IMG/VR virus record: IMGVR_UViG_3300010885_059546
Span: 1 to 52,720 of that record
Length of the DNA: 52,720 bases
Strand: one strand, 5' to 3'
Origin: a virus
Positions 1-52,720 of this stretch are shown piece by piece. The notes beneath the pieces are model-generated. The model made no database searches. It was not told the origin of the DNA and saw only the letters and a list, made by a program, of their open reading frames with translations. The stretch's first letter is position 1, and every line of letters starts with the position of its first letter. Both the position numbers and the translations under genes were made by a program.

Positions 1-1079
1 GCATCGTCGAGAAGACCACGAGCATAGCTCGTCAGCGTGGTTGTGCTGGCTGTGCCCGAGCCCGTGAAGTACGGGAGAGCGTCAGCAGCACTGGTCAAGC
101 CGGCGAGAGCCGCAAGTTCAGCATCGTAAGCCTGAACGTCCGTGCCAATCACAACACCGAGGTTGGTGCGAGCAGTCGGAGCATCCGTCGCGCCCGTACC
201 GCCATTAGCGACGGGAACAGCCGAAGCGTTCCACGTGCCAGTCGTAACCGTTCCGAGGGTAGTGATGGTGTTCTGGCCTACATAGGTGCTGGCAATGTCG
301 ACGCTGTCGGCGTTGACAGTGATCCTGTCGGCCGTGCCGCCCACGTCGAGGGTGTTGCCATTCTTCGTGAGACCTGCGCCGGCTGTAACCGAACCCGCAC
401 CACTGAACTGCGTGAAAGCAAGAGCAGTCGTGCCAAGAACCACCGCTCCGTCAGTCGTCAGAACCCAACCACTGTCGTGGTTGACTGTTCCCTCTTCGAC
501 GAATGTGAAGAGACCGGAAGTAACATCATCATTGGAATTTGCGTCGTCAGACCTCGACCAAGCTCCAGCGGCCACGACATAGATGCCGTTCTCGCTGGCG
601 ACAGTCTGGGCCTTGACGAGGACTCGGTTTCCTGCGACCACCGAGACACCGTCGATCGTCTGAGCGCCCGAGAGCGTGATGTTCGCTGTCGTTGCGGCTC
701 TGACCGAATCTTTGACATCAAGACCTTGCTTGACGGCATCGACGTATTCCAAAGTCGCAAGCCTCTTGTTTCCAGCGTAGACGTCGCCGCCCACGTACAA
801 ATCAGCACTGTCGGCAATTCTGACGGCGCCCGATCCGTTCGGATCAAGCGTGAGGTCGCCGTTGGCGTCAACCGAGCTGATCGTGTTGCCGCTAAAATTA
901 ATATTGTCTACTTGACCGACCCTGTAAGCAAGACTGTTCCACACTGTGGAGCCGTCGCCAACCTTCATCTTCTTTGTGTCCGTCTCCAAACCCATCTCAC
1001 CCGCGGACAATATCGGGTTGAGGCTTGACCAGGTAGCCGCCAAGCCCCTGCGTATCTGAATGATTGTCTCTGCTGCCAT
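1..1079 (-). CDS. tail fibre / receptor-binding protein, C-terminus cut by window edge
   Basis: The reading frame opens at an ATG behind a good ribosome site (AAGGAG) and runs off the left edge after about 359 codons, so the C-terminal tip is missing. Residues 1-50 resemble the small N-terminal domain of the major tropism determinant and related fibres (IQIRRG near residue 7, GEMGLETDT near 27, KVGDGST near 39). Residues about 122-230 form a module that recurs in the 1180-residue baseplate protein encoded at 30519-34061. Further on, NGGTGAT and ARTNLGV match the short repeats of phage fibre shafts. It should be a virion surface fibre that contacts the host. Its base composition is visibly richer in G and C than that of its neighbours, which may mean recent acquisition. 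The fibre assignment is fairly secure; the receptor is unknown. Confidence 0.8.
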   Translation of the reverse strand, partial: MAAETIIQIRRGLAATWSSLNPILSAGEMGLETDTKKMKVGDGSTVWNSLAYRVGQVDNINFSGNTISSVDANGDLTLDPNGSGAVRIADSADLYVGGDVYAGNKRLATLEYVDAVKQGLDVKDSVRAATTANITLSGAQTIDGVSVVAGNRVLVKAQTVASENGIYVVAAGAWSRSDDANSNDDVTSGLFTFVEEGTVNHDSGWVLTTDGAVVLGTTALAFTQFSGAGSVTAGAGLTKNGNTLDVGGTADRITVNADSVDIASTYVGQNTITTLGTVTTGTWNASAVPVANGGTGATDAPTARTNLGVVIGTDVQAYDAELAALAGLTSAADALPYFTGSGTASTTTLTSYARGLLDD

Positions 1080-1111
1080 TCTTTTTTCTCCTTGAGTTAA
1101 TACAAGTTTAG

Positions 1112-1408
1112 CTAAATCGCATCTAGGTCTCCACCATCTATGTTAGTAGTGTTGGCCTGAATATATGTATTCAAGTTCGTTATTTTTTCCGCAGGAATCT
1201 GTGGAATGTTAGCGATTCTTATTCCTTGTTGAGGAACCCATACCGCTGGAATCGTAAAATTTTGTCTATATTTCACGAGTGCGGAAGAGTTTTGCAAGGT
1301 TCTGTCTTCAAGATTTTGAATCTCAGCATTAGCAGAAATTATTTCCGCTCTCATCTTTAAGGCATCGGCTTTGTCCCTTGCCATGGCCAGCCTTTTTCTT
1401 GCATCCAT
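1112..1408 (-). CDS. small hypothetical protein upstream of the tail fibre gene
   Basis: This 98-residue protein has a strong ribosome site (GGAGG, six bases before the ATG). The first half is rich in Ala, Lys, Arg and Glu and is predicted helical (DARKRLAMARDKADALK). The second half is richer in Ile, Pro and Asn. It is transcribed just before the tail fibre, with a gap of about 32 bases, so it may be a small structural or fibre-assembly protein. I recognise no family, and the function is inferred only from position. Confidence 0.6.
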   Translation of the reverse strand: MDARKRLAMARDKADALKMRAEIISANAEIQNLEDRTLQNSSALVKYRQNFTIPAVWVPQQGIRIANIPQIPAEKITNLNTYIQANTTNIDGGDLDAI

Positions 1409-1464
1409 TTAAAACCTCCTTGTTTTATGGATCACCTTCTAATGATATATACGAGCGTCACATG

Positions 1465-1493
1465 TTGTTTCGCGACCTAATCTCTGCTATAAT
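1465..1493 (+). promoter_or_regulatory. sigma-70-like promoter
   Basis: TTGTTT and TATAAT are separated by exactly 17 bases in the divergent gap between two genes, and the -10 box ends 28 bases before the downstream ATG at 1522. This is the best match to a host housekeeping promoter in the window. It suggests early or constitutive expression of the plus-strand genes that follow. Confidence 0.55.
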
Positions 1494-1521
1494 GTCATTT
1501 ACTCAAACAATTGGAGAAAAA

Positions 1522-1791
1522 ATGGGAAACATCCCGTATAATTACAGACTCGGCCTCATTGAGGCCACCAACTATGTCCTTGAAAACTACCAGATCAAGT
1601 TTTTGGGTAAGTATGTTTTACTCAAGCACCAAAAAGACGGATCGCATGAAGAAATAGGGCACTGGGTTGGTAGTTCTCTGGTGTTGGACTCCACAAATGA
1701 ATTAGATGAGAAGGAAAGCATTAACGCGATCAGCGTCTGCTCAACTACCACCAAAAGAATAGAAAATGATATTAATGGAACATCGATATAA
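1522..1791 (+). CDS. small hypothetical protein
   Basis: This 89-residue protein begins MGNIPYNYRLG. A longer in-frame ORF extends upstream, but it would overlap the divergent gene and the promoter. The ATG at 1522 has TTGGAGA five bases before it, so I chose this start. The sequence suggests a small alpha/beta protein (LGKYVLLKHQ, GHWVGSSLVL). It sits alone on the plus strand behind a good promoter, as expected of a small early phage gene. No family is recognised. Confidence 0.55.
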   Translation: MGNIPYNYRLGLIEATNYVLENYQIKFLGKYVLLKHQKDGSHEEIGHWVGSSLVLDSTNELDEKESINAISVCSTTTKRIENDINGTSI

Positions 1792-1855
1792 AATAGTAGG
1801 CATCATTTCTGCCATCGCTTTTTGCGTCGGATATTTGATCGGTTTGAATTGGTAG
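1775..1855 (+). CDS. possible 26-residue membrane micropeptide
   Basis: An ATG overlapping the last 17 bases of the preceding gene in another frame opens a 26-codon ORF ending in TAG. The product is a short basic N-terminus (MEHRYK) followed by a hydrophobic stretch (IVGIISAIAFCVGYLIGL) long enough to cross a membrane once. No clear ribosome site is visible, so translation would rely on coupling to the upstream gene. Short single-pass peptides are common in phage early regions. The call rests only on composition and overlap. Confidence 0.3.
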   Translation: MEHRYKIVGIISAIAFCVGYLIGLNW

Positions 1856-1862
1856 CCCCACG

Positions 1863-2177
1863 TCAGTCCATAAAAATATCTTCGTTAGGTTTTGATTCTC
1901 TACTTTTGTTCTCTTCATCTGCTATCATTTTTTCTATATTTACTAGAGCGCGGCCCACTTCGGTCTTGCTCATGTTCTTCATAGATCTCGAAGCCAAGTC
2001 CAAGATCCAATTTTTATTGATGTCGCCTCTGGATGACTTATTTCTATCCATTTTCTCTTCGGCTACGGACGCTTCTCGCATAGCAACAATCAAGTGTTTC
2101 TTCACACCTTGCATGTGATGACTCGTGCACGCTTCGATTGCCCTTCCTATAATTTTTTTCAATTCTTCGTTTTTCAT
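1863..2177 (-). CDS. small hypothetical protein downstream of the large terminase
   Basis: This 104-residue, highly charged, mostly helical protein (KKIIGRAIEAC, KHLIVAMREAS) starts one base after the terminase stop codon and is therefore translated in the same operon. Small terminase and packaging helpers can lie beside the large subunit, so a packaging role is possible. It lacks the pattern seen in gp16-like small terminases, and a better small-terminase candidate lies at 50129-50578. Confidence 0.6.
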   Translation of the reverse strand: MKNEELKKIIGRAIEACTSHHMQGVKKHLIVAMREASVAEEKMDRNKSSRGDINKNWILDLASRSMKNMSKTEVGRALVNIEKMIADEENKSRESKPNEDIFMD

Positions 2178-2178
2178 T

Positions 2179-3996
2179 TTACCATCCGAATTCTTTGAGT
2201 ATCGGGCTGTTTCTTCTCATATCTTGCTTTTCGTCTATAGAGAAGTTGTCGCTTGGCGATTTTATCTCGAACCAGTCTGAAACACCACCTTCTAACACTT
2301 CTTTTTTTATGTCGTCCATCGGCCCTCCCTTCTTTAAAATGGATTGTTCGACATATTCTACATTTAAGGGCATACCCCTAATCCTTTCATCTCTCACATA
2401 CAACGCTAAGCACAATGCCATGATGGCGTCGTCGTGCTTTCCCTTTATGGCTTCGGCTCTCTTTTTCTGCGGGCTGTATATGAATGTTTTAAGCTCATTG
2501 ACCAGACGGTGGCTGTTTATCCTCACAGTCCCATTCATTAGTCTGTTCTGCATCGCCTCCAAGAATATTGGTCTGTTGGACGGCCCCATCTTGATTCCTA
2601 GTTTCGTGGATGACTTTTTACTTTCATAATAGACAGCCTCGTATCCCATGTCGTTGCTTAGGCTATTGAGTACCGCACCTCCGACCGAGTTGTTTTCCAC
2701 GACTACTGTGGCCGTGTTGTAATATATCCCGATTTGGTTGATTATTTGCGCAAATATGTTCGGCGGCACCAAGTTGCTATAGAATTCACACACTTGCTCC
2801 AGGCTCACGGCGTCTATTATTTCAAAGCATGAGTTGTCCCCGTCTCTGCCCACGCCTTCCGCGCAATCGACTCCGATTATGTACTCGTGACCGGCCATTG
2901 GCTCCTTCCATATCCATAAAGCACCTTCCTCCCACTGTTGTTTCTGCTGCGACTCGTTGGTCCATTTATTGAAGGCTGTTCTTACGGGCACTGTGCTTCT
3001 GGCTCCTCTGTCGTATTGACTTATGACGTTAGAGGAGATGTAGGTGTCGCCGGACCCGAGGAAGTCTCTCAAGACTTCTTGTTGCCAGCCCTTCTCTCCG
3101 AGATTGGCACGCATAGCTTCGGCCCATTCCGGATTTGCGTAGACCGGGTGCTCCCAGTAGTCCAAATCTATGATGTTAAAAAAGTTTCTGCCCGCTTGGG
3201 CCTCGTGATATGTTTCCTCATACCAGTTCCCCAACCCGTTGACAGTAGAAATTATTTCTATATGTCCGCCCGTTGCGATCACCGGATACATCGCTTTCCA
3301 GTGTTCGTCCATTTTGTCTATGAAGGCGGCCTCGTCTATCATAATGTAAGTGGCTGACTTACCACGAGCCGCCTCTGGCGTGTAAAAGCATATTTTTGAT
3401 CCTACGTCGTTAAAACTCTTTTCGTGCTTGGTTATGTCTGCATTGTTTTTGTCGTACATCCAATAGGGGAAGTTGTCCATTGCTCTGCGGGCTATGTCAC
3501 CGGCGGCGAGCGCCTCCCTGTCCGTCTTTGACAAGAAATATATTTGCTGGTCTTTCTGGAACATGCACTTCCACAAACCCCAGAGAACAGTTACGGTGCT
3601 TAATCCTCCCTGTCTGAACTTGGATATCATGTTAAACCTATTGACGTCGTACTCGTTAATGACCCTCCTCTGGTACTTGTAGAGCACGAATGGTATGGTT
3701 CCGAATTTGGGGTGCAATATTTTCACGTACCGGTGACAGAAGTAGAGAAAACTCTTTGCGCACTTTATGACTTCTTCTATCTGCTTATCGGCGGAGAAGG
3801 AATTCAAGTCTTCTACCTTCTCGCCGACTGGAATGTCCATCTCGTACTGGCTCAACTCATAGAACGAAGAATAGATTTTGTCCCATTCCGGATCCCGGAC
3901 CATTTCTTTTGTGTTTTTGAACCTAAAATAGAAGTCCTCGAAGGACTCTGTCGGATATGCCAGCCCTTCGGGCATCTGATTTTTTCCATTTTTCAT
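2179..3996 (-). CDS. terminase large subunit (gp17-like packaging ATPase/nuclease)
   Basis: This protein of about 605 residues is the motor that threads DNA into the prohead and cuts it. The N-terminal ATPase has a Walker A-like loop (KFRQGGLST, near 127), Walker B with catalytic acid (YIMIDEAAF, D222-E223) and a coupling motif (STVNG, near 251). The C-terminal RNase H-like nuclease shows its acidic residues in IIGVDCAEG (D378), VVVENNSVGG (E435) and KHDDAIMAL (D523/D524). The canonical GKT lysine of Walker A is absent, a variant I recall from other phage terminases with an RQ-x-G-x-ST loop. A TTG precedes the ATG by one codon; I chose the ATG. No clear ribosome site is seen. Its order and length match the T4-type family. 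Confidence 0.95.
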   Translation of the reverse strand: MKNGKNQMPEGLAYPTESFEDFYFRFKNTKEMVRDPEWDKIYSSFYELSQYEMDIPVGEKVEDLNSFSADKQIEEVIKCAKSFLYFCHRYVKILHPKFGTIPFVLYKYQRRVINEYDVNRFNMISKFRQGGLSTVTVLWGLWKCMFQKDQQIYFLSKTDREALAAGDIARRAMDNFPYWMYDKNNADITKHEKSFNDVGSKICFYTPEAARGKSATYIMIDEAAFIDKMDEHWKAMYPVIATGGHIEIISTVNGLGNWYEETYHEAQAGRNFFNIIDLDYWEHPVYANPEWAEAMRANLGEKGWQQEVLRDFLGSGDTYISSNVISQYDRGARSTVPVRTAFNKWTNESQQKQQWEEGALWIWKEPMAGHEYIIGVDCAEGVGRDGDNSCFEIIDAVSLEQVCEFYSNLVPPNIFAQIINQIGIYYNTATVVVENNSVGGAVLNSLSNDMGYEAVYYESKKSSTKLGIKMGPSNRPIFLEAMQNRLMNGTVRINSHRLVNELKTFIYSPQKKRAEAIKGKHDDAIMALCLALYVRDERIRGMPLNVEYVEQSILKKGGPMDDIKKEVLEGGVSDWFEIKSPSDNFSIDEKQDMRRNSPILKEFGW

Positions 3997-4005
3997 CAAC
4001 GTATT

Positions 4006-4026
4006 ATATGTAGTTCATCTACATAT
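4006..4026. repeat. 8-bp perfect inverted repeat between divergent genes
   Basis: ATATGTAG and CTACATAT flank a 5-base spacer, midway between the start of the large terminase and a divergent plus-strand gene. Its position and symmetry suit a protein-binding operator or a hairpin controlling both directions. It has no T-run, so it is not a typical terminator. Confidence 0.35.
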
Positions 4027-4030
4027 TCGC

Positions 4031-4213
4031 ATGAAAAACCAAGATGATCGCAACAAAAGATTATTCACTTCAAGTGTCGCCACATTTTGGATTTTAAAAT
4101 CCGCCCTAGGAGGCATTATTTACGCCACGGCAGCCTTCTTCACGAAGCAAGGTTGGGAACGTTGGAATACAACTAAACTTTTTGATATTGACCGATTCCG
4201 CATAAACAAATAA
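4031..4213 (+). CDS. small putative membrane protein
   Basis: This 60-residue protein has a basic N-terminus (KNQDDRNKR), one likely membrane segment (about residues 14-37, ATFWILKSALGGIIYATAAF) and a short polar tail. No strong ribosome site is visible, so the start is uncertain. It opens a plus-strand group that runs through the ferritin-like gene and lies close to the next gene. No family is recognised. Confidence 0.45.
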   Translation: MKNQDDRNKRLFTSSVATFWILKSALGGIIYATAAFFTKQGWERWNTTKLFDIDRFRINK

Positions 4214-4236
4214 CATTGGCGGCCATGAGGTCACCA

Positions 4237-4524
4237 ATGTATAAATACATTCTAAACAACATAATACCCGCCGACGATCTCCACTGGGACGACTTTGAAA
4301 ATAAGTATGTTTCCCTATCTGAGGATGAGACGAACGAGATCATCTCCGCTTGCTTGAAAAACGGAATAACGGAATTGGAAAAAGTCACCAAGGTCGTAAA
4401 TTGGGCCGGTAGCATCCGAATCGGCCAAATACTTTGGAAAAATTATATCATGGGATCCGTGGACATATGCGGATTCGATGATGCCGGCGAACCTATGTTT
4501 TCTATAAAGAAAGGAAATGAATAA
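4237..4524 (+). CDS. hypothetical protein upstream of ferritin-like gene
   Basis: This 95-residue protein begins MYKYILNNIIPADD. In-frame TTG and ATG codons lie 21 and 12 bases upstream, but GAGG is placed six bases before the ATG at 4237, which supports this start. The product is acidic and probably helical in its first half. Its stop codon overlaps the start of the ferritin-like gene by one base (TAATG), so the two are translationally coupled and may work together. No family is recognised. Confidence 0.55.
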   Translation: MYKYILNNIIPADDLHWDDFENKYVSLSEDETNEIISACLKNGITELEKVTKVVNWAGSIRIGQILWKNYIMGSVDICGFDDAGEPMFSIKKGNE

Positions 4525-5000
4525 TGAGTATTGATGAATTTGTGGCTCTTCTGAGCAAAGATTTGGCAAACGAATACAGCCACTGGCATTTTTACATGCA
4601 AGCAGCCACGAATGTTAAGGGGTTGCACCGTCAAGAACTGAGCGAGTTCTTTTTAGAACAAGCTGAGGGCGAGATGAAGCATGTGAACGAGTTCCGAAAA
4701 GTCATCCAAGGCCTAATCACCAGAAGGGAATTGGCCGCAAAAGTTCCCAATTTGGTGGCTTATTTCAAGGATGGACTTTCTTGTCCTAAGGCACTTTTGC
4801 TTGCTGCTTTAGAGATGGAAGACCAAGTTGTGAACAATTATGTGACTAGGATTGAGCAAGCCTCCTCTTTGCAAGAAAATGGCGGGCAAGATAGGGATGA
4901 TGGCAAATATGTAGAACTTTTCTTGGAAGACCAGATAATGGACAGCAGATCTGATGCTGACAACATACGTGAAATGCTAGAAAATGCTATTGACGCATAA
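4524..5000 (+). CDS. ferritin-like four-helix di-iron protein
   Basis: This 158-residue protein has the length of bacterial ferritins and bacterioferritins. E17 (LANEYSH) and E50-x-x-H53 (GEMKHVNEF) are 33 residues apart, as in ferroxidase site A of that family. Further ligand candidates are E97/E99 (ALEMEDQVV) and E135/Q137 (FLEDQIMD). The last helix ends in QxxD where ferritins have QxxE. Such proteins oxidise and store Fe(II) in the cytoplasm; a Dps-like or cargo role is also possible. It is coupled to the preceding small gene and lies in a plus-strand accessory group. A ferritin in a phage suggests control of host iron or oxidative stress during infection. Confidence in the fold is high; ferroxidase activity is inferred. 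Confidence 0.8.
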   Translation: MSIDEFVALLSKDLANEYSHWHFYMQAATNVKGLHRQELSEFFLEQAEGEMKHVNEFRKVIQGLITRRELAAKVPNLVAYFKDGLSCPKALLLAALEMEDQVVNNYVTRIEQASSLQENGGQDRDDGKYVELFLEDQIMDSRSDADNIREMLENAIDA

Positions 5001-5064
5001 GATTATTGTGATAAGATGTCTCGAAGATGATTGATTACCTGAACTTTATGAAAGGAGTTCAAAC

Positions 5065-5343
5065 ATGTCGACAGGTTATTGTTTGGTCCGAAACCTTCCC
5101 GTCTGGAAGTTCTGCTACAAGGGAACCCACAGCAAGCCCATTCGCACGACCATTGCGGTCATTGAGAACAAGGGCAATGTGGTGAGGGGTTATGTCTTGC
5201 GTCGGGGCAACGTCGTTTGCGCCCGACTCCAGGATGCACCCATCAGATCCTTCAAGAAGAGCGAAATCGCTTCGGTGAAGGACGGAATGAAGTCCACGCT
5301 TAGCAAGCACCCGCTGGCCGATCTGATCGTTCACGGCGCTTGA
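5065..5343 (+). CDS. small basic hypothetical protein
   Basis: This 92-residue protein has a strong ribosome site (AAGGAG) and is followed by a textbook terminator. It is basic and probably beta-rich (TIAVIENKG, VRGYVLRRGNVVCARL), with a Lys-rich second half. Codon choice is richer in G and C than in most neighbours. It may be a small nucleic-acid-binding or host-takeover protein, but this is a guess from charge alone. Confidence 0.6.
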   Translation: MSTGYCLVRNLPVWKFCYKGTHSKPIRTTIAVIENKGNVVRGYVLRRGNVVCARLQDAPIRSFKKSEIASVKDGMKSTLSKHPLADLIVHGA

Positions 5344-5365
5344 TCTAAGTAATTCGGACAACCAC

Positions 5366-5398
5366 AACCCTCCTGGCGTGCGCCAGGAGGGTTTTTTT
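5366..5398 (+). terminator. rho-independent terminator
   Basis: A near-perfect 12-bp stem (ACCCTCCTGGC pairing with GCCAGGAGGGT, loop GTGC) is followed directly by seven T residues. It lies 22 bases after the stop of the preceding gene and closes the plus-strand group 4031-5343. Confidence 0.9.
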
Positions 5399-5421
5399 GT
5401 ACCAAAATCCAATTTTTTCTT

Positions 5422-5450
5422 TTGCTCCTCCTCTAAATAAATGATATAGG
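5422..5450 (+). promoter_or_regulatory. possible sigma-70-like promoter
   Basis: TTGCTC and TATAGG are separated by 17 bases between a strong terminator and the next ribosome site. The terminator upstream means the next gene needs its own promoter, which supports the call. Confidence 0.4.
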
Positions 5451-5473
5451 GCGTAAAAACAAGGAGGACGAAA

Positions 5474-5866
5474 ATGTCTGAATTTACACTTGATGACGGA
5501 AGAAAGGCCGAGAAGGTTGAAAACAAACCCGATTCTTTGACAAAGGTCACTGAGGTGTTTGTCGAACCCAAGACCCAGAAAAAACTGGCCCAGCGTGTTA
5601 TCGAGCATTATTGTGTCTGCGATAGAGACACTGAGACTTTCGACGAGGTCACTGGCGAGGTTGTAAGCAGAGTCTCGGAAAGAGTCTGTTGCGACCAAGG
5701 AAGAGCCGAAAGTTTGTACTCTGTCAAGCCCTCCTCTGACAAGTCGCCTATGCAGCTCATTGTTGAGGACAAGATCAATTCCAAAAAGCGCTACGATCTG
5801 TACGCGTTCGCTGCCTTGGTGGTCTTGCAAGTTTTGGTTTTGGCCTACGTCGTTTTCGTGATGTGA
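5474..5866 (+). CDS. hypothetical tail-anchored membrane protein
   Basis: This 130-residue protein has an excellent ribosome site (AAGGAGGACG). Residues 1-108 are soluble and charged and contain three cysteines (CVC near 47, CC near 72). A single hydrophobic segment, about residues 111-129, ends at the C-terminus, so the protein is probably anchored by its tail with the bulk in the cytoplasm. It is a single-gene unit flanked by two terminators, a layout typical of a moron-like gene. No family is recognised. Confidence 0.6.
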   Translation: MSEFTLDDGRKAEKVENKPDSLTKVTEVFVEPKTQKKLAQRVIEHYCVCDRDTETFDEVTGEVVSRVSERVCCDQGRAESLYSVKPSSDKSPMQLIVEDKINSKKRYDLYAFAALVVLQVLVLAYVVFVM

Positions 5867-5894
5867 TCACTTATTTTTCTGTCGTTTATCCCGC

Positions 5895-5927
5895 AGCCCG
5901 GACTTCAAAATCCGGGCTTGCTTTTTT
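5895..5927 (+). terminator. rho-independent terminator
   Basis: An 8-bp stem (AGCCCGGA with TCCGGGCT, 8-base loop) is followed by TGC and six T residues, 28 bases after the stop of the plus-strand gene. The opposing minus-strand gene ends exactly at its T-run. There is no T-run in the other direction, so it acts on plus-strand transcripts. Confidence 0.8.
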
Positions 5928-6543
5928 ACTCTAGCCCCCATCTAGATTTCATCTCTGCCCACCAACTCGCCTTTATTTTTTCGGATTCTTTGACTTGATC
6001 TTCAAACTCAATCTCTTTTTTTCTTCTCTGTATTTCCTTCGCCTTCTTGTACAGCACTTCTATCCATCCCTCCCATTCATCCTTCGGAACATAGGATACG
6101 ATTTCTCCTTTTATCTCTTTATAAACGACGTAGCCTTTGTGAAGTACGACAAGTTTTGCTTCTGCATCGTCGTACTTTATCTCGAGATGCATTCCTCTAC
6201 TGAGTCCGTCAAAGTGCCATCCCACATTATAGACACCGTAAGAGACCGGATTTTTAATCTGTGCCCACTCGTCTGTTTCAGGCCTTACGTTTCCGTCTAG
6301 ATCCATAACCGGAATGCTATTCATGAATTCCGAGGTGCTGACTGGCCAAGGACTCTCTTCTTGTGATTCTTCTAAATAGTTTGTGTCCACATACGCCCCG
6401 CCCTCCGAGTGAGAGACTATCGGCTGGCCCATCATTTTAAGAACTGTCCCTATCTTGCCATTCTGGCCGATGAAGCCCTTCTTATTTGCTTCTACGGTTC
6501 TTTGCTCCCGTATTTTTGCTTCCAATTCTTCTTGTTTCGACAA
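5926..6543 (-). CDS. hypothetical protein overlapping mscL
   Basis: This 205-residue protein starts with TTG, supported by AGGAG six bases upstream, inside the last 62 bases of the MscL gene. It has a charged N-terminal helix, a middle part with GVYNVGWHFDG and a Lys/Glu-rich C-terminal helix (residues about 165-200). It is translated after MscL from the same transcript. No family is recognised; a soluble cytoplasmic protein is expected. The alternative is a start at one of the methionines near residue 37, which have no better ribosome site. Confidence 0.6.
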   Translation of the reverse strand: MSKQEELEAKIREQRTVEANKKGFIGQNGKIGTVLKMMGQPIVSHSEGGAYVDTNYLEESQEESPWPVSTSEFMNSIPVMDLDGNVRPETDEWAQIKNPVSYGVYNVGWHFDGLSRGMHLEIKYDDAEAKLVVLHKGYVVYKEIKGEIVSYVPKDEWEGWIEVLYKKAKEIQRRKKEIEFEDQVKESEKIKASWWAEMKSRWGLE

Positions 6544-6985
6544 TTATATCTCCTGTGCAAAAGGGACACTTCTTGGCCGCAGCATTAATTTTCCCACAAC
6601 AGTGCGGGCACTCTTTCAAGTTCGGAGCCTCGCGACCAACGATCCGACCGACCAGTTTAATATAGAGCAAGTAGATTAGTATCGATATCAGTATGAAGTC
6701 AACAAACACTCCGAAAAAGTTCCCGATTTTAAAATCTAGTCCTTTTGTCGGGGAGAAAGTCCATTCTCGCCACCCCTCGCCAGTCTTGGATAAGAGAAAG
6801 GTAAACAAAGGCATTACGAGATAGTCCGATATTCCATATACAACTTTGTTAAATGAGTTGCCTAGCATTATTCCAACCGCCAACTTTAACATATCGTCCT
6901 TGAATGCGAAGTTCTTATACTCGCGCAACTCTTTCTCGCCTATCATTGACTTTATTTGTAATTCTGCCTCTTGGTTTTTGCGCAT
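6482..6985 (-). CDS. mscL: large-conductance mechanosensitive channel with C-terminal zinc ribbon
   Basis: MscL is a homopentamer in the inner membrane that opens a wide pore under membrane tension and releases solutes after osmotic downshock. Residues 23-60 match the family N-terminus and first membrane helix (KNFAFKDDMLKLAVGIMLG; then YLVMP near 55). The second helix lies at about 88-112 (FGVFVDFILISILIYLL). The usual C-terminal bundle is replaced by a zinc ribbon with two CPxC pairs (C126/C129 and C140/C143). Length (167) is close to normal. No clear ribosome site is seen before the ATG. Some cellular MscLs also carry such ribbons, so it may come from a host. A role in osmotic protection during infection, or in lysis, is inferred. 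Confidence 0.85.
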   Translation of the reverse strand: MRKNQEAELQIKSMIGEKELREYKNFAFKDDMLKLAVGIMLGNSFNKVVYGISDYLVMPLFTFLLSKTGEGWREWTFSPTKGLDFKIGNFFGVFVDFILISILIYLLYIKLVGRIVGREAPNLKECPHCCGKINAAAKKCPFCTGDIIVETRRIGSKNTGAKNRRSK

Positions 6986-7053
6986 TGTTGAAAATTATTT
7001 AGACATTTTGATCGTCAATATCTAGATATATTTAGGACAAACAAGGAGGTTGC

Positions 7054-8460
7054 ATGTTCAAGAAAATGTTTGAGCTGTCGTCTTTTGAAAGGATTCATAC
7101 GGATATTGCCCGCTTTTTGGGCAAATACAAGATCAACGATCCGACGACACCAAGCCTTGTTGAAAACATGACTCTCCCCCAGCCAGGTTTATTGAAGTAT
7201 GGCGTCAAGGGTTTTAATCCTGTTCCAACAAATGAAGACGAGGTTAGGGCTGCTAATTGCCATATATCGGTGGGCAATTGCATAGGTAAAGTTCAAAATC
7301 AGTTGAAGATCCCGGTTAAGAATTGGGCCGCCACAAGTCTTCTTCAAGTGATTCCTACCGCCGGATCTGACTTGAATGCCTACTACGATAGAGCATCCCT
7401 CAGGTTCTTCTACTACAGACACGACGGCAAAAACTATTATTTTGGCGACTCGCAAGACATCGTGACGCACGAGTTGGGCCATGCGATTCTCGACGCTATG
7501 AGACCAGATTTCTGGAGCGTCCAATCCTTGGAAATATGGTCTTTTCACGAGGCCTTTTCTGATATAGTCGCTATGTTCAACATGATGAATTACGATGTTG
7601 CCTTAGCCGCCGCACTCAAAGAAAACAATGGAGACTTAAGAAAATCAAACGTTATATCTAGACTTGCCGAAGAAGTCGGCATCTTGATCAGCAAAATCTC
7701 CAAAGACAGAACTTGTTTGCCTAATTCATTAAGGGATCCTGCCTTAGAAAAATTCAAATACATAAACCCTGCTAGCCTTCCTAAGGACGCCCCAAACAAT
7801 CAACTTGCCGCCGAGTGCCATAGTTTTGGAAGGGTCTTTTCTGCTGCTTGGTACGAGATTTTTGTTCGCATCTACGAACAACAGAGATCCTTGAAGGTGG
7901 ATCCTATTTCGGCGGCCAAGACGGCTCGCGATGTCTCGTTCTCCATAATGGCCCAAGCGATTCCAAACACCGGACGAGTTGCGGACTACTTCTCCAACGT
8001 GTCAATGGCTATGGTGGCAGTCGCGTCTTCTAAAGGGGCGACTTATGCCAAAATTGTCAAGGACGTGTTTGTAGAGTGGGGACTCATAAAGAACGAAGGT
8101 GTCAAGGCCTTATCTAATATTTCTTGGAAAAACATGGCTAGAAACCTCAAAAAAAATGACAATGTCTTTAAAAACAGCAAGATCACTACGGTTTGCGTCA
8201 AAGGCGAGAAACTTATGAAGGCTAGCGAACTTCCCATCGTTTCGGGACTTTCTTTGGGTAGCGACTTTGAAATCGAGGTTCCTAATGACAAGTACTATGA
8301 ATTTGACAATAAGGGCAATCTCACGGCCGAAATAGGCCCGGACGAAACACAAATCAAGGAGTCCGCTGCCGCTTGCCTTTTGGGTATATCGAATTCCATA
8401 GGCAAGGGAAAAATGTGGTATATAGAGAACAATAGGCTTCAAAGAAGATTTTTGGCTTAA
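7054..8460 (+). CDS. gluzincin (thermolysin-like) zinc metalloprotease
   Basis: This 468-residue protein has a strong ribosome site (AAGGAGG). The zinc motif is HELGH (H139, E140, H143), and E166 with D170 in HEAFSD supplies the third ligand and the following Asp, as in M4/M36-type peptidases. No signal peptide is seen, so it would act inside the host or in the virion. The C-terminal 150 residues (after about 315) show no recognised domain. It is a single gene facing the divergent mscL gene and followed by its own short intergenic region. It might process phage proteins or destroy host ones. The peptidase fold is fairly certain; the target is unknown. Confidence 0.75.
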   Translation: MFKKMFELSSFERIHTDIARFLGKYKINDPTTPSLVENMTLPQPGLLKYGVKGFNPVPTNEDEVRAANCHISVGNCIGKVQNQLKIPVKNWAATSLLQVIPTAGSDLNAYYDRASLRFFYYRHDGKNYYFGDSQDIVTHELGHAILDAMRPDFWSVQSLEIWSFHEAFSDIVAMFNMMNYDVALAAALKENNGDLRKSNVISRLAEEVGILISKISKDRTCLPNSLRDPALEKFKYINPASLPKDAPNNQLAAECHSFGRVFSAAWYEIFVRIYEQQRSLKVDPISAAKTARDVSFSIMAQAIPNTGRVADYFSNVSMAMVAVASSKGATYAKIVKDVFVEWGLIKNEGVKALSNISWKNMARNLKKNDNVFKNSKITTVCVKGEKLMKASELPIVSGLSLGSDFEIEVPNDKYYEFDNKGNLTAEIGPDETQIKESAAACLLGISNSIGKGKMWYIENNRLQRRFLA

Positions 8461-8492
8461 AGATGATATATAATCGCCGAGAGTTTCTGGGA

Positions 8493-8520
8493 TTGACTAT
8501 AATAGTTCCGTCACTAGAAT
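8493..8520 (+). promoter_or_regulatory. possible sigma-70-like promoter
   Basis: TTGACT and TAGAAT are separated by 16 bases, ending 25 bases before the ATG of the acidic protein. A second TATAAT lies at 8498-8503 without a good -35 box. Confidence 0.4.
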
Positions 8521-8545
8521 GCGTATTAACAGGAGGCTTTTGAAC

Positions 8546-8935
8546 ATGCGTGATGATTTTGAGAGTCAAGTTGAAGATATTTATGGAAATGACTGGTTCC
8601 ACGACTATTCGTCTCTGCAAGGCAGACTAGACGACGACGAGGAAAATCATCAATACGATGAAGACGAAGACGTCGAAGAAGGCGAAGATGGCATCACCGA
8701 CTGGGATTGGAAAGAAGCCTCCGAAGAAGATGATGACGAAGACGATTTAGAAGAATTGGAAAGTGACGACGACGACGAAGATGAGGAAGATGAGGACGAG
8801 GACGACGACGACTGGGACGATGAAGATGATGACTGGGATGATGAAGATGACTGGGAAGATGAGGACGAAGATGAAGACGAGGACGAAGATGAGGATGAGG
8901 ATGAGGACGAAGACTGGGACGATGACGACGATTGA
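8546..8935 (+). CDS. extremely acidic low-complexity protein
   Basis: I chose the ATG at 8546 because AGGAGG lies nine bases before it; an in-frame ATG at 8519 has no ribosome site. The product has 129 residues. From about residue 30 onward it is nearly all Asp and Glu with regularly placed Trp (DWDDEDD units), encoded by GAC/GAT/GAA/GAG runs. Such proteins can mimic DNA and block host DNA-binding proteins, act as histone-like chaperones, or bind divalent cations. It is probably disordered. Its stop codon abuts the end of the convergent gene. The DNA is simple enough to change length by slippage. Confidence 0.65.
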   Translation: MRDDFESQVEDIYGNDWFHDYSSLQGRLDDDEENHQYDEDEDVEEGEDGITDWDWKEASEEDDDEDDLEELESDDDDEDEEDEDEDDDDWDDEDDDWDDEDDWEDEDEDEDEDEDEDEDEDEDWDDDDD

Positions 8936-10561
8936 TTAATTTAAGAATCCTATCAAATCAGATTCTTGAATTTTATCTGAGCCTATCACCTTCAATATGT
9001 CTTTCAACAACTCACCATTCTTGATTGCTACTATTAAACTATCCTTGCTATCTTGGTCTTGTCGGCGGACCAGCGGACTGCCGTCGGCGGCGGTGAGTGG
9101 CTCATTGTTATTATCATACTGAGCCGTCAGTCTTTCTATAAAACCCTTTAGTTTCTTTCCTATTGATTTATCTCTTCCTAAAAATTCATAGGCCGATTCA
9201 AGCAACTTGTAAATTGCCGCTATAATTTCTTTTGTATTTTTCCCTTCATACAATTTCTTGAGTAGGTCCTGTTTCTTTGCCTCCGATCTTTTTAATTCCT
9301 CTTCGGGATCTTCTTCTGCTGTCACCGAATCAATCGGCTTTTCTTTCGCTTCTTGATCGGCCGCCGGTTTAGATTCCTTATCTTCTTCTTTTTCGGGAGG
9401 GCCGGCAGGCTCTTTTTGTGTATCTTGACTTGCGACCGTTTGCTTAGATTCTTTGTCCTCCTCTTTCTTTGGGAGATTTGTCGCTACGCTTTTCCTTGTT
9501 CGTGTCTTTTTCTTTGGCTCATCTTTTTCCGCGACAGCCGAAGTAGTTTTTTCGGGCAGTTTTATGTCTACAACATCCCCTCCGGTCAGTTCAGAGATGA
9601 TTTTGTTGAATTCATTATCTGAAAGGTACTTCACAGCTTGTCTGAAGCGACTGATCAATGATCTGTGGCCCTCTTTCTTCCAAAGCCCTGTGAAACTGTC
9701 TTTAAACTTTATTCCAACTCTATTTGGATCTTTTAATTTTTTTTCCACGCTGTCGTCGTCATAGTCTGTATCAGGCAATATTGAAATCCAAGCTATGACC
9801 CAAGGCATTTTTTCTAGCATAATCTTGCCGTTTCGGTTTAGCCATGAAGTTTGAGGCGTCAGTGTTGCGGGCGCGCTCTTTCGAGCCGCTATAGCCTCGC
9901 GAATTGCTTTTCTTATATCGGTCTTTTTTGTGTCCTTGGGTTTTGACGCATCTTTAGTGGCGAGTTTCGTTCCCGCCGCCGGTTCTGGCTCTTCAGCCGC
10001 CGGATTGTCTTCTGGTGCGCTTTGTGCGGTAGATGCTGTCTGCGCTGTCCCCGCCGCTACCGGCTCCTCTTCGCCCGGCTCGGGGCTTATTGGCGCCGTC
10101 TTGGGCGAGGGACTGGTTTCCGGTGCTGGTGACGGTGCGTCATCGGACGTTTCCCATGAATCAAGAATCGAATGAAGTCTGCTTTTCAAATCCTCTGCCG
10201 CCCTTCTTATAACTTGAACTAGACGCAATTTCTCAGTTTCCGAACTATCTACTTCATTTATAATCTGCTCAGTCGCCCCAACAGCAGACCTCAAGACATT
10301 ATATTCCGAAAGAGTTAAGTTTATTGGGCTGCACGATTCTGCTTGAGATCCCAAATCGTCTCCAAAACGATTCTGCCAATAATAGGGATTGTTTTTTTTA
10401 TCGTCCCTACCATACCGTAAGTTATAGAAGGTCCCCTTCAGCCTATCCCAGATGCCCCTAGGTTGAACTCCGGGTCTGCCCGTCGTCATGCTAGAGATGA
10501 TATCGTTGACCCATCTGTCTACGACCGCGTTTATCTGCTGTTTTATTTGGTCTTTTGTCAT
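8936..10561 (-). CDS. large hypothetical protein with disordered Pro/Ala/Glu/Lys linkers
   Basis: This 541-residue protein alternates folded and disordered parts. A helical N-terminus (about 1-140, with WDRLKGTFYNLRYG) is followed by a Pro/Ala/Glu linker (about 142-205), a folded middle part (about 215-335), a Lys/Glu linker with repeats of PxKEEDKESK (about 345-420) and a helical C-terminus. It is downstream of two small genes on the same strand, one with a capsid-targeting-like start, so a virion or internal-head role is plausible. No ribosome site is visible before the ATG. No family is recognised. Confidence 0.6.
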   Translation of the reverse strand: MTKDQIKQQINAVVDRWVNDIISSMTTGRPGVQPRGIWDRLKGTFYNLRYGRDDKKNNPYYWQNRFGDDLGSQAESCSPINLTLSEYNVLRSAVGATEQIINEVDSSETEKLRLVQVIRRAAEDLKSRLHSILDSWETSDDAPSPAPETSPSPKTAPISPEPGEEEPVAAGTAQTASTAQSAPEDNPAAEEPEPAAGTKLATKDASKPKDTKKTDIRKAIREAIAARKSAPATLTPQTSWLNRNGKIMLEKMPWVIAWISILPDTDYDDDSVEKKLKDPNRVGIKFKDSFTGLWKKEGHRSLISRFRQAVKYLSDNEFNKIISELTGGDVVDIKLPEKTTSAVAEKDEPKKKTRTRKSVATNLPKKEEDKESKQTVASQDTQKEPAGPPEKEEDKESKPAADQEAKEKPIDSVTAEEDPEEELKRSEAKKQDLLKKLYEGKNTKEIIAAIYKLLESAYEFLGRDKSIGKKLKGFIERLTAQYDNNNEPLTAADGSPLVRRQDQDSKDSLIVAIKNGELLKDILKVIGSDKIQESDLIGFLN

Positions 10562-10574
10562 GTCGATGTATATA

Positions 10575-10787
10575 TCAAGGCTTCACCAATGTTTTTTTGC
10601 GTCTTATCGGAATGCCTTTTTCCTTATTTTGAGGAACTGGCGGTAGTGTTCCGTTCTGGTTCTTCGGGTCGGCCTCGCTTTTGCCTCGATAATCTGCAAA
10701 TGCCCCCACGTATTCCGTGGGACTTTCCAACGGTGGGACCAATCCGCCCGATACGCCGATTTCCACGAGCCATTTTTTAAAGTTCAC
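10575..10787 (-). CDS. small protein with capsid-targeting-like N-terminus
   Basis: This 70-residue protein starts at a GTG that overlaps the upstream stop (GTGA), with GGAGG just before it. It begins MNFKKWLVE, which resembles the T4 internal-protein targeting sequence; L-V-E could be the prohead protease cut site. The remainder is low-complexity, Pro/Lys/Gly-rich and basic at its end (IRRKKTLVKP), as expected of a DNA-neutralising internal head peptide. This role is inferred from the N-terminus and charge. Confidence 0.5.
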   Translation of the reverse strand: MNFKKWLVEIGVSGGLVPPLESPTEYVGAFADYRGKSEADPKNQNGTLPPVPQNKEKGIPIRRKKTLVKP

Positions 10788-11197
10788 TTTGCCTCCACCC
10801 TCTCCAAACCTTCTTTTCTCCGTAGGTTATCTAAAAAAGAACTCATTCGATTGAACGAAAGCACTCTTAATTCGTAAGTGTTGTCATCATTTTTTTTCAT
10901 GGAAACTATGTGTCCGCCGCCTTCTGCAACGACATTCGCTATTGTTTGGTAGCCTACGCCTTTCTCCGCAACGATCTTGATACTTTTGGACGCCATAAAC
11001 GTCAGCGTCCCGGCAGCCAAAAACAAACAAGCGGCTATCCCATACGCAGAACGGCGGAACCAATTTCTTGGTTTTTCGTCACTTACAATCATCCCCATGT
11101 CTACAACCACGCCGTCACCCACGGACCCGCTTTCTTTTAAAGATTTGATGTACTCCGGAAGTTGGCTGAGAGGCATAGGGTCGTTTTGCTGATTCAT
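10784..11197 (-). CDS. hypothetical single-pass membrane protein
   Basis: This 137-residue protein has AAAGGA before its ATG. Residues 1-48 are soluble and end with WFRRS, a membrane segment follows (about 52-68, GIAACLFLAAGTLTFMA), and the remaining 70 residues form a small mixed alpha/beta domain. The positively charged residues before the segment suggest the N-terminus is in the cytoplasm and the C-terminal domain in the periplasm. It is the first gene of a three-gene minus-strand operon. No family is recognised. Confidence 0.6.
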   Translation of the reverse strand: MNQQNDPMPLSQLPEYIKSLKESGSVGDGVVVDMGMIVSDEKPRNWFRRSAYGIAACLFLAAGTLTFMASKSIKIVAEKGVGYQTIANVVAEGGGHIVSMKKNDDNTYELRVLSFNRMSSFLDNLRRKEGLERVEAK

Positions 11198-11253
11198 TTT
11201 TGTCCTTTGTTATTCCTATATATGACGGAATCCTATCAATAAAGGGACAAAAA

Positions 11254-11763
11254 ATGAAAGACTGGCACGGCATAATGAAGGTGCTGGAGATAAGGCACCT
11301 CTCCAGAGACGGCGAAACGCTTTACGAGGAGAATGATGTTAAAAACATCCTTCATTACGCCGGCGAAGAAATGATCTTGAAGATTCTTTTTGCGGGATCG
11401 CCCGTGCCTTCTAGCTACTACATCGGATTGGACTCTAGGAGTTCGTTTGATCCATCCTTGGGAATCGGCTCCTTATTTGGCTTCGAGCCAACGGACAACG
11501 CATACGAACGACAATCTGTTCAACCCAACGGATTTGATGTCGTTACCACTGGTTCAGGACACCGTCAAGCAAACAGCCCCGTTATATTATTTAAGGCGGT
11601 CGGCGGAGCTTGGGGTCCGGTTAAAAACATTTTTCTCACGACTAACGTTGGTTACGGAACAAGCAACATTCTTATTTCCTCCGCACCGCTCAGCAAGACC
11701 ATAACTGTTCAAGATGGAGAGACAATTACAATGAAAATGGGCATGGCATTGTCAAGTTGTTAG
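11254..11763 (+). CDS. predicted virion structural protein
   Basis: This 170-residue protein starts at the ATG at 11254, with AAAGGG upstream; a TTG-initiated extension to 11200 lacks a ribosome site. Features include NILHYAGEEMILKILF (about 28-43), a middle YYIGLDSRS and a C-terminal part with FKAVGGAWGPVKNIFL. This layout resembles a widespread family of small phage structural proteins found near tail genes, recalled without a named family. It is alone on the plus strand. Its 3' end overlaps the convergent gene by 12 bases. Confidence 0.55.
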   Translation: MKDWHGIMKVLEIRHLSRDGETLYEENDVKNILHYAGEEMILKILFAGSPVPSSYYIGLDSRSSFDPSLGIGSLFGFEPTDNAYERQSVQPNGFDVVTTGSGHRQANSPVILFKAVGGAWGPVKNIFLTTNVGYGTSNILISSAPLSKTITVQDGETITMKMGMALSSC

Positions 11764-12264
11764 GGATCCGAGAAGTCTTTTCACGTCTGCTATTTCCACA
11801 ATGTGCTGGGCTGAGTATTGAATTCCTTTTGTTCTTTGTTTGGTTTTTTTCACTTCAAACCTCAAATAGCCGTTCTTCAACTGATCTGCCGAGGGCGGCT
11901 TTGGATTATTGAACCACCATTTGTCTCTTTCCTTGAGGAACAACGTTCTTTCTTCGCTGGACCATAAAGACATGCGTTCCAAGTTTAGTTCTTCCGGCGG
12001 AGACCAATCTCCATTTCCGGGAAGAAATATCTCAAATCCCTTTTTTGTTAAGTTCTTCAACTGCGCGATATTTCCGGAATTGTGAAGTTTGTAGACGCAG
12101 AACACCTCACTTGCAGGTTCGGTCGTGTTGCCCGTTTTAGCGTTTACCCAGACCGGAACACAATGACCCACGACCTCTACGCATCCGTTGGGCTCTAATA
12201 GAGACTTTATTTGTTCTTCGGTTAAAAACACGCTATGTGTTACGAATAGGGCTAAATTATTCAT
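11752..12264 (-). CDS. hypothetical protein
   Basis: This 170-residue protein has a beta-rich first half (CVEVVGHCVPVWVNAKTG, EVFCVYKLHN) and a basic C-terminal part with KKTKQRTKG. Only a weak AAGAA ribosome site precedes the ATG. It is a single-gene unit, divergent from the secreted protease and convergent with the structural gene. No family is recognised. Confidence 0.5.
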   Translation of the reverse strand: MNNLALFVTHSVFLTEEQIKSLLEPNGCVEVVGHCVPVWVNAKTGNTTEPASEVFCVYKLHNSGNIAQLKNLTKKGFEIFLPGNGDWSPPEELNLERMSLWSSEERTLFLKERDKWWFNNPKPPSADQLKNGYLRFEVKKTKQRTKGIQYSAQHIVEIADVKRLLGSLTT

Positions 12265-12303
12265 TTCTTCTTAGGGTATATACTTATAGCATGGAGGCTA
12301 ACA

Positions 12304-13164
12304 ATGAAAAGGATTTCAATTGTCTTCTGTATTATAGCGTTTTTAATCATAAGTGCCAACCCGGCATATTCCCAAGTTCCGGTTCATCCAATACTGAGGG
12401 ACTCTGCCGTTCCCGTGGGCTTTTCGCCACCCAAAGAACAAAGGGATGAGCGATACAATAAGTTTCTTTCTGCTTCGGTTAAAATATCTGTTCAATCGTC
12501 TTCTGGGTCGGGGACCATATGCTACTATGACCAAGAATCTAATTGGGCATATGTCATATCTTGCGGCCATATTTGGCAAGGGGAGAAGCCCTACGACCGC
12601 AATAAGCCTGGTAAGGCCCAGATAATCACATGGTACAAGAACGGTGTTAAACTCCCCCAAGTGCAATCGTACGAAGCCGAAGTGCTGTTCTGGAGTAATC
12701 AAAGAGGTTTTGACTCTAGTCTCCTAAGATTTCACCCAGACTGGAAGCCTCAATTCTTTCCAATTGCCTCGAATTTCGAGGCAAAAAAAGGTACTATTTT
12801 GAACTCTTTGGGATGCGATGGAGGCTCTGAGGTTGCAAGGTATGAAGTCAAGATCCTTGAATTTAATGATCCCGATATAGTCACTGAAAAAAACAGCCCT
12901 AGGCCCGGAAGATCTGGTGGAGGTCTTTTGACAAATGAGGGAGAACTCGTGGGAATATGTTGGGGAACTTCTGAACTGGATGGAACCGGTATAGGATTTT
13001 TTACCCCTCTTAGTTCCATAAAGACCGTGTTTTCCAAGAATAAGCACGAATGGATTTTGAAAAAGAGGATGTGTTTGGAGTCCGTGCCGATTTACGACTG
13101 GGATAGATATAAAAGAATAGAGGATGAGAACTTCATCCCAATGCCTAATTTTCTTTTGTTTTGA
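12304..13164 (+). CDS. secreted trypsin-like serine protease
   Basis: This 286-residue protein has GGAGG before its ATG. Residues 1-23 are a clear Sec signal peptide ending in AYS, with no lipobox. The chymotrypsin-fold triad is visible: H89 in VISCGHIW, D137 in GFDSSLLRF and S204 in GRSGGGLL. An oxyanion-type glycine lies two residues before the serine. No PDZ domain follows, so it is a single-domain trypsin-like enzyme, not a full HtrA. It would act in the periplasm or outside the cell. It is a one-gene unit on the plus strand. A phage-encoded exported protease is unusual; it could attack envelope proteins, competing phage or receptors. Confidence 0.8.
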   Translation: MKRISIVFCIIAFLIISANPAYSQVPVHPILRDSAVPVGFSPPKEQRDERYNKFLSASVKISVQSSSGSGTICYYDQESNWAYVISCGHIWQGEKPYDRNKPGKAQIITWYKNGVKLPQVQSYEAEVLFWSNQRGFDSSLLRFHPDWKPQFFPIASNFEAKKGTILNSLGCDGGSEVARYEVKILEFNDPDIVTEKNSPRPGRSGGGLLTNEGELVGICWGTSELDGTGIGFFTPLSSIKTVFSKNKHEWILKKRMCLESVPIYDWDRYKRIEDENFIPMPNFLLF

Positions 13165-13170
13165 AATTCT

Positions 13171-13203
13171 GGGACGGTCAAAGACTTTTCAAGTCCCCGT
13201 CCC
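13171..13203. terminator. possible hairpin terminator between convergent genes
   Basis: GGGACGG pairs with CCGTCCC, and an inner stem GACTT/AAGTC closes a TTC loop. It begins six bases after the stop of the protease gene and covers the end of the convergent nuclease gene. No T-run follows directly, so termination efficiency is uncertain. Confidence 0.4.
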
Positions 13204-13984
13204 AAGATATTCTTTTCTTCGATCCTCCACTTCTGAAAAATGGGCACATTCCGCGATATTCGCAGCGATTGCAGTGATTGCCCGTATTCCCGAAGGCCTT
13301 GTCTGGATCGTGGGAACTTATTGAGTTATAAACATCCAATAACTCACGTTCTATACTGACTAGGGATTCTTCGCTGTACGAGGCCGGAAGCAGTTCTTCT
13401 CCTTCCAAGTAATACAACGCCGCCTTTATATTCGCGGCTTCTATTCCGAATTCTTTCTGCACGACCCTAGAATATATCCTCAACTGCGGATCGATTTTTA
13501 TACTGTGCTTGTTCTCTCTGAAAGGCCCAGGTTTAGTCGTCTTGTAATCTATGATCCAAGCCTTCCCGGCCTTGAGGATTATTCTGTCTATAAATCCGGT
13601 TACGAACTTTCCATTCGGAGGATCCAAGTCGTACTTGAACTTATGCTCCGTTATGCCTTCGCATCCGATATTCTTGTTGAGATTTTCTATCGCCCGAATA
13701 TGCCCTGGCATCCTTCTCTTGTAGTCGGACGGTAACGGAGGCGCTTTTTTCCCATCTTCTATTTCTATCTTTCCCTTGAGTACGTCGTTAGATACCTCTT
13801 TTAAACTTCTTGCTCCGCGCTCTTGAACATGCTGCTCCGCTATCTTATGGACGATCTTTCCGTAAACGAAGTAGAATTGCTCGTCGCCTGGGTTGGGGAT
13901 CTTTTCGTGATACTTCAGTTTGTACAAATAGGGGCACTGATCGTATGTTTTGCCCCGAGATACAGAGATGTGTTCTATATTCAT
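13178..13984 (-). CDS. PD-(D/E)XK nuclease with Fe-S cluster cysteines (Cas4/AddB/RecB-like)
   Basis: This 268-residue protein has the full set for a Cas4-type exonuclease. C17 lies in SVSRGKTYDQC, H46 in GKIVHKIAE, E113 precedes the core, D133 is in TGFIDRI and D146-x-K148 in IIDYKTT. Three more cysteines (C238, C241, C247) lie in HCNRCEYRGMC. The four cysteines would hold a 4Fe-4S cluster joining the N- and C-termini. Such enzymes resect DNA ends in recombination or process DNA. It is divergent from a primase gene, which suggests a replication/recombination cassette placed among structural genes. Confidence 0.8.
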   Translation of the reverse strand: MNIEHISVSRGKTYDQCPYLYKLKYHEKIPNPGDEQFYFVYGKIVHKIAEQHVQERGARSLKEVSNDVLKGKIEIEDGKKAPPLPSDYKRRMPGHIRAIENLNKNIGCEGITEHKFKYDLDPPNGKFVTGFIDRIILKAGKAWIIDYKTTKPGPFRENKHSIKIDPQLRIYSRVVQKEFGIEAANIKAALYYLEGEELLPASYSEESLVSIERELLDVYNSISSHDPDKAFGNTGNHCNRCEYRGMCPFFRSGGSKKRISWDGDLKSL

Positions 13985-14005
13985 GCAATTAGCAGAGGAT
14001 CAGCA

Positions 14006-14034
14006 TTGATTTTTTTATTCCTCTAGTCTAGGAT
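14006..14034 (+). promoter_or_regulatory. possible sigma-70-like promoter
   Basis: TTGATT and TAGGAT are separated by 17 bases in the divergent gap between the nuclease and the primase, ending 20 bases before the primase ATG. Confidence 0.4.
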
Positions 14035-14054
14035 TATTTCAGAAGGGTACACTG

Positions 14055-15110
14055 ATGTCAATCGATTTTGATAAGTTTCTTTCTTGGGCCGAATCCAGAT
14101 TTGACGACATTGCCGTCAAGGGTGATGAAATTCTCGTTAACTCTATATTTTGCGAGGATCGCAAACGCCATCTGTGGTGCAATCCATCAGGAGGGAAAAA
14201 TAAAATAGAAAACGGCGTTTACCATTGCTGGAAATCCGACCAGAAGGGAAGCCTTTTAAAACTAGTCATGCTGGTCGACAAATGCTCGTACGATCAAGCC
14301 GTGGATACTATGGGCGCTTCCTCCGGCGGAAGTCTAGATAATCTGGAACGGCAGATTCATGAATTTTTCTCCTCCAAAGAGAACAACGAAGATTCACACG
14401 AACCGGAGGAAAAAAACTCCTTAGAAATTCCTCCGGGTTGCTACTTGTTTGACGATTTGCCCTCCTCTAATTATTTGAAAAAACAGAGCCTTGAATATCT
14501 TCAGAGTCGCAAGATAAGCCCAGAGGGCTTGTTTGTATGCACCTCCGGACGGTACAAGAACAGAATAGTCATCCCATACTATGACAACAAGGGATCTTTG
14601 ATCTACTATAACGGAAGATATGTGGGCGATCCTGGAACTAACCTTAGATACCTAGGACCGCCCAAAGAACTCGGAATCGGCAAGGGCGACGTTCTGTATG
14701 TCCAAAAATGGCCTAGCAAAAACGAAAAAATATACATCACAGAGGGCGAGTTTGATGCCATGTCCCTATTCCAGTGCGGCTTCTATTCGGCCGCCTTGGG
14801 GGGCAAATCCTTGACAGAAAACCAAATGAGGATGATTGATGGATACATTCCGGTATTGTGCCTTGATGCCGACGAGGCCGGAAGCCAAGCTCTTCCTAAA
14901 ATGGCCAATTTCTTATTCTCCAGAGGAATCAAGAGAGTGCACTATGTCAGACCATGCAAAGAGTACAAGGACTGGAACGGCTTGCTAGTGGCAAAGGGCG
15001 ATAAAATACTTCGCGGCTATGTAAAGATGCAAGAAAAGCAGTACAACAGTTCCCTCGGCGGAGGTGACTGGGAAAGCACGAAGATAGCCATCAATAGCAT
15101 TATTGGCTGA
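14055..15110 (+). CDS. DNA primase, zinc-binding plus TOPRIM (DnaG/gp61-like)
   Basis: This 351-residue protein makes RNA primers for lagging-strand synthesis. A zinc-finger-like N-terminus has C33, H39, C42 and C58 (YHCWKSDQKGS). The TOPRIM core shows E230 (YITEGEFDAM) and D271-x-D273 (CLDADEAG). An acidic linker joins the two (about 105-125). There is no helicase domain after the TOPRIM part, so a separate helicase is expected elsewhere. The protein starts MSIDFDKFLSWAES with AGAAGG upstream. It is a single plus-strand gene whose end overlaps the convergent gene by 11 bases. Confidence 0.85.
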   Translation: MSIDFDKFLSWAESRFDDIAVKGDEILVNSIFCEDRKRHLWCNPSGGKNKIENGVYHCWKSDQKGSLLKLVMLVDKCSYDQAVDTMGASSGGSLDNLERQIHEFFSSKENNEDSHEPEEKNSLEIPPGCYLFDDLPSSNYLKKQSLEYLQSRKISPEGLFVCTSGRYKNRIVIPYYDNKGSLIYYNGRYVGDPGTNLRYLGPPKELGIGKGDVLYVQKWPSKNEKIYITEGEFDAMSLFQCGFYSAALGGKSLTENQMRMIDGYIPVLCLDADEAGSQALPKMANFLFSRGIKRVHYVRPCKEYKDWNGLLVAKGDKILRGYVKMQEKQYNSSLGGGDWESTKIAINSIIG

Positions 15111-15519
15111 TCTTTGAATCCCTTGCCATGCTCTCCAAGGAGTCTATGTCAACATACGGACTTTCGGGCTCTTCGTTATTTTTTTTACTTTCCGACTTGG
15201 CTGCATCTCTGATCGGTTGATTTGCCTTCTTGTACTCTTCTATCAACTCCATGTCCTCTGGCCTAGAAGGATCAAGTATCTCCTCCTCAGATATTGAGAC
15301 TACATGATCCATCAAGAAAAAAGTGCGTAGTTTTTTCTTGTTATTCCACTGCTCAATAAAAATTCCCTTCTGACTTATTTCTATCACTCTTCCGACGAAG
15401 TAGTGAAATACAGGCTGGGGAAATGTCTGCGGATTTTCTGACTTGAAATCTCTGTTTGTTGGTACTGTGAAAATCGTGCAGATTCTGCCGATGAAGTAGT
15501 CTAGGCCTTCTGGTTTCAT
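15100..15519 (-). CDS. hypothetical protein, last gene of the actin-like operon
   Basis: This 139-residue protein starts inside an ATGA overlap with the upstream gene. The first 75 residues appear to be a beta-barrel (FIGRICTIFTVPT, GRVIEISQKGIFIEQW). The rest is a charged, probably disordered tail. It is co-transcribed with the actin-like ATPase and the DUF5659-like gene, so it may be an accessory factor. No family is recognised. Confidence 0.55.
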   Translation of the reverse strand: MKPEGLDYFIGRICTIFTVPTNRDFKSENPQTFPQPVFHYFVGRVIEISQKGIFIEQWNNKKKLRTFFLMDHVVSISEEEILDPSRPEDMELIEEYKKANQPIRDAAKSESKKNNEEPESPYVDIDSLESMARDSKISQ

Positions 15520-15734
15520 CTGGGGTTGTATTCGCCGATCTTTTTCAAGGACATGATATAAGAATCAAATCTGTGGAACTCGCTCGAGAGGTATTCGAGT
15601 TTGCGTTGCTCAAACTCCGTCTCTTCTTGATCGCCGACTTCAAATATAAAATCCCTACCTTGCCGCCCCACGACCTTGTGCCCGTGCATAAGAAGATACG
15701 CACCGGCACCCAAGTCACTTACTGTCTTTTTCAT
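15516..15734 (-). CDS. small DUF5659-like protein
   Basis: I chose the ATG at 15734, which lies 16 bases after the upstream stop with GAGAG before it. A longer ORF from 15773 would overlap the actin-like gene. The 72-residue product (MKKTVSDLGAGAYLLMHGHK) has the alternating pattern of the small DUF5659 family (a short helix, a beta-hairpin with DFIFEVGD, then a helix with FDSYIMSLKKI). That assignment is by eye. Function is unknown. Confidence 0.5.
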   Translation of the reverse strand: MKKTVSDLGAGAYLLMHGHKVVGRQGRDFIFEVGDQEETEFEQRKLEYLSSEFHRFDSYIMSLKKIGEYNPR

Positions 15735-15750
15735 TTTTTCTCTCTTTCTT

Positions 15751-16770
15751 TCATTTCGCGTTTTCTGCTGCAATCAAACAACCCCTTGCTACCGAGTAGA
15801 GGGGATCGCTCGGCCTTATTACCTCTCCGATTTTCATAGAAATCTTAGACTGCTCCAAGATTTTTCGGAACAAAACATCAAAGCCCTTGGGCATGCTCGT
15901 TCCTCCAGCCACAACAATGTCTATGGGCTGCTCCGAACGAGCCTTATTTCCTGCCTCTTCCACACCCTTCTTTATACCAGATACGGTGTGTTGGATCATA
16001 ATCTCGTACTGAGACTTTATTGCGCGCTGCACTAGACTGTCGGGGTTTTCTACCGTCAGATCCGCGTGCATTTTCTCTTTGTTGACATAGGTCGTTGTTT
16101 CCTCGCCCAATGCCTTAGAGGCCATCTTGTCTATCCAGTCGCCGCTGTTTACTATAGAAAACTGGAATATAGGGGCTCCGTACATTGCATAGCAAAGATT
16201 TACCATTCCCGCTCCGAAGGATATTCCCACGCCGGTCCAAGCCTTGTTTGAAAGTTCTGCGTATACAAGCGCCAATGCCTCGTTGATCGGGTGCGGGTCT
16301 ACAGAATAGCCTTTCTCGCTCCTATATGATTTAAACATCGCCTCAAGAACTTTTCCGTGGTAATCTGCGTCTGTCTCTTGGTTTATGGCGTTAGCGGGAA
16401 CGGAGTAATACAAGGGCGTGCCTTCTTCCTCCACTTCTCCTATGAGGCTGTGACACATCACGTTCATGATCTGCTGGGCATATCTTTCCTTCGGATTGAG
16501 ACAGCCGTCCTTCATAGGCCGCTTCAACTCTATCTGGTTCATGGTGTACGCCATATTCACCGCAGACTCACCTAGGGCATACGCCAGATTTGATTCGGGC
16601 TGTTCTATCAGAGGAACGCCAGCGTTCTTCATCATGTTAAAGACGAAGCGGTTCTCCAGGGGCATCTGCAAGAAGGCGTTGACTTCTCTCTTGTACGAAA
16701 ATTCATTTTCGTTTGTGCGCTTACAGCAAACCAAATTATAAGTCCCGCAATCGAAGCCACGTGCTGACAT
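15751..16770 (-). CDS. actin-like ATPase (ASKHA fold, ParM/Alp/MreB type)
   Basis: This 339-residue protein has the actin/Hsp70 nucleotide-binding layout: phosphate-1 loop GFDCGT (D7-G9), a connecting helix with NEALALVYAE (E164), a phosphate-2 loop GISFGAGMVN (184-190) and the adenosine motif VVAGGTSMP (287-294). The Asp normally opening phosphate 2 is a Ser, so ATP handling may differ. Length fits ParM/Alp filament proteins and excludes full Hsp70. Good ribosome site (AAGGAG). In phages such proteins can form filaments that move or position DNA or replication bodies. It is upstream of two small genes in one operon. The fold is secure; filament formation is inferred. Confidence 0.85.
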   Translation of the reverse strand: MSARGFDCGTYNLVCCKRTNENEFSYKREVNAFLQMPLENRFVFNMMKNAGVPLIEQPESNLAYALGESAVNMAYTMNQIELKRPMKDGCLNPKERYAQQIMNVMCHSLIGEVEEEGTPLYYSVPANAINQETDADYHGKVLEAMFKSYRSEKGYSVDPHPINEALALVYAELSNKAWTGVGISFGAGMVNLCYAMYGAPIFQFSIVNSGDWIDKMASKALGEETTTYVNKEKMHADLTVENPDSLVQRAIKSQYEIMIQHTVSGIKKGVEEAGNKARSEQPIDIVVAGGTSMPKGFDVLFRKILEQSKISMKIGEVIRPSDPLYSVARGCLIAAENAK

Positions 16771-16780
16771 ACTTTTCTCC

Positions 16781-17008
16781 TTATTTTCCGAATTTTATCT
16801 TGTTATTGGGTGTGAAATCTTGAATCGCCCAGTCTATTTTTTCTTCTTCTTGTTTCGCTGCGTGCGAAGCAGTTCCTACTCCCGCTCCCGACAATACTTG
16901 AAGATTTGATCCGTCCAATTTTATTGTGAGTTCCAAGGCTATGTTCACAAAAACTTCGCCATTTTTTGTTACTACCCTCGCCTCTCCTTGTTTGATCAAA
17001 TTTGGCAT
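16781..17008 (-). CDS. small hypothetical protein upstream of the actin-like gene
   Basis: This 75-residue protein begins MPNLIKQGEARVV. An upstream GTG at 17038 is possible, but neither start has a clear ribosome site. TTATAAA lies about 45 bases before the ATG, and a small hairpin GGTGC-TTC-GCACC is in the leader. The product is beta-rich in its first half (EVFVNIALELTIKLDG). It is ten bases from the actin-like gene and in the same operon. Family unknown. Confidence 0.5.
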   Translation of the reverse strand: MPNLIKQGEARVVTKNGEVFVNIALELTIKLDGSNLQVLSGAGVGTASHAAKQEEEKIDWAIQDFTPNNKIKFGK

Positions 17009-17076
17009 GAATCGTTCCGTTGTTTGGGTGCGAAGCACCAGTTTATAATAGTCCCAACTTTATTGTTTTTGAGGGA

Positions 17077-17628
17077 TTAGGAAGTCCCGATAGAACTCAC
17101 AGAAACCAGTATTTGGACTGGAACATTTGCTGACCCACTGGTGTTGTCTATTTCTATCGTTCCTATCGTTATGTCGCCCACGCTGAACACTTGTGTATTT
17201 CCTGCGGCAAGGTCTATTATGGCCGAATTTAATCCATTAAGTCTGACCTTGACTCCATCTGTTTCGCTCTTGTTGGTTATCTGAGCAAAAAGAGCCCAAC
17301 TCTTGGAATCTCCCGCTATGTCCGCTTTGTTGTTTGCGTAGGTAGACCCCACGGCGGCAACCAAGTCATATACCTTCGGGTACGTGTTCCCAGCTATTTT
17401 GTCGCTGTATATCGTGCCGTCGTCCTCCACCACCTCTATAAAAGCCTCCTCCAGCGGGACGTTGGGGTACGCAAAGCGTTTCCAGTAGTTGCAGTCGACG
17501 AAGGTTGCTCCGTCTTTTAATTTTCTGTTTATCCTATTGGGTCCCGTTATGTATGCCGTTCTCTGATTGTCATGGACATCAAGAAGGCCTTGTCTAGAAT
17601 TCGTGAGTCTCACTCTAAAAACACTCAT
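17077..17628 (-). CDS. predicted virion structural protein
   Basis: I chose the ATG at 17628, with AGAGGAA upstream; the ORF extends further, but without a ribosome site. The 183-residue product is beta-rich and Asn/Thr/Val-rich. It has two parts: about 1-100 (YITGPNRINRKLKDG, a basic stretch) and a C-terminal beta-sandwich-like part (VKVRLNGLNSAIIDL, QILVSVSSIG). Such features fit a minor virion decoration or tail protein. No named family is recognised. Confidence 0.5.
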   Translation of the reverse strand: MSVFRVRLTNSRQGLLDVHDNQRTAYITGPNRINRKLKDGATFVDCNYWKRFAYPNVPLEEAFIEVVEDDGTIYSDKIAGNTYPKVYDLVAAVGSTYANNKADIAGDSKSWALFAQITNKSETDGVKVRLNGLNSAIIDLAAGNTQVFSVGDITIGTIEIDNTSGSANVPVQILVSVSSIGTS

Positions 17629-17727
17629 AGTTCCTCTTTTAAGTTGTAAAGCAATAGTATATAGTACAGACATCCGGCGAATTAATGCCTTCTGTCAAAA
17701 GCACACTAGGTTGATAGGAGGACTCGC

Positions 17728-17859
17728 ATGGATAAAGAAACAGTAGAAAACGACGTCGGGGAGGCTATGAAGGCCTTCCTAGATCAGTTCGGCGACATGG
17801 ACATTTATGCTCAGATAGTTCTGGAAGAGGTTCTAGGAGAGTTAATCAATGGCAAGTAG
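17728..17859 (+). CDS. small acidic protein (43 residues)
   Basis: A very strong ribosome site (AGGAGG, six bases before the ATG) drives a 43-codon ORF ending in TAG. The product is acidic and helical (METVENDV-like start, then EAMKAFLDQFGDMD and IVLEEVLGELI). Its last 11 bases overlap the start of the next plus-strand gene, which is a typical coupled pair. It is too short to assign, but the translation signals are better than those of many larger genes here. Confidence 0.55.
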   Translation: MDKETVENDVGEAMKAFLDQFGDMDIYAQIVLEEVLGELINGK

Positions 17860-18214
17860 TTTGTATGTATACCTCGCAAGGCTAGACAAGAAAGGAATGA
17901 AAGTCATAGGCGCCTTACCCTTCGGGCAAAAAGTCTATGCCACTAAGGTAGTTGACATAGAAAAACTAAACTTAAAACCAGAATTATCCGCAAAAATAGC
18001 CAAGGAGGCCTACGAAAACAGGATGATGTACGAACTATACCTCGAGTCTGCTGATTCTTTCGAAGATCTCAAGCGATCATTGAGAAAACGGGGCTACTCA
18101 AGTCTTCCTATGAGCCAATTCACAGGGTTTGAATTAGCGACCTCTGTCAACAAAAACGCCTTGGTTACCGAGTCCTCTACTATGTTGAGAAGAAATTCAG
18201 ACACTAAACGATGA
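17849..18214 (+). CDS. hypothetical protein coupled to the 43-residue gene
   Basis: This 121-residue basic protein begins MASSLYVYLARLDKKG and has an early beta-strand part followed by helices (KIAKEAYENRMMYELYL, SFEDLKRSLRKRGY). It is translated by overlap with the preceding small acidic gene, so an acidic/basic partner pair is possible. Its 3' end overlaps the convergent gene by 11 bases. No family is recognised. Confidence 0.55.
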   Translation: MASSLYVYLARLDKKGMKVIGALPFGQKVYATKVVDIEKLNLKPELSAKIAKEAYENRMMYELYLESADSFEDLKRSLRKRGYSSLPMSQFTGFELATSVNKNALVTESSTMLRRNSDTKR

Positions 18215-18491
18215 CGTACTTCTTGTGTATGTAAAAAGATCCTGATTTAACTTCTATCAAATATTCGTCTCCATCCACCTTTTTTATCGACCCCCCATCC
18301 TCGACGAATTCTTTTGCCATTTTCGGAACCCTTCCCTCCTCGGGAATCATATGGTCCACTATCCTTTTGGCAGAAAATTTTGTCTCTACGGGAGACCCCT
18401 CTAAGCTTTGATCCATACTCGCATCAAAGTCACTCTGTGATCTCATCCATTTTTTGAAGTTGTCTGGGTTCAAATTTAAAAAATCACTCAT
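18204..18491 (-). CDS. small protein with FKKWM-type N-terminus
   Basis: This 95-residue protein starts behind AAGGAAAGC and overlaps the preceding gene by 8 bases. Residues 8-17 (NPDNFKKWMR) resemble the N-terminal F-K-x-W motif found in several other proteins of this window. The C-terminal half is a small beta-rich part (SIKKVDGDEYLIEVKSG). It may be targeted to the head, but the motif is not at the extreme N-terminus and no clear protease site follows. Function unknown. Confidence 0.5.
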   Translation of the reverse strand: MSDFLNLNPDNFKKWMRSQSDFDASMDQSLEGSPVETKFSAKRIVDHMIPEEGRVPKMAKEFVEDGGSIKKVDGDEYLIEVKSGSFYIHKKYVIV

Positions 18492-19344
18492 TGCTTTCCT
18501 TGCTAAAAAAAGACGGCAATTCGTCCTTTTCTATATACGCAGCATTTTCATATTCCACTCCGGAAGAGCAATCTGCTGTCTTTACTCCCGCCTTTCTCAG
18601 CCAGTGCAATTGCTTGTCTATGATGTGCTGACACATTATCTGTTGAGGATATTGATATAGTCCGTTCTTCATTTTGATTGCGCCTGGACGATCGTCCTCA
18701 AACGCTTCGTCACAGCACAAAAGAGCCAGTCTCTTCACTCTTTTTTTCCATGCGAAACTGATGGCCGCGCATATGGGGTTTCTATAATCGTCCAAGCACA
18801 TGTTGTTTTCTTCGCTACCTATGCCAGAATAATTAACATCCGGCGATGCTTTATAGAAAAAGGGCTGGTTTCTGTATTCCTTAAAAAACTTAGGATTGGT
18901 TTTTGTCGAAGCAATTAAGTTTGGATAGTATCTGTGCTTCTTTGGCAAAAAACCCACCGCCTCTGGATAGGGATTATTGATCAAGTAGAATGTCATTGTT
19001 CTTTTAAACTCGGCATCATTGCCGACCATATCCCATTTTGCAAGGCTGCCGTTCACACCTATTGTCTTTAACAACGCGTTAGGCATCGACGCAAGTATCT
19101 TCTGCTTGTCTTTCCATCCATAACCATCTGACATAATTATCAAATTATCCATAGAGAAGTCGTCCGCGTCATCCATCGTCATTCCGGAAACTCTCTGGTT
19201 TGAGCATTCATTACTTAAAAAAAGTTGTAAATCTCCGTCGCCTAGGCGATTTATGTCTATTGGCTTTGCTGGGAGACAGAGATTCCTTACCCACACGCTA
19301 TCAGCCAAGACATACTCGTTATTCTTAAATTTCTTGATTCTCAT
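18484..19344 (-). CDS. hypothetical protein, possibly DUF115/glycosyltransferase-like
   Basis: The start is an ATGA overlap with the upstream repeat fibre; the product has 286 residues. LIIMSDGYGWKDKQ (near 65), KTIGVNGSLAKWD (near 88) and a C-terminal part with RLALLCCDEAFEDD are reminiscent of the DUF115/motility-accessory type of sugar-transfer protein. The similarity is weak and by eye. Translational coupling to a fibre suggests a role in making or modifying it, for example by glycosylation. It could equally be an unknown enzyme. Confidence 0.45.
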   Translation of the reverse strand: MRIKKFKNNEYVLADSVWVRNLCLPAKPIDINRLGDGDLQLFLSNECSNQRVSGMTMDDADDFSMDNLIIMSDGYGWKDKQKILASMPNALLKTIGVNGSLAKWDMVGNDAEFKRTMTFYLINNPYPEAVGFLPKKHRYYPNLIASTKTNPKFFKEYRNQPFFYKASPDVNYSGIGSEENNMCLDDYRNPICAAISFAWKKRVKRLALLCCDEAFEDDRPGAIKMKNGLYQYPQQIMCQHIIDKQLHWLRKAGVKTADCSSGVEYENAAYIEKDELPSFFSKESNE

Positions 19345-22300
19345 TTTTTGTTGCAAGGGACAAGGGCGAAGCAAGCTTGTTCGTCGCCGCCTAGAAGATT
19401 TGACGCGTCAAATTGTATCGGAACAGGTCCACCCTTGTAAACGAGAGGTATTTCAAGATTTTCGGGGATCTCAAGGCGAGCGACTATTTCGCTTGGCATC
19501 TTTACCTCAATTGAGTCAGGTATGCCTACAACTCTTATGGTCTCCGGTATTTCGGATCCATCAATCCTTATAACGGAAGGAAGGTCTATTGGCACAAGGC
19601 TTATCATTCCCGGCAAGGAACTTGTGTCTAGTTTAATAGAATTAGGTATTTCGGTAGCATCAACTTTTATGCTCTGTGGTATTACGGCTTCATTGATAAT
19701 CTTTATTTCTTTGGGAAGAGCGTCAACTTGATAGAGTTCTATCTTTTCCGGAAGATCGGATCTTATATTTATGAATTCCGGTATGTCATGTTTTACTTGT
19801 ATTTCCGGGAACTTAGGAACCACTATCTTTATTTCTGAAGGTATCCCTAGATCATTTATCTCTATGTCATAATCTTGTGTATTGAAGTCATCAACGAAAT
19901 TTTCGTCCAAGGTCATTCCTCTTCGGAATGGTGCGCCCGGCGAACTGCTGGGGCATTGCACAGTGACCACGCACTCTACGGTCGGCGCCGCGCCCCAAGT
20001 GACACTAATCGTCGGAGGACTGCCCCATTCGAAACTTCCTCCTACTTTGGGCGCTTCTCCCCATGTGAAACTTCCCGATACGGTCGGAGGACTACCCCAA
20101 GTAAAAGATGCTCCTTCTATCTTTGGAGGGGTCCCCCAAGTAAATGAACTGCCTTCTATCTTCGGAGGACTACCCCAATAGAACGAACCACTCTCTATCT
20201 TAGGAGGAGTGCCCCAAGTAAAAGAGGCTCCTTCTATTTTCGGAGGAGTGCCCCAAGTGAACGATCCGCCCTCTACTTTCGGAGGACTTCCCCAAACAAA
20301 TGAGGCGCCTTCTATCTTTGGAGGAGTGCCCCAACTGAAAGATCCACCCTCTATTTTTGGAGGACTTCCCCAAACAAATGAGGCGCCTTCTATCTTCGGA
20401 GGAGTGCCCCAACTGAAAGATCCACCTTCTATCTTTGGAGGAGTGCCCCAACTGAAAGATCCACCTTCTATCTTTGGAGGAGTACCCCAACTGAAAGATC
20501 CACCTTCTATCTTCGGAGGAGTACCCCAACTGAAAGATCCACCTTCTATCTTCGGAGGAGTACCCCAACTGAAAGATCCACCTTCTATCTTTGGAGGAGT
20601 GCCCCAGTAGATTGAGGCTCCTTCTATCTTTGGAGGTTTCCCCCAATTAAATGAACCTCCCTCTATCTTCGGAGGAGTACCCCAACTGAAAGATCCACCT
20701 TCTATCTTTGGAGGATTTCCCCAACTGAAAGATCCACCTTCTATCTTTGGAGGATTTCCCCAACTGAAAGATCCGCCTTCTATCTTTGGAGGTTTCCCCC
20801 AATTAAACGATCCACCTTCTATCTTTGGAGGATTTCCCCAACTGAAAGATCCACCTTCTATCTTTGGAGGAGTTCCCCAACTGAAAGATCCACCTTCTAT
20901 CTTTGGAGGTTTCCCCCAATTAAACGAACCTCCTTCTATCTTTGGAGGAGTTCCCCAACTGAAAGACCCACCTTCTATCTTTGGAGGTTTCCCCCAATTA
21001 AACGAACCTCCTTCTATCTTTGGAGGAGTTCCCCAACTGAAAGATCCACCTTCTATCTTTGGAGGAGTCCCCCAGTAGATCGAGGCTCCTTGTATCTTTG
21101 GAGGATTGCCCCAATTAAAAGATCCACCTTCTATCTTTGGAGGAGTCCCCCAACTGAATGACGCTCCTTGTATTTTTGGAGCAGTGCCCCAATTAAATGA
21201 CGCTCCCTCAACTTTTGGCGCTGGGCCGAAATTAAAGGTGGCGGGCGATACCTTGGGAGCCGGGCCGAAGCCAAAACTGGCTGGGCTAATCTTTGGTGCG
21301 GGGCCAAAGTTAAAATTGGCTGGGCTAATCTTTGGTGCGGGGCCAAATCCAAAACTGGCTGGGCTTATCTTTGGTGCGGGACCAAAGTTAAAATTTGCTG
21401 GAGTGATCGTTGGAGCAGGACCGAAGAAAAAACTGCCCGGCGTTATACCCGGAGCAGGACCAAACGTAAAACTACCCGGCGTTATGCCTGGGGCAGGACC
21501 GAAGAAGAAACTACCCGGCGTTATGCCTGGGGCAGGACCGAAGAAGAAACTACCCGGCGTTATGCCTGGGGCAGGACCGAAGAAGAAACTGCCCGGCGTT
21601 ATGCCCGGAGCAGGACCGAAGAAAAAACTGCCCGGCGTTATACCAGGAGCAGGACCGAAGAAAAAACTGCCCGGCGTTATACCAGGAGCAGGACCAAACG
21701 TAAAACTACCCGGTGTTATGCCCGGAGCAGGACCAAACGTAAAACTACCCGGTGTTATGCCCGGAGCAGGACCAAAGAAGAAACTACCCGGTGTTATGCC
21801 CGGAGCAGGACCAAAGAAGAAACTGCCCGGCCCAATGTTAGGGGCTGGACCAAATGTGATGGTTGGTATTATAAATGGAGCCGGTCCAAAACTAGGTACG
21901 CTTATAGTTATGGATATTGGAGGTATAATAATACTAGGTACGTTTGTTGGAACGACGTCCAAGCAAGGGAACATTATCTGCGGCAGTTCTATAGGAGGCT
22001 GCGGTACTATCGGGGGTATTGTGATGTTTGGAAACGCTGGCACTTGCGGTATAGGAAGCGTAAATGGCTCTCTGGTGGGCGTTTCCGGAACTTTAGTGAA
22101 ATTTCTTGATTTTGGAGTCTGTACCACTGTGCACGTTGGACTGACGACAGTAACGACAGGATCTATGGTCGCACCGGCAGCGTATGTGTAAGTTCCCGAT
22201 TGTGTTGAATTCGTTGATTGTCCGTCGCCAAAGTCTAAAGTGAAAGTGTCAAATGTGCCATTTATAGAGATCCGATACTCAATTGTGGTTCCTTCACAAT

Positions 22301-23030
22301 TGGGAGTCCCCTCGGGCAGCACGTTTGTGTCTAACACCACATCGACGCAATACGCGTCATCCAGACAAATAGGTTGGTTCTCAAGCTTGGTTATTTTATC
22401 TTGAAGTTCAAAAATGTACTGCTCGACCGCTAAGGTTGCATCCACGAGTTGATTGTGGTGTTCAGCCATCACGAATCCTCTGACCCACGAGCCTGAAGGA
22501 TTAAATTTCGTGGGCTTTCCTCCTACGCTTCGGGCACACCTCTTGAGTTTGAAAACTTTGCCCTCAAACTCAAAAGACAAACCGGACTCGGAATATCCGA
22601 TTCCGCTTCTGACCACCTCTATGTTTTTCACAGATCCATTAACAACATTTGCCTTTAACTTGGCCCCCGAACCGGCACCCAATATCTTTATTGCTGGATT
22701 TTTGTATCCAAAACCTCCGCTTAGTACAGACACGCTCCTTAGGGAGCCGTCTTCATTAACTTTTGGATTTCCAAGTAAAGCGCCTGCGCCTTCGACACGA
22801 GTCTTCTCCACGGCGTCGTAATAGAACATCTCCCCTGAGATGTTAGCGAATCCGTTGTCTGCCCATATTTCGTTCTGGTTAGGCCCCACAGGCTCAATCT
22901 CTATCTCTTCTCCCCAAGCCGAACTGTCTTTGGTGGTCTTGGCTTCGCTCGTGTTATACACGAGGAATAGAGTCCTGTCGGAATCTATCGCAAGGGGAAA
23001 TGATGGTTGAGGGGGAAATCCTGTTGGCAT
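19341..23030 (-). CDS. giant repeat fibre protein (PKD-like domain, about 50 repeats of 13 residues)
   Basis: This 1229-residue protein is probably an extended tail fibre. Residues 1-200 share an N-terminal domain with the next two upstream genes (LFLVYNTSE; HHNQLVDATLAVEQ near 190), likely the attachment part. A degenerate PKD-like domain follows (LDFGDGQST, about 225-310), then a Pro/Ile-rich stretch. Residues about 380-1020 are 13-residue repeats: first about 18 FGPAPGITPGSF-type units, then about 32 WGTPPKIEGGSF-type units. Residues about 1050-1190 form a second repeat class of IPxxIxV steps every 11-12 residues. The end is Cys-containing (CFALVPCNKK). It is coupled to a downstream possible sugar-transfer gene. 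No family matches the repeats that I recognise. Confidence 0.8.
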   Translation of the reverse strand: MPTGFPPQPSFPLAIDSDRTLFLVYNTSEAKTTKDSSAWGEEIEIEPVGPNQNEIWADNGFANISGEMFYYDAVEKTRVEGAGALLGNPKVNEDGSLRSVSVLSGGFGYKNPAIKILGAGSGAKLKANVVNGSVKNIEVVRSGIGYSESGLSFEFEGKVFKLKRCARSVGGKPTKFNPSGSWVRGFVMAEHHNQLVDATLAVEQYIFELQDKITKLENQPICLDDAYCVDVVLDTNVLPEGTPNCEGTTIEYRISINGTFDTFTLDFGDGQSTNSTQSGTYTYAAGATIDPVVTVVSPTCTVVQTPKSRNFTKVPETPTREPFTLPIPQVPAFPNITIPPIVPQPPIELPQIMFPCLDVVPTNVPSIIIPPISITISVPSFGPAPFIIPTITFGPAPNIGPGSFFFGPAPGITPGSFFFGPAPGITPGSFTFGPAPGITPGSFTFGPAPGITPGSFFFGPAPGITPGSFFFGPAPGITPGSFFFGPAPGITPGSFFFGPAPGITPGSFFFGPAPGITPGSFTFGPAPGITPGSFFFGPAPTITPANFNFGPAPKISPASFGFGPAPKISPANFNFGPAPKISPASFGFGPAPKVSPATFNFGPAPKVEGASFNWGTAPKIQGASFSWGTPPKIEGGSFNWGNPPKIQGASIYWGTPPKIEGGSFSWGTPPKIEGGSFNWGKPPKIEGGSFSWGTPPKIEGGSFNWGKPPKIEGGSFSWGTPPKIEGGSFSWGNPPKIEGGSFNWGKPPKIEGGSFSWGNPPKIEGGSFSWGNPPKIEGGSFSWGTPPKIEGGSFNWGKPPKIEGASIYWGTPPKIEGGSFSWGTPPKIEGGSFSWGTPPKIEGGSFSWGTPPKIEGGSFSWGTPPKIEGGSFSWGTPPKIEGASFVWGSPPKIEGGSFSWGTPPKIEGASFVWGSPPKVEGGSFTWGTPPKIEGASFTWGTPPKIESGSFYWGSPPKIEGSSFTWGTPPKIEGASFTWGSPPTVSGSFTWGEAPKVGGSFEWGSPPTISVTWGAAPTVECVVTVQCPSSSPGAPFRRGMTLDENFVDDFNTQDYDIEINDLGIPSEIKIVVPKFPEIQVKHDIPEFINIRSDLPEKIELYQVDALPKEIKIINEAVIPQSIKVDATEIPNSIKLDTSSLPGMISLVPIDLPSVIRIDGSEIPETIRVVGIPDSIEVKMPSEIVARLEIPENLEIPLVYKGGPVPIQFDASNLLGGDEQACFALVPCNKK
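19975..21900 (-). repeat. tandem 39-bp coding repeats, about 50 copies in two sub-families
   Basis: The DNA repeats with a 39-base period inside the giant fibre gene. The consensus product is [FW]-G-x-[AP]-P-x-[IV]-x-x-[GA]-[SN]-F-x. Copies nearest the protein N-terminus (about 21230-21900) are of the FGPAP type; the rest are of the WGxPP type, with T, N or K at the third position alternating in blocks. Several neighbouring copies are nearly identical, which shows recent duplication and predicts length variation. Confidence 0.9.
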
Positions 23031-23051
23031 GTTTTCTCTTTTAGGTATCTA

Positions 23052-25367
23052 TCAATAAACTCCCATTTTGAATTGAGCCCCGGAGGGTCTTGTCTTCGCC
23101 ATGGAAAATGTGAGATCCGTGCCATTGAATTTAATCATGGCTTTTTCGCTGTAATCATAACTTAAATAGGCTATTCTGTCACCATCAGAAGCGGCCAAAA
23201 GCGTATTAGATCTATCGTCAAAGTTTGATTTTTCGGTATCTTGTACGGATCTGAAAGATAAGGACGAAGAATTTGCGCGTCCAACCTCCCATGTGAGTGA
23301 GGTGTCATTCCAAGCACATATCTCTCCGGAGTTGTTGAACATGAATATTCCATTATTCAAAGCGACGAGCTGACCCTCTAACTTGACCGATCCTATCATA
23401 TCAGGGAGTTTGGTAATTGTTCCGTACGGATCTGAAACTGTTCCTTTTGTTTTGTAGAAATCTGATATTCTAAAAAACTCATTTACTGATGAGTTTCTGA
23501 GAATGTATCCTATTGAGTCTTTCCATGCCGTCCTGTATACGGCGAAATATCCGTTTGTGGCTACTTCGTTATCATCAAAATAAGAGGGATGATCCAATAA
23601 CTCGTCCGCTCCATTCTCGAAACTGGCTGTCGTAAGATCCACGGGGGCAGAAGCCGACTGCGATAGAATGTCGTAGTCTAATCTCTGGGCCAACGCTTGG
23701 TTTTGACTTGGGGTTGTTGCGGATCCTTGACCGAATATGAAGTAGGTTCTGTCTTGCGAATTTAACGCGGCCCAATTCCAAGGTCTGTTGGTTATTGAAT
23801 TTACGTTATCATAATGATCGTCGAATGCATTGTACTTTTTGATATTTATGTTTTTGTCATCTAGTACCGAACCACCCGATGCCCACATTAAAAGAGAATT
23901 GCCCTTGTTTCCCGAGCTAGATGTCCCAGCAAGTGTAAACTCCACATTTCTTCTAAACTCTTTCTTTGCTTTACTGTATGTCCCTTCGAAATAAGGCGCT
24001 TTGTCGTTCTCAACGCCATCCGAACTTGTATTTCCGTACGACAATGGACTCTGAGACAAAAATGAATCACTTCTGTTCAAAGAAAGCGTTTGATTACCCA
24101 GCGTCTTAAAGGTCTCGCTTCCAAGAGCGAATTCATAAGCTTGCAATATGCCGCTACTGTTGCTGTTAAGTGTCTTGAAATTAAATAACCAAAGATTCTT
24201 GGATTCTATTATGTCTATAGAGTCCTTGTATTGGGTTATCCGGTAAGATCCATATTTTGTATCCACACGAAGAATTAAATCGTAGTATCCTCCCAAGCTG
24301 TATGAGGCTCTTGCTACATTAGAGTTCGTGTGAGGCAGATCGTCCCCAAGAGACCAAGTGTACTCTTCTATGGTGTCCATTGGAGTGCCCAAAAGTTCCC
24401 CGCCGTATGTATACCCAAGATTATCAGGGTTTTCTCCGTCTGGAACCTCTATGTTTATGAAAGCGTTTGCGATTGATCTTATCTTCGGGTATATTCCGTT
24501 TGCCAAGTCGCCTTGTCTATAATTCTGGGACGCTCTTGGTATTATCTTTATTGTGGCCTCTTCCGGAGCGTCATTCTTAGCGTTGATTAACTTTTCAAAC
24601 ACCACTTCGTTTTCACCGTATTGGTTCTCCACAGTCAGTTTCACTGTATATAACCCTGGCAAAGTGTATGATTTTGTGATTTTCTTACCTGAAATCTCCA
24701 CGCCGTTTATTACTTGCTCCCTAGAAGTGTATTCTTCCATGGTTTGCGAGACGATCTCTAGAGAATTCGACCCGTCGCCAAAATCCCAAGTGTGTTTGAA
24801 AGGTCCGTCTCCGAGTCTAACACTTTCGTCATTAAATCTGACCTTAAATGAAGGACTTAGCCTCCCGATTGCACTATCCACTGTGAACCAAGCCTTCGGA
24901 GAAAGAACCAATTCGTTTAAGAAGTTTATTCTAGCGGTTATGCTCGTTTCACTTGGAGAGTATTTCGTCCCAACAAATTTTTCTATCTCGACAAGAGCAT
25001 CTTTTAGATAGTTGTGATGAAGGTTAAGCACATTCATCGTAACATTTGTTATTTTTTTAGGTTTTGATATCCCCAGTCCGATGAATTCCGGAAGTAGTTC
25101 CATTTCATTGAAACTTGTAGGCGTTCTTGAGTTATAGTAAAAACTCAATGCTCTCTTGTCTATGTCGCTGCATTGCTCTGTAAGAGTTATGATTCCGGTC
25201 GGCGGAAATTTTTTGATAACCTCATAGTCTCCTTCCACCAATATGCTTGTGTCTCCTGGCTTGTAGTCTTCGAGAAGTCTTACTCTTAAAGAATCATGGA
25301 CCAAGAAAAGATTTTTATCGGTATCCAAAGAATTCGGAAAGTCACTGGGTTTGGGTATGTTTGTCAT
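23052..25367 (-). CDS. tail fibre with two PKD-like domains and a large C-terminal domain
   Basis: This 771-residue protein has GGAGG before the ATG, which overlaps the upstream stop as ATGA. Residues 1-150 resemble the N-terminal domain of its two neighbours ([26 protein letters not shown]). Two PKD-type beta-sandwich domains follow: WDFGDGSNS (about 195) with [13 protein letters not shown], and a second with WSLGDDLP and [13 protein letters not shown]. The C-terminal 380 residues are rich in aromatic, Ser and Asn residues and look like a lectin or propeller-type head ([17 protein letters not shown]). It is expected on the virion surface, where PKD domains act as stalk or sugar-binding modules. 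Confidence 0.75.
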
Positions 25368-26368
25368 GTTACCTCCAATGACTCGCTCAAAAACACCCTT
25401 CGAATAACATCGCCCGCAAAACCTACTAGTAAGGATGGCTGATATAGTCCTTTTTCAAGGTAGGTCACTTCCACAAAGTGTTTGTTTTTGTCTAACTCTA
25501 CATATTTTTGCATTTCTTTGCCATCTATCTTTACTTTTCCATCAAATACCCAAAAGCGTTGACGAACATCCCCGTCAGTTTGATCCATGAATAGGTAAGT
25601 TTTTGCACCTGTTCTTTTTGCATAGAAGAATGCTTGCTGCTCATCCTTGGAAACTGTTATGTAGTTATTCTTCGTAGATATGCCTTGGGCTCCCGAACTA
25701 GTTATCAGATGAAGTTTGACGGTATACGTACCTTCTCTCGTATAGGTGTGCGTTGGGTTTTGCTCGGTACTTTGCCCTCCGTCTCCGAAGTCCCAAAGGT
25801 ATCTTATTATGTCTCCCTCTGAGAAACTCTGAAATCTCACAGAAACGCCCGGCTTCATCTTCTTGGGGAATGCTCTAAACACCGCCCTTGGCGAAAAAAA
25901 CTTGGTCTCAAGATCCTTTAGTTTCCGGTTCAAAGATCCGCTTTCTGGAAAATCCTTTAACCCAAGTTTTTTCTCTATATTCAACAAGGCATCTTTCACT
26001 GCGTTGTGAGGTTCGGCTGTGACGGCATTGGTTGCCCAAGATCCCGAAGGCCATTGATTTTGCCTCGAACCAGCAAACCCTCTGATCAAACCCTTGAAGG
26101 TCGTTTCTGTTTTCGATTCATAATAAATCAGTTCGGCCTCGCCCGGTCGGCCGGCAGGAGGTCCGACTCTGATCAAACCCTTCCCAGGAAAAGAGGCAGT
26201 GTTCGCTACGATGATCTTCTTTCCATTAAACGGCAGTCCTGCTACAAGTTGAGTTTCCGCGTTGTTCTTGACCTCATAAAGGCTGTCTTTGTCATCCGCA
26301 ACGTCCGGAAAAAGGGACAAGTTGCCCGCAACATAACCCTTGTCCAAACTCGAAACTCGTTCAGCCAT
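25364..26368 (-). CDS. short tail fibre with PKD domain
   Basis: This 334-residue protein is the smallest of three neighbouring related genes. The N-terminal domain (about 1-150) has [18 protein letters not shown] and [18 protein letters not shown], similar to the other two. A clear PKD domain covers about 165-255, with [25 protein letters not shown]. The last 80 residues are a small beta-rich part. Gene overlap at both ends (TAATG and ATGA) ties it tightly into the operon. It may be the branching or base part of a compound fibre. Confidence 0.75.
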
Positions 26369-27024
26369 TATTGTCTTCCCTCTATTCTAGAATGATTCCT
26401 AGCCTCTATCGTCTGGTTCTGTATCTGCTCCAGAATGCCTATCATCTCTCTTCTGGTGGACGATTGTTCGTCCAATGCCAGAATGCATTTCACAAGTTCC
26501 AGATCGAGAGGCTTCTGCAAAAGAATTCTGAGTTGAAGTTCTTGTGCAAAATTCTCGTTCCAGAATTGGGCGTTGGATTCAGGATCGTCGTATCTTCTTA
26601 GGGGCTCTATCTTTTCCAGCTGCTGGTAAGCACTCATGAAAAAACTCATTTCCTCTTCGGTTTCTTTGAGTTTCTTCTTCATTTCGTGGATCGAGTCCAA
26701 AAGCGAATCCTTTTTCCGAGCCAACTTCCTTTTTTGAATGGATTTGTACTCCCTATCTAGTTCATTTTTTGCTTTCTTTTTTTCCAATGCCGCCGTTTTC
26801 AGATCGATAATTTTACCTTCGTCCTCCGCCTCTTCTATCCCCAAATTCATAGATTTTAGCGAACTTCTTCTTGCATCTATCTCTCTGAGGCACTTCTGGA
26901 GTTTGGCTTGGGTGGTCAACTCCTTGCCCAAGATGAAATGCTTTAATTGATAAAATGTATGTCTTGTTGAGACGGGTCTACTTTCGACCAACTCGCACGC
27001 TTTTTGATAAATTTCACTTGACAT
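26368..27024 (-). CDS. coiled-coil hypothetical protein, first gene of the fibre operon
   Basis: This 218-residue protein has AAAGGAAGG before the ATG. Residues about 40-140 are a long, very charged coiled coil ([19 protein letters not shown]). The first 35 residues and the last 70 are helical as well ([17 protein letters not shown]). It opens the operon with three fibre genes and may be a fibre chaperone or a structural linker. No family is recognised. Confidence 0.6.
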
Positions 27025-27046
27025 ATAGCCTTCCTTTCATTAGTCT
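27018..27046 (+). promoter_or_regulatory. possible sigma-70-like promoter
   Basis: A perfect -35 box TTGACA is followed after 17 bases by TAGTCT. It starts inside the first codons of the divergent minus-strand gene and points to the deoxyribosyltransferase-like gene. Confidence 0.3.
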
Positions 27047-27097
27047 CTAGTCTTAGTAGAGGACTTTCCCGTTAGAATTTGAAATAAAGGACCCCCC

Positions 27098-27661
27098 TTG
27101 AACAGGCTGAAAAATCAAAGAGTTTACTTGGCTGGGGCGATGGACAGGGTTCCCGACAGAGGCGCCGGATGGCGTGCCAATATAACTCCCTTCCTAGAGG
27201 AGAAAGGCTCGGTAGTCTTCAACCCCCTCAACAAGCCGAGCGATATCGGACTTGAGGATGAGGACTCCCATGTTCTCAAGAAACTCCTTAAGGAAAAGGG
27301 CAACTATGATGAGTTTTCCAATATCATGAAGACGGTCAGAGCCATAGATTTGAGACTTGTTGACATAAGCGACTTTTTGGTTGTAAACCTTGATCTAAAT
27401 ACTCATCCATGCGGCACGCTCGAGGAAATTTTCCTTGCGAACAGATCCAAGAAGCCGGTGGTGGTGCACATGGAGCAAGGAAAGAGACACACTCCCGACT
27501 GGCTTTTTGGAACGCTCCCCCACAGCATGTTTTTCTCCACTTGGGAGGAGGTAAAGAACTATCTCTCCCATATCGATAATGATACTTTTATAAATTCCGA
27601 GGGTCGGTGGAGGTTTTTTAGTGACCGGCCACGCCAAAGTTTGGCGCACCATCCTGCATAA
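27098..27661 (+). CDS. nucleoside 2-deoxyribosyltransferase-like protein
   Basis: The start is a TTG with AAAGGA upstream; the first ATG (27140) would cut off the YLAGAMD motif (10-16), so TTG is preferred. The 187-residue Rossmann-like protein has GWRANITPFLEEKG (24-37) with NPLNKP, then DISDFLVVNLD (89-99) and CGTLEEIFLAN (105-115). G106-T107 and E109/E110 match the catalytic region of the family, which swaps bases between deoxynucleosides or hydrolyses nucleoside phosphates. In phages it could help make modified or salvaged nucleotides. It is a single plus-strand gene. Confidence 0.7.
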   Translation: MNRLKNQRVYLAGAMDRVPDRGAGWRANITPFLEEKGSVVFNPLNKPSDIGLEDEDSHVLKKLLKEKGNYDEFSNIMKTVRAIDLRLVDISDFLVVNLDLNTHPCGTLEEIFLANRSKKPVVVHMEQGKRHTPDWLFGTLPHSMFFSTWEEVKNYLSHIDNDTFINSEGRWRFFSDRPRQSLAHHPA

Positions 27662-28225
27662 TCAGCAGATCTTGATTCCAAGTATGGCCTTAAAATTCGC
27701 CCCCTTATCTGTCGCTTCCATGGCCCAAAACTCCCTAGAAATTTTTAGAGGGTTTTCCGAAAGATTTCCAATTTCAAAAAAGAACTCCTTGTTCAAAAGT
27801 ATCCCGTTGAGTGTACATTCGTCGAATGTGCTTAATATTCTTGTAGGAATTCCTTGCCTATCAAAATTTATTACAATCGGGAAAAGCACGTCCTTCGGAC
27901 TAGAGATCCATTTGGAGTACTTATACTGAATGTTTTTGGGCACCCAAGCACCCTCTACGACAAGCATATTCCACCCAGATGAAGCGTGTTTCATGCCATT
28001 GTTGATCAAAGATGTAACAGTCTGACCTCCCCTAAATGCGGGACAAACTTCTCTCATCTCTTCTAGTTGAGGCTTTTTTATTCTCTTCTCGACAGAACAT
28101 ATTATTTTCGCATCTTCGCGATAATTGTTCTTTATTGAACGCACAGTTCCCTTGAGCCTTCCTATATTTGGCTCGGGGGATATTATTACAAAGTTTATGT
28201 CTGGAGTGTCTTTTGGAAAGAACAT
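27662..28225 (-). CDS. putative glycosyltransferase-like protein
   Basis: This 187-residue protein begins with a GT-A-like strand and helix (NFVIISPEPNIGRLKGTV, SIKNNYREDAKIICSV). It has MLVVEGAWVP where a classical DxD motif would sit, so metal-dependent activity is doubtful. No ribosome site is seen before the ATG. It follows the Pro/Thr-tailed fibre with a 20-base gap and ends where the plus-strand gene ends. The fold call is tentative; modification of the neighbouring fibre is an inference from position. Confidence 0.4.
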   Translation of the reverse strand: MFFPKDTPDINFVIISPEPNIGRLKGTVRSIKNNYREDAKIICSVEKRIKKPQLEEMREVCPAFRGGQTVTSLINNGMKHASSGWNMLVVEGAWVPKNIQYKYSKWISSPKDVLFPIVINFDRQGIPTRILSTFDECTLNGILLNKEFFFEIGNLSENPLKISREFWAMEATDKGANFKAILGIKIC

Positions 28226-28245
28226 GATCTATCAACTGGGTTCGA

Positions 28246-29313
28246 TTAGGTGGGCGTGGGCGTGGGCGAAGTTGTCGGAGTAGGAGAAGCCGTTCTGGTG
28301 GGCGTAGGAGAAGCCGTTCTGGTGGGCGTAGGAGTGTTAGTTGGAGTTCGGGTTGGCCATGGAGTGCGAGTCGGGGTATGCGAAGGCCATGGGGTGCGTG
28401 AAGGGGTAGGTGTAGGCCCGGTTCCCGAAGGCGTTGGCGAAAGCGATGGCGTAGGAGTCGCACCAGTTCCGGATGGTGGTGGTGGTGGGCTCATGGGAAA
28501 CAAATAGGCTTCATCAAAGTCTATTCTGATCACATCGTAATTCGTCAATTCCCTATTTAATTCAAAGACTCCCGTTGTGTGGTCTTGGCTTTTTATATAT
28601 GTCGGAATCCACGGAGCATTTGGATCGCTGTAATCAGGTACGTCGACTCCCACCTTCGTCAATCTGAAACCATTTACATATACACGAAGCGAATCCTCCT
28701 CAAAAGGAGTATTAATGGCAGTCGTCTTGAAGATCTTGTAAGTTGGAGCGGAAGGAATGTCATATGCAGGCATGAAATCGTAGTGATGCTTATGCGCTGC
28801 TTCCGGAGGAAATATAGAGTGGGCTTTTAATATGTCTGGAGCTTCAAAGTCAAAGAAAATAGTTGGAGAGTTTCTTATTCGCAGCGTGCCGTTAGTACTG
28901 TTGGGGAACAGCACGAAATTTCCTATGGTCGGGAGAGTGTCTTCTATCTCGATCTCCAACTTATTCGATCCCTTGGCGATCTCGGACAACTTGCTTCTTT
29001 CCTCCGAAGTCATCCTCACGTAATCCATACCGTCTGGGCCCGTCCCGTCCGAATGGTGCCCTATATTGTGAAGTGACTTGTCCACGGCCCCAGCCTTTAT
29101 GTCACCCGAATCTTTCAAAGACGCGTCCAGCCTATTGCTAAGCGACCCAGCGGTTCCGCAAGAACCACGCAGTATGTCCGTATTAGCATCAACTTGAATG
29201 TTAACTAAACCAATCCTTGTCAGTATGTTCTGCAAGGGAAGGTTATCATAGAGGTAGTGATATGGCTGATTGGCTTCATATGTTACTTCTGGAATGCTGT
29301 TAATCTGGGGCAT
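28246..29313 (-). CDS. fibre-like protein with Pro/Thr/Ser mucin-like tail
   Basis: This 355-residue protein has AAGGA before the ATG. The first 280 residues are a beta-rich structural part ([29 protein letters not shown]). The last 75 residues are almost only Pro, Thr, Ser, Gly and Arg in repeats of the type [11 protein letters not shown]. Such tails are extended and in other organisms are O-glycosylated. It sits in the tail operon before a glycosyltransferase-like gene. It is most likely a virion surface protein; glycosylation is speculative. Confidence 0.65.
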
Positions 29314-29319
29314 TTTTCC

Positions 29320-29811
29320 TTACCTCTTTAGTTTCCACAGATTATATAGGTCTAGTTCAAGAAAACTGCTCCACTCCTCTTCTTCGTCCGAATCTGCCTC
29401 TCTAGACCATTCAAGGACAGCCCGCCAGTCATCGCCGTAGTCTCCAAGTATCTCATCGCCCTTCTTTGCATCCTTGATAAAATGGTATACACACACCATT
29501 TCTCCATTTTTCTTAATGTACCTTATTTCTACGTTCTGATCCTTTTTTTCATTGGCGTGGTTTACCATTCCTCCGTAGCCCATGGGGATTATGTGCTTCT
29601 TAAATGAATCTGCATAATCCGCAGCAAACTTAAATGTATTGGCGTACGAGGTGCAGTGGTCGGCTGGAGAGTCTCTATCCACTAAGACACCTATCACCTC
29701 CAAGTGACTGCCTTTTTTTATTTCCTCGGAGGCAAAAAGTCCCAAGCCGGCATTTAGTTGAAGAGACTCTTTGACATAGAATCTTTTATCTTTTTCTTCA
29801 ATGCTAATCAA
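29320..29811 (-). CDS. SET-domain protein (putative protein lysine methyltransferase)
   Basis: A TTG start is supported by AAGGAGG six bases before it, and overlaps the upstream gene. The 163-residue protein shows the SET-domain blocks in order: AGLGLFASEEIKKGS (21-35), GMVNHANEKKDQNVE (81-95, with the NH and NV signatures) and KKGDEILGDYGDDW (116-129, with the catalytic-type Tyr125). An acidic tail follows. SET enzymes use S-adenosylmethionine to methylate lysines. It lies between two small tail genes, so the target may be a virion protein such as a neighbour, or a host protein. The fold is quite clear; activity is inferred. Confidence 0.75.
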   Translation of the reverse strand: MISIEEKDKRFYVKESLQLNAGLGLFASEEIKKGSHLEVIGVLVDRDSPADHCTSYANTFKFAADYADSFKKHIIPMGYGGMVNHANEKKDQNVEIRYIKKNGEMVCVYHFIKDAKKGDEILGDYGDDWRAVLEWSREADSDEEEEWSSFLELDLYNLWKLKR

Positions 29812-30052
29812 TGAAACCCTCCTTCAGTGCGTCGTTAACTTGCTTCATTGTCGGCCTATATCCGAGATGCTCTGCAAGACAGTCCAAGAAGTGGTTTTTT
29901 ATGTCCGAATGAACGGCTTTCATCATACTTTTGTTAGGTGCATACTGGTTCACTTGATCCAAAGCTTCGTCATCCAGAGCCCAATCAAAAATATCATCTC
30001 CGATCATCAGCACTTTCTGGTCTCCGACCTGGTTTATGCTGAATTTTTTCAT
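29804..30052 (-). CDS. small hypothetical protein in the tail operon
   Basis: This 82-residue protein starts in an ATGA overlap with the upstream gene. It has an N-terminal beta part (KVLMIGDDIFDWALDD) and a helical C-terminus (KQVNDALKEGF). It precedes the SET gene, which starts inside its last codons. A partner role with the SET protein is possible. No family is recognised. Confidence 0.55.
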   Translation of the reverse strand: MKKFSINQVGDQKVLMIGDDIFDWALDDEALDQVNQYAPNKSMMKAVHSDIKNHFLDCLAEHLGYRPTMKQVNDALKEGFID

Positions 30053-30522
30053 ATAAACGAAAGCCGCCAGTTAAATGTTATCTGGGTCTGGGCTGTCTTG
30101 GATATGCCCGGGAAAGTAGCCATACTATAAAGGTTACCGTTCTGCATCATTAAGGCCATTTCGTTAAGATCATATCCATTGCCTTCGTCAAAGGATACGA
30201 CCGATGTGAATATGACTTGCGTACCTGTGGCCGCATCTATATTTGCGACTACTGGCTTGTTGACTCTCGCCGCGCCGAACAAACCGTTTCTATCAGCAGA
30301 CACGACCTTAGGCGAACCTCCGGTCGTTCCGCCGTCACCGAATATCATTCGATTCACGAAGAAATCGAAGTCGTCGCCTATCATGTTAGCGAGAGATAGA
30401 GCCAAGGCCTCCCTCCCGGTTTGTAATATCGTGTTCCTAAATTCTATTACTTCCTTTGCGCCGTCCTTACGCTCCACAATTGCTTGCACGTCGCCCTTGC
30501 ATTTCATTCTTTCTTCGTTCAT
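30049..30522 (-). CDS. tail/baseplate structural protein
   Basis: This 157-residue protein has AGAGGAAAT before the ATG and overlaps the upstream gene as ATGA. FRNTILQTGREALALSL (about 28-44), RMIFGDGGTTGGSP (about 58-71) and a C-terminal NEMALMMQNGNLYSMATFPG form a pattern I recall from virion proteins of T4-like phages infecting marine hosts. It directly follows the gp7-like wedge, so a baseplate-fibre link is likely. I know no named family. Confidence 0.55.
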   Translation of the reverse strand: MNEERMKCKGDVQAIVERKDGAKEVIEFRNTILQTGREALALSLANMIGDDFDFFVNRMIFGDGGTTGGSPKVVSADRNGLFGAARVNKPVVANIDAATGTQVIFTSVVSFDEGNGYDLNEMALMMQNGNLYSMATFPGISKTAQTQITFNWRLSFI

Positions 30523-33500
30523 ATTTCCTCTCTGTATTCTATTTGGAATTCTATATTCTCGTTTTGTCCCACCATGTCTACTGTTTCTCCCGAATTGGCC
30601 GAATTCAGCACTGTCAAGGTTCCCGCCAAGGCGTTGTCTTGGGAAACTTTAATCGTGCCTTTTCCGGATCGGTCTACGAATTCGAAGACATTGCCGGATA
30701 CGGATGGAATCTGCCTTTCAGCCACCGAAAGGCCGCGCTTCGAGAATTTGTAGATCGAGAAGGTAGCATTTTGGCCGTCCAAGGTAAAACTCTCCATAGG
30801 TCCGTTAAGGATCAATGTGGAGCCGTCTATCTCCGCAATAGAATAGTATTTTTGATCAAATAACACTAAGAAGTTTTCTTTTACGTTATCCGACCTTATA
30901 TTGTCCGGGTTTTTGTTGGCCCCATTAGATATAGAAAGATCTTTTTCTATGTTGGACTCAGCCTCTAGCACAATTCCCTCATAACCAAACTGCCCAACCT
31001 TGTTTTCCATTATTCTTCTGTAGACTTTGATATTTTCTCCGCCGACTGATCCCTCGTTGTAACCCTCAATATAAAATCCATTTTCGCCCGTCTTGAATGA
31101 CTTTATTTTGTATCTTTTCATTGCGGCTGGCAATCCAATATAGACATAATCCCCTATTTCTAAAACATCCCTCATATTCATTACTGGATAGTTAATTTCA
31201 ACAAATCCGTAACTCGCAGTGTTTTTTGTGCCCGAAATAGAACTTTTGACAATTTTGGTCCCGTCACTGAGCTCCCAGCCAGATATCGGACTTATTGATG
31301 TTTCCTCTGAAAGAAGCAAAGATCCGTCTGGCATTATGTTCTGAACCGCATATTCCTTGTCTTGATGTCTGAACACCCATATGGCAGCCTCAGAAAGGCC
31401 TTCATCGACGTCATGCTGCGTCGTTATCCCGAGCATCCAGAAGTCTGCGTCTTCGTCGCTGAATGTGATTCGATTGGATTGTGTTATGTCCACGTTCAAA
31501 TCGGCAATCTTGTTGGATATTCTATACTCGAACAACGGACCCACAGACATGTCGTCTACTATGCCGTAAATTTCTGCGGAATTTCTACTGAAGTTTGAAA
31601 TCGTATAGTTCTTGACTGTTTTTCCGAGTACTTCAAGAAGATTTTCGCTCTCAAAGGGATCTAAATCTGGATACTGGGTGTTTATGTTAATGGCTTCAAA
31701 TATTTGAGTTTTGTTCTTGAATAACGGATCGTTTAAGTCGTCTTCTGTGCTTATCCCTGAGGGCTGCAAGACCACCCTCTTGTTACGCATAATCCCCGAT
31801 CCGTTCGTAATTGCCATCGTCATGTCCGCTAGTGCGTTTCTCTTTATGTTCTGCATCTCCCGTTTGTCCATGTCCCTGTTAAATACATGTTGTCCCTCTC
31901 CCGCAAGAATCACGTCCTCTGCTGCGTAAGTCACTAAAGCCTCTATTTTCTCCTCGTTCGGCTTCACAAACTCGCTGATGGACCCAGAAAAATTGAATGA
32001 ATGTATGACTGCATGCATGGGCATGAATTCTTCTGCTACCCGTTTGGCTTCTTGGAGGCTTTCGTCGGACAAGCTCTCCACCTCAAGATCAAGGCTATAT
32101 TTGCTGCTTTGGCACTGCCCACAAGGGTCAATAAATTCTTTGTCTATGTCACAAGGATCCATGCTGTCTCGTTTGGATCCGTTGTACTCGTCCATATTGT
32201 ATGCGTTTTCGCTATACGGGAACTCTGTCCTGATCCTTCCCCATATTATTGGGTCTGCGAGCGGATGTCTTACTGGAATAAGAAGATCAAAAAGATCGTC
32301 GTCTTCTTCTATCAAGCGCGTGTTCCAATTCTTTAGAGGATATGCTTGCTTCCTTTCGTCTCTATCATCCATCAAAGGCAACTGCCTTATGTATTCCTCT
32401 ATATTTCTCTCACTTGATGGAATTTGTCGAGTCTTGTACAGCACTCGTATTGAATCACCCTTTTTGAGCCCATCCCCAATCCAAGTCATTTGCCCATTCG
32501 AAAAAGTCACATATGACTCGCTCCAGCCTGCGGGAGCAACTTCCGGCTTGAGATCTTCCCATTCTGACCCAGCCTTTCTTATCCAAAGCCCGAAATCTGA
32601 GTCGCCTTCCGGAGTGATTCCTAAATCAAGAACGATATTCTTTGAAAGATCAAAAACATTGGATCCCGAATAATCAAAGCTTTCTTGAAATGTATATTTT
32701 GATACTATCTGCCACAACTTAGTGATTTTCAAAAACTTCATGCCCGCGTCTGAAAAGGCTTCTCTGAGCCCTACCACGCTCCCCTTCTTCTTAAAGTTAG
32801 GAATGGCTTTTTTTATCTGTCTTCTCCACAACGTCGGATCACTAGACTTCAAGTTCAAATTGAACATGTTTGCAAGCAATGGAAGGAGTTGTTCGTGCGT
32901 CGCGTTAGAATCCAATAGATCTATTATCTGGTTTGCCATGTCTTCCAAAGAAGTGAAACCAGCAGCTACGGCACCGTTCAAGCCTCGCATTACCTTTGGA
33001 GTTAGATCCGTGTCCGATATTACCGTCTTGAACATATCTGGGGTGTATCGCTCAAGAAGCGTGTCGTACTTGTTAGGATTTGTGAAGTGGGTCGGTATAC
33101 TGGTCGTCACTAAAGTGCTACCATCTAACGAGAAAAACATATGAGCTGAAACAACATCCCCAGCCAGATTGGGCATCCACGACCAACATATAAAATAGTC
33201 ACCTTCCCTGCACCCGTTCGTGTCCCATTCCAAAATGAACTTGCCCTCCACGACTTCATTTCCACTTTCGTACGGAACGAGTATGTTGTCTTGCTCTGTT
33301 TTAGTTTTTAATTCATTCGGAACCATTTGCGGGTTCAACCACGCCGGAAACAGTTCATTGGTTTCTGGGTCCGTGTATCCTCCGAAAACCTTAACCGCAA
33401 CAGCCTCTTTGTAAAAAAACTGAGATGCCATCTTGGATGCATCTAGTCTGTTCTTTAAAAGCCTAAGACTCTCCAGTGACTTTTCTGTCGGAGCAGCAAC

Positions 33501-34061
33501 CGGATCGGACGGGGATGAGAACCTTAAAAAATTCAAAGAAGAAGATCCAAGAACGACATTGGCAGAATCAAGAACCCATCCTGTGCTTATGTTCGCTATT
33601 CCTTCATCCACAAACGCATACATTCCATTCGTCACTTTGTCTGTGCTATTGGCATCTTCAGATCTTGACCAAGAACCACTCATCACGACGTATATGCCAT
33701 TTGATTTTTTGTCAGATTGATCCTTTACAAGAACTCTGTCCCCCTCAACTACTCCTATTCCATCTATAATTTGCTCGCCTAAAAGTGCGATTTCTTCAGT
33801 AGTCGAGGCTCGAACATTTTTTTTGGCTTTCGAACAAATGTAGCGTTTCAAGGTTTCGTATTGTTCCTTGAGGCTCTCATTCACTGTCTCTTTTTGGTAC
33901 TCAGTTGCCGTGGGATCAGTGAATTCTCTGTTCACGAAATATATGGTCGCATTTATTACTTTATAAGGCGTGCGTAGACACCCCTCTCCATCCTTAGTCT
34001 CTAGTATGAACTTGACTTGGTCCGAAACCTTTATGTTTTCTTTGCCCGCTGTTTTAATCAT
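30519..34061 (-). CDS. baseplate wedge protein, gp7-like, with P2-gpI-like part
   Basis: This 1180-residue protein has GAGGACGA before the ATG. Residues about 83-185 carry the module shared with the truncated tail fibre at the left edge (VEGDRVLVKDQ, NGIYVVMSGSWSRSEDANS). Residues about 350-490 resemble P2 gpI/contractile-injection wedge proteins (LLPLLANMFNL, WRRQIKKAIPNFKKKGSVVGL). The rest is beta-rich. It comes directly after the gp6-like gene, where gp7-type wedge proteins lie in contractile systems. It would form the baseplate wedge with gp6 and gp25 and might bind fibres through the shared module. Confidence 0.75.
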   Translation of the reverse strand: MIKTAGKENIKVSDQVKFILETKDGEGCLRTPYKVINATIYFVNREFTDPTATEYQKETVNESLKEQYETLKRYICSKAKKNVRASTTEEIALLGEQIIDGIGVVEGDRVLVKDQSDKKSNGIYVVMSGSWSRSEDANSTDKVTNGMYAFVDEGIANISTGWVLDSANVVLGSSSLNFLRFSSPSDPVAAPTEKSLESLRLLKNRLDASKMASQFFYKEAVAVKVFGGYTDPETNELFPAWLNPQMVPNELKTKTEQDNILVPYESGNEVVEGKFILEWDTNGCREGDYFICWSWMPNLAGDVVSAHMFFSLDGSTLVTTSIPTHFTNPNKYDTLLERYTPDMFKTVISDTDLTPKVMRGLNGAVAAGFTSLEDMANQIIDLLDSNATHEQLLPLLANMFNLNLKSSDPTLWRRQIKKAIPNFKKKGSVVGLREAFSDAGMKFLKITKLWQIVSKYTFQESFDYSGSNVFDLSKNIVLDLGITPEGDSDFGLWIRKAGSEWEDLKPEVAPAGWSESYVTFSNGQMTWIGDGLKKGDSIRVLYKTRQIPSSERNIEEYIRQLPLMDDRDERKQAYPLKNWNTRLIEEDDDLFDLLIPVRHPLADPIIWGRIRTEFPYSENAYNMDEYNGSKRDSMDPCDIDKEFIDPCGQCQSSKYSLDLEVESLSDESLQEAKRVAEEFMPMHAVIHSFNFSGSISEFVKPNEEKIEALVTYAAEDVILAGEGQHVFNRDMDKREMQNIKRNALADMTMAITNGSGIMRNKRVVLQPSGISTEDDLNDPLFKNKTQIFEAININTQYPDLDPFESENLLEVLGKTVKNYTISNFSRNSAEIYGIVDDMSVGPLFEYRISNKIADLNVDITQSNRITFSDEDADFWMLGITTQHDVDEGLSEAAIWVFRHQDKEYAVQNIMPDGSLLLSEETSISPISGWELSDGTKIVKSSISGTKNTASYGFVEINYPVMNMRDVLEIGDYVYIGLPAAMKRYKIKSFKTGENGFYIEGYNEGSVGGENIKVYRRIMENKVGQFGYEGIVLEAESNIEKDLSISNGANKNPDNIRSDNVKENFLVLFDQKYYSIAEIDGSTLILNGPMESFTLDGQNATFSIYKFSKRGLSVAERQIPSVSGNVFEFVDRSGKGTIKVSQDNALAGTLTVLNSANSGETVDMVGQNENIEFQIEYREEI

Positions 34062-34067
34062 TCGTCC

Positions 34068-35642
34068 TCATTCATACAAGAAGGCCACTTCTATCGATCC
34101 AGGTCGTATTATCTCAAAGAACTTTGCTGATACTGAAGATCCAGAGTTGTCTGCATAGTTTGTAGTGAAAACTATCTCAAAGCCTTCTGCTTGCTTTACC
34201 GAGGATAAACTCTTGATTAGGTCATTGTCTTTTAATCCTTGACCGAACTCCCAGTTCTGTAGGTTAAAGAAACTATTCACGCTGTTTTCTATGTTTGTCC
34301 TTATTTCTTTCTCGAATTTTCTGTTTATCTTGGAAAGAGTAACCTCTACGGACACATCTGTTTCTATTATTTGACCGTCTTTTATGCAGATGAAGTCTGT
34401 TATCATCTTCTTGTTCTCTAGCAGATCTGCAAGATCTCTCTTGATATTGTCGTTTGCCTCTTGAAGACCAGAACTTCCGTTCCTTGCTAAAACATATATG
34501 TCTACAACATTACCTGCGCAACCGTGATTTCTTAAAACCGCGATTGATTTTCCTATCTGGCCATGATAAGGAGTTACAAACTGGTCGGCAAGAGTCTTGT
34601 AATCAAGGCCCGTTACCGCTCTGTCTTGTGTGCGCAAATACGCAGGAAGTTTTCTTCTTATGTCCTCTATTGTGTCGCCGTCATACCCGTAGTCACCCTT
34701 TGTGTAATTAGAAAATGTGACTGGAACACTTGAATTTAATCCGAATACGGTGGCTTGACTCTGATATTCTACATACCCCGTAACTATATTGCCTTTAACC
34801 CCGCCGCCGGTTCTCGCCTTTATTTCTATCTGGGATCCGTTGGGCGGTGAAAGTCCCGCGCGATTATTACCAAACATGATGTATGCTCTGTAAGACGAGT
34901 CTAACTCCACCCTGTACTCCCTCCTTGGTTGAGAATCGCTGAAGTATTCGACTCTCTCCCAAAGTATTCCATCCACCTTTACACTTATGGAATCATATAT
35001 AACCGAGGTCTTTGTTGTCTGGTAAGACTGGAGCGTTTGGCCTGTTCCCGTGTAGTTGTCTATGAATGTGCGGCCCTCTAGTCCAATCAAGGAAGAATTA
35101 GTATATGCGCCCGCTGGTATAACTATAGGATCATCAAAAACTGGATTATTTTTGGAGTCGGCTGCAAATAATTCTATTGATATAAGACCATCTTCTGTTC
35201 CTACGTCTATGGATATAGGTGTCAATATCTCAAGATCTTTATCGATCGGATTATTTATTGTGGCTGTCCACATAGAGCTTGCGGGAATTGGCGGGGTAGG
35301 CTTAAATCCGACGAGCTGGCACAGTCTGAAGGCATTGTCGGGCTCTGTAACCGTGTCTATAAAAAGCTCGTTGACCATCTGGTCCATCTTAAACGACAGC
35401 GTGTCCGCTATGAACGCCCAGTTCTCTACCAGCATCACGGCTATAGAACTCTCTACGAAGTCGTTAAAGGCATTTGGGATTACAGTTCCAGTCTCTCCGA
35501 ACCTTTCCCTAATAAATTGAACAAGTCTCGTCTTAAGTGACCAGAAGTCTTGATTTGTGTAATTGAGGCTTATTATCTTGTCATTCTTTATCGGGTTGGA
35601 TTGAGAGTATGGGGATATTTCAAAAGGGCAGTTTTCGGGCAT
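34068..35642 (-). CDS. baseplate wedge protein, gp6 / Baseplate-J type
   Basis: This 524-residue protein matches the gp6/Baseplate-J family. The N-terminal helical part has FIRERFGETGTVIPNAFND and MLVENWAFIADTLSFKMD, typical of T4-like gp6. The central beta-sandwich has GLSPPNGSQIEI and RTGGGVKGNI. GDTIEDIRRKLPAYLRTQDRAVT and DYKTLA are strong signatures. The C-terminal part (DVSVEVTLSKINRKFEKEI) is the small alpha/beta domain that forms the inner baseplate ring. It lies between gp25-like and gp7-like genes, as expected. Confidence 0.88.
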   Translation of the reverse strand: MPENCPFEISPYSQSNPIKNDKIISLNYTNQDFWSLKTRLVQFIRERFGETGTVIPNAFNDFVESSIAVMLVENWAFIADTLSFKMDQMVNELFIDTVTEPDNAFRLCQLVGFKPTPPIPASSMWTATINNPIDKDLEILTPISIDVGTEDGLISIELFAADSKNNPVFDDPIVIPAGAYTNSSLIGLEGRTFIDNYTGTGQTLQSYQTTKTSVIYDSISVKVDGILWERVEYFSDSQPRREYRVELDSSYRAYIMFGNNRAGLSPPNGSQIEIKARTGGGVKGNIVTGYVEYQSQATVFGLNSSVPVTFSNYTKGDYGYDGDTIEDIRRKLPAYLRTQDRAVTGLDYKTLADQFVTPYHGQIGKSIAVLRNHGCAGNVVDIYVLARNGSSGLQEANDNIKRDLADLLENKKMITDFICIKDGQIIETDVSVEVTLSKINRKFEKEIRTNIENSVNSFFNLQNWEFGQGLKDNDLIKSLSSVKQAEGFEIVFTTNYADNSGSSVSAKFFEIIRPGSIEVAFLYE

Positions 35643-35643
35643 C

Positions 35644-36069
35644 TCATTGACCTCCCAGAGGTATTTCCAGTTTTAGTTCTTGAACATTGCGTATGTTATT
35701 AAAGTCGGCAAATAAAATTCTTATCAATAGTATGTGACCAATGTCTTCTCTTTTATCTGAGGTGTCAAGTGCTGATCTCACTTCTGCGTCCGAATTTGTG
35801 ACTTCTATCTGAGTTACGGCTATCCTAGGTTCCCAAGTTTTTATCGAATTTGTTATTATTTCCTTCACATTATCAACTAATATCGAATCATTGGGCTCAA
35901 AAAAGAACCGCTTGAGAGGGGTACCGAACTCAGGAAGCATAACCCGCTCCCCGGGCTCTGTAAGGAGCAAGACGAGAAGGTCTGATTTTATCTGGTTTAT
36001 TCCACTTTGGGTTCTGAACAGACCTAGTGGATGTTTGGTTATTGGATAAGGAAGACCTAGAAATGACAT
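35644..36069 (-). CDS. baseplate wedge protein, gp25-like
   Basis: I chose the ATG at 36069, which follows the upstream stop by one base and has GAAGG before it; an ATG at 36084 would overlap the spike gene and has no ribosome site. The 141-residue product has the GPW/gp25 signature: GINQIKSDLLVLLLTEPGER with MLPEFGTPLKRFFFEPND, then KTWEPRIAV. gp25 starts sheath assembly and links wedge to hub. Its order (spike, gp25, gp6, gp7) is the canonical one. Confidence 0.9.
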   Translation of the reverse strand: MSFLGLPYPITKHPLGLFRTQSGINQIKSDLLVLLLTEPGERVMLPEFGTPLKRFFFEPNDSILVDNVKEIITNSIKTWEPRIAVTQIEVTNSDAEVRSALDTSDKREDIGHILLIRILFADFNNIRNVQELKLEIPLGGQ

Positions 36070-36070
36070 T

Positions 36071-38203
36071 TTAATTACCTTCATAGGGAGGAGGACAGTT
36101 TACGCCGATGCTCTTGTCCATCATCATTAGTATGCTTATGGGTTGAGCCTCAAGTGATGCCGATGCGAAAACTCTATCGCTAGCCACGAGCTTGGATCGC
36201 TTTGTAATGGGGTCGGTGAGCAAGACCGCCACTTGACCGACGCAAGGCACACACTTCATGCTTTCCGATTCTGGTGGAGGCGGACAATCCTTGCCCGCCA
36301 TAAGCAATATGAACTTGTCTGCTAAAAACGCATGAATCTCGGCTATATTGAAGTAAAAATTGCACGACATGTGAATCGAGTGCTTAGAAACCATTGTCAT
36401 CCAATTCTTTGGACCTAGACATCCACCCTTGCAAAAATCATCTGGAGGTGTGGTTTTTCCCACCCCTACGACAGTCACGTGGTCTCCTTCCGTCATACAC
36501 ATGTAGTCGCCACCGGCCCTTACGAAGATATAGCCGCAATAGTCGCTCTCTTGCATTCTTATGAAGTGAGGCCCGCAGCAAGCATCATACTGAGGAGCCA
36601 TGATCTGGATATACTGGCTCTGGGTGTCTTTCTGGTGGTTGTCGTCGGCCATCATTATCTCTAAGCCGTATCCGGTTCTTATCCTTACGAACGCGTCAGT
36701 AGCCTTGTTTGTGGGCATTCCGCCCTCTCTCCTCTTCGGGCCGCACTGGTCGTTGTTCTCGTCGATCATCTGGATGATGTGATTAGAGGTGCTGTGAAGT
36801 TCAATGCCCCTCCTCGGCCCCGCACGGCAGTTTTCGCCTTGCGTATCGTCGTTCATCTCTATTCTGTTGCCGGTGGCCGTGAGCAGCCGTATGAAGTTTT
36901 CGTCGCCCCTCGTTTCAGGTAATCCATCGGGTTCGACGTCACTGATCATTATCTGGTGACCATGGGCGGACTTCCAAGTCGTCTTGCCTTTAAAAACTTT
37001 GTCACACCCATAGTCGAACATCTGGATGCCACGCTCCCAGTTGTTTTTTCCCTTGGGTTCTTTTACCGAGTCGTCCATCCAGAATGTGTGTCCGCTCAAC
37101 GAGGTCATCTGTATTCCGGACTGAGGAAGCGTCGTCTTGTCGACCTTGTTATTCTGGGGATTGCCAGGCCCAGAATATGGGCGGCACTCACTTCTATGTT
37201 TAAAATAAGGATTTGCACATTGCCCCTCGGAACTGCCACCTCCCCCGCCGCCACCTCCGCCGCCACCTCCTATCATCATCACACTTGGAGACACAGGCGT
37301 GTTGTCACCTTGTACATCTGGGGGGCACTGATCAGGTTTTTCTATCGGCTCATCACCCTCATTACACTTGCTGAAGTCCCCCGATCCGCACCCGCACTTT
37401 GGATTAGCCCATTGCGCGGCCGGATGCACCCTATCGTCCTTGAGTATCAGATGGTTTCCTTGAGCCGACTTGATTTCAAGCCTCTGCCAACGGAAATTAC
37501 ACTTGTAGTTTCCATCGACCATCTTGATCATGTGCTTCTGCGGCGTTTTCCATCCGTATATGTTCGGATATGTTATCTTATTTCTTGCATCTGGATCATT
37601 TTCAAAGTCCGATATCGTATCAATATCTATTCCATTGTAGTTTTCCGTATTCCATGGAGGAAAAACTTGCGTTTCGTCGTCGCCGAGAAGATATCCGCCT
37701 CTGTGTCCTCGGTGTATCTTTTCATATTCTGGAACCGGAAAGTTCCATCCTGGTGTCCTATCCCTGTCCCAAGTCGTTCCGAGATAGTAAGGCCACTGTC
37801 TATTCCCAGCCTCGAATATCAAGCACAACTTTGAACCAGCAGGAGGCACCCAAGTGCATCCTGAATCATCGAAGCCGCCTTGATTTGATATTGGATATGC
37901 CCAAGGAAGTGAATTGACGGCGGACTCCATCATATGTTGCAAAGGACTAAAGTATCTTACTCTTCCCATCTTCCAAGGGTCTATAGTGCTTATGCATATA
38001 GCCGTGTGCATACCATATATCGCCTCTTGCTGGGCAGGCACGCCCATATTATCTTTGACGCTAGTGGTCACTAACGCCTTCACTCCGTAACCCATATCAG
38101 AAAATCTCTGCTCCACTTGGGAGAGTCTCTGATCCATGATTCGGATACTGTCAGGGATTGAGCAATTGTCTAATTTACTGATTCTTATTTTTTTGTCTGC
38201 CAT
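36071..38203 (-). CDS. central spike protein, gp5/VgrG-like with beta-helix, Cys-rich
   Basis: This 710-residue protein starts with a short coiled coil (about 15-40). The OB-fold domain covers about 60-165 (MGRVRYFSP, LPWAYPISNQGG, GCTWVPPAGSKL, PYYLGTTWDRD). A long beta-helix needle follows, made of repeats such as GIQMTSLSGHTFWMDD and NRIEMNDDTQ. Around residues 320-330 there is a run of about 11 Gly. No lysozyme domain is seen. It is unusually rich in Cys (KCGCGSGDFSKC, QCANPYF, CPPPPES), so disulfides or metal binding in the needle are likely. It pierces the envelope after sheath contraction. Confidence 0.85.
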   Translation of the reverse strand: MADKKIRISKLDNCSIPDSIRIMDQRLSQVEQRFSDMGYGVKALVTTSVKDNMGVPAQQEAIYGMHTAICISTIDPWKMGRVRYFSPLQHMMESAVNSLPWAYPISNQGGFDDSGCTWVPPAGSKLCLIFEAGNRQWPYYLGTTWDRDRTPGWNFPVPEYEKIHRGHRGGYLLGDDETQVFPPWNTENYNGIDIDTISDFENDPDARNKITYPNIYGWKTPQKHMIKMVDGNYKCNFRWQRLEIKSAQGNHLILKDDRVHPAAQWANPKCGCGSGDFSKCNEGDEPIEKPDQCPPDVQGDNTPVSPSVMMIGGGGGGGGGGGGSSEGQCANPYFKHRSECRPYSGPGNPQNNKVDKTTLPQSGIQMTSLSGHTFWMDDSVKEPKGKNNWERGIQMFDYGCDKVFKGKTTWKSAHGHQIMISDVEPDGLPETRGDENFIRLLTATGNRIEMNDDTQGENCRAGPRRGIELHSTSNHIIQMIDENNDQCGPKRREGGMPTNKATDAFVRIRTGYGLEIMMADDNHQKDTQSQYIQIMAPQYDACCGPHFIRMQESDYCGYIFVRAGGDYMCMTEGDHVTVVGVGKTTPPDDFCKGGCLGPKNWMTMVSKHSIHMSCNFYFNIAEIHAFLADKFILLMAGKDCPPPPESESMKCVPCVGQVAVLLTDPITKRSKLVASDRVFASASLEAQPISILMMMDKSIGVNCPPPYEGN

Positions 38204-38211
38204 TGTTTATT

Positions 38212-39744
38212 TTAAGTGTTTTTAACGGTCGGTCCACCGCTCCCAGCACCTCCGAGTGTTTCATATCTGAAAATATCCACCTCTGGTGCTTGGAGCGTCA
38301 TTTTTAATGTAGTGGTGTACGAACCTGATTGAATTGTGTGGTTTATCCCTGTGACTCTCCATTTTTTATTACTCATTATGGGATTACAGCCGGGCTCCGC
38401 CAACCAACTCCCACAATAGCCATCGCCCCCCAAATGGAAGGGATTTATTGCGACTATGGCTGCGGTTCGTCCGCCGGGCATGCCGCAAAATGCGGGTCTT
38501 GGGTCGCCTAATATCTTCAAATCGGCTTCCATCTGACTCTTCGATCCGATGACTCTTCCTGCAAGAAGGTGAGCCCTCTGCGACTTTAGCAATTCAGTCC
38601 ACGCATTTTTGGGGCCGTACGACTCCCATGACTGCTGGGTTATCGTGGCTTGTTGTTGTAAACCTACCCTCTCTCCGCAATCTTTATCTTTTCCATCTAT
38701 TTTTGCTTCTCTGTGGTTGTGATTACTTGTATTGCCAGGGCCAGAAGTACCACCGCCAGCCGCAAAGTTTTGCGTAGCACTGACCCAGTCGTATGTTGGG
38801 CTAAATTCTATTACAGGGCTGCATTTACCTCCATTGACTATAAATGTTCCAATATTGCCGTCCACTTGGGAGGGCCCAGAGAACCAGCCTGAAGTTGCGG
38901 CGTCTTGACACGCGGATTCCCCTCCTTTTAGAACATCTTGAAAAATAACCATTGTGTTTGATTCGGTTGGCACCCACGCTATGGCGAGACCAGCCCCATC
39001 TGGGGTTCCGTCGTTTATTCTGTATGGCTCCAACCATTTCACAATGACAGCCATTCTGTTTGAATTGTCACACTGCCAAGACGCTAGCGGCCCTCCCTTT
39101 CCGTATCCCTTCCAATCAAATTCGGTTTCCTTAAATCTTCCATCAGCGTCCCTTTTCATGAACTTGACATTTACTTGTGGATCTCTAGAGCAAATTGTCC
39201 TTATTGCCGTTTCTATGTTTACTTTTTTGTCGCTTGTCCCTATGGGCTCGTTTTCTCGCATTCCCTCAAGCAGCACACTCGTTGTGTTTCCTACTATTTT
39301 GTATTTTATCTTTCCCTCGCTATAGTTAACGTCTAATTTTTGGATTGAGGACTTAAAAACCAACGAAGGTATTACTTGTTTTTGTCCTTCACAAGTGTTT
39401 ATGATCCAGCCAAATTGAAATTGCATTTCCGTTCCAATTCCCACATGCGCTGGGCATTTGACCAATGAGTCCAAGATCGCACCCATTCGTCCTCCTGCTT
39501 CATCCAAAATTTCTACTTGGACTGTGGGCGTGCTAATCCAACCCACCTCAAAAGATTTTATGCAAGCTTCATTGTTTTGTTTTGGGTAGGATTCATTCCC
39601 AACTGTTATCTGCTCCCCTTCGCCGATCCTCACCCATACCCAAGGGGCAAAACTTTCTGCTTGTTGCCCAGCAGGCCCGGGAATTTGGAGTTCTCCGCAC
39701 GAGTAACTTGCGGCACATCCGGCGAGACAATTTTCGTCAACCAT
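38212..39744 (-). CDS. baseplate hub protein, gp27 / late-control-D-like
   Basis: This 510-residue protein precedes the spike gene, as gp27 does in many contractile tails. It has an N-terminal Cys cluster (CLAGCAASYSC), early beta-strands (SFEVGWISTPTVQVEILDEAGG), a middle hub part and a C-terminal beta-rich part with WRVTGINHTIQSGSYTTTLKM typical of late-control-D/gp27 proteins. It would form the trimer that adapts the tube to the spike. It overlaps the LysM gene by 8 bases. Confidence 0.75.
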   Translation of the reverse strand: MVDENCLAGCAASYSCGELQIPGPAGQQAESFAPWVWVRIGEGEQITVGNESYPKQNNEACIKSFEVGWISTPTVQVEILDEAGGRMGAILDSLVKCPAHVGIGTEMQFQFGWIINTCEGQKQVIPSLVFKSSIQKLDVNYSEGKIKYKIVGNTTSVLLEGMRENEPIGTSDKKVNIETAIRTICSRDPQVNVKFMKRDADGRFKETEFDWKGYGKGGPLASWQCDNSNRMAVIVKWLEPYRINDGTPDGAGLAIAWVPTESNTMVIFQDVLKGGESACQDAATSGWFSGPSQVDGNIGTFIVNGGKCSPVIEFSPTYDWVSATQNFAAGGGTSGPGNTSNHNHREAKIDGKDKDCGERVGLQQQATITQQSWESYGPKNAWTELLKSQRAHLLAGRVIGSKSQMEADLKILGDPRPAFCGMPGGRTAAIVAINPFHLGGDGYCGSWLAEPGCNPIMSNKKWRVTGINHTIQSGSYTTTLKMTLQAPEVDIFRYETLGGAGSGGPTVKNT

Positions 39745-40063
39745 AAATATTTTTCGGTAAGACTATAGTCCTTCCCGCCTTAAATTCAAAAATATCCTTT
39801 ATGCTATTGACCTCCATGATTTTCCACCAGAAGTCTGGCAATCCATATTTGTCCTTTGATACCAAGTCGGGTCTATACTCCATTCCGGGAGGTATGACGG
39901 CAACTTGATCGCCGCTTGATTCTGCGAACTTTTTCTTTTTGTAGGTTTCAAAGGTGATGATCTTCTCGTCAGAATAGTAAATCACCCTACTATCAGAATA
40001 CCTACTCACCCTTGTGACGAATTCGGTGGGATTCAAATTTGTGAAATCTATCTTGCTCGCCAT
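39737..40063 (-). CDS. LysM-like baseplate wedge protein (gp53-like)
   Basis: This 108-residue protein has a LysM-like C-terminus (YRPDLVSKDKYGLPDFWWKI followed by GRTIVLP), as in gp53 and in the small adaptor proteins of contractile systems. The first 45 residues are charged (RVSRYSDSRVIYYSD). It lies between the tube-cap-like protein and the hub. Length fits the LysM-only adaptor better than full T4 gp53 (196). Confidence 0.7.
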   Translation of the reverse strand: MASKIDFTNLNPTEFVTRVSRYSDSRVIYYSDEKIITFETYKKKKFAESSGDQVAVIPPGMEYRPDLVSKDKYGLPDFWWKIMEVNSIKDIFEFKAGRTIVLPKNIYG

Positions 40064-40066
40064 GTG

Positions 40067-40654
40067 TTACCTTCCCAATTTAAAAATTCTATCTTGCCCA
40101 GGAAGATCACGGCTCTTGTATACGACATCCCAGCTAGTCTCTATGTCAAATTTGAACGGAGCGAACGTCGCCTCGTCCCATGCAACTTCCGTCGGGAATT
40201 TAACAGAGTAATTTTTCAATATTACACACAACTCTTCACCTTCTGAAAGCAACTGGCCGCATTTCATTCTGCATACGGGGGGAGGCACAAAAGGAGCCCC
40301 GTTGTGGCCTTTTTGTGGGTATGTTGCACTCTGAATGGCCCTCAGAGCCATTAGATTGTAATTTATGTCACTTGGCTCTGAAACCACCATATGTATTTGC
40401 ATAGTGATGGCTCTGTTGTCTGACTGAGAATAAGTCTTTAATGGGGATGATCTTCCTATCACAATCTCATCATTATACGAAGCAGACTTTGTGTCTGTTA
40501 TATCTGGCAAGACCTTGAGTTCAAGTGTGAATTCGTTGTTTTTGTAATACCTCCCAGCGAAGTCACGCAAGGAAAAACAATCTTCACATGGTATTATTAT
40601 GTAACAGTTCTTTAGGGGTATTAGGGAACCACCCGTTATTGTTGCTGCTGGCAT
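40067..40654 (-). CDS. baseplate/tail-tube cap-like protein
   Basis: This 195-residue protein follows the tape measure. It is beta-rich, with SLRDFAGRYYKNNEFTL near the start, a middle part NRAITMQIHMVVSEPSD and MALRAIQSATYP, and a C-terminal PFKFDIETSWDVVYKSRDLPG. Position and beta content suit the tube initiator/cap (gp48/gp54-like). The name rests mainly on gene order. Confidence 0.55.
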   Translation of the reverse strand: MPAATITGGSLIPLKNCYIIIPCEDCFSLRDFAGRYYKNNEFTLELKVLPDITDTKSASYNDEIVIGRSSPLKTYSQSDNRAITMQIHMVVSEPSDINYNLMALRAIQSATYPQKGHNGAPFVPPPVCRMKCGQLLSEGEELCVILKNYSVKFPTEVAWDEATFAPFKFDIETSWDVVYKSRDLPGQDRIFKLGR

Positions 40655-40667
40655 ATTACCTCACCTT

Positions 40668-43600
40668 TTAACAACTCCCAGGAGTTCCATTATTGACGAC
40701 GCTTCTATTGGCACTATCTCCAACTCTTCCATATCTGCTATTACCAAAAAGACCAGCATGAACTGGCATCATTGAATCTTTTGTACTTCCCGCCTTGCCG
40801 CCATCATCACCCACCACGGAAGACCCCTTTGGAGTCATCAAATCAACTAACTTGTTAATGGCATCTTTTATTAAACCTAGTCGATCAACTTGCTCGTTTG
40901 ATGCATCCTCTATTCCGGCAAGTTCCTTTACCGGAAGCTTGCCGGCCTCGGCTTGAGATCCTGCCTTGTCCCTCAATATAGTGTTTGTTATGTCACGCAG
41001 ATGCATGGGCTGGACGGCACCCACATCCGACTCTCCCTCGGGCTTGAGCATTGGAACCGCGTGGTGGCCTACGGGTGTCGTTAGCGTGGCTGCCTTGTTC
41101 TCCAACCCAACTTGTGTCTTTAGCAAAAAGTCCTCCAGCCCAGAGGTGCTAGTTGCAGAAGGTATCAATTCACCCCCTCCCGCATTGATTATATCTGCCT
41201 CCAAGTTGCTCATCGCCTTGATAAATTCTGGGTTCCTCTCCACGGACTTTATGGGATCCCAAGCAGAAGCGTCCGTAGGTGTGGGAAGAACTGGGGATAT
41301 CGAGGCGTTGGCCTTCGCGATAATATCGTTTGTTTTTAATGTTTCTTCTTCGACTTGCTTTATCAATTTGGATACAAAAGAGACATTTTTCGCAGGGTCG
41401 GCCAAACTCTTCAAGTTGTTCAATTCAGAAATTACGCCCTCAAGAACCTTTTCTGTATGCGTGTCATGAACGTATATGGATCCTGGATTCTGGCCCATTT
41501 CCATGGTTTTTTCCATGGCTTTGCCTTGCTCAACTTGTTGCTCCCCGTAGCCGAACATGGACTGCAACCCACCCCAAGCCGAACTCAACCCTTGCTTGAT
41601 GGCCCCGACAACAATCTTGGCGTTGTCCACCGCAGCCATTCCCGTTTCTTGAATTGCCATCCCTGCCTTCGATCCGGCCTCCCAGACGTTCCCTTGCATC
41701 AAGTTCGCCCCTGCTCCGTAGAGGCTCCCCACGGCATGCGCACTGCTTGGGCCTTTTTCCTCCATCGTCTTTGCTTGCTCGGCGGCTGTTTCTTTAAATC
41801 CTGCCGCAGCATCTTCAATTCCCCCTAGCCCCGGTATCCAACTCTTCATCCAGTCCCAGATCCCGCCCAATGAAGATTTCATTCCGTCATACAAACCTCC
41901 TAGCCATGCCCCCCAAGCAGACGGATCAAGCATCTTTCCCATGTAATCGCTCAAATCCTTTGACTTCTGAAGAGCCCAATCGACCGCGCCTCCGGCCGCC
42001 TCGTATGCTCCGTACGCCTTCTCTCCTATCCATGAACCAACGGTATTAAATCCGTCCTTGACCTTGCCTCCAACCCACATCGGGAAGTCAACAAAGGTTG
42101 ATTTTAATCCACCGCCAAGAGCATTTAAGGCTCCGCCCATGTTGTCATAGATGCTATCTGCTAACCATCCACCACCCAAACTTCCAATTATTCCGCCGAT
42201 AGCAGTCCCTATAGGAATGCTAAGCCCAGCAGTAAGAGGAGCCAAAAGAGCTCCTATTGACGCTCCGGCCGCAGCCCCAGCGAGGCCACCGGCAAGGCCA
42301 CCAGCAGCCCCAACCGCAGCCTTCCCAGTACTCTCTCCCGTCATTTTTCTAACGCCGAAATCAATTAGAGGGCCGATGACAGGAAGCTTCTTCGCAGCCA
42401 CACCCACAAACTTTGATGCCTTTCCTAAAAAGCCAAGGGCCTTGGGCGCCGCCTTTGCGATGTCATCGGCACTAGACAAGACAACTTTTGCGGCGTCATC
42501 AGCCGCTGTGGCCTTCGAAGTCGCCCTCGCGGCTTTGCCCATGCCGCCGCTCATCTTCGCAAACGGATTGGCTGCCTTCGCAACATCGTCCGTTTGTCCA
42601 AACATCTTCCTTAGCCAGCCGCCCTTTTGGGCGACCTTTCCAGCAGCCTTTGCAGCGTCGTCCGCCGTAGATGCCGCCGGTTTCGCCACCGCCGCCGCCA
42701 CCTTGCCAGCAGTTTTCGCTGTGTCTTTGAGCATCCCAATTCTTTTCATGAAGTTGGTAATTGGTGTAAATAGGTAGTCGCTAAACTTTTGGCTAATCGT
42801 TTGAATTGCACTGGATATGGGTTTTACAAGCCAATCGTCCGCGAACTTTGCGATCTTTGATCCCAGGTTTTTAAACGGAGTGATAATGTAATCGTCTGCC
42901 CACTTCAATACTTTACCGCCAAGTTCCTTAAGAGGCTTCCACATGTAATCGTCTATCCACTTTCCGAATCCCTTGAGCCATCCAAGAATTTTACTGAACC
43001 ACCCGCCCGAAATATAATCCAACAGTCCTTTCCAAGAACGCATGGCTATCATGACATAGTCGTAAAGATTCTTCTTGAACATAGAGAAGAAGTCATCCGC
43101 ATATGGCGAGAGCTTCTGCCATATCTTTCCGGCTCCCTTTATAAACCTTCCGAGCATCTTTATCGGCGACTTGACGAAAGCATTAAACAAGCCCTTCATT
43201 ATTCTGAATGGAAGTTTTAAGAAGAATTTGGCGACGTTGAAACCAAATTTGCCCAAAACCATCAGAACATTCTTTGCCATTCCAACAAAGAATCCGACAA
43301 TCGCATAGCACATGTCGGGTATTATTGAATTCCATACTAGTATGTTACCAAGCCACATAAAAGGAGATATTATGTCTCCCACTATACTCCATATGAAATT
43401 TACTATGGGCTTAAAGATCCCAGTTACTGCATCCAAGAACGCACTTCCCATGCCCTCAATATGCTTCCAGAACGAAGAAAAATCTAAAGTTAGCAACGAC
43501 CATATTGCCTTTCCGAAACTCACTATCCATTTAACAGCCGCCGCTACAATATTTGCCATTATTTCTATTACCATCACCATTGCGCTTATTGCTTTGACTG

Positions 43601-46600
43601 CCACCCAAAGAATGGCTCCTATTGGAACTCCGACAATCCATCCTATTACTCTTCCTATCTGCTTAAATATTGGGTACAACATCGCAAACGCAGCGCCCAT
43701 ATCGGAAGCCTCTGCGCCAAAAATACTGGCGATTGAGTTGAATACTTTCAAAAATGAATCGCCTATGCCTTTAAACTGTTGGCCTATGTATAGAAATGCT
43801 CGACCAACAGGCTTGAATACATCATATAATCCTTGAAGCACTCCCTCAAAAAATACGAACGCTCCATAGAGCGTCAGCGAGAGGAACTTTTCAAGCCACT
43901 CCGCTACTCCGCTGAGCCTTAACATGCCGAATGTTAATCCGTCTAGTATCCCAACCAACGCGCCGGATATTGTTGAAGCAGCATACATTCCCCAAGTCAC
44001 ATCTTTTGTTTCCTTGCCCATTGCCTTCATAACGCCCGAGAAATTCTTTCCTGTGTTTTGGAACCCCGACACAGCCCCAAACACTGCGTCGATGGCGGTG
44101 AATACTATCTGGGCAGTGCCCATCGTTCCGCCTAGTATCGCCGCTCTCGCCCCCTTTGAGGCGGCCATTATTCCGCCTTTTAAGCCGCCAGTTAAAACAG
44201 ACTTCGCCCCGGTGAACATTTTTGTAATATTAGAGCCCAATCCCTTGCCTATAGATCCTATGCTTGAAGGCAATTTTCTGAGGCCTTCAAATACTTTGAA
44301 GATATTAGTATCGATGTTCCAGAACCATTTAACCAAAGAACCGCCTCGCGCAACTAAAGACGAAATGGCTTTTGAAATTCTGCCGAATACATTTGAAACT
44401 AACTGACTAAAATTTTCTATACTTGAGAATGATCTTAGGATTTGGTTAGACTTCATCGCACCGGAAAATCCTCTTGTCAATCCTTTAAAAAACCCATTTC
44501 CGGCTGCTGTTGACTTTGAAAATCCTTTTACAAATGCATCTAACATAGGAAGTGATTTTCTTGCTGAGGAAAGCCCATTTGCAAAAAAGTCAAATATTTT
44601 TCTTGTTGTATCGCTGGACTTCATCATCCTAGAAAAGCCTTTTCCAAAAGCTTTGAAGAATCTATCTCCTGATTTTGCCGCTCCAGAAAATCCTTTGATA
44701 AAAGCATTTGTGAATGGCTTGGTGAACTTATTCGATCTTCCAATTGAAGAATAAATAGATCCGTACCCTTTCAGCACCCCTTTACCCATGGCTTTAAAAT
44801 ATCCTTGACCCGCCGCTCTAGAATCCTTGAATCCCTTTGAAATAGCCCAGAATGATCTTCTTATTCCGAGCCCCATTGATCTGAAAATTTTTGATCCATT
44901 TTTTCCAATATCTTCTAGGGCCCAAACTATTTTTGTCCTCATGGCGTTACCAAACTTTTCTGTCGATCTCAATAAGCCTTTTACCCCCCCCGGCCGCACC
45001 CGCCGAGCCGCACCCGCCCCCGTTGCAGCCGCACCCGCTGCCGGAGTCGCCATTCCTCCCAAGCGAGCAAGCCATGCGCCCATTCCCTTGATCGGGCTGC
45101 CTAACGTCGCCCACAACGCGGCACTATTAAGAGCAAGTTGAATGCCTAGTAAGCCCATGCCTCCGAGTAAGGCCATCGAGGCGGTGACGTACCCAGAAAT
45201 AAATTTTCTTACATTCTCGTTGAATTGTAATATTGAAAGGTTAAGCTTTTTCTGAGGATCAGTATCAGCTTCTGTTTGTATCGCAAGTTTTTTCTGGTCT
45301 TTGTCGAAATTATCGTACATTTCATTGAAGGTCTTTGCATCTCCCGTCTTTAAGGCTTTGAGCATTCCGCTGTAGTCGCCGACATCCATTCCTTTTTCTT
45401 TCTGAGCCTTCATTAAATTTTCAACACTAGCAACCATGCTGTTCTCGAAGAACTTCTCTTTGTCCATTCCAGCGACTTGAGTCGCCATCTGCTCCTTAGT
45501 CCCGCTGAGTCCGAACTTTTTCGCCATCTCCGCAGACTGAGAGGCCATGTTGATCATGGCGGCCGACATATCTGCCTTGCTATTTGCGAAGTCATCGCTC
45601 TTGAATAAGCTTGTCATTGCGTCTTTCAAACCTATATCGCCAGAGGATTTCTCTCTCAGTGACGACAGCACATTTTGGCTTGCTCCCATAATGGCTTGAT
45701 CTTTTTGCTGCAAGGCTTGCTTTTTTTCTTCCTCGGTTCCGAACTTTGAATTGGCTCTTTGATCTAGATCGTCCAAGGTTCCGCTTAGACCCTTACTTGC
45801 TTTTTCATGCGTAGATATTAGATTTTCTAATCCCGCTATGCTCGTGCCTCTAGCTTTGGCGAACACTGCTAGCGTTCTTCTTTCTTCCTTGGACATTGTC
45901 TTAAAATCAAAATCTTCTGTATCTTTGCCAACGACGTGAGCCACCATTTCTTTCATTTTTGCAGCTATGTCACCTTGATCTTGTCTAGTTTTCCCGAATT
46001 CTCCGAAAAGAAGCCTTTGGGAAGCGTCGCCACCAATTCTATTTGCGACATCGTAAAGCGTAGACTGTACCCCAGCGTCGGCATTCTGAAGGGCTTCGTA
46101 ACTGGACATCGCTTCTGTGAATTTGATATTTTCTTCAAACCCCGTCTTTTTGAATTCGGCGACCATTTGAATTGCACTTCTTGCGGCGTCGGAGGTAAGC
46201 GTCCCTTGATTCCTCATGTTTTTGAGGATCCCTTCAGAGGATTTCATCGCGCCGAGAAGTTCGTCGCCTGTCACTCCCGTGGAAAGCGCCACATCTCTCA
46301 TGCTCCTTGAGAGGTCGCTCATCTGATTTGCGCTCATCCCTAGAGTTCTATGCCAATCGCCAAACAAATCGGCTGTCTGTTGAGTCTCGGATCCGATCAT
46401 CGTTGATAGGTACAAACCTGACTTCAGAACCTTAAGTCCTTCTTTCTGGTTCTTAAACCCCTTCTTATAGTTTGAAGTTACGGCTTTATTGAGAGCATCT
46501 ATAGACTTTCCGGTCTCGCTCACCACCGAACTGCCGAGGTTAACGAATTCTCTCTGCATGTCTTTGAAATCGCCAGTTACACCTTGGGTCTGGAAAGCTA

Positions 46601-47306
46601 TCTCTCTCATCTCTTGTCCGAACTCTGTTGCGTCGGCAACCGATCCGGCAAAAATTTGTTGCATGATGTTGCCTTCGCCGCCGGATATCATGTTGCTAAC
46701 GCCCATCGCAAACTTGGCCGACTTCTTCCCGAAATCATCCCAGAAGCCTTTGTTTATATATTTGGCCATGTCTTCGCCGTACTTATCATACTTTGAAGGA
46801 TCTGGCGGGTCTGGCGGACCACCACCACCACCACCACCACCACCACCACCACCACCACCACCACCACCGCTACTCGGTGGCAAAGCGGCCGCCGCGGCCT
46901 TCTCAGTTTTGCTTTCTACGCTTATTACGGCAGTACCAACTAACCCCTTAAGTCCCTCCTTTATCTCCGTTCGAGCTTTTTTATGGCTTTTCAATATCTG
47001 TTTTAGGATGTCGTTTGTTGCCTTGGGCTCGACTTTCTTTTCAGAAACTCCCGCTGGCTTTTCTGCCTTTTGCTTTTCAATAGTCTCACCAACCTCTTTA
47101 AGTTTGGTGACTAGATTCTTGAATTGGTCGGTGCTTTGCTCTATGTTCTCGCCAAGATCTTTAAATGCTTGAACAACATCCGGATCCAGACCCCCAGCCA
47201 CCTTAGAAAAGTTGTCAACTACCACTTTCGTCGCAGACAATAAGGCAGCCTTCAAACTTTCGAAGGCGGCATCCATTTCTTTTATTTTTCCTAACGAGTC
47301 TTCCAT
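40668..47306 (-). CDS. tail tape measure protein, 2212 residues
   Basis: I chose the ATG at 47306, with GGAG upstream, over a GTG one codon earlier. The protein has an N-terminal helical region, a poly-Gly stretch (about 147-163) before PPDPPDPSKYDKYGE, long coiled coils (about 170-700), several hydrophobic segments (FISGYVTASMALLGGMGL near 705; IGWIVGVPIGAILWVAVKAI mid-protein; GGLAGGLAGAAAGASIGALL late) and a Gly/Ala-rich part. It measures tail length during assembly. The T4 ratio (about 0.15 nm per residue) would give a tail of about 330 nm, but folded domains may lower this. Internal repeats of the FIKGFSGAAKSG type occur near 820-960. Confidence 0.88.
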   Translation of the reverse strand: MEDSLGKIKEMDAAFESLKAALLSATKVVVDNFSKVAGGLDPDVVQAFKDLGENIEQSTDQFKNLVTKLKEVGETIEKQKAEKPAGVSEKKVEPKATNDILKQILKSHKKARTEIKEGLKGLVGTAVISVESKTEKAAAAALPPSSGGGGGGGGGGGGGGGGGPPDPPDPSKYDKYGEDMAKYINKGFWDDFGKKSAKFAMGVSNMISGGEGNIMQQIFAGSVADATEFGQEMREIAFQTQGVTGDFKDMQREFVNLGSSVVSETGKSIDALNKAVTSNYKKGFKNQKEGLKVLKSGLYLSTMIGSETQQTADLFGDWHRTLGMSANQMSDLSRSMRDVALSTGVTGDELLGAMKSSEGILKNMRNQGTLTSDAARSAIQMVAEFKKTGFEENIKFTEAMSSYEALQNADAGVQSTLYDVANRIGGDASQRLLFGEFGKTRQDQGDIAAKMKEMVAHVVGKDTEDFDFKTMSKEERRTLAVFAKARGTSIAGLENLISTHEKASKGLSGTLDDLDQRANSKFGTEEEKKQALQQKDQAIMGASQNVLSSLREKSSGDIGLKDAMTSLFKSDDFANSKADMSAAMINMASQSAEMAKKFGLSGTKEQMATQVAGMDKEKFFENSMVASVENLMKAQKEKGMDVGDYSGMLKALKTGDAKTFNEMYDNFDKDQKKLAIQTEADTDPQKKLNLSILQFNENVRKFISGYVTASMALLGGMGLLGIQLALNSAALWATLGSPIKGMGAWLARLGGMATPAAGAAATGAGAARRVRPGGVKGLLRSTEKFGNAMRTKIVWALEDIGKNGSKIFRSMGLGIRRSFWAISKGFKDSRAAGQGYFKAMGKGVLKGYGSIYSSIGRSNKFTKPFTNAFIKGFSGAAKSGDRFFKAFGKGFSRMMKSSDTTRKIFDFFANGLSSARKSLPMLDAFVKGFSKSTAAGNGFFKGLTRGFSGAMKSNQILRSFSSIENFSQLVSNVFGRISKAISSLVARGGSLVKWFWNIDTNIFKVFEGLRKLPSSIGSIGKGLGSNITKMFTGAKSVLTGGLKGGIMAASKGARAAILGGTMGTAQIVFTAIDAVFGAVSGFQNTGKNFSGVMKAMGKETKDVTWGMYAASTISGALVGILDGLTFGMLRLSGVAEWLEKFLSLTLYGAFVFFEGVLQGLYDVFKPVGRAFLYIGQQFKGIGDSFLKVFNSIASIFGAEASDMGAAFAMLYPIFKQIGRVIGWIVGVPIGAILWVAVKAISAMVMVIEIMANIVAAAVKWIVSFGKAIWSLLTLDFSSFWKHIEGMGSAFLDAVTGIFKPIVNFIWSIVGDIISPFMWLGNILVWNSIIPDMCYAIVGFFVGMAKNVLMVLGKFGFNVAKFFLKLPFRIMKGLFNAFVKSPIKMLGRFIKGAGKIWQKLSPYADDFFSMFKKNLYDYVMIAMRSWKGLLDYISGGWFSKILGWLKGFGKWIDDYMWKPLKELGGKVLKWADDYIITPFKNLGSKIAKFADDWLVKPISSAIQTISQKFSDYLFTPITNFMKRIGMLKDTAKTAGKVAAAVAKPAASTADDAAKAAGKVAQKGGWLRKMFGQTDDVAKAANPFAKMSGGMGKAARATSKATAADDAAKVVLSSADDIAKAAPKALGFLGKASKFVGVAAKKLPVIGPLIDFGVRKMTGESTGKAAVGAAGGLAGGLAGAAAGASIGALLAPLTAGLSIPIGTAIGGIIGSLGGGWLADSIYDNMGGALNALGGGLKSTFVDFPMWVGGKVKDGFNTVGSWIGEKAYGAYEAAGGAVDWALQKSKDLSDYMGKMLDPSAWGAWLGGLYDGMKSSLGGIWDWMKSWIPGLGGIEDAAAGFKETAAEQAKTMEEKGPSSAHAVGSLYGAGANLMQGNVWEAGSKAGMAIQETGMAAVDNAKIVVGAIKQGLSSAWGGLQSMFGYGEQQVEQGKAMEKTMEMGQNPGSIYVHDTHTEKVLEGVISELNNLKSLADPAKNVSFVSKLIKQVEEETLKTNDIIAKANASISPVLPTPTDASAWDPIKSVERNPEFIKAMSNLEADIINAGGGELIPSATSTSGLEDFLLKTQVGLENKAATLTTPVGHHAVPMLKPEGESDVGAVQPMHLRDITNTILRDKAGSQAEAGKLPVKELAGIEDASNEQVDRLGLIKDAINKLVDLMTPKGSSVVGDDGGKAGSTKDSMMPVHAGLFGNSRYGRVGDSANRSVVNNGTPGSC
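46818..46868 (-). repeat. ACC/GGT trinucleotide microsatellite (17 units)
   Basis: Seventeen uninterrupted ACC units (GGT on the coding strand) code for a poly-Gly run in the tape measure. Being a trinucleotide, slippage would change protein length without breaking the frame. Confidence 0.95.
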
Positions 47307-47851
47307 CACTCTCCAGAGTTAATTTGACCCTGTTGGGGCTGATTTAAAGTAGTCATTTGGCTGGCTTTTGGATTTATCTGTTGTCTTATCTGCTCTTGAA
47401 CTTGCCTTCTTATTATCTGAACCTCGGCGGGATCGTAAGACCTCACTGCCGACATGATTCTCAAAAGGAAATTGCTGTCGAGAACCTTCATCTGGCGCAC
47501 GCCTGCTCTCTTGTAGGAGCGGTAGGCGGCCTTAAAGTTCTCGTCGTCGGAAACGGACTTGTAAGAAAAGCCCATTTTGCCGGTTCTCGCAATCAATTCT
47601 CTTATGGACGGGAATGTTAGTCTGTGGAGATTAATTCCAGATAATTTGTCTGAGGCTGGATTGTTGTCGATTATTATTACTAGTGGATACGGATCGTGCT
47701 TCCAAAACGTGTAGTTAAAACTGACGAGGCTACCCTTTACCGCCACGAAGTTTCCCTTCATTCTTTGGTTGGGGTTGGCGGCAACATCTTGGCCGACAGG
47801 GGCGAAGAACTGCTCAAGTAAACTTTTTCTGTTACGGGGTTGGAGTGCCAT
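47306..47851 (-). CDS. virion-associated hypothetical protein upstream of tape measure
   Basis: This 181-residue protein ends in a TGATG overlap with the tape measure. Residues about 30-85 form a beta-barrel (VAVKGSLVSFNYTFWKHDPY, PLVIIIDNN, INLHRLTFPSIRELI). A helical, basic part follows and then a Gln-rich tail (RQVQEQIRQQINPK). Similar proteins occur in T4-like phages, where the role is not known to me. Tight coupling suggests tail assembly, perhaps as a tape measure chaperone. Confidence 0.55.
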   Translation of the reverse strand: MALQPRNRKSLLEQFFAPVGQDVAANPNQRMKGNFVAVKGSLVSFNYTFWKHDPYPLVIIIDNNPASDKLSGINLHRLTFPSIRELIARTGKMGFSYKSVSDDENFKAAYRSYKRAGVRQMKVLDSNFLLRIMSAVRSYDPAEVQIIRRQVQEQIRQQINPKASQMTTLNQPQQGQINSGE

Positions 47852-47921
47852 TAAGCGCCTATGATTAAGCCGGAAGGGTTGGACACGGTATATAGGCTTT
47901 TTGGCGGAAAATTTGATCGAA

Positions 47922-48383
47922 TTACATAGTGTTTGAAATGTCTCCAGCGCTTCCGTTAACCATTATTTTACTTTGCGGATCGCCCGGTGTTGAATTTAAC
48001 TCTTGTTGCGCCTCGGAACTCTTCTTGAAGAAATTTTTGAACTCGTCCACAACCGCTTCTTTGATCTTATCGGCAGCCTTTTCTCCCGACATGTCAGATA
48101 CAAGGTCAGAAAAAATATCTTCTAGGTCGAGCGAGTAGGCTTGGCCGTAGGGCTCGGTGGAGTTTTCGTTCTGTATTCTGTAGGCGAGATTGGATCCAAC
48201 TTTGTATATTCGCACACCCTCGAAATTTAGTCCTTCTTGAGGACTTGAGAGGAAAATATAGGGACTATCGCTCTTGAGGAAGTCTTGTACTTTGAGTCCG
48301 CCATCCTTGAGTATGTCGCGTATTATCTCCAACTCCTCCCTGGCCCTCGCGTTTTTCTTGTCTATGAAGCTTGAAAATCTCAT
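47922..48383 (-). CDS. virion-associated hypothetical protein
   Basis: I chose the ATG at 48383, one base after the upstream stop, with AAGGTGAAA before it; a longer ORF from 48542 overlaps the preceding gene by 157 bases. The 153-residue protein begins MRFSSFIDKKNARAREELE, a variant of the capsid-targeting-like start. The middle part is beta-rich (DSPYIFLSSPQEGLNFEGVR), the end helical and acidic. The 70 bases downstream to the next gene contain TATATA but no hairpin. Family unknown. Confidence 0.55.
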   Translation of the reverse strand: MRFSSFIDKKNARAREELEIIRDILKDGGLKVQDFLKSDSPYIFLSSPQEGLNFEGVRIYKVGSNLAYRIQNENSTEPYGQAYSLDLEDIFSDLVSDMSGEKAADKIKEAVVDEFKNFFKKSSEAQQELNSTPGDPQSKIMVNGSAGDISNTM

Positions 48384-48385
48384 TT

Positions 48386-48874
48386 TCACCTTGTGCTGTT
48401 GTAAAGGCTGGTCATCATCTGTTTTTGATCTTCGCTGTTTTTCTTGTCGTTCATGTACTTTGCGTAGGCTTGTTCTCTTTCCGAGAACTTTGGTGGATTC
48501 GGGCGTTTCCACTTGTAATGATCGCCCATTTTCACGTACCACATCGGAGGGGTTATCTGTTTGCCCATATTGAATGCTATCTGTCTATCCTTCAAGAATT
48601 CGCTCACCTTCTTCAATTGATAGTAGTACAAGTCATAGTCGGAAATGTGATGGTCGGGGCGCGGACCTATTCGGCTGTCAAAGGGGATTTCGCTGAACTC
48701 GCCTTGGGCATCCATAGCCGGGGCTTGAGGCGTTGCAGCCCCGACCTCTGACGGCCTCCCCAATAGTCCCGCCGCCGCCACCACAGGCATCATTGCTCTC
48801 TGCAATGACTTGGGAATCTTGACCTCGTCTAGCATTTCGGGGTGATTTTTTGCGAGATATTCTTCAAATTTCAT
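48386..48874 (-). CDS. hypothetical protein with capsid-targeting-like N-terminus
   Basis: This 162-residue protein begins MKFEEYLAKNHPEMLDEV, where L-D-E could be a prohead protease site. An Ala/Gly/Pro-rich linker follows (about 30-60), then a folded part rich in Tyr and Trp (ISDYDLYYYQLKKVSEFLKD, PPMWYVKMGDHYKWKRP). It is one base from its upstream neighbour, which also has such a start. It may be an internal head or portal-associated protein; no family is recognised. Confidence 0.55.
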   Translation of the reverse strand: MKFEEYLAKNHPEMLDEVKIPKSLQRAMMPVVAAAGLLGRPSEVGAATPQAPAMDAQGEFSEIPFDSRIGPRPDHHISDYDLYYYQLKKVSEFLKDRQIAFNMGKQITPPMWYVKMGDHYKWKRPNPPKFSEREQAYAKYMNDKKNSEDQKQMMTSLYNSTR

Positions 48875-48875
48875 T

Positions 48876-50132
48876 TCAGCACTGCCTCATGAGTAGATCG
48901 TGGACGCTGTATACGCACCTTTTGAGCACCTTCAAGTCGCTCGGGTTGCCGGGATAAGCGAACTCTTTGAATTCTGTTCCTTGCATCGCCTCCGCCGCTT
49001 CCTTGATGGTCGCCAACCCGGCCGTGAGGAATAGCATTCCGTTCCTTTTCTCCATGAACTCTATCTCGTCAAGTTCTGGATTGCCGTACTCATCTTGACC
49101 GCCCGTCTCCTTCACGAAGTAGATCTTTAGGTCTATCATCGGCACTATTTGGCCGTCGTCGGTTATCATCGCCTCCGAGTTCTCGGACTTAACGGTTTTG
49201 ACGAGCACTTTGCCTTCTGTGTAGGCACCTCTGAGGGCGTTGGACATGTCCCATCCGAGGTAGTAGATCGTTCCGCTGTCGTCTACTACATTTATTATGA
49301 ACGCTTGCTCGTCGAACTGTTTCGCGATTGATTCAACAACAATCCTTCTCCTCAGCACGTCGCGCTCTTCGGGGCTCCCCTCGGCAAGTCTCTTGAGTTC
49401 GGGCTCTGACAGATATCTCTCGGGATCATCCTCTCTCAAACTCCAACTCCCAAGGGCGACCTCTCCCCATTCCGAGTTGAGCCTTGTGGACATCTTGATC
49501 GAGTATTCCTTATCATTGAATATGATATTTTCCTTATCGGGGCTGCTACTTACTTGGACCGAACCGGTTAGCGCCGCTAGAAACTTTCTATGTATCTCGC
49601 CCTTGTTCCCGCTGTATCCCATCATTCTTATAAAAGCCTCGTTCAGTCCTGGAACCGGCTCCAACCCTTGAAAGATATGGTTGACAACGCTCGTTGCGGG
49701 ATTGTTTTTGTCAAGTTGATCTTTGATGCTCTTTCTTATGTTCTTTGAGGCGCTTGCGACATTAGCGTTGGCTCTCAATAGTTGCACATTCCAATTATCT
49801 TCCACGAACTTCCTCTGGTAAGGCACCATCTCGTCCCGTTCCCTCATTGGAGATAGCATTTCCATCAACTTGGCTGCATCGCCCTTGACACTTTCCTTGA
49901 AATAATTTGACTTCCACACCTCAAAATCCAAGTTGCTATCGGACTCCTCGGGCATATCCGGAGTCTCGGGATCTTGCGAAACGTCGTCTTGGGTCGGAAC
50001 ATCGTCGGCCGGAACTTGTTCTGGCTCCATCTGTCCACCGTCCATTTCCGGGCCCGCTTCCGGGGCGGCTGCCACCGGATCTACTTGTTCCGGACTCTCA
50101 GCCTCTAGCCAAAATTCAAGATTGTGGTTCAT
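48876..50132 (-). CDS. large hypothetical protein with capsid-targeting-like N-terminus
   Basis: This 418-residue protein starts in an ATGA overlap with the upstream gene. It begins MNHNLEFWLEAE and has a Pro/Glu/Asp-rich disordered segment (about 14-65). The folded remainder includes NYFKESVKGDAAKLMEML, helices around 110-160, a beta-rich part with EYSIKMSTRLNSEWGEVALG and FIINVVDDSGTIYYLGWDMS. It appears to be cytoplasmic or packaged. No family is recognised. Its place between the small-terminase candidate and the tail operon favours a virion role. Confidence 0.6.
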   Translation of the reverse strand: MNHNLEFWLEAESPEQVDPVAAAPEAGPEMDGGQMEPEQVPADDVPTQDDVSQDPETPDMPEESDSNLDFEVWKSNYFKESVKGDAAKLMEMLSPMRERDEMVPYQRKFVEDNWNVQLLRANANVASASKNIRKSIKDQLDKNNPATSVVNHIFQGLEPVPGLNEAFIRMMGYSGNKGEIHRKFLAALTGSVQVSSSPDKENIIFNDKEYSIKMSTRLNSEWGEVALGSWSLREDDPERYLSEPELKRLAEGSPEERDVLRRRIVVESIAKQFDEQAFIINVVDDSGTIYYLGWDMSNALRGAYTEGKVLVKTVKSENSEAMITDDGQIVPMIDLKIYFVKETGGQDEYGNPELDEIEFMEKRNGMLFLTAGLATIKEAAEAMQGTEFKEFAYPGNPSDLKVLKRCVYSVHDLLMRQC

Positions 50133-50578
50133 GTTTCTTTCTTCTCCCTCTGAATCTTTTCCATTAGTGACTTTCTGTTGATCCCGCTGGAGTCGTATAT
50201 ATTGATTGTGTTCCCGCCTTTTTCCTTACCCTTCCCCATCCATGGCTGAAAGGTGTCGGGCTGCTTCAACTTGACCCTCGTCATTAAGTCGGCTATCTTC
50301 GCCATCCTGTCGCTTGTCTCTATCTTCGTCTTGAGAAGATTGACAAGCGCCTCCTTGCTAGCAGTAGACGAGTCGCCGTCATTAAGGACCATGTTAGAAA
50401 AAGTGTCGACAAGGCCCGAAACTTGATTTCTATCATCACGCAAATTGTCCATTATTTCGCCATAAACACCCAAAAGGGACTCGTCGCTAATGATAGACAA
50501 TTCTTGTGCTTGAGGCCTCGCGGCTGTGACCTCATCCGACCCGATGACCTCCCCTCCCAACTCTAGTTCTTTATCCAT
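50129..50578 (-). CDS. candidate terminase small subunit (gp16-like)
   Basis: This 149-residue helical protein follows the layout of T4 gp16. An acidic N-terminus leads to a Y/N-containing helix (GVYGEIMDNLRDDRNQV), then a second long helix after a Ser/Asp-rich turn (SKEALVNLLKTKIETSDRMAKI), and a C-terminal part with NTINIYDSSGINRKSLMEKI, similar in place and form to the gp16 NxTVFxG...L segment. No DNA-binding motif is obvious. It opens the minus-strand operon, about 46 kb from the large terminase. The call is by pattern, not by strong identity. Confidence 0.45.
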   Translation of the reverse strand: MDKELELGGEVIGSDEVTAARPQAQELSIISDESLLGVYGEIMDNLRDDRNQVSGLVDTFSNMVLNDGDSSTASKEALVNLLKTKIETSDRMAKIADLMTRVKLKQPDTFQPWMGKGKEKGGNTINIYDSSGINRKSLMEKIQREKKET

Positions 50579-50621
50579 ACCAACTATATAGAATGACTTA
50601 TTACAATTGTCAAAGGCACTT

Positions 50622-50969
50622 ATGGACGAAGATTATCCAGATTACTCCTCGCTTAAAGAGTCAATTGACAAAGCAATGGAGAAGGCAAGGTCAATCACAA
50701 AAAAAATCTCTGAAATTGAGAAGGAGATTGACGAATTAATGCGATCAAAGCACGATCTGGAGGCTAGGGTGAGAACTTTGGAATCGGAAGACATTGAGGT
50801 CGTAAAAAAGCATCTTTATGAGATAGATAGTAAAGTCCGATCTTTCGAGTCGGATCACGACAAGAGAAAGCAGAGTTGGAACATGGCTCTTAACTTTTTC
50901 GTACAGTTGTTGTGGGTTTCGATGGCTGCATGGCTGCTAACAAAACTAGGATTACAAGGCCCCTTATGA
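50622..50969 (+). CDS. coiled coil plus C-terminal membrane segment (XhlA-like)
   Basis: I chose the ATG at 50622, with AAAGG five bases before it; a TTG at 50607 is possible. The 115-residue protein is a coiled coil over about residues 10-80 (EKARSITKKISEIEKEID) and ends with one membrane segment (MALNFFVQLLWVSMAAWLL, about 88-106). Haemolysin XhlA and other lysis accessory proteins share this shape. It is coupled to the next gene (ATGA). A lysis or membrane-anchoring role is a guess. Confidence 0.5.
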   Translation: MDEDYPDYSSLKESIDKAMEKARSITKKISEIEKEIDELMRSKHDLEARVRTLESEDIEVVKKHLYEIDSKVRSFESDHDKRKQSWNMALNFFVQLLWVSMAAWLLTKLGLQGPL

Positions 50970-51673
50970 ACTTTAAAGAATGGCTCTTATCTGAAATCGC
51001 AAAGAGAACAAAACTTTCTTCGGACACCGTCTCAGATAAAGCAACTGCCTATGGGATTCCATTCGGAGGCGACAGAACGCCGGGCGCTGTCCAAATGGTG
51101 GCAGGCGGTTTGGCAGGCGGCATAGGCCTTGGTGCTCGTAGAGCCTACGAACGTTCCGGTGGAGTTACAAGAGCAACTCCACAAACAGCTGATATTCCTA
51201 CGCTGCCAAATAAGAAGGTTTCTGACGGTGTTTCCTTGCCGCTACAGTTGCCGGCTTTGCCCACGGATGATAGTCCTTCGGGTAGACGCAGGGACGGCAC
51301 TCCTCTATACATGATTACTTCCGCTTCGTGGAATGCTGTCAATAACTTGACACATGACCCGGAAACTGATTCAAGAGTAAGAAAGGTTGGTGAATCATTT
51401 AGAGAGGGAGATGAAAAATTCATCCCTCCCGCCTCTGGGAACCAGCAAGAACTAAACTTTGCAATATCTTTCACGAAGACCTTGATCCACATCATGACGG
51501 TTCAAAAGATGAATGATGTGGACCCCGAGATACTCAAGAAGTACGACTTCGTAAACGCCCACACGGAAGTGGAGCATGTCGATAAAGATAACGTTCTGAC
51601 TTGTGTATTCTCTTTCAAGAAAAGGGACAATGTGCCAGAAGGAATCAAGAAGCAAAATTACGAACAAAATTGA
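50966..51673 (+). CDS. hypothetical protein with capsid-targeting-like N-terminus
   Basis: The start is an ATGA overlap with the preceding gene; the product has 235 residues. It begins MNFKEWLLSEIAKR, where L-S-E could be cut by a prohead protease. A Gly/Ala-rich stretch (about 40-60, MVAGGLAGGIGLGARR) follows, then a low-complexity Pro/Thr part and a folded C-terminus (about 115-235, ITSASWNAVNNLTHD, VLTCVFSFKKRD). No family is recognised. It is 15 bases upstream of the CCA-adding enzyme, whose start has the same motif. Confidence 0.55.
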   Translation: MNFKEWLLSEIAKRTKLSSDTVSDKATAYGIPFGGDRTPGAVQMVAGGLAGGIGLGARRAYERSGGVTRATPQTADIPTLPNKKVSDGVSLPLQLPALPTDDSPSGRRRDGTPLYMITSASWNAVNNLTHDPETDSRVRKVGESFREGDEKFIPPASGNQQELNFAISFTKTLIHIMTVQKMNDVDPEILKKYDFVNAHTEVEHVDKDNVLTCVFSFKKRDNVPEGIKKQNYEQN

Positions 51674-51688
51674 AGCGAAGGAAAAACC

Positions 51689-52720
51689 ATGAAATCATTT
51701 AAAGAATTTATAGCAAATAGAGACGTCATATCCGAGGAAACAGAAAAGAAGGAATGGCGTAAGGAATACATAAAATTAGAGAAAGGATTCATTCCTCCTT
51801 CAAACTTGCGTCCAATTGTACAAGCGTTTATCGACAGTGGATCAATATCCCTTACTAATGACATTTCATCTAAAGTGACCATGCCCAAGAAATCTTTGTT
51901 CTTGGTCGGAGGTCCAGTACGCGACTTTTTGCTCGGAAAGAAGTCCAAAGATCTTGATCTTGCAACAAATGCCACGCCCGAACAGATCGCCGTGATCCTC
52001 CACAACGCGGGTTTCTCCATGACGAAGGAAGATCCAAAATGGGATCTTCCTTTCAAGCCTAAGATCGCAGGGGACGATGACAACAAGAAGTACTACTTGA
52101 AAGGCAGAGATTCTGCCGACAAGCCGTTTGTCGTCGGTGCCGTTGTAAACGGAGAGGAATTTGACGTTGCGACGTTCAGAAAGGACGCGAAGACCGTCAA
52201 CGGCCAGTCTGAAGTGGACTTCGTAGATAACCCCCACGAAGACGCCGAAAGAAGGGATTTTACCATCAACGCCATGTACATAGAACTCAACAAGGCCGAT
52301 GGAGAAAACGGCAAGCTTTATGACCCAACCAAATCCGGATACCATGACCTTCATTCGGGAAAAATAAAGGCGGTCGGCAAAGCCGAGGCTCGATTTGACG
52401 AGGACAAACTCAGAGTCATGAGGGCGATAAGGATGCAAGCCAAGTACGGAAAGCAGCCCATGGAGCAACCGCTGAAGGACGCTATATCTAAGTTCTCGGA
52501 CTTAGAGGGCGTGGCTTTAGAGAGAGTCCGAGAGGAATTCCTCAAGGGCCTTGAAGATCCGTCAATAGACCCCAAGAAATACATAGTCATGTATTCTAGA
52601 CTCGGCCTCTTGAAGAAAGTCCTCCCAGGGGTCCACCTTAACGTAGAAGTTCCTCCTCAACTGGCGGACAAAAAAGACAAGTACCTCGCCCTTGCATGGA
52701 TACTAAAAGACAATTCGATA
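51689..52720 (+). CDS. CCA-adding enzyme / poly(A) polymerase family nucleotidyltransferase, 3' end cut
   Basis: The frame is open for 344 codons to the window edge. GAAGGA precedes the ATG. The class II nucleotidyltransferase motifs are clear: FLVGGPVRDFLLG (71-83), KDLDLATNA (87-95, with D88 and D90), FDVATFR (158-164), ERRDFTINAM (187-196) and RFDEDKLRVMRAIR (235-248). The family adds CCA to tRNA 3' ends, or repairs them. The protein has an extra 65 residues before the domain and begins MKSFKEFIA, close to the T4 internal-protein targeting sequence as I recall it. It may therefore be packaged and injected, or the extension may serve another purpose. Confidence 0.85.
   Translation, partial: MKSFKEFIANRDVISEETEKKEWRKEYIKLEKGFIPPSNLRPIVQAFIDSGSISLTNDISSKVTMPKKSLFLVGGPVRDFLLGKKSKDLDLATNATPEQIAVILHNAGFSMTKEDPKWDLPFKPKIAGDDDNKKYYLKGRDSADKPFVVGAVVNGEEFDVATFRKDAKTVNGQSEVDFVDNPHEDAERRDFTINAMYIELNKADGENGKLYDPTKSGYHDLHSGKIKAVGKAEARFDEDKLRVMRAIRMQAKYGKQPMEQPLKDAISKFSDLEGVALERVREEFLKGLEDPSIDPKKYIVMYSRLGLLKKVLPGVHLNVEVPPQLADKKDKYLALAWILKDNSI

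Follow-up and report, generated by a model that had tools for sequence, protein, structure and literature searches.

Long shafts of repeated units are a known kind of appendage on phage tails. Among viral shafts, triple beta-spirals (adenovirus, reovirus) and triple beta-helices are built from short tandem units with fixed hydrophobic and Gly/Pro positions, and the triple beta-spiral is a trimeric shaft with two-strand units of about 15 residues. A further design is the beta-bracelet shaft of Orsay virus delta, from a nematode RNA virus, which is a pentamer with a unit of eight residues, divided into a five-residue strand and a three-residue loop (PMC7565637).

The window analyzed in the present study, i.e. 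the whole stretch of DNA of 52.7 kb, is IMG/VR virus record IMGVR_UViG_3300010885_059546. One of its genes codes for a protein with a long array of short repeats (Table 1). This is probably a modular protein that forms a rod in the virion of a large phage with a contractile tail, having an anchored N-terminal domain, an oligomeric spacer rod and a constant C-terminal end. Together with its relatives it makes up an undescribed family with constant ends and a rod of varying length and unit; an open-access literature search found no description of the rod repeat or the family.

Table 1. Features of the window discussed in the text (positions in the window; residues of the rod protein).
Feature	Position	Strand	Remarks
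Terminase	2179-3999		
MptE-like (PF01973) gene	18484-19344	-	ATG overlaps the rod-gene stop (ATGA)
Rod protein gene, whole	19341-23030	-	1229 aa, ATG start
C-terminal part, residues 1027-1229	19344-19952	-	Degenerate IPxxI repeats, end motif CFALVPC
Junction unit WGAAPTVECVVTVQC, residues 1012-1026	19953-19997	-	Unit 50; WGxPP-type element, single-copy in most of the family
Rod block 2, residues 614-1011	19998-21191	-	31 WGxPP-type units
Rod block 1, residues 381-613	21192-21890	-	18 FGPAP-type units
Proline-rich neck, residues 307-380	21891-22112	-	Predicted largely disordered; pLDDT 30-72, lowest at residues 355-388
PKD-like (Ig-like) domain, residues 224-306	22113-22361	-	Pfam PKD_4 in relatives; Foldseek; pLDDT 70-92
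Putative N-terminal anchor domain, residues 1-220	22371-23030	-	Beta domain plus helix 188-218; AF2 pLDDT about 90 (residues 30-180); profile homology to upstream genes
GGxGY-type insert in anchor domain, about residues 78-156	22563-22799	-	Alignment; PHROG 438/2885/708 baseplate wedge matches
Upstream neighbour with PKD domains	23052-25367	-	771 aa, paralogous N-domain
Upstream neighbour with PKD domain	25364-26368	-	334 aa, paralogous N-domain
Tape measure	40668-47309		

Of the described proteins, baseplate wedge and virion structural proteins (PHROG 2885, 438, 708 and 4406) share by profile an N-domain with GGxGY and HHN motifs like that of the rod protein, and a fold search with its model detected a likeness in structural proteins of Synechococcus phage S-ShM2 and Agrobacterium phage Atu_ph07. 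However, no rod, neck or IPxxI C-terminal part was recognised in these baseplate-type proteins by profile or fold searches. The sole relative in the annotated phage collection lies in the uncultured phage LR756511.1 (595 kb), where it carries no annotation. It shows the same domain order, PKD genes upstream, an MptE-like gene downstream and an IPxxI C-terminal part, but it is 36% identical, has units of about 11 residues (SFDCISFCQPP) where the window has 13, and is without the GGxGY insert. With PKD domain proteins the rod protein has a single divergent copy in common. Triple beta-spiral and beta-helix shafts are comparable by analogy only, the unit having 13 residues in the window (10-13 in the family) and an aromatic-Gly-x-Pro-Pro pattern, and neither a PDB sequence search nor Foldseek detected a likeness of the rod to such shafts. 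Orsay virus delta is likewise an analogue, with a short strand and a short loop per unit arranged head-to-tail along the fibre; no sequence relation to the rod was detected. At the rises given for triple beta-spiral, triple beta-helix and beta-bracelet (15 A per 17, 31 or 8 residues, respectively; PMC7565637), the 644 residues of the window's array would extend over about 57, 31 or 121 nm. A pentapeptide-repeat beta-solenoid, which is a right-handed quadrilateral helix, was rejected, as the period of the rod is 13, not 5, and the Foldseek matches reached E 0.76 or worse (prob 0.04 or lower).

Profile searches (Pfam, PHROG) showed that the window also codes for an OB-type baseplate spike, gp25, a baseplate J-like wedge and a Tail_P2_I-type gene, and these, with terminase and tape measure, show that the window holds the tail module of a phage with a contractile tail. 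The module closes with the rod gene, which comes after the two PKD-domain genes, and the synteny of the tail cassette around the rod gene is kept in about 100 loci. Comparison of the N-domain of the rod protein, which has the motifs LDSDxTLFLV, NGF, ExxYYD and AEHHNQLVDA, with those of the two upstream genes demonstrated homology in both cases (hhalign 99.4%, E 1.6e-21, and 98.4%, E 6.5e-15). PHROG matches to baseplate wedge or virion structural proteins were obtained for the rod protein and its neighbour, those to the baseplate wedge falling on residues 93-153 of the rod protein. These two comparisons place the rod protein among the baseplate/tail structural proteins that share an HHN-type N-domain. 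Paralogy, profile matches, the fold matches to cyanophage and Agrobacterium phage proteins and the conserved cassette with baseplate J, gp25, Tail_P2_I and tape measure all argue for a rod protein carried by the virion, the N-terminal domain of which, by homology and synteny, would anchor it on the tail or baseplate. Elsewhere in the module, a protein encoded at 28246-29313 (minus strand) ends in a Thr/Pro-rich repeat and has a relative in 82 loci, and poly-Gly runs occur in the tape measure (17 residues, 46818-46868, minus strand) and in the OB-type spike protein (12 residues, about 37235-37270, minus strand). A small protein with a long Asp/Glu/Trp tail and repetition at the DNA level is encoded at 8519-8935 (plus strand).

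A whole-protein search of viral contigs yielded five full-length relatives and one fragment, and profile scans extended this to about 115 loci on contigs of up to 511 kb, the two end profiles giving 37 and 80. No relative was found in bacterial and archaeal genome contigs with the C-part profile, nor in viral contigs with the LR756511 protein as a single sequence. Two loci (L015, L016) were dropped as repeat-only compositional matches lying in another protein or frame, and matches in Escherichia phage PHB20 and Streptococcus phages were confined to the repeat and judged to be low-complexity. What the sequence-only reading called a giant fibre is neither singular nor outsized among its relatives; it is one member of a widespread family, whose open reading frames have the ends in common and not the rod. 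In 48 full-length members, the window included, the N part with baseplate-type and PKD-like domains comprises 269-362 aa (CV 0.08), the C part with IPxxI repeats 124-251 aa (CV 0.09) and the rod 16-1047 aa (CV 0.80), single part lengths being approximate because the boundaries were placed by motif. Constant ends around a variable rod are a further argument for the preferred reading, and the window protein shows the complete set of family features, i.e. N-domain, PKD-like domain, neck, a rod of 10-13 residue units and an IPxxI C-part, followed by an MptE-like gene. The PKD-like domain carries an LDFGDG motif and resembles solved PKD domains in Foldseek (TMt 0.52-0.60); Pfam PKD_4 matches 16 of 52 members, the window protein taken alone falling below the Pfam cut-off. 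One member, L052 (IMGVR_UViG_3300049617_000097, G018:C1:8416-9228), combines an almost absent rod (16 aa) with a 6522-aa open frame that contains the tape-measure match.

The conservation of the C-terminal part bears on the question of whether the protein is a true receptor-binding tail fibre, in which a C-terminal adhesin tip would sit on the rod and the repeats would set its reach. The gene is situated in the tail module, as expected of such a fibre, and four relatives (L118, L120, L121, L122) pair the N-domain of the rod protein with other bodies (repeat, Kelch-like or Cys-rich; 842-3049 aa), Kelch/beta-propeller Pfam matches occurring in the set to which they belong. However, close relatives are more alike in the C-part than in any other part of the protein (95/92/74/76% identity vs 91/80/65/65% in the N-part), and its length is near-constant, which is the opposite of usual tips; the C-part consists of short IPxxI repeats in which no adhesin domain was recognised, and a PHROG scan of 50 C-terminal parts gave no match. 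A variable C-terminal tip is thus not what the rod protein shows, receptor binding appears unlikely, and a docking or assembly end is suggested rather than a receptor tip. Of the term fibre, as used earlier for this protein, a repetitive structural rod in a tail/baseplate gene cluster is supported, and the receptor-binding sense is not. The four relatives with other bodies possibly represent alternative appendages in the same slot and fit an anchor that serves different appendages, which also speaks for the modular rod protein. In that preferred reading the anchor is followed by the PKD-like domain and a flexible proline-rich neck, the repeat units would act as a spacer in which short strands and Pro turns of several chains pack into an oligomeric beta-rod, and the conserved C-terminal part would either fold into a terminal structure that is constant or dock with one. 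As whole units are gained and lost, the rod would be free to change in length and in unit type, both ends being held fixed by their partners.

The array itself had been described from the sequence as about 50 repeats of 13 residues in two blocks with fixed aromatic, Gly and Pro positions, and this was borne out, as were the coordinates given for the gene. Fifty [FW]Gx[AP]P units span residues 381-1024 (644 aa), 18 of FG type followed by 32 of WG type; units 2-46 have exactly 13 residues, unit 1 has 12 and the last few have 12, 12 and 10. Identity at lag 13 is 0.77, far more than the 0.167 that 1000 shuffles reached at most at any lag, and Tandem Repeats Finder gave a period of 39 bases, in agreement with the 13-residue unit. 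Invariant positions are F1, G2, P3, A4, P5 and F12 in the FG block (17 units counted) and W1, G2, P4, P5, K6 and S11 in the WG block (27 units counted). Long open reading frames on the plus strand across the array (e.g. 21106-22191) are mirror-frame artefacts of the repeat. Likewise upheld was the view that no named fibre family has this repeat: the rod matched no family in Pfam, PHROG or PDB, a PDB sequence search with the whole protein and the rod returned nothing relevant, and no Foldseek match of the rod model was better than E 0.4.

High proline (0.18) and glycine (0.19) contents could point to an intrinsically disordered, proline-rich tether in place of an ordered rod, i.e. an entropic spacer, and the block means of rod pLDDT, which do not exceed 73 in the monomer, would agree with this. 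In the AF2 monomer of residues 1-560 (52 rows), where the folded N-terminal domains and the neck reach the values of Table 1, each FG unit shows one three-residue strand per 13 residues at pLDDT 53-67, and in that of residues 861-1229 (49 rows) the WG units reach 62-73 with short strands in register with the unit, while the C part remains at 43-57. Strands thus recur once or twice per 13 residues, with pLDDT values higher than those of the least confident neck segment (30-46) of the same model. Aromatic and hydrophobic positions are fixed in every unit, and identity between neighbouring WG units at codon positions 1/2/3 is 0.935/0.876/0.639, a silent-site pattern which shows that selection on the protein is the main reason for the likeness of the copies. 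A disordered tether is therefore rather improbable, and the check for pure disorder that the sequence-only reading had set was passed in the monomer. The regular strands favour the modular rod protein, while the intermediate confidence in the rod and the low confidence in the C-terminal part count against it. Of the earlier proposal of a new solenoid or extended rod, the repetitive structural rod stands and the solenoid does not, as the monomer gives no confident fold; its short strands are regular, with confidence values in the intermediate range, and amount neither to a confident solenoid nor to disorder. A rod in need of several chains would produce such a monomer model, but so might other things.

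Across the family rod periods are mostly 10, 11, 12 or 13, and the only 13-residue rods in a tree built from the ends are those of one clade of six members, among them the window. The period changes at least 13 times on this tree, which is a rough count as weakly periodic rods give noisy calls; clear switches separate L040 (10) from its neighbour L041 (11) and L115 (12) from its neighbour L111 (11). Change by whole units, which also speaks for the modular rod protein, is seen at close range. L041 and L042 differ by one 33-base unit only across the gene and 4.3 kb of flank, which may reflect either genuine length variation or different assembly, and the window and L018, with ends 94% identical (tree columns), differ by rod gaps of 78, 117 and several times 39 bases and consist of 18+32 and 23+27 FG+WG units, respectively. 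In units 2-12 of the FG block, neighbours agree at silent codons more often (0.815) than under random dealing (0.674 +/- 0.03); in the WG block neighbours do not (0.631 vs 0.639 random), and second neighbours are higher (0.72). These patterns point to local duplications of one unit (FG) and two units (WG), the copies of which are not freshly made. The recent expansion proposed earlier is hence supported with regard to local duplication and not with regard to fresh copies, and expansion is better regarded as ongoing in the lineage than as a fresh burst. Collapse or expansion of repeats during short-read assembly is a very improbable source of the repeat number. Although many loci end inside the rod gene (13/116 open 5', 27/116 open 3') and the L041/L042 pair differs by a single unit, units differ at silent sites, which makes most of them distinguishable to an assembler, and the same type of unit recurs 50, 48, 34, 20 and 19 times in full-length relatives obtained from different samples.

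At least one W(G/D/N)xP element stands right before the C part in 52 of the 64 members complete there, nine of the 52 having four or more copies, and two or more FGPxP units are present in 23 of the 64. Since most members have a single junction WGxPP element, the WG block of the window looks like an amplified junction unit. Rod length showed no significant correlation with the length of the tape-measure ORF (Spearman 0.32, p 0.13, n 24); phylogenetic contrasts in 24 members gave r 0.54 (sign-flip p 0.014), and the relation is too weak to claim that rod length tracks tail length.

The gene downstream of the rod is a near-constant neighbour. In 55 of the 57 loci with enough downstream DNA, its relative adjoins the rod gene or lies within about 1 kb, and in about 20 loci, the window among them, rod stop and MptE-like start overlap (ATGA or TAATG). 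Pfam MptE-like (PF01973) matches 13 of 24 aligned members (best E 2.6e-6), the window's own protein being unmatched, and an NCBIfam search of the protein gave no match. PF01973 includes archaeal pterin pyrophosphokinases and Maf flagellin glycosyltransferases. It is conceivable, though doubtful, that the MptE-like protein modifies the rod, e.g. by glycosylation of Ser/Thr, and that the rod is a sugar-bearing scaffold, which would add to the rod model and not replace it. The Pfam match in 13 of 24 members, the family membership of the Maf enzymes, the near-constant gene position with its overlap in about 20 loci and a Ser in nearly all rod units are consistent with this; the pterin pyrophosphokinases of the same family, the NCBIfam result and the retention of the gene beside rods of very different composition (L126, L132) are not in its favour.

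What is new is that units of 10-13 residues form an exchangeable rod, that the ends of this rod protein are fixed and that its cassette includes an MptE-like gene. Tentatively, this may represent an undescribed beta-rod architecture of huge phages, in which Pro-capped units of 10-13 residues are exchanged whole between docking ends, possibly sugar-modified and built with a translationally coupled MptE/Maf-like enzyme. What began as one odd repeat protein is now recognisable as a defined and conserved tail-module component of many uncultured phages, for which neither Pfam nor PHROGs holds a model. The near-constant MptE-like neighbour offers a testable link to rod modification, and rods of differing length and period between the same ends provide a natural series for the tuning of appendage length and the unit-by-unit evolution of beta-rods.
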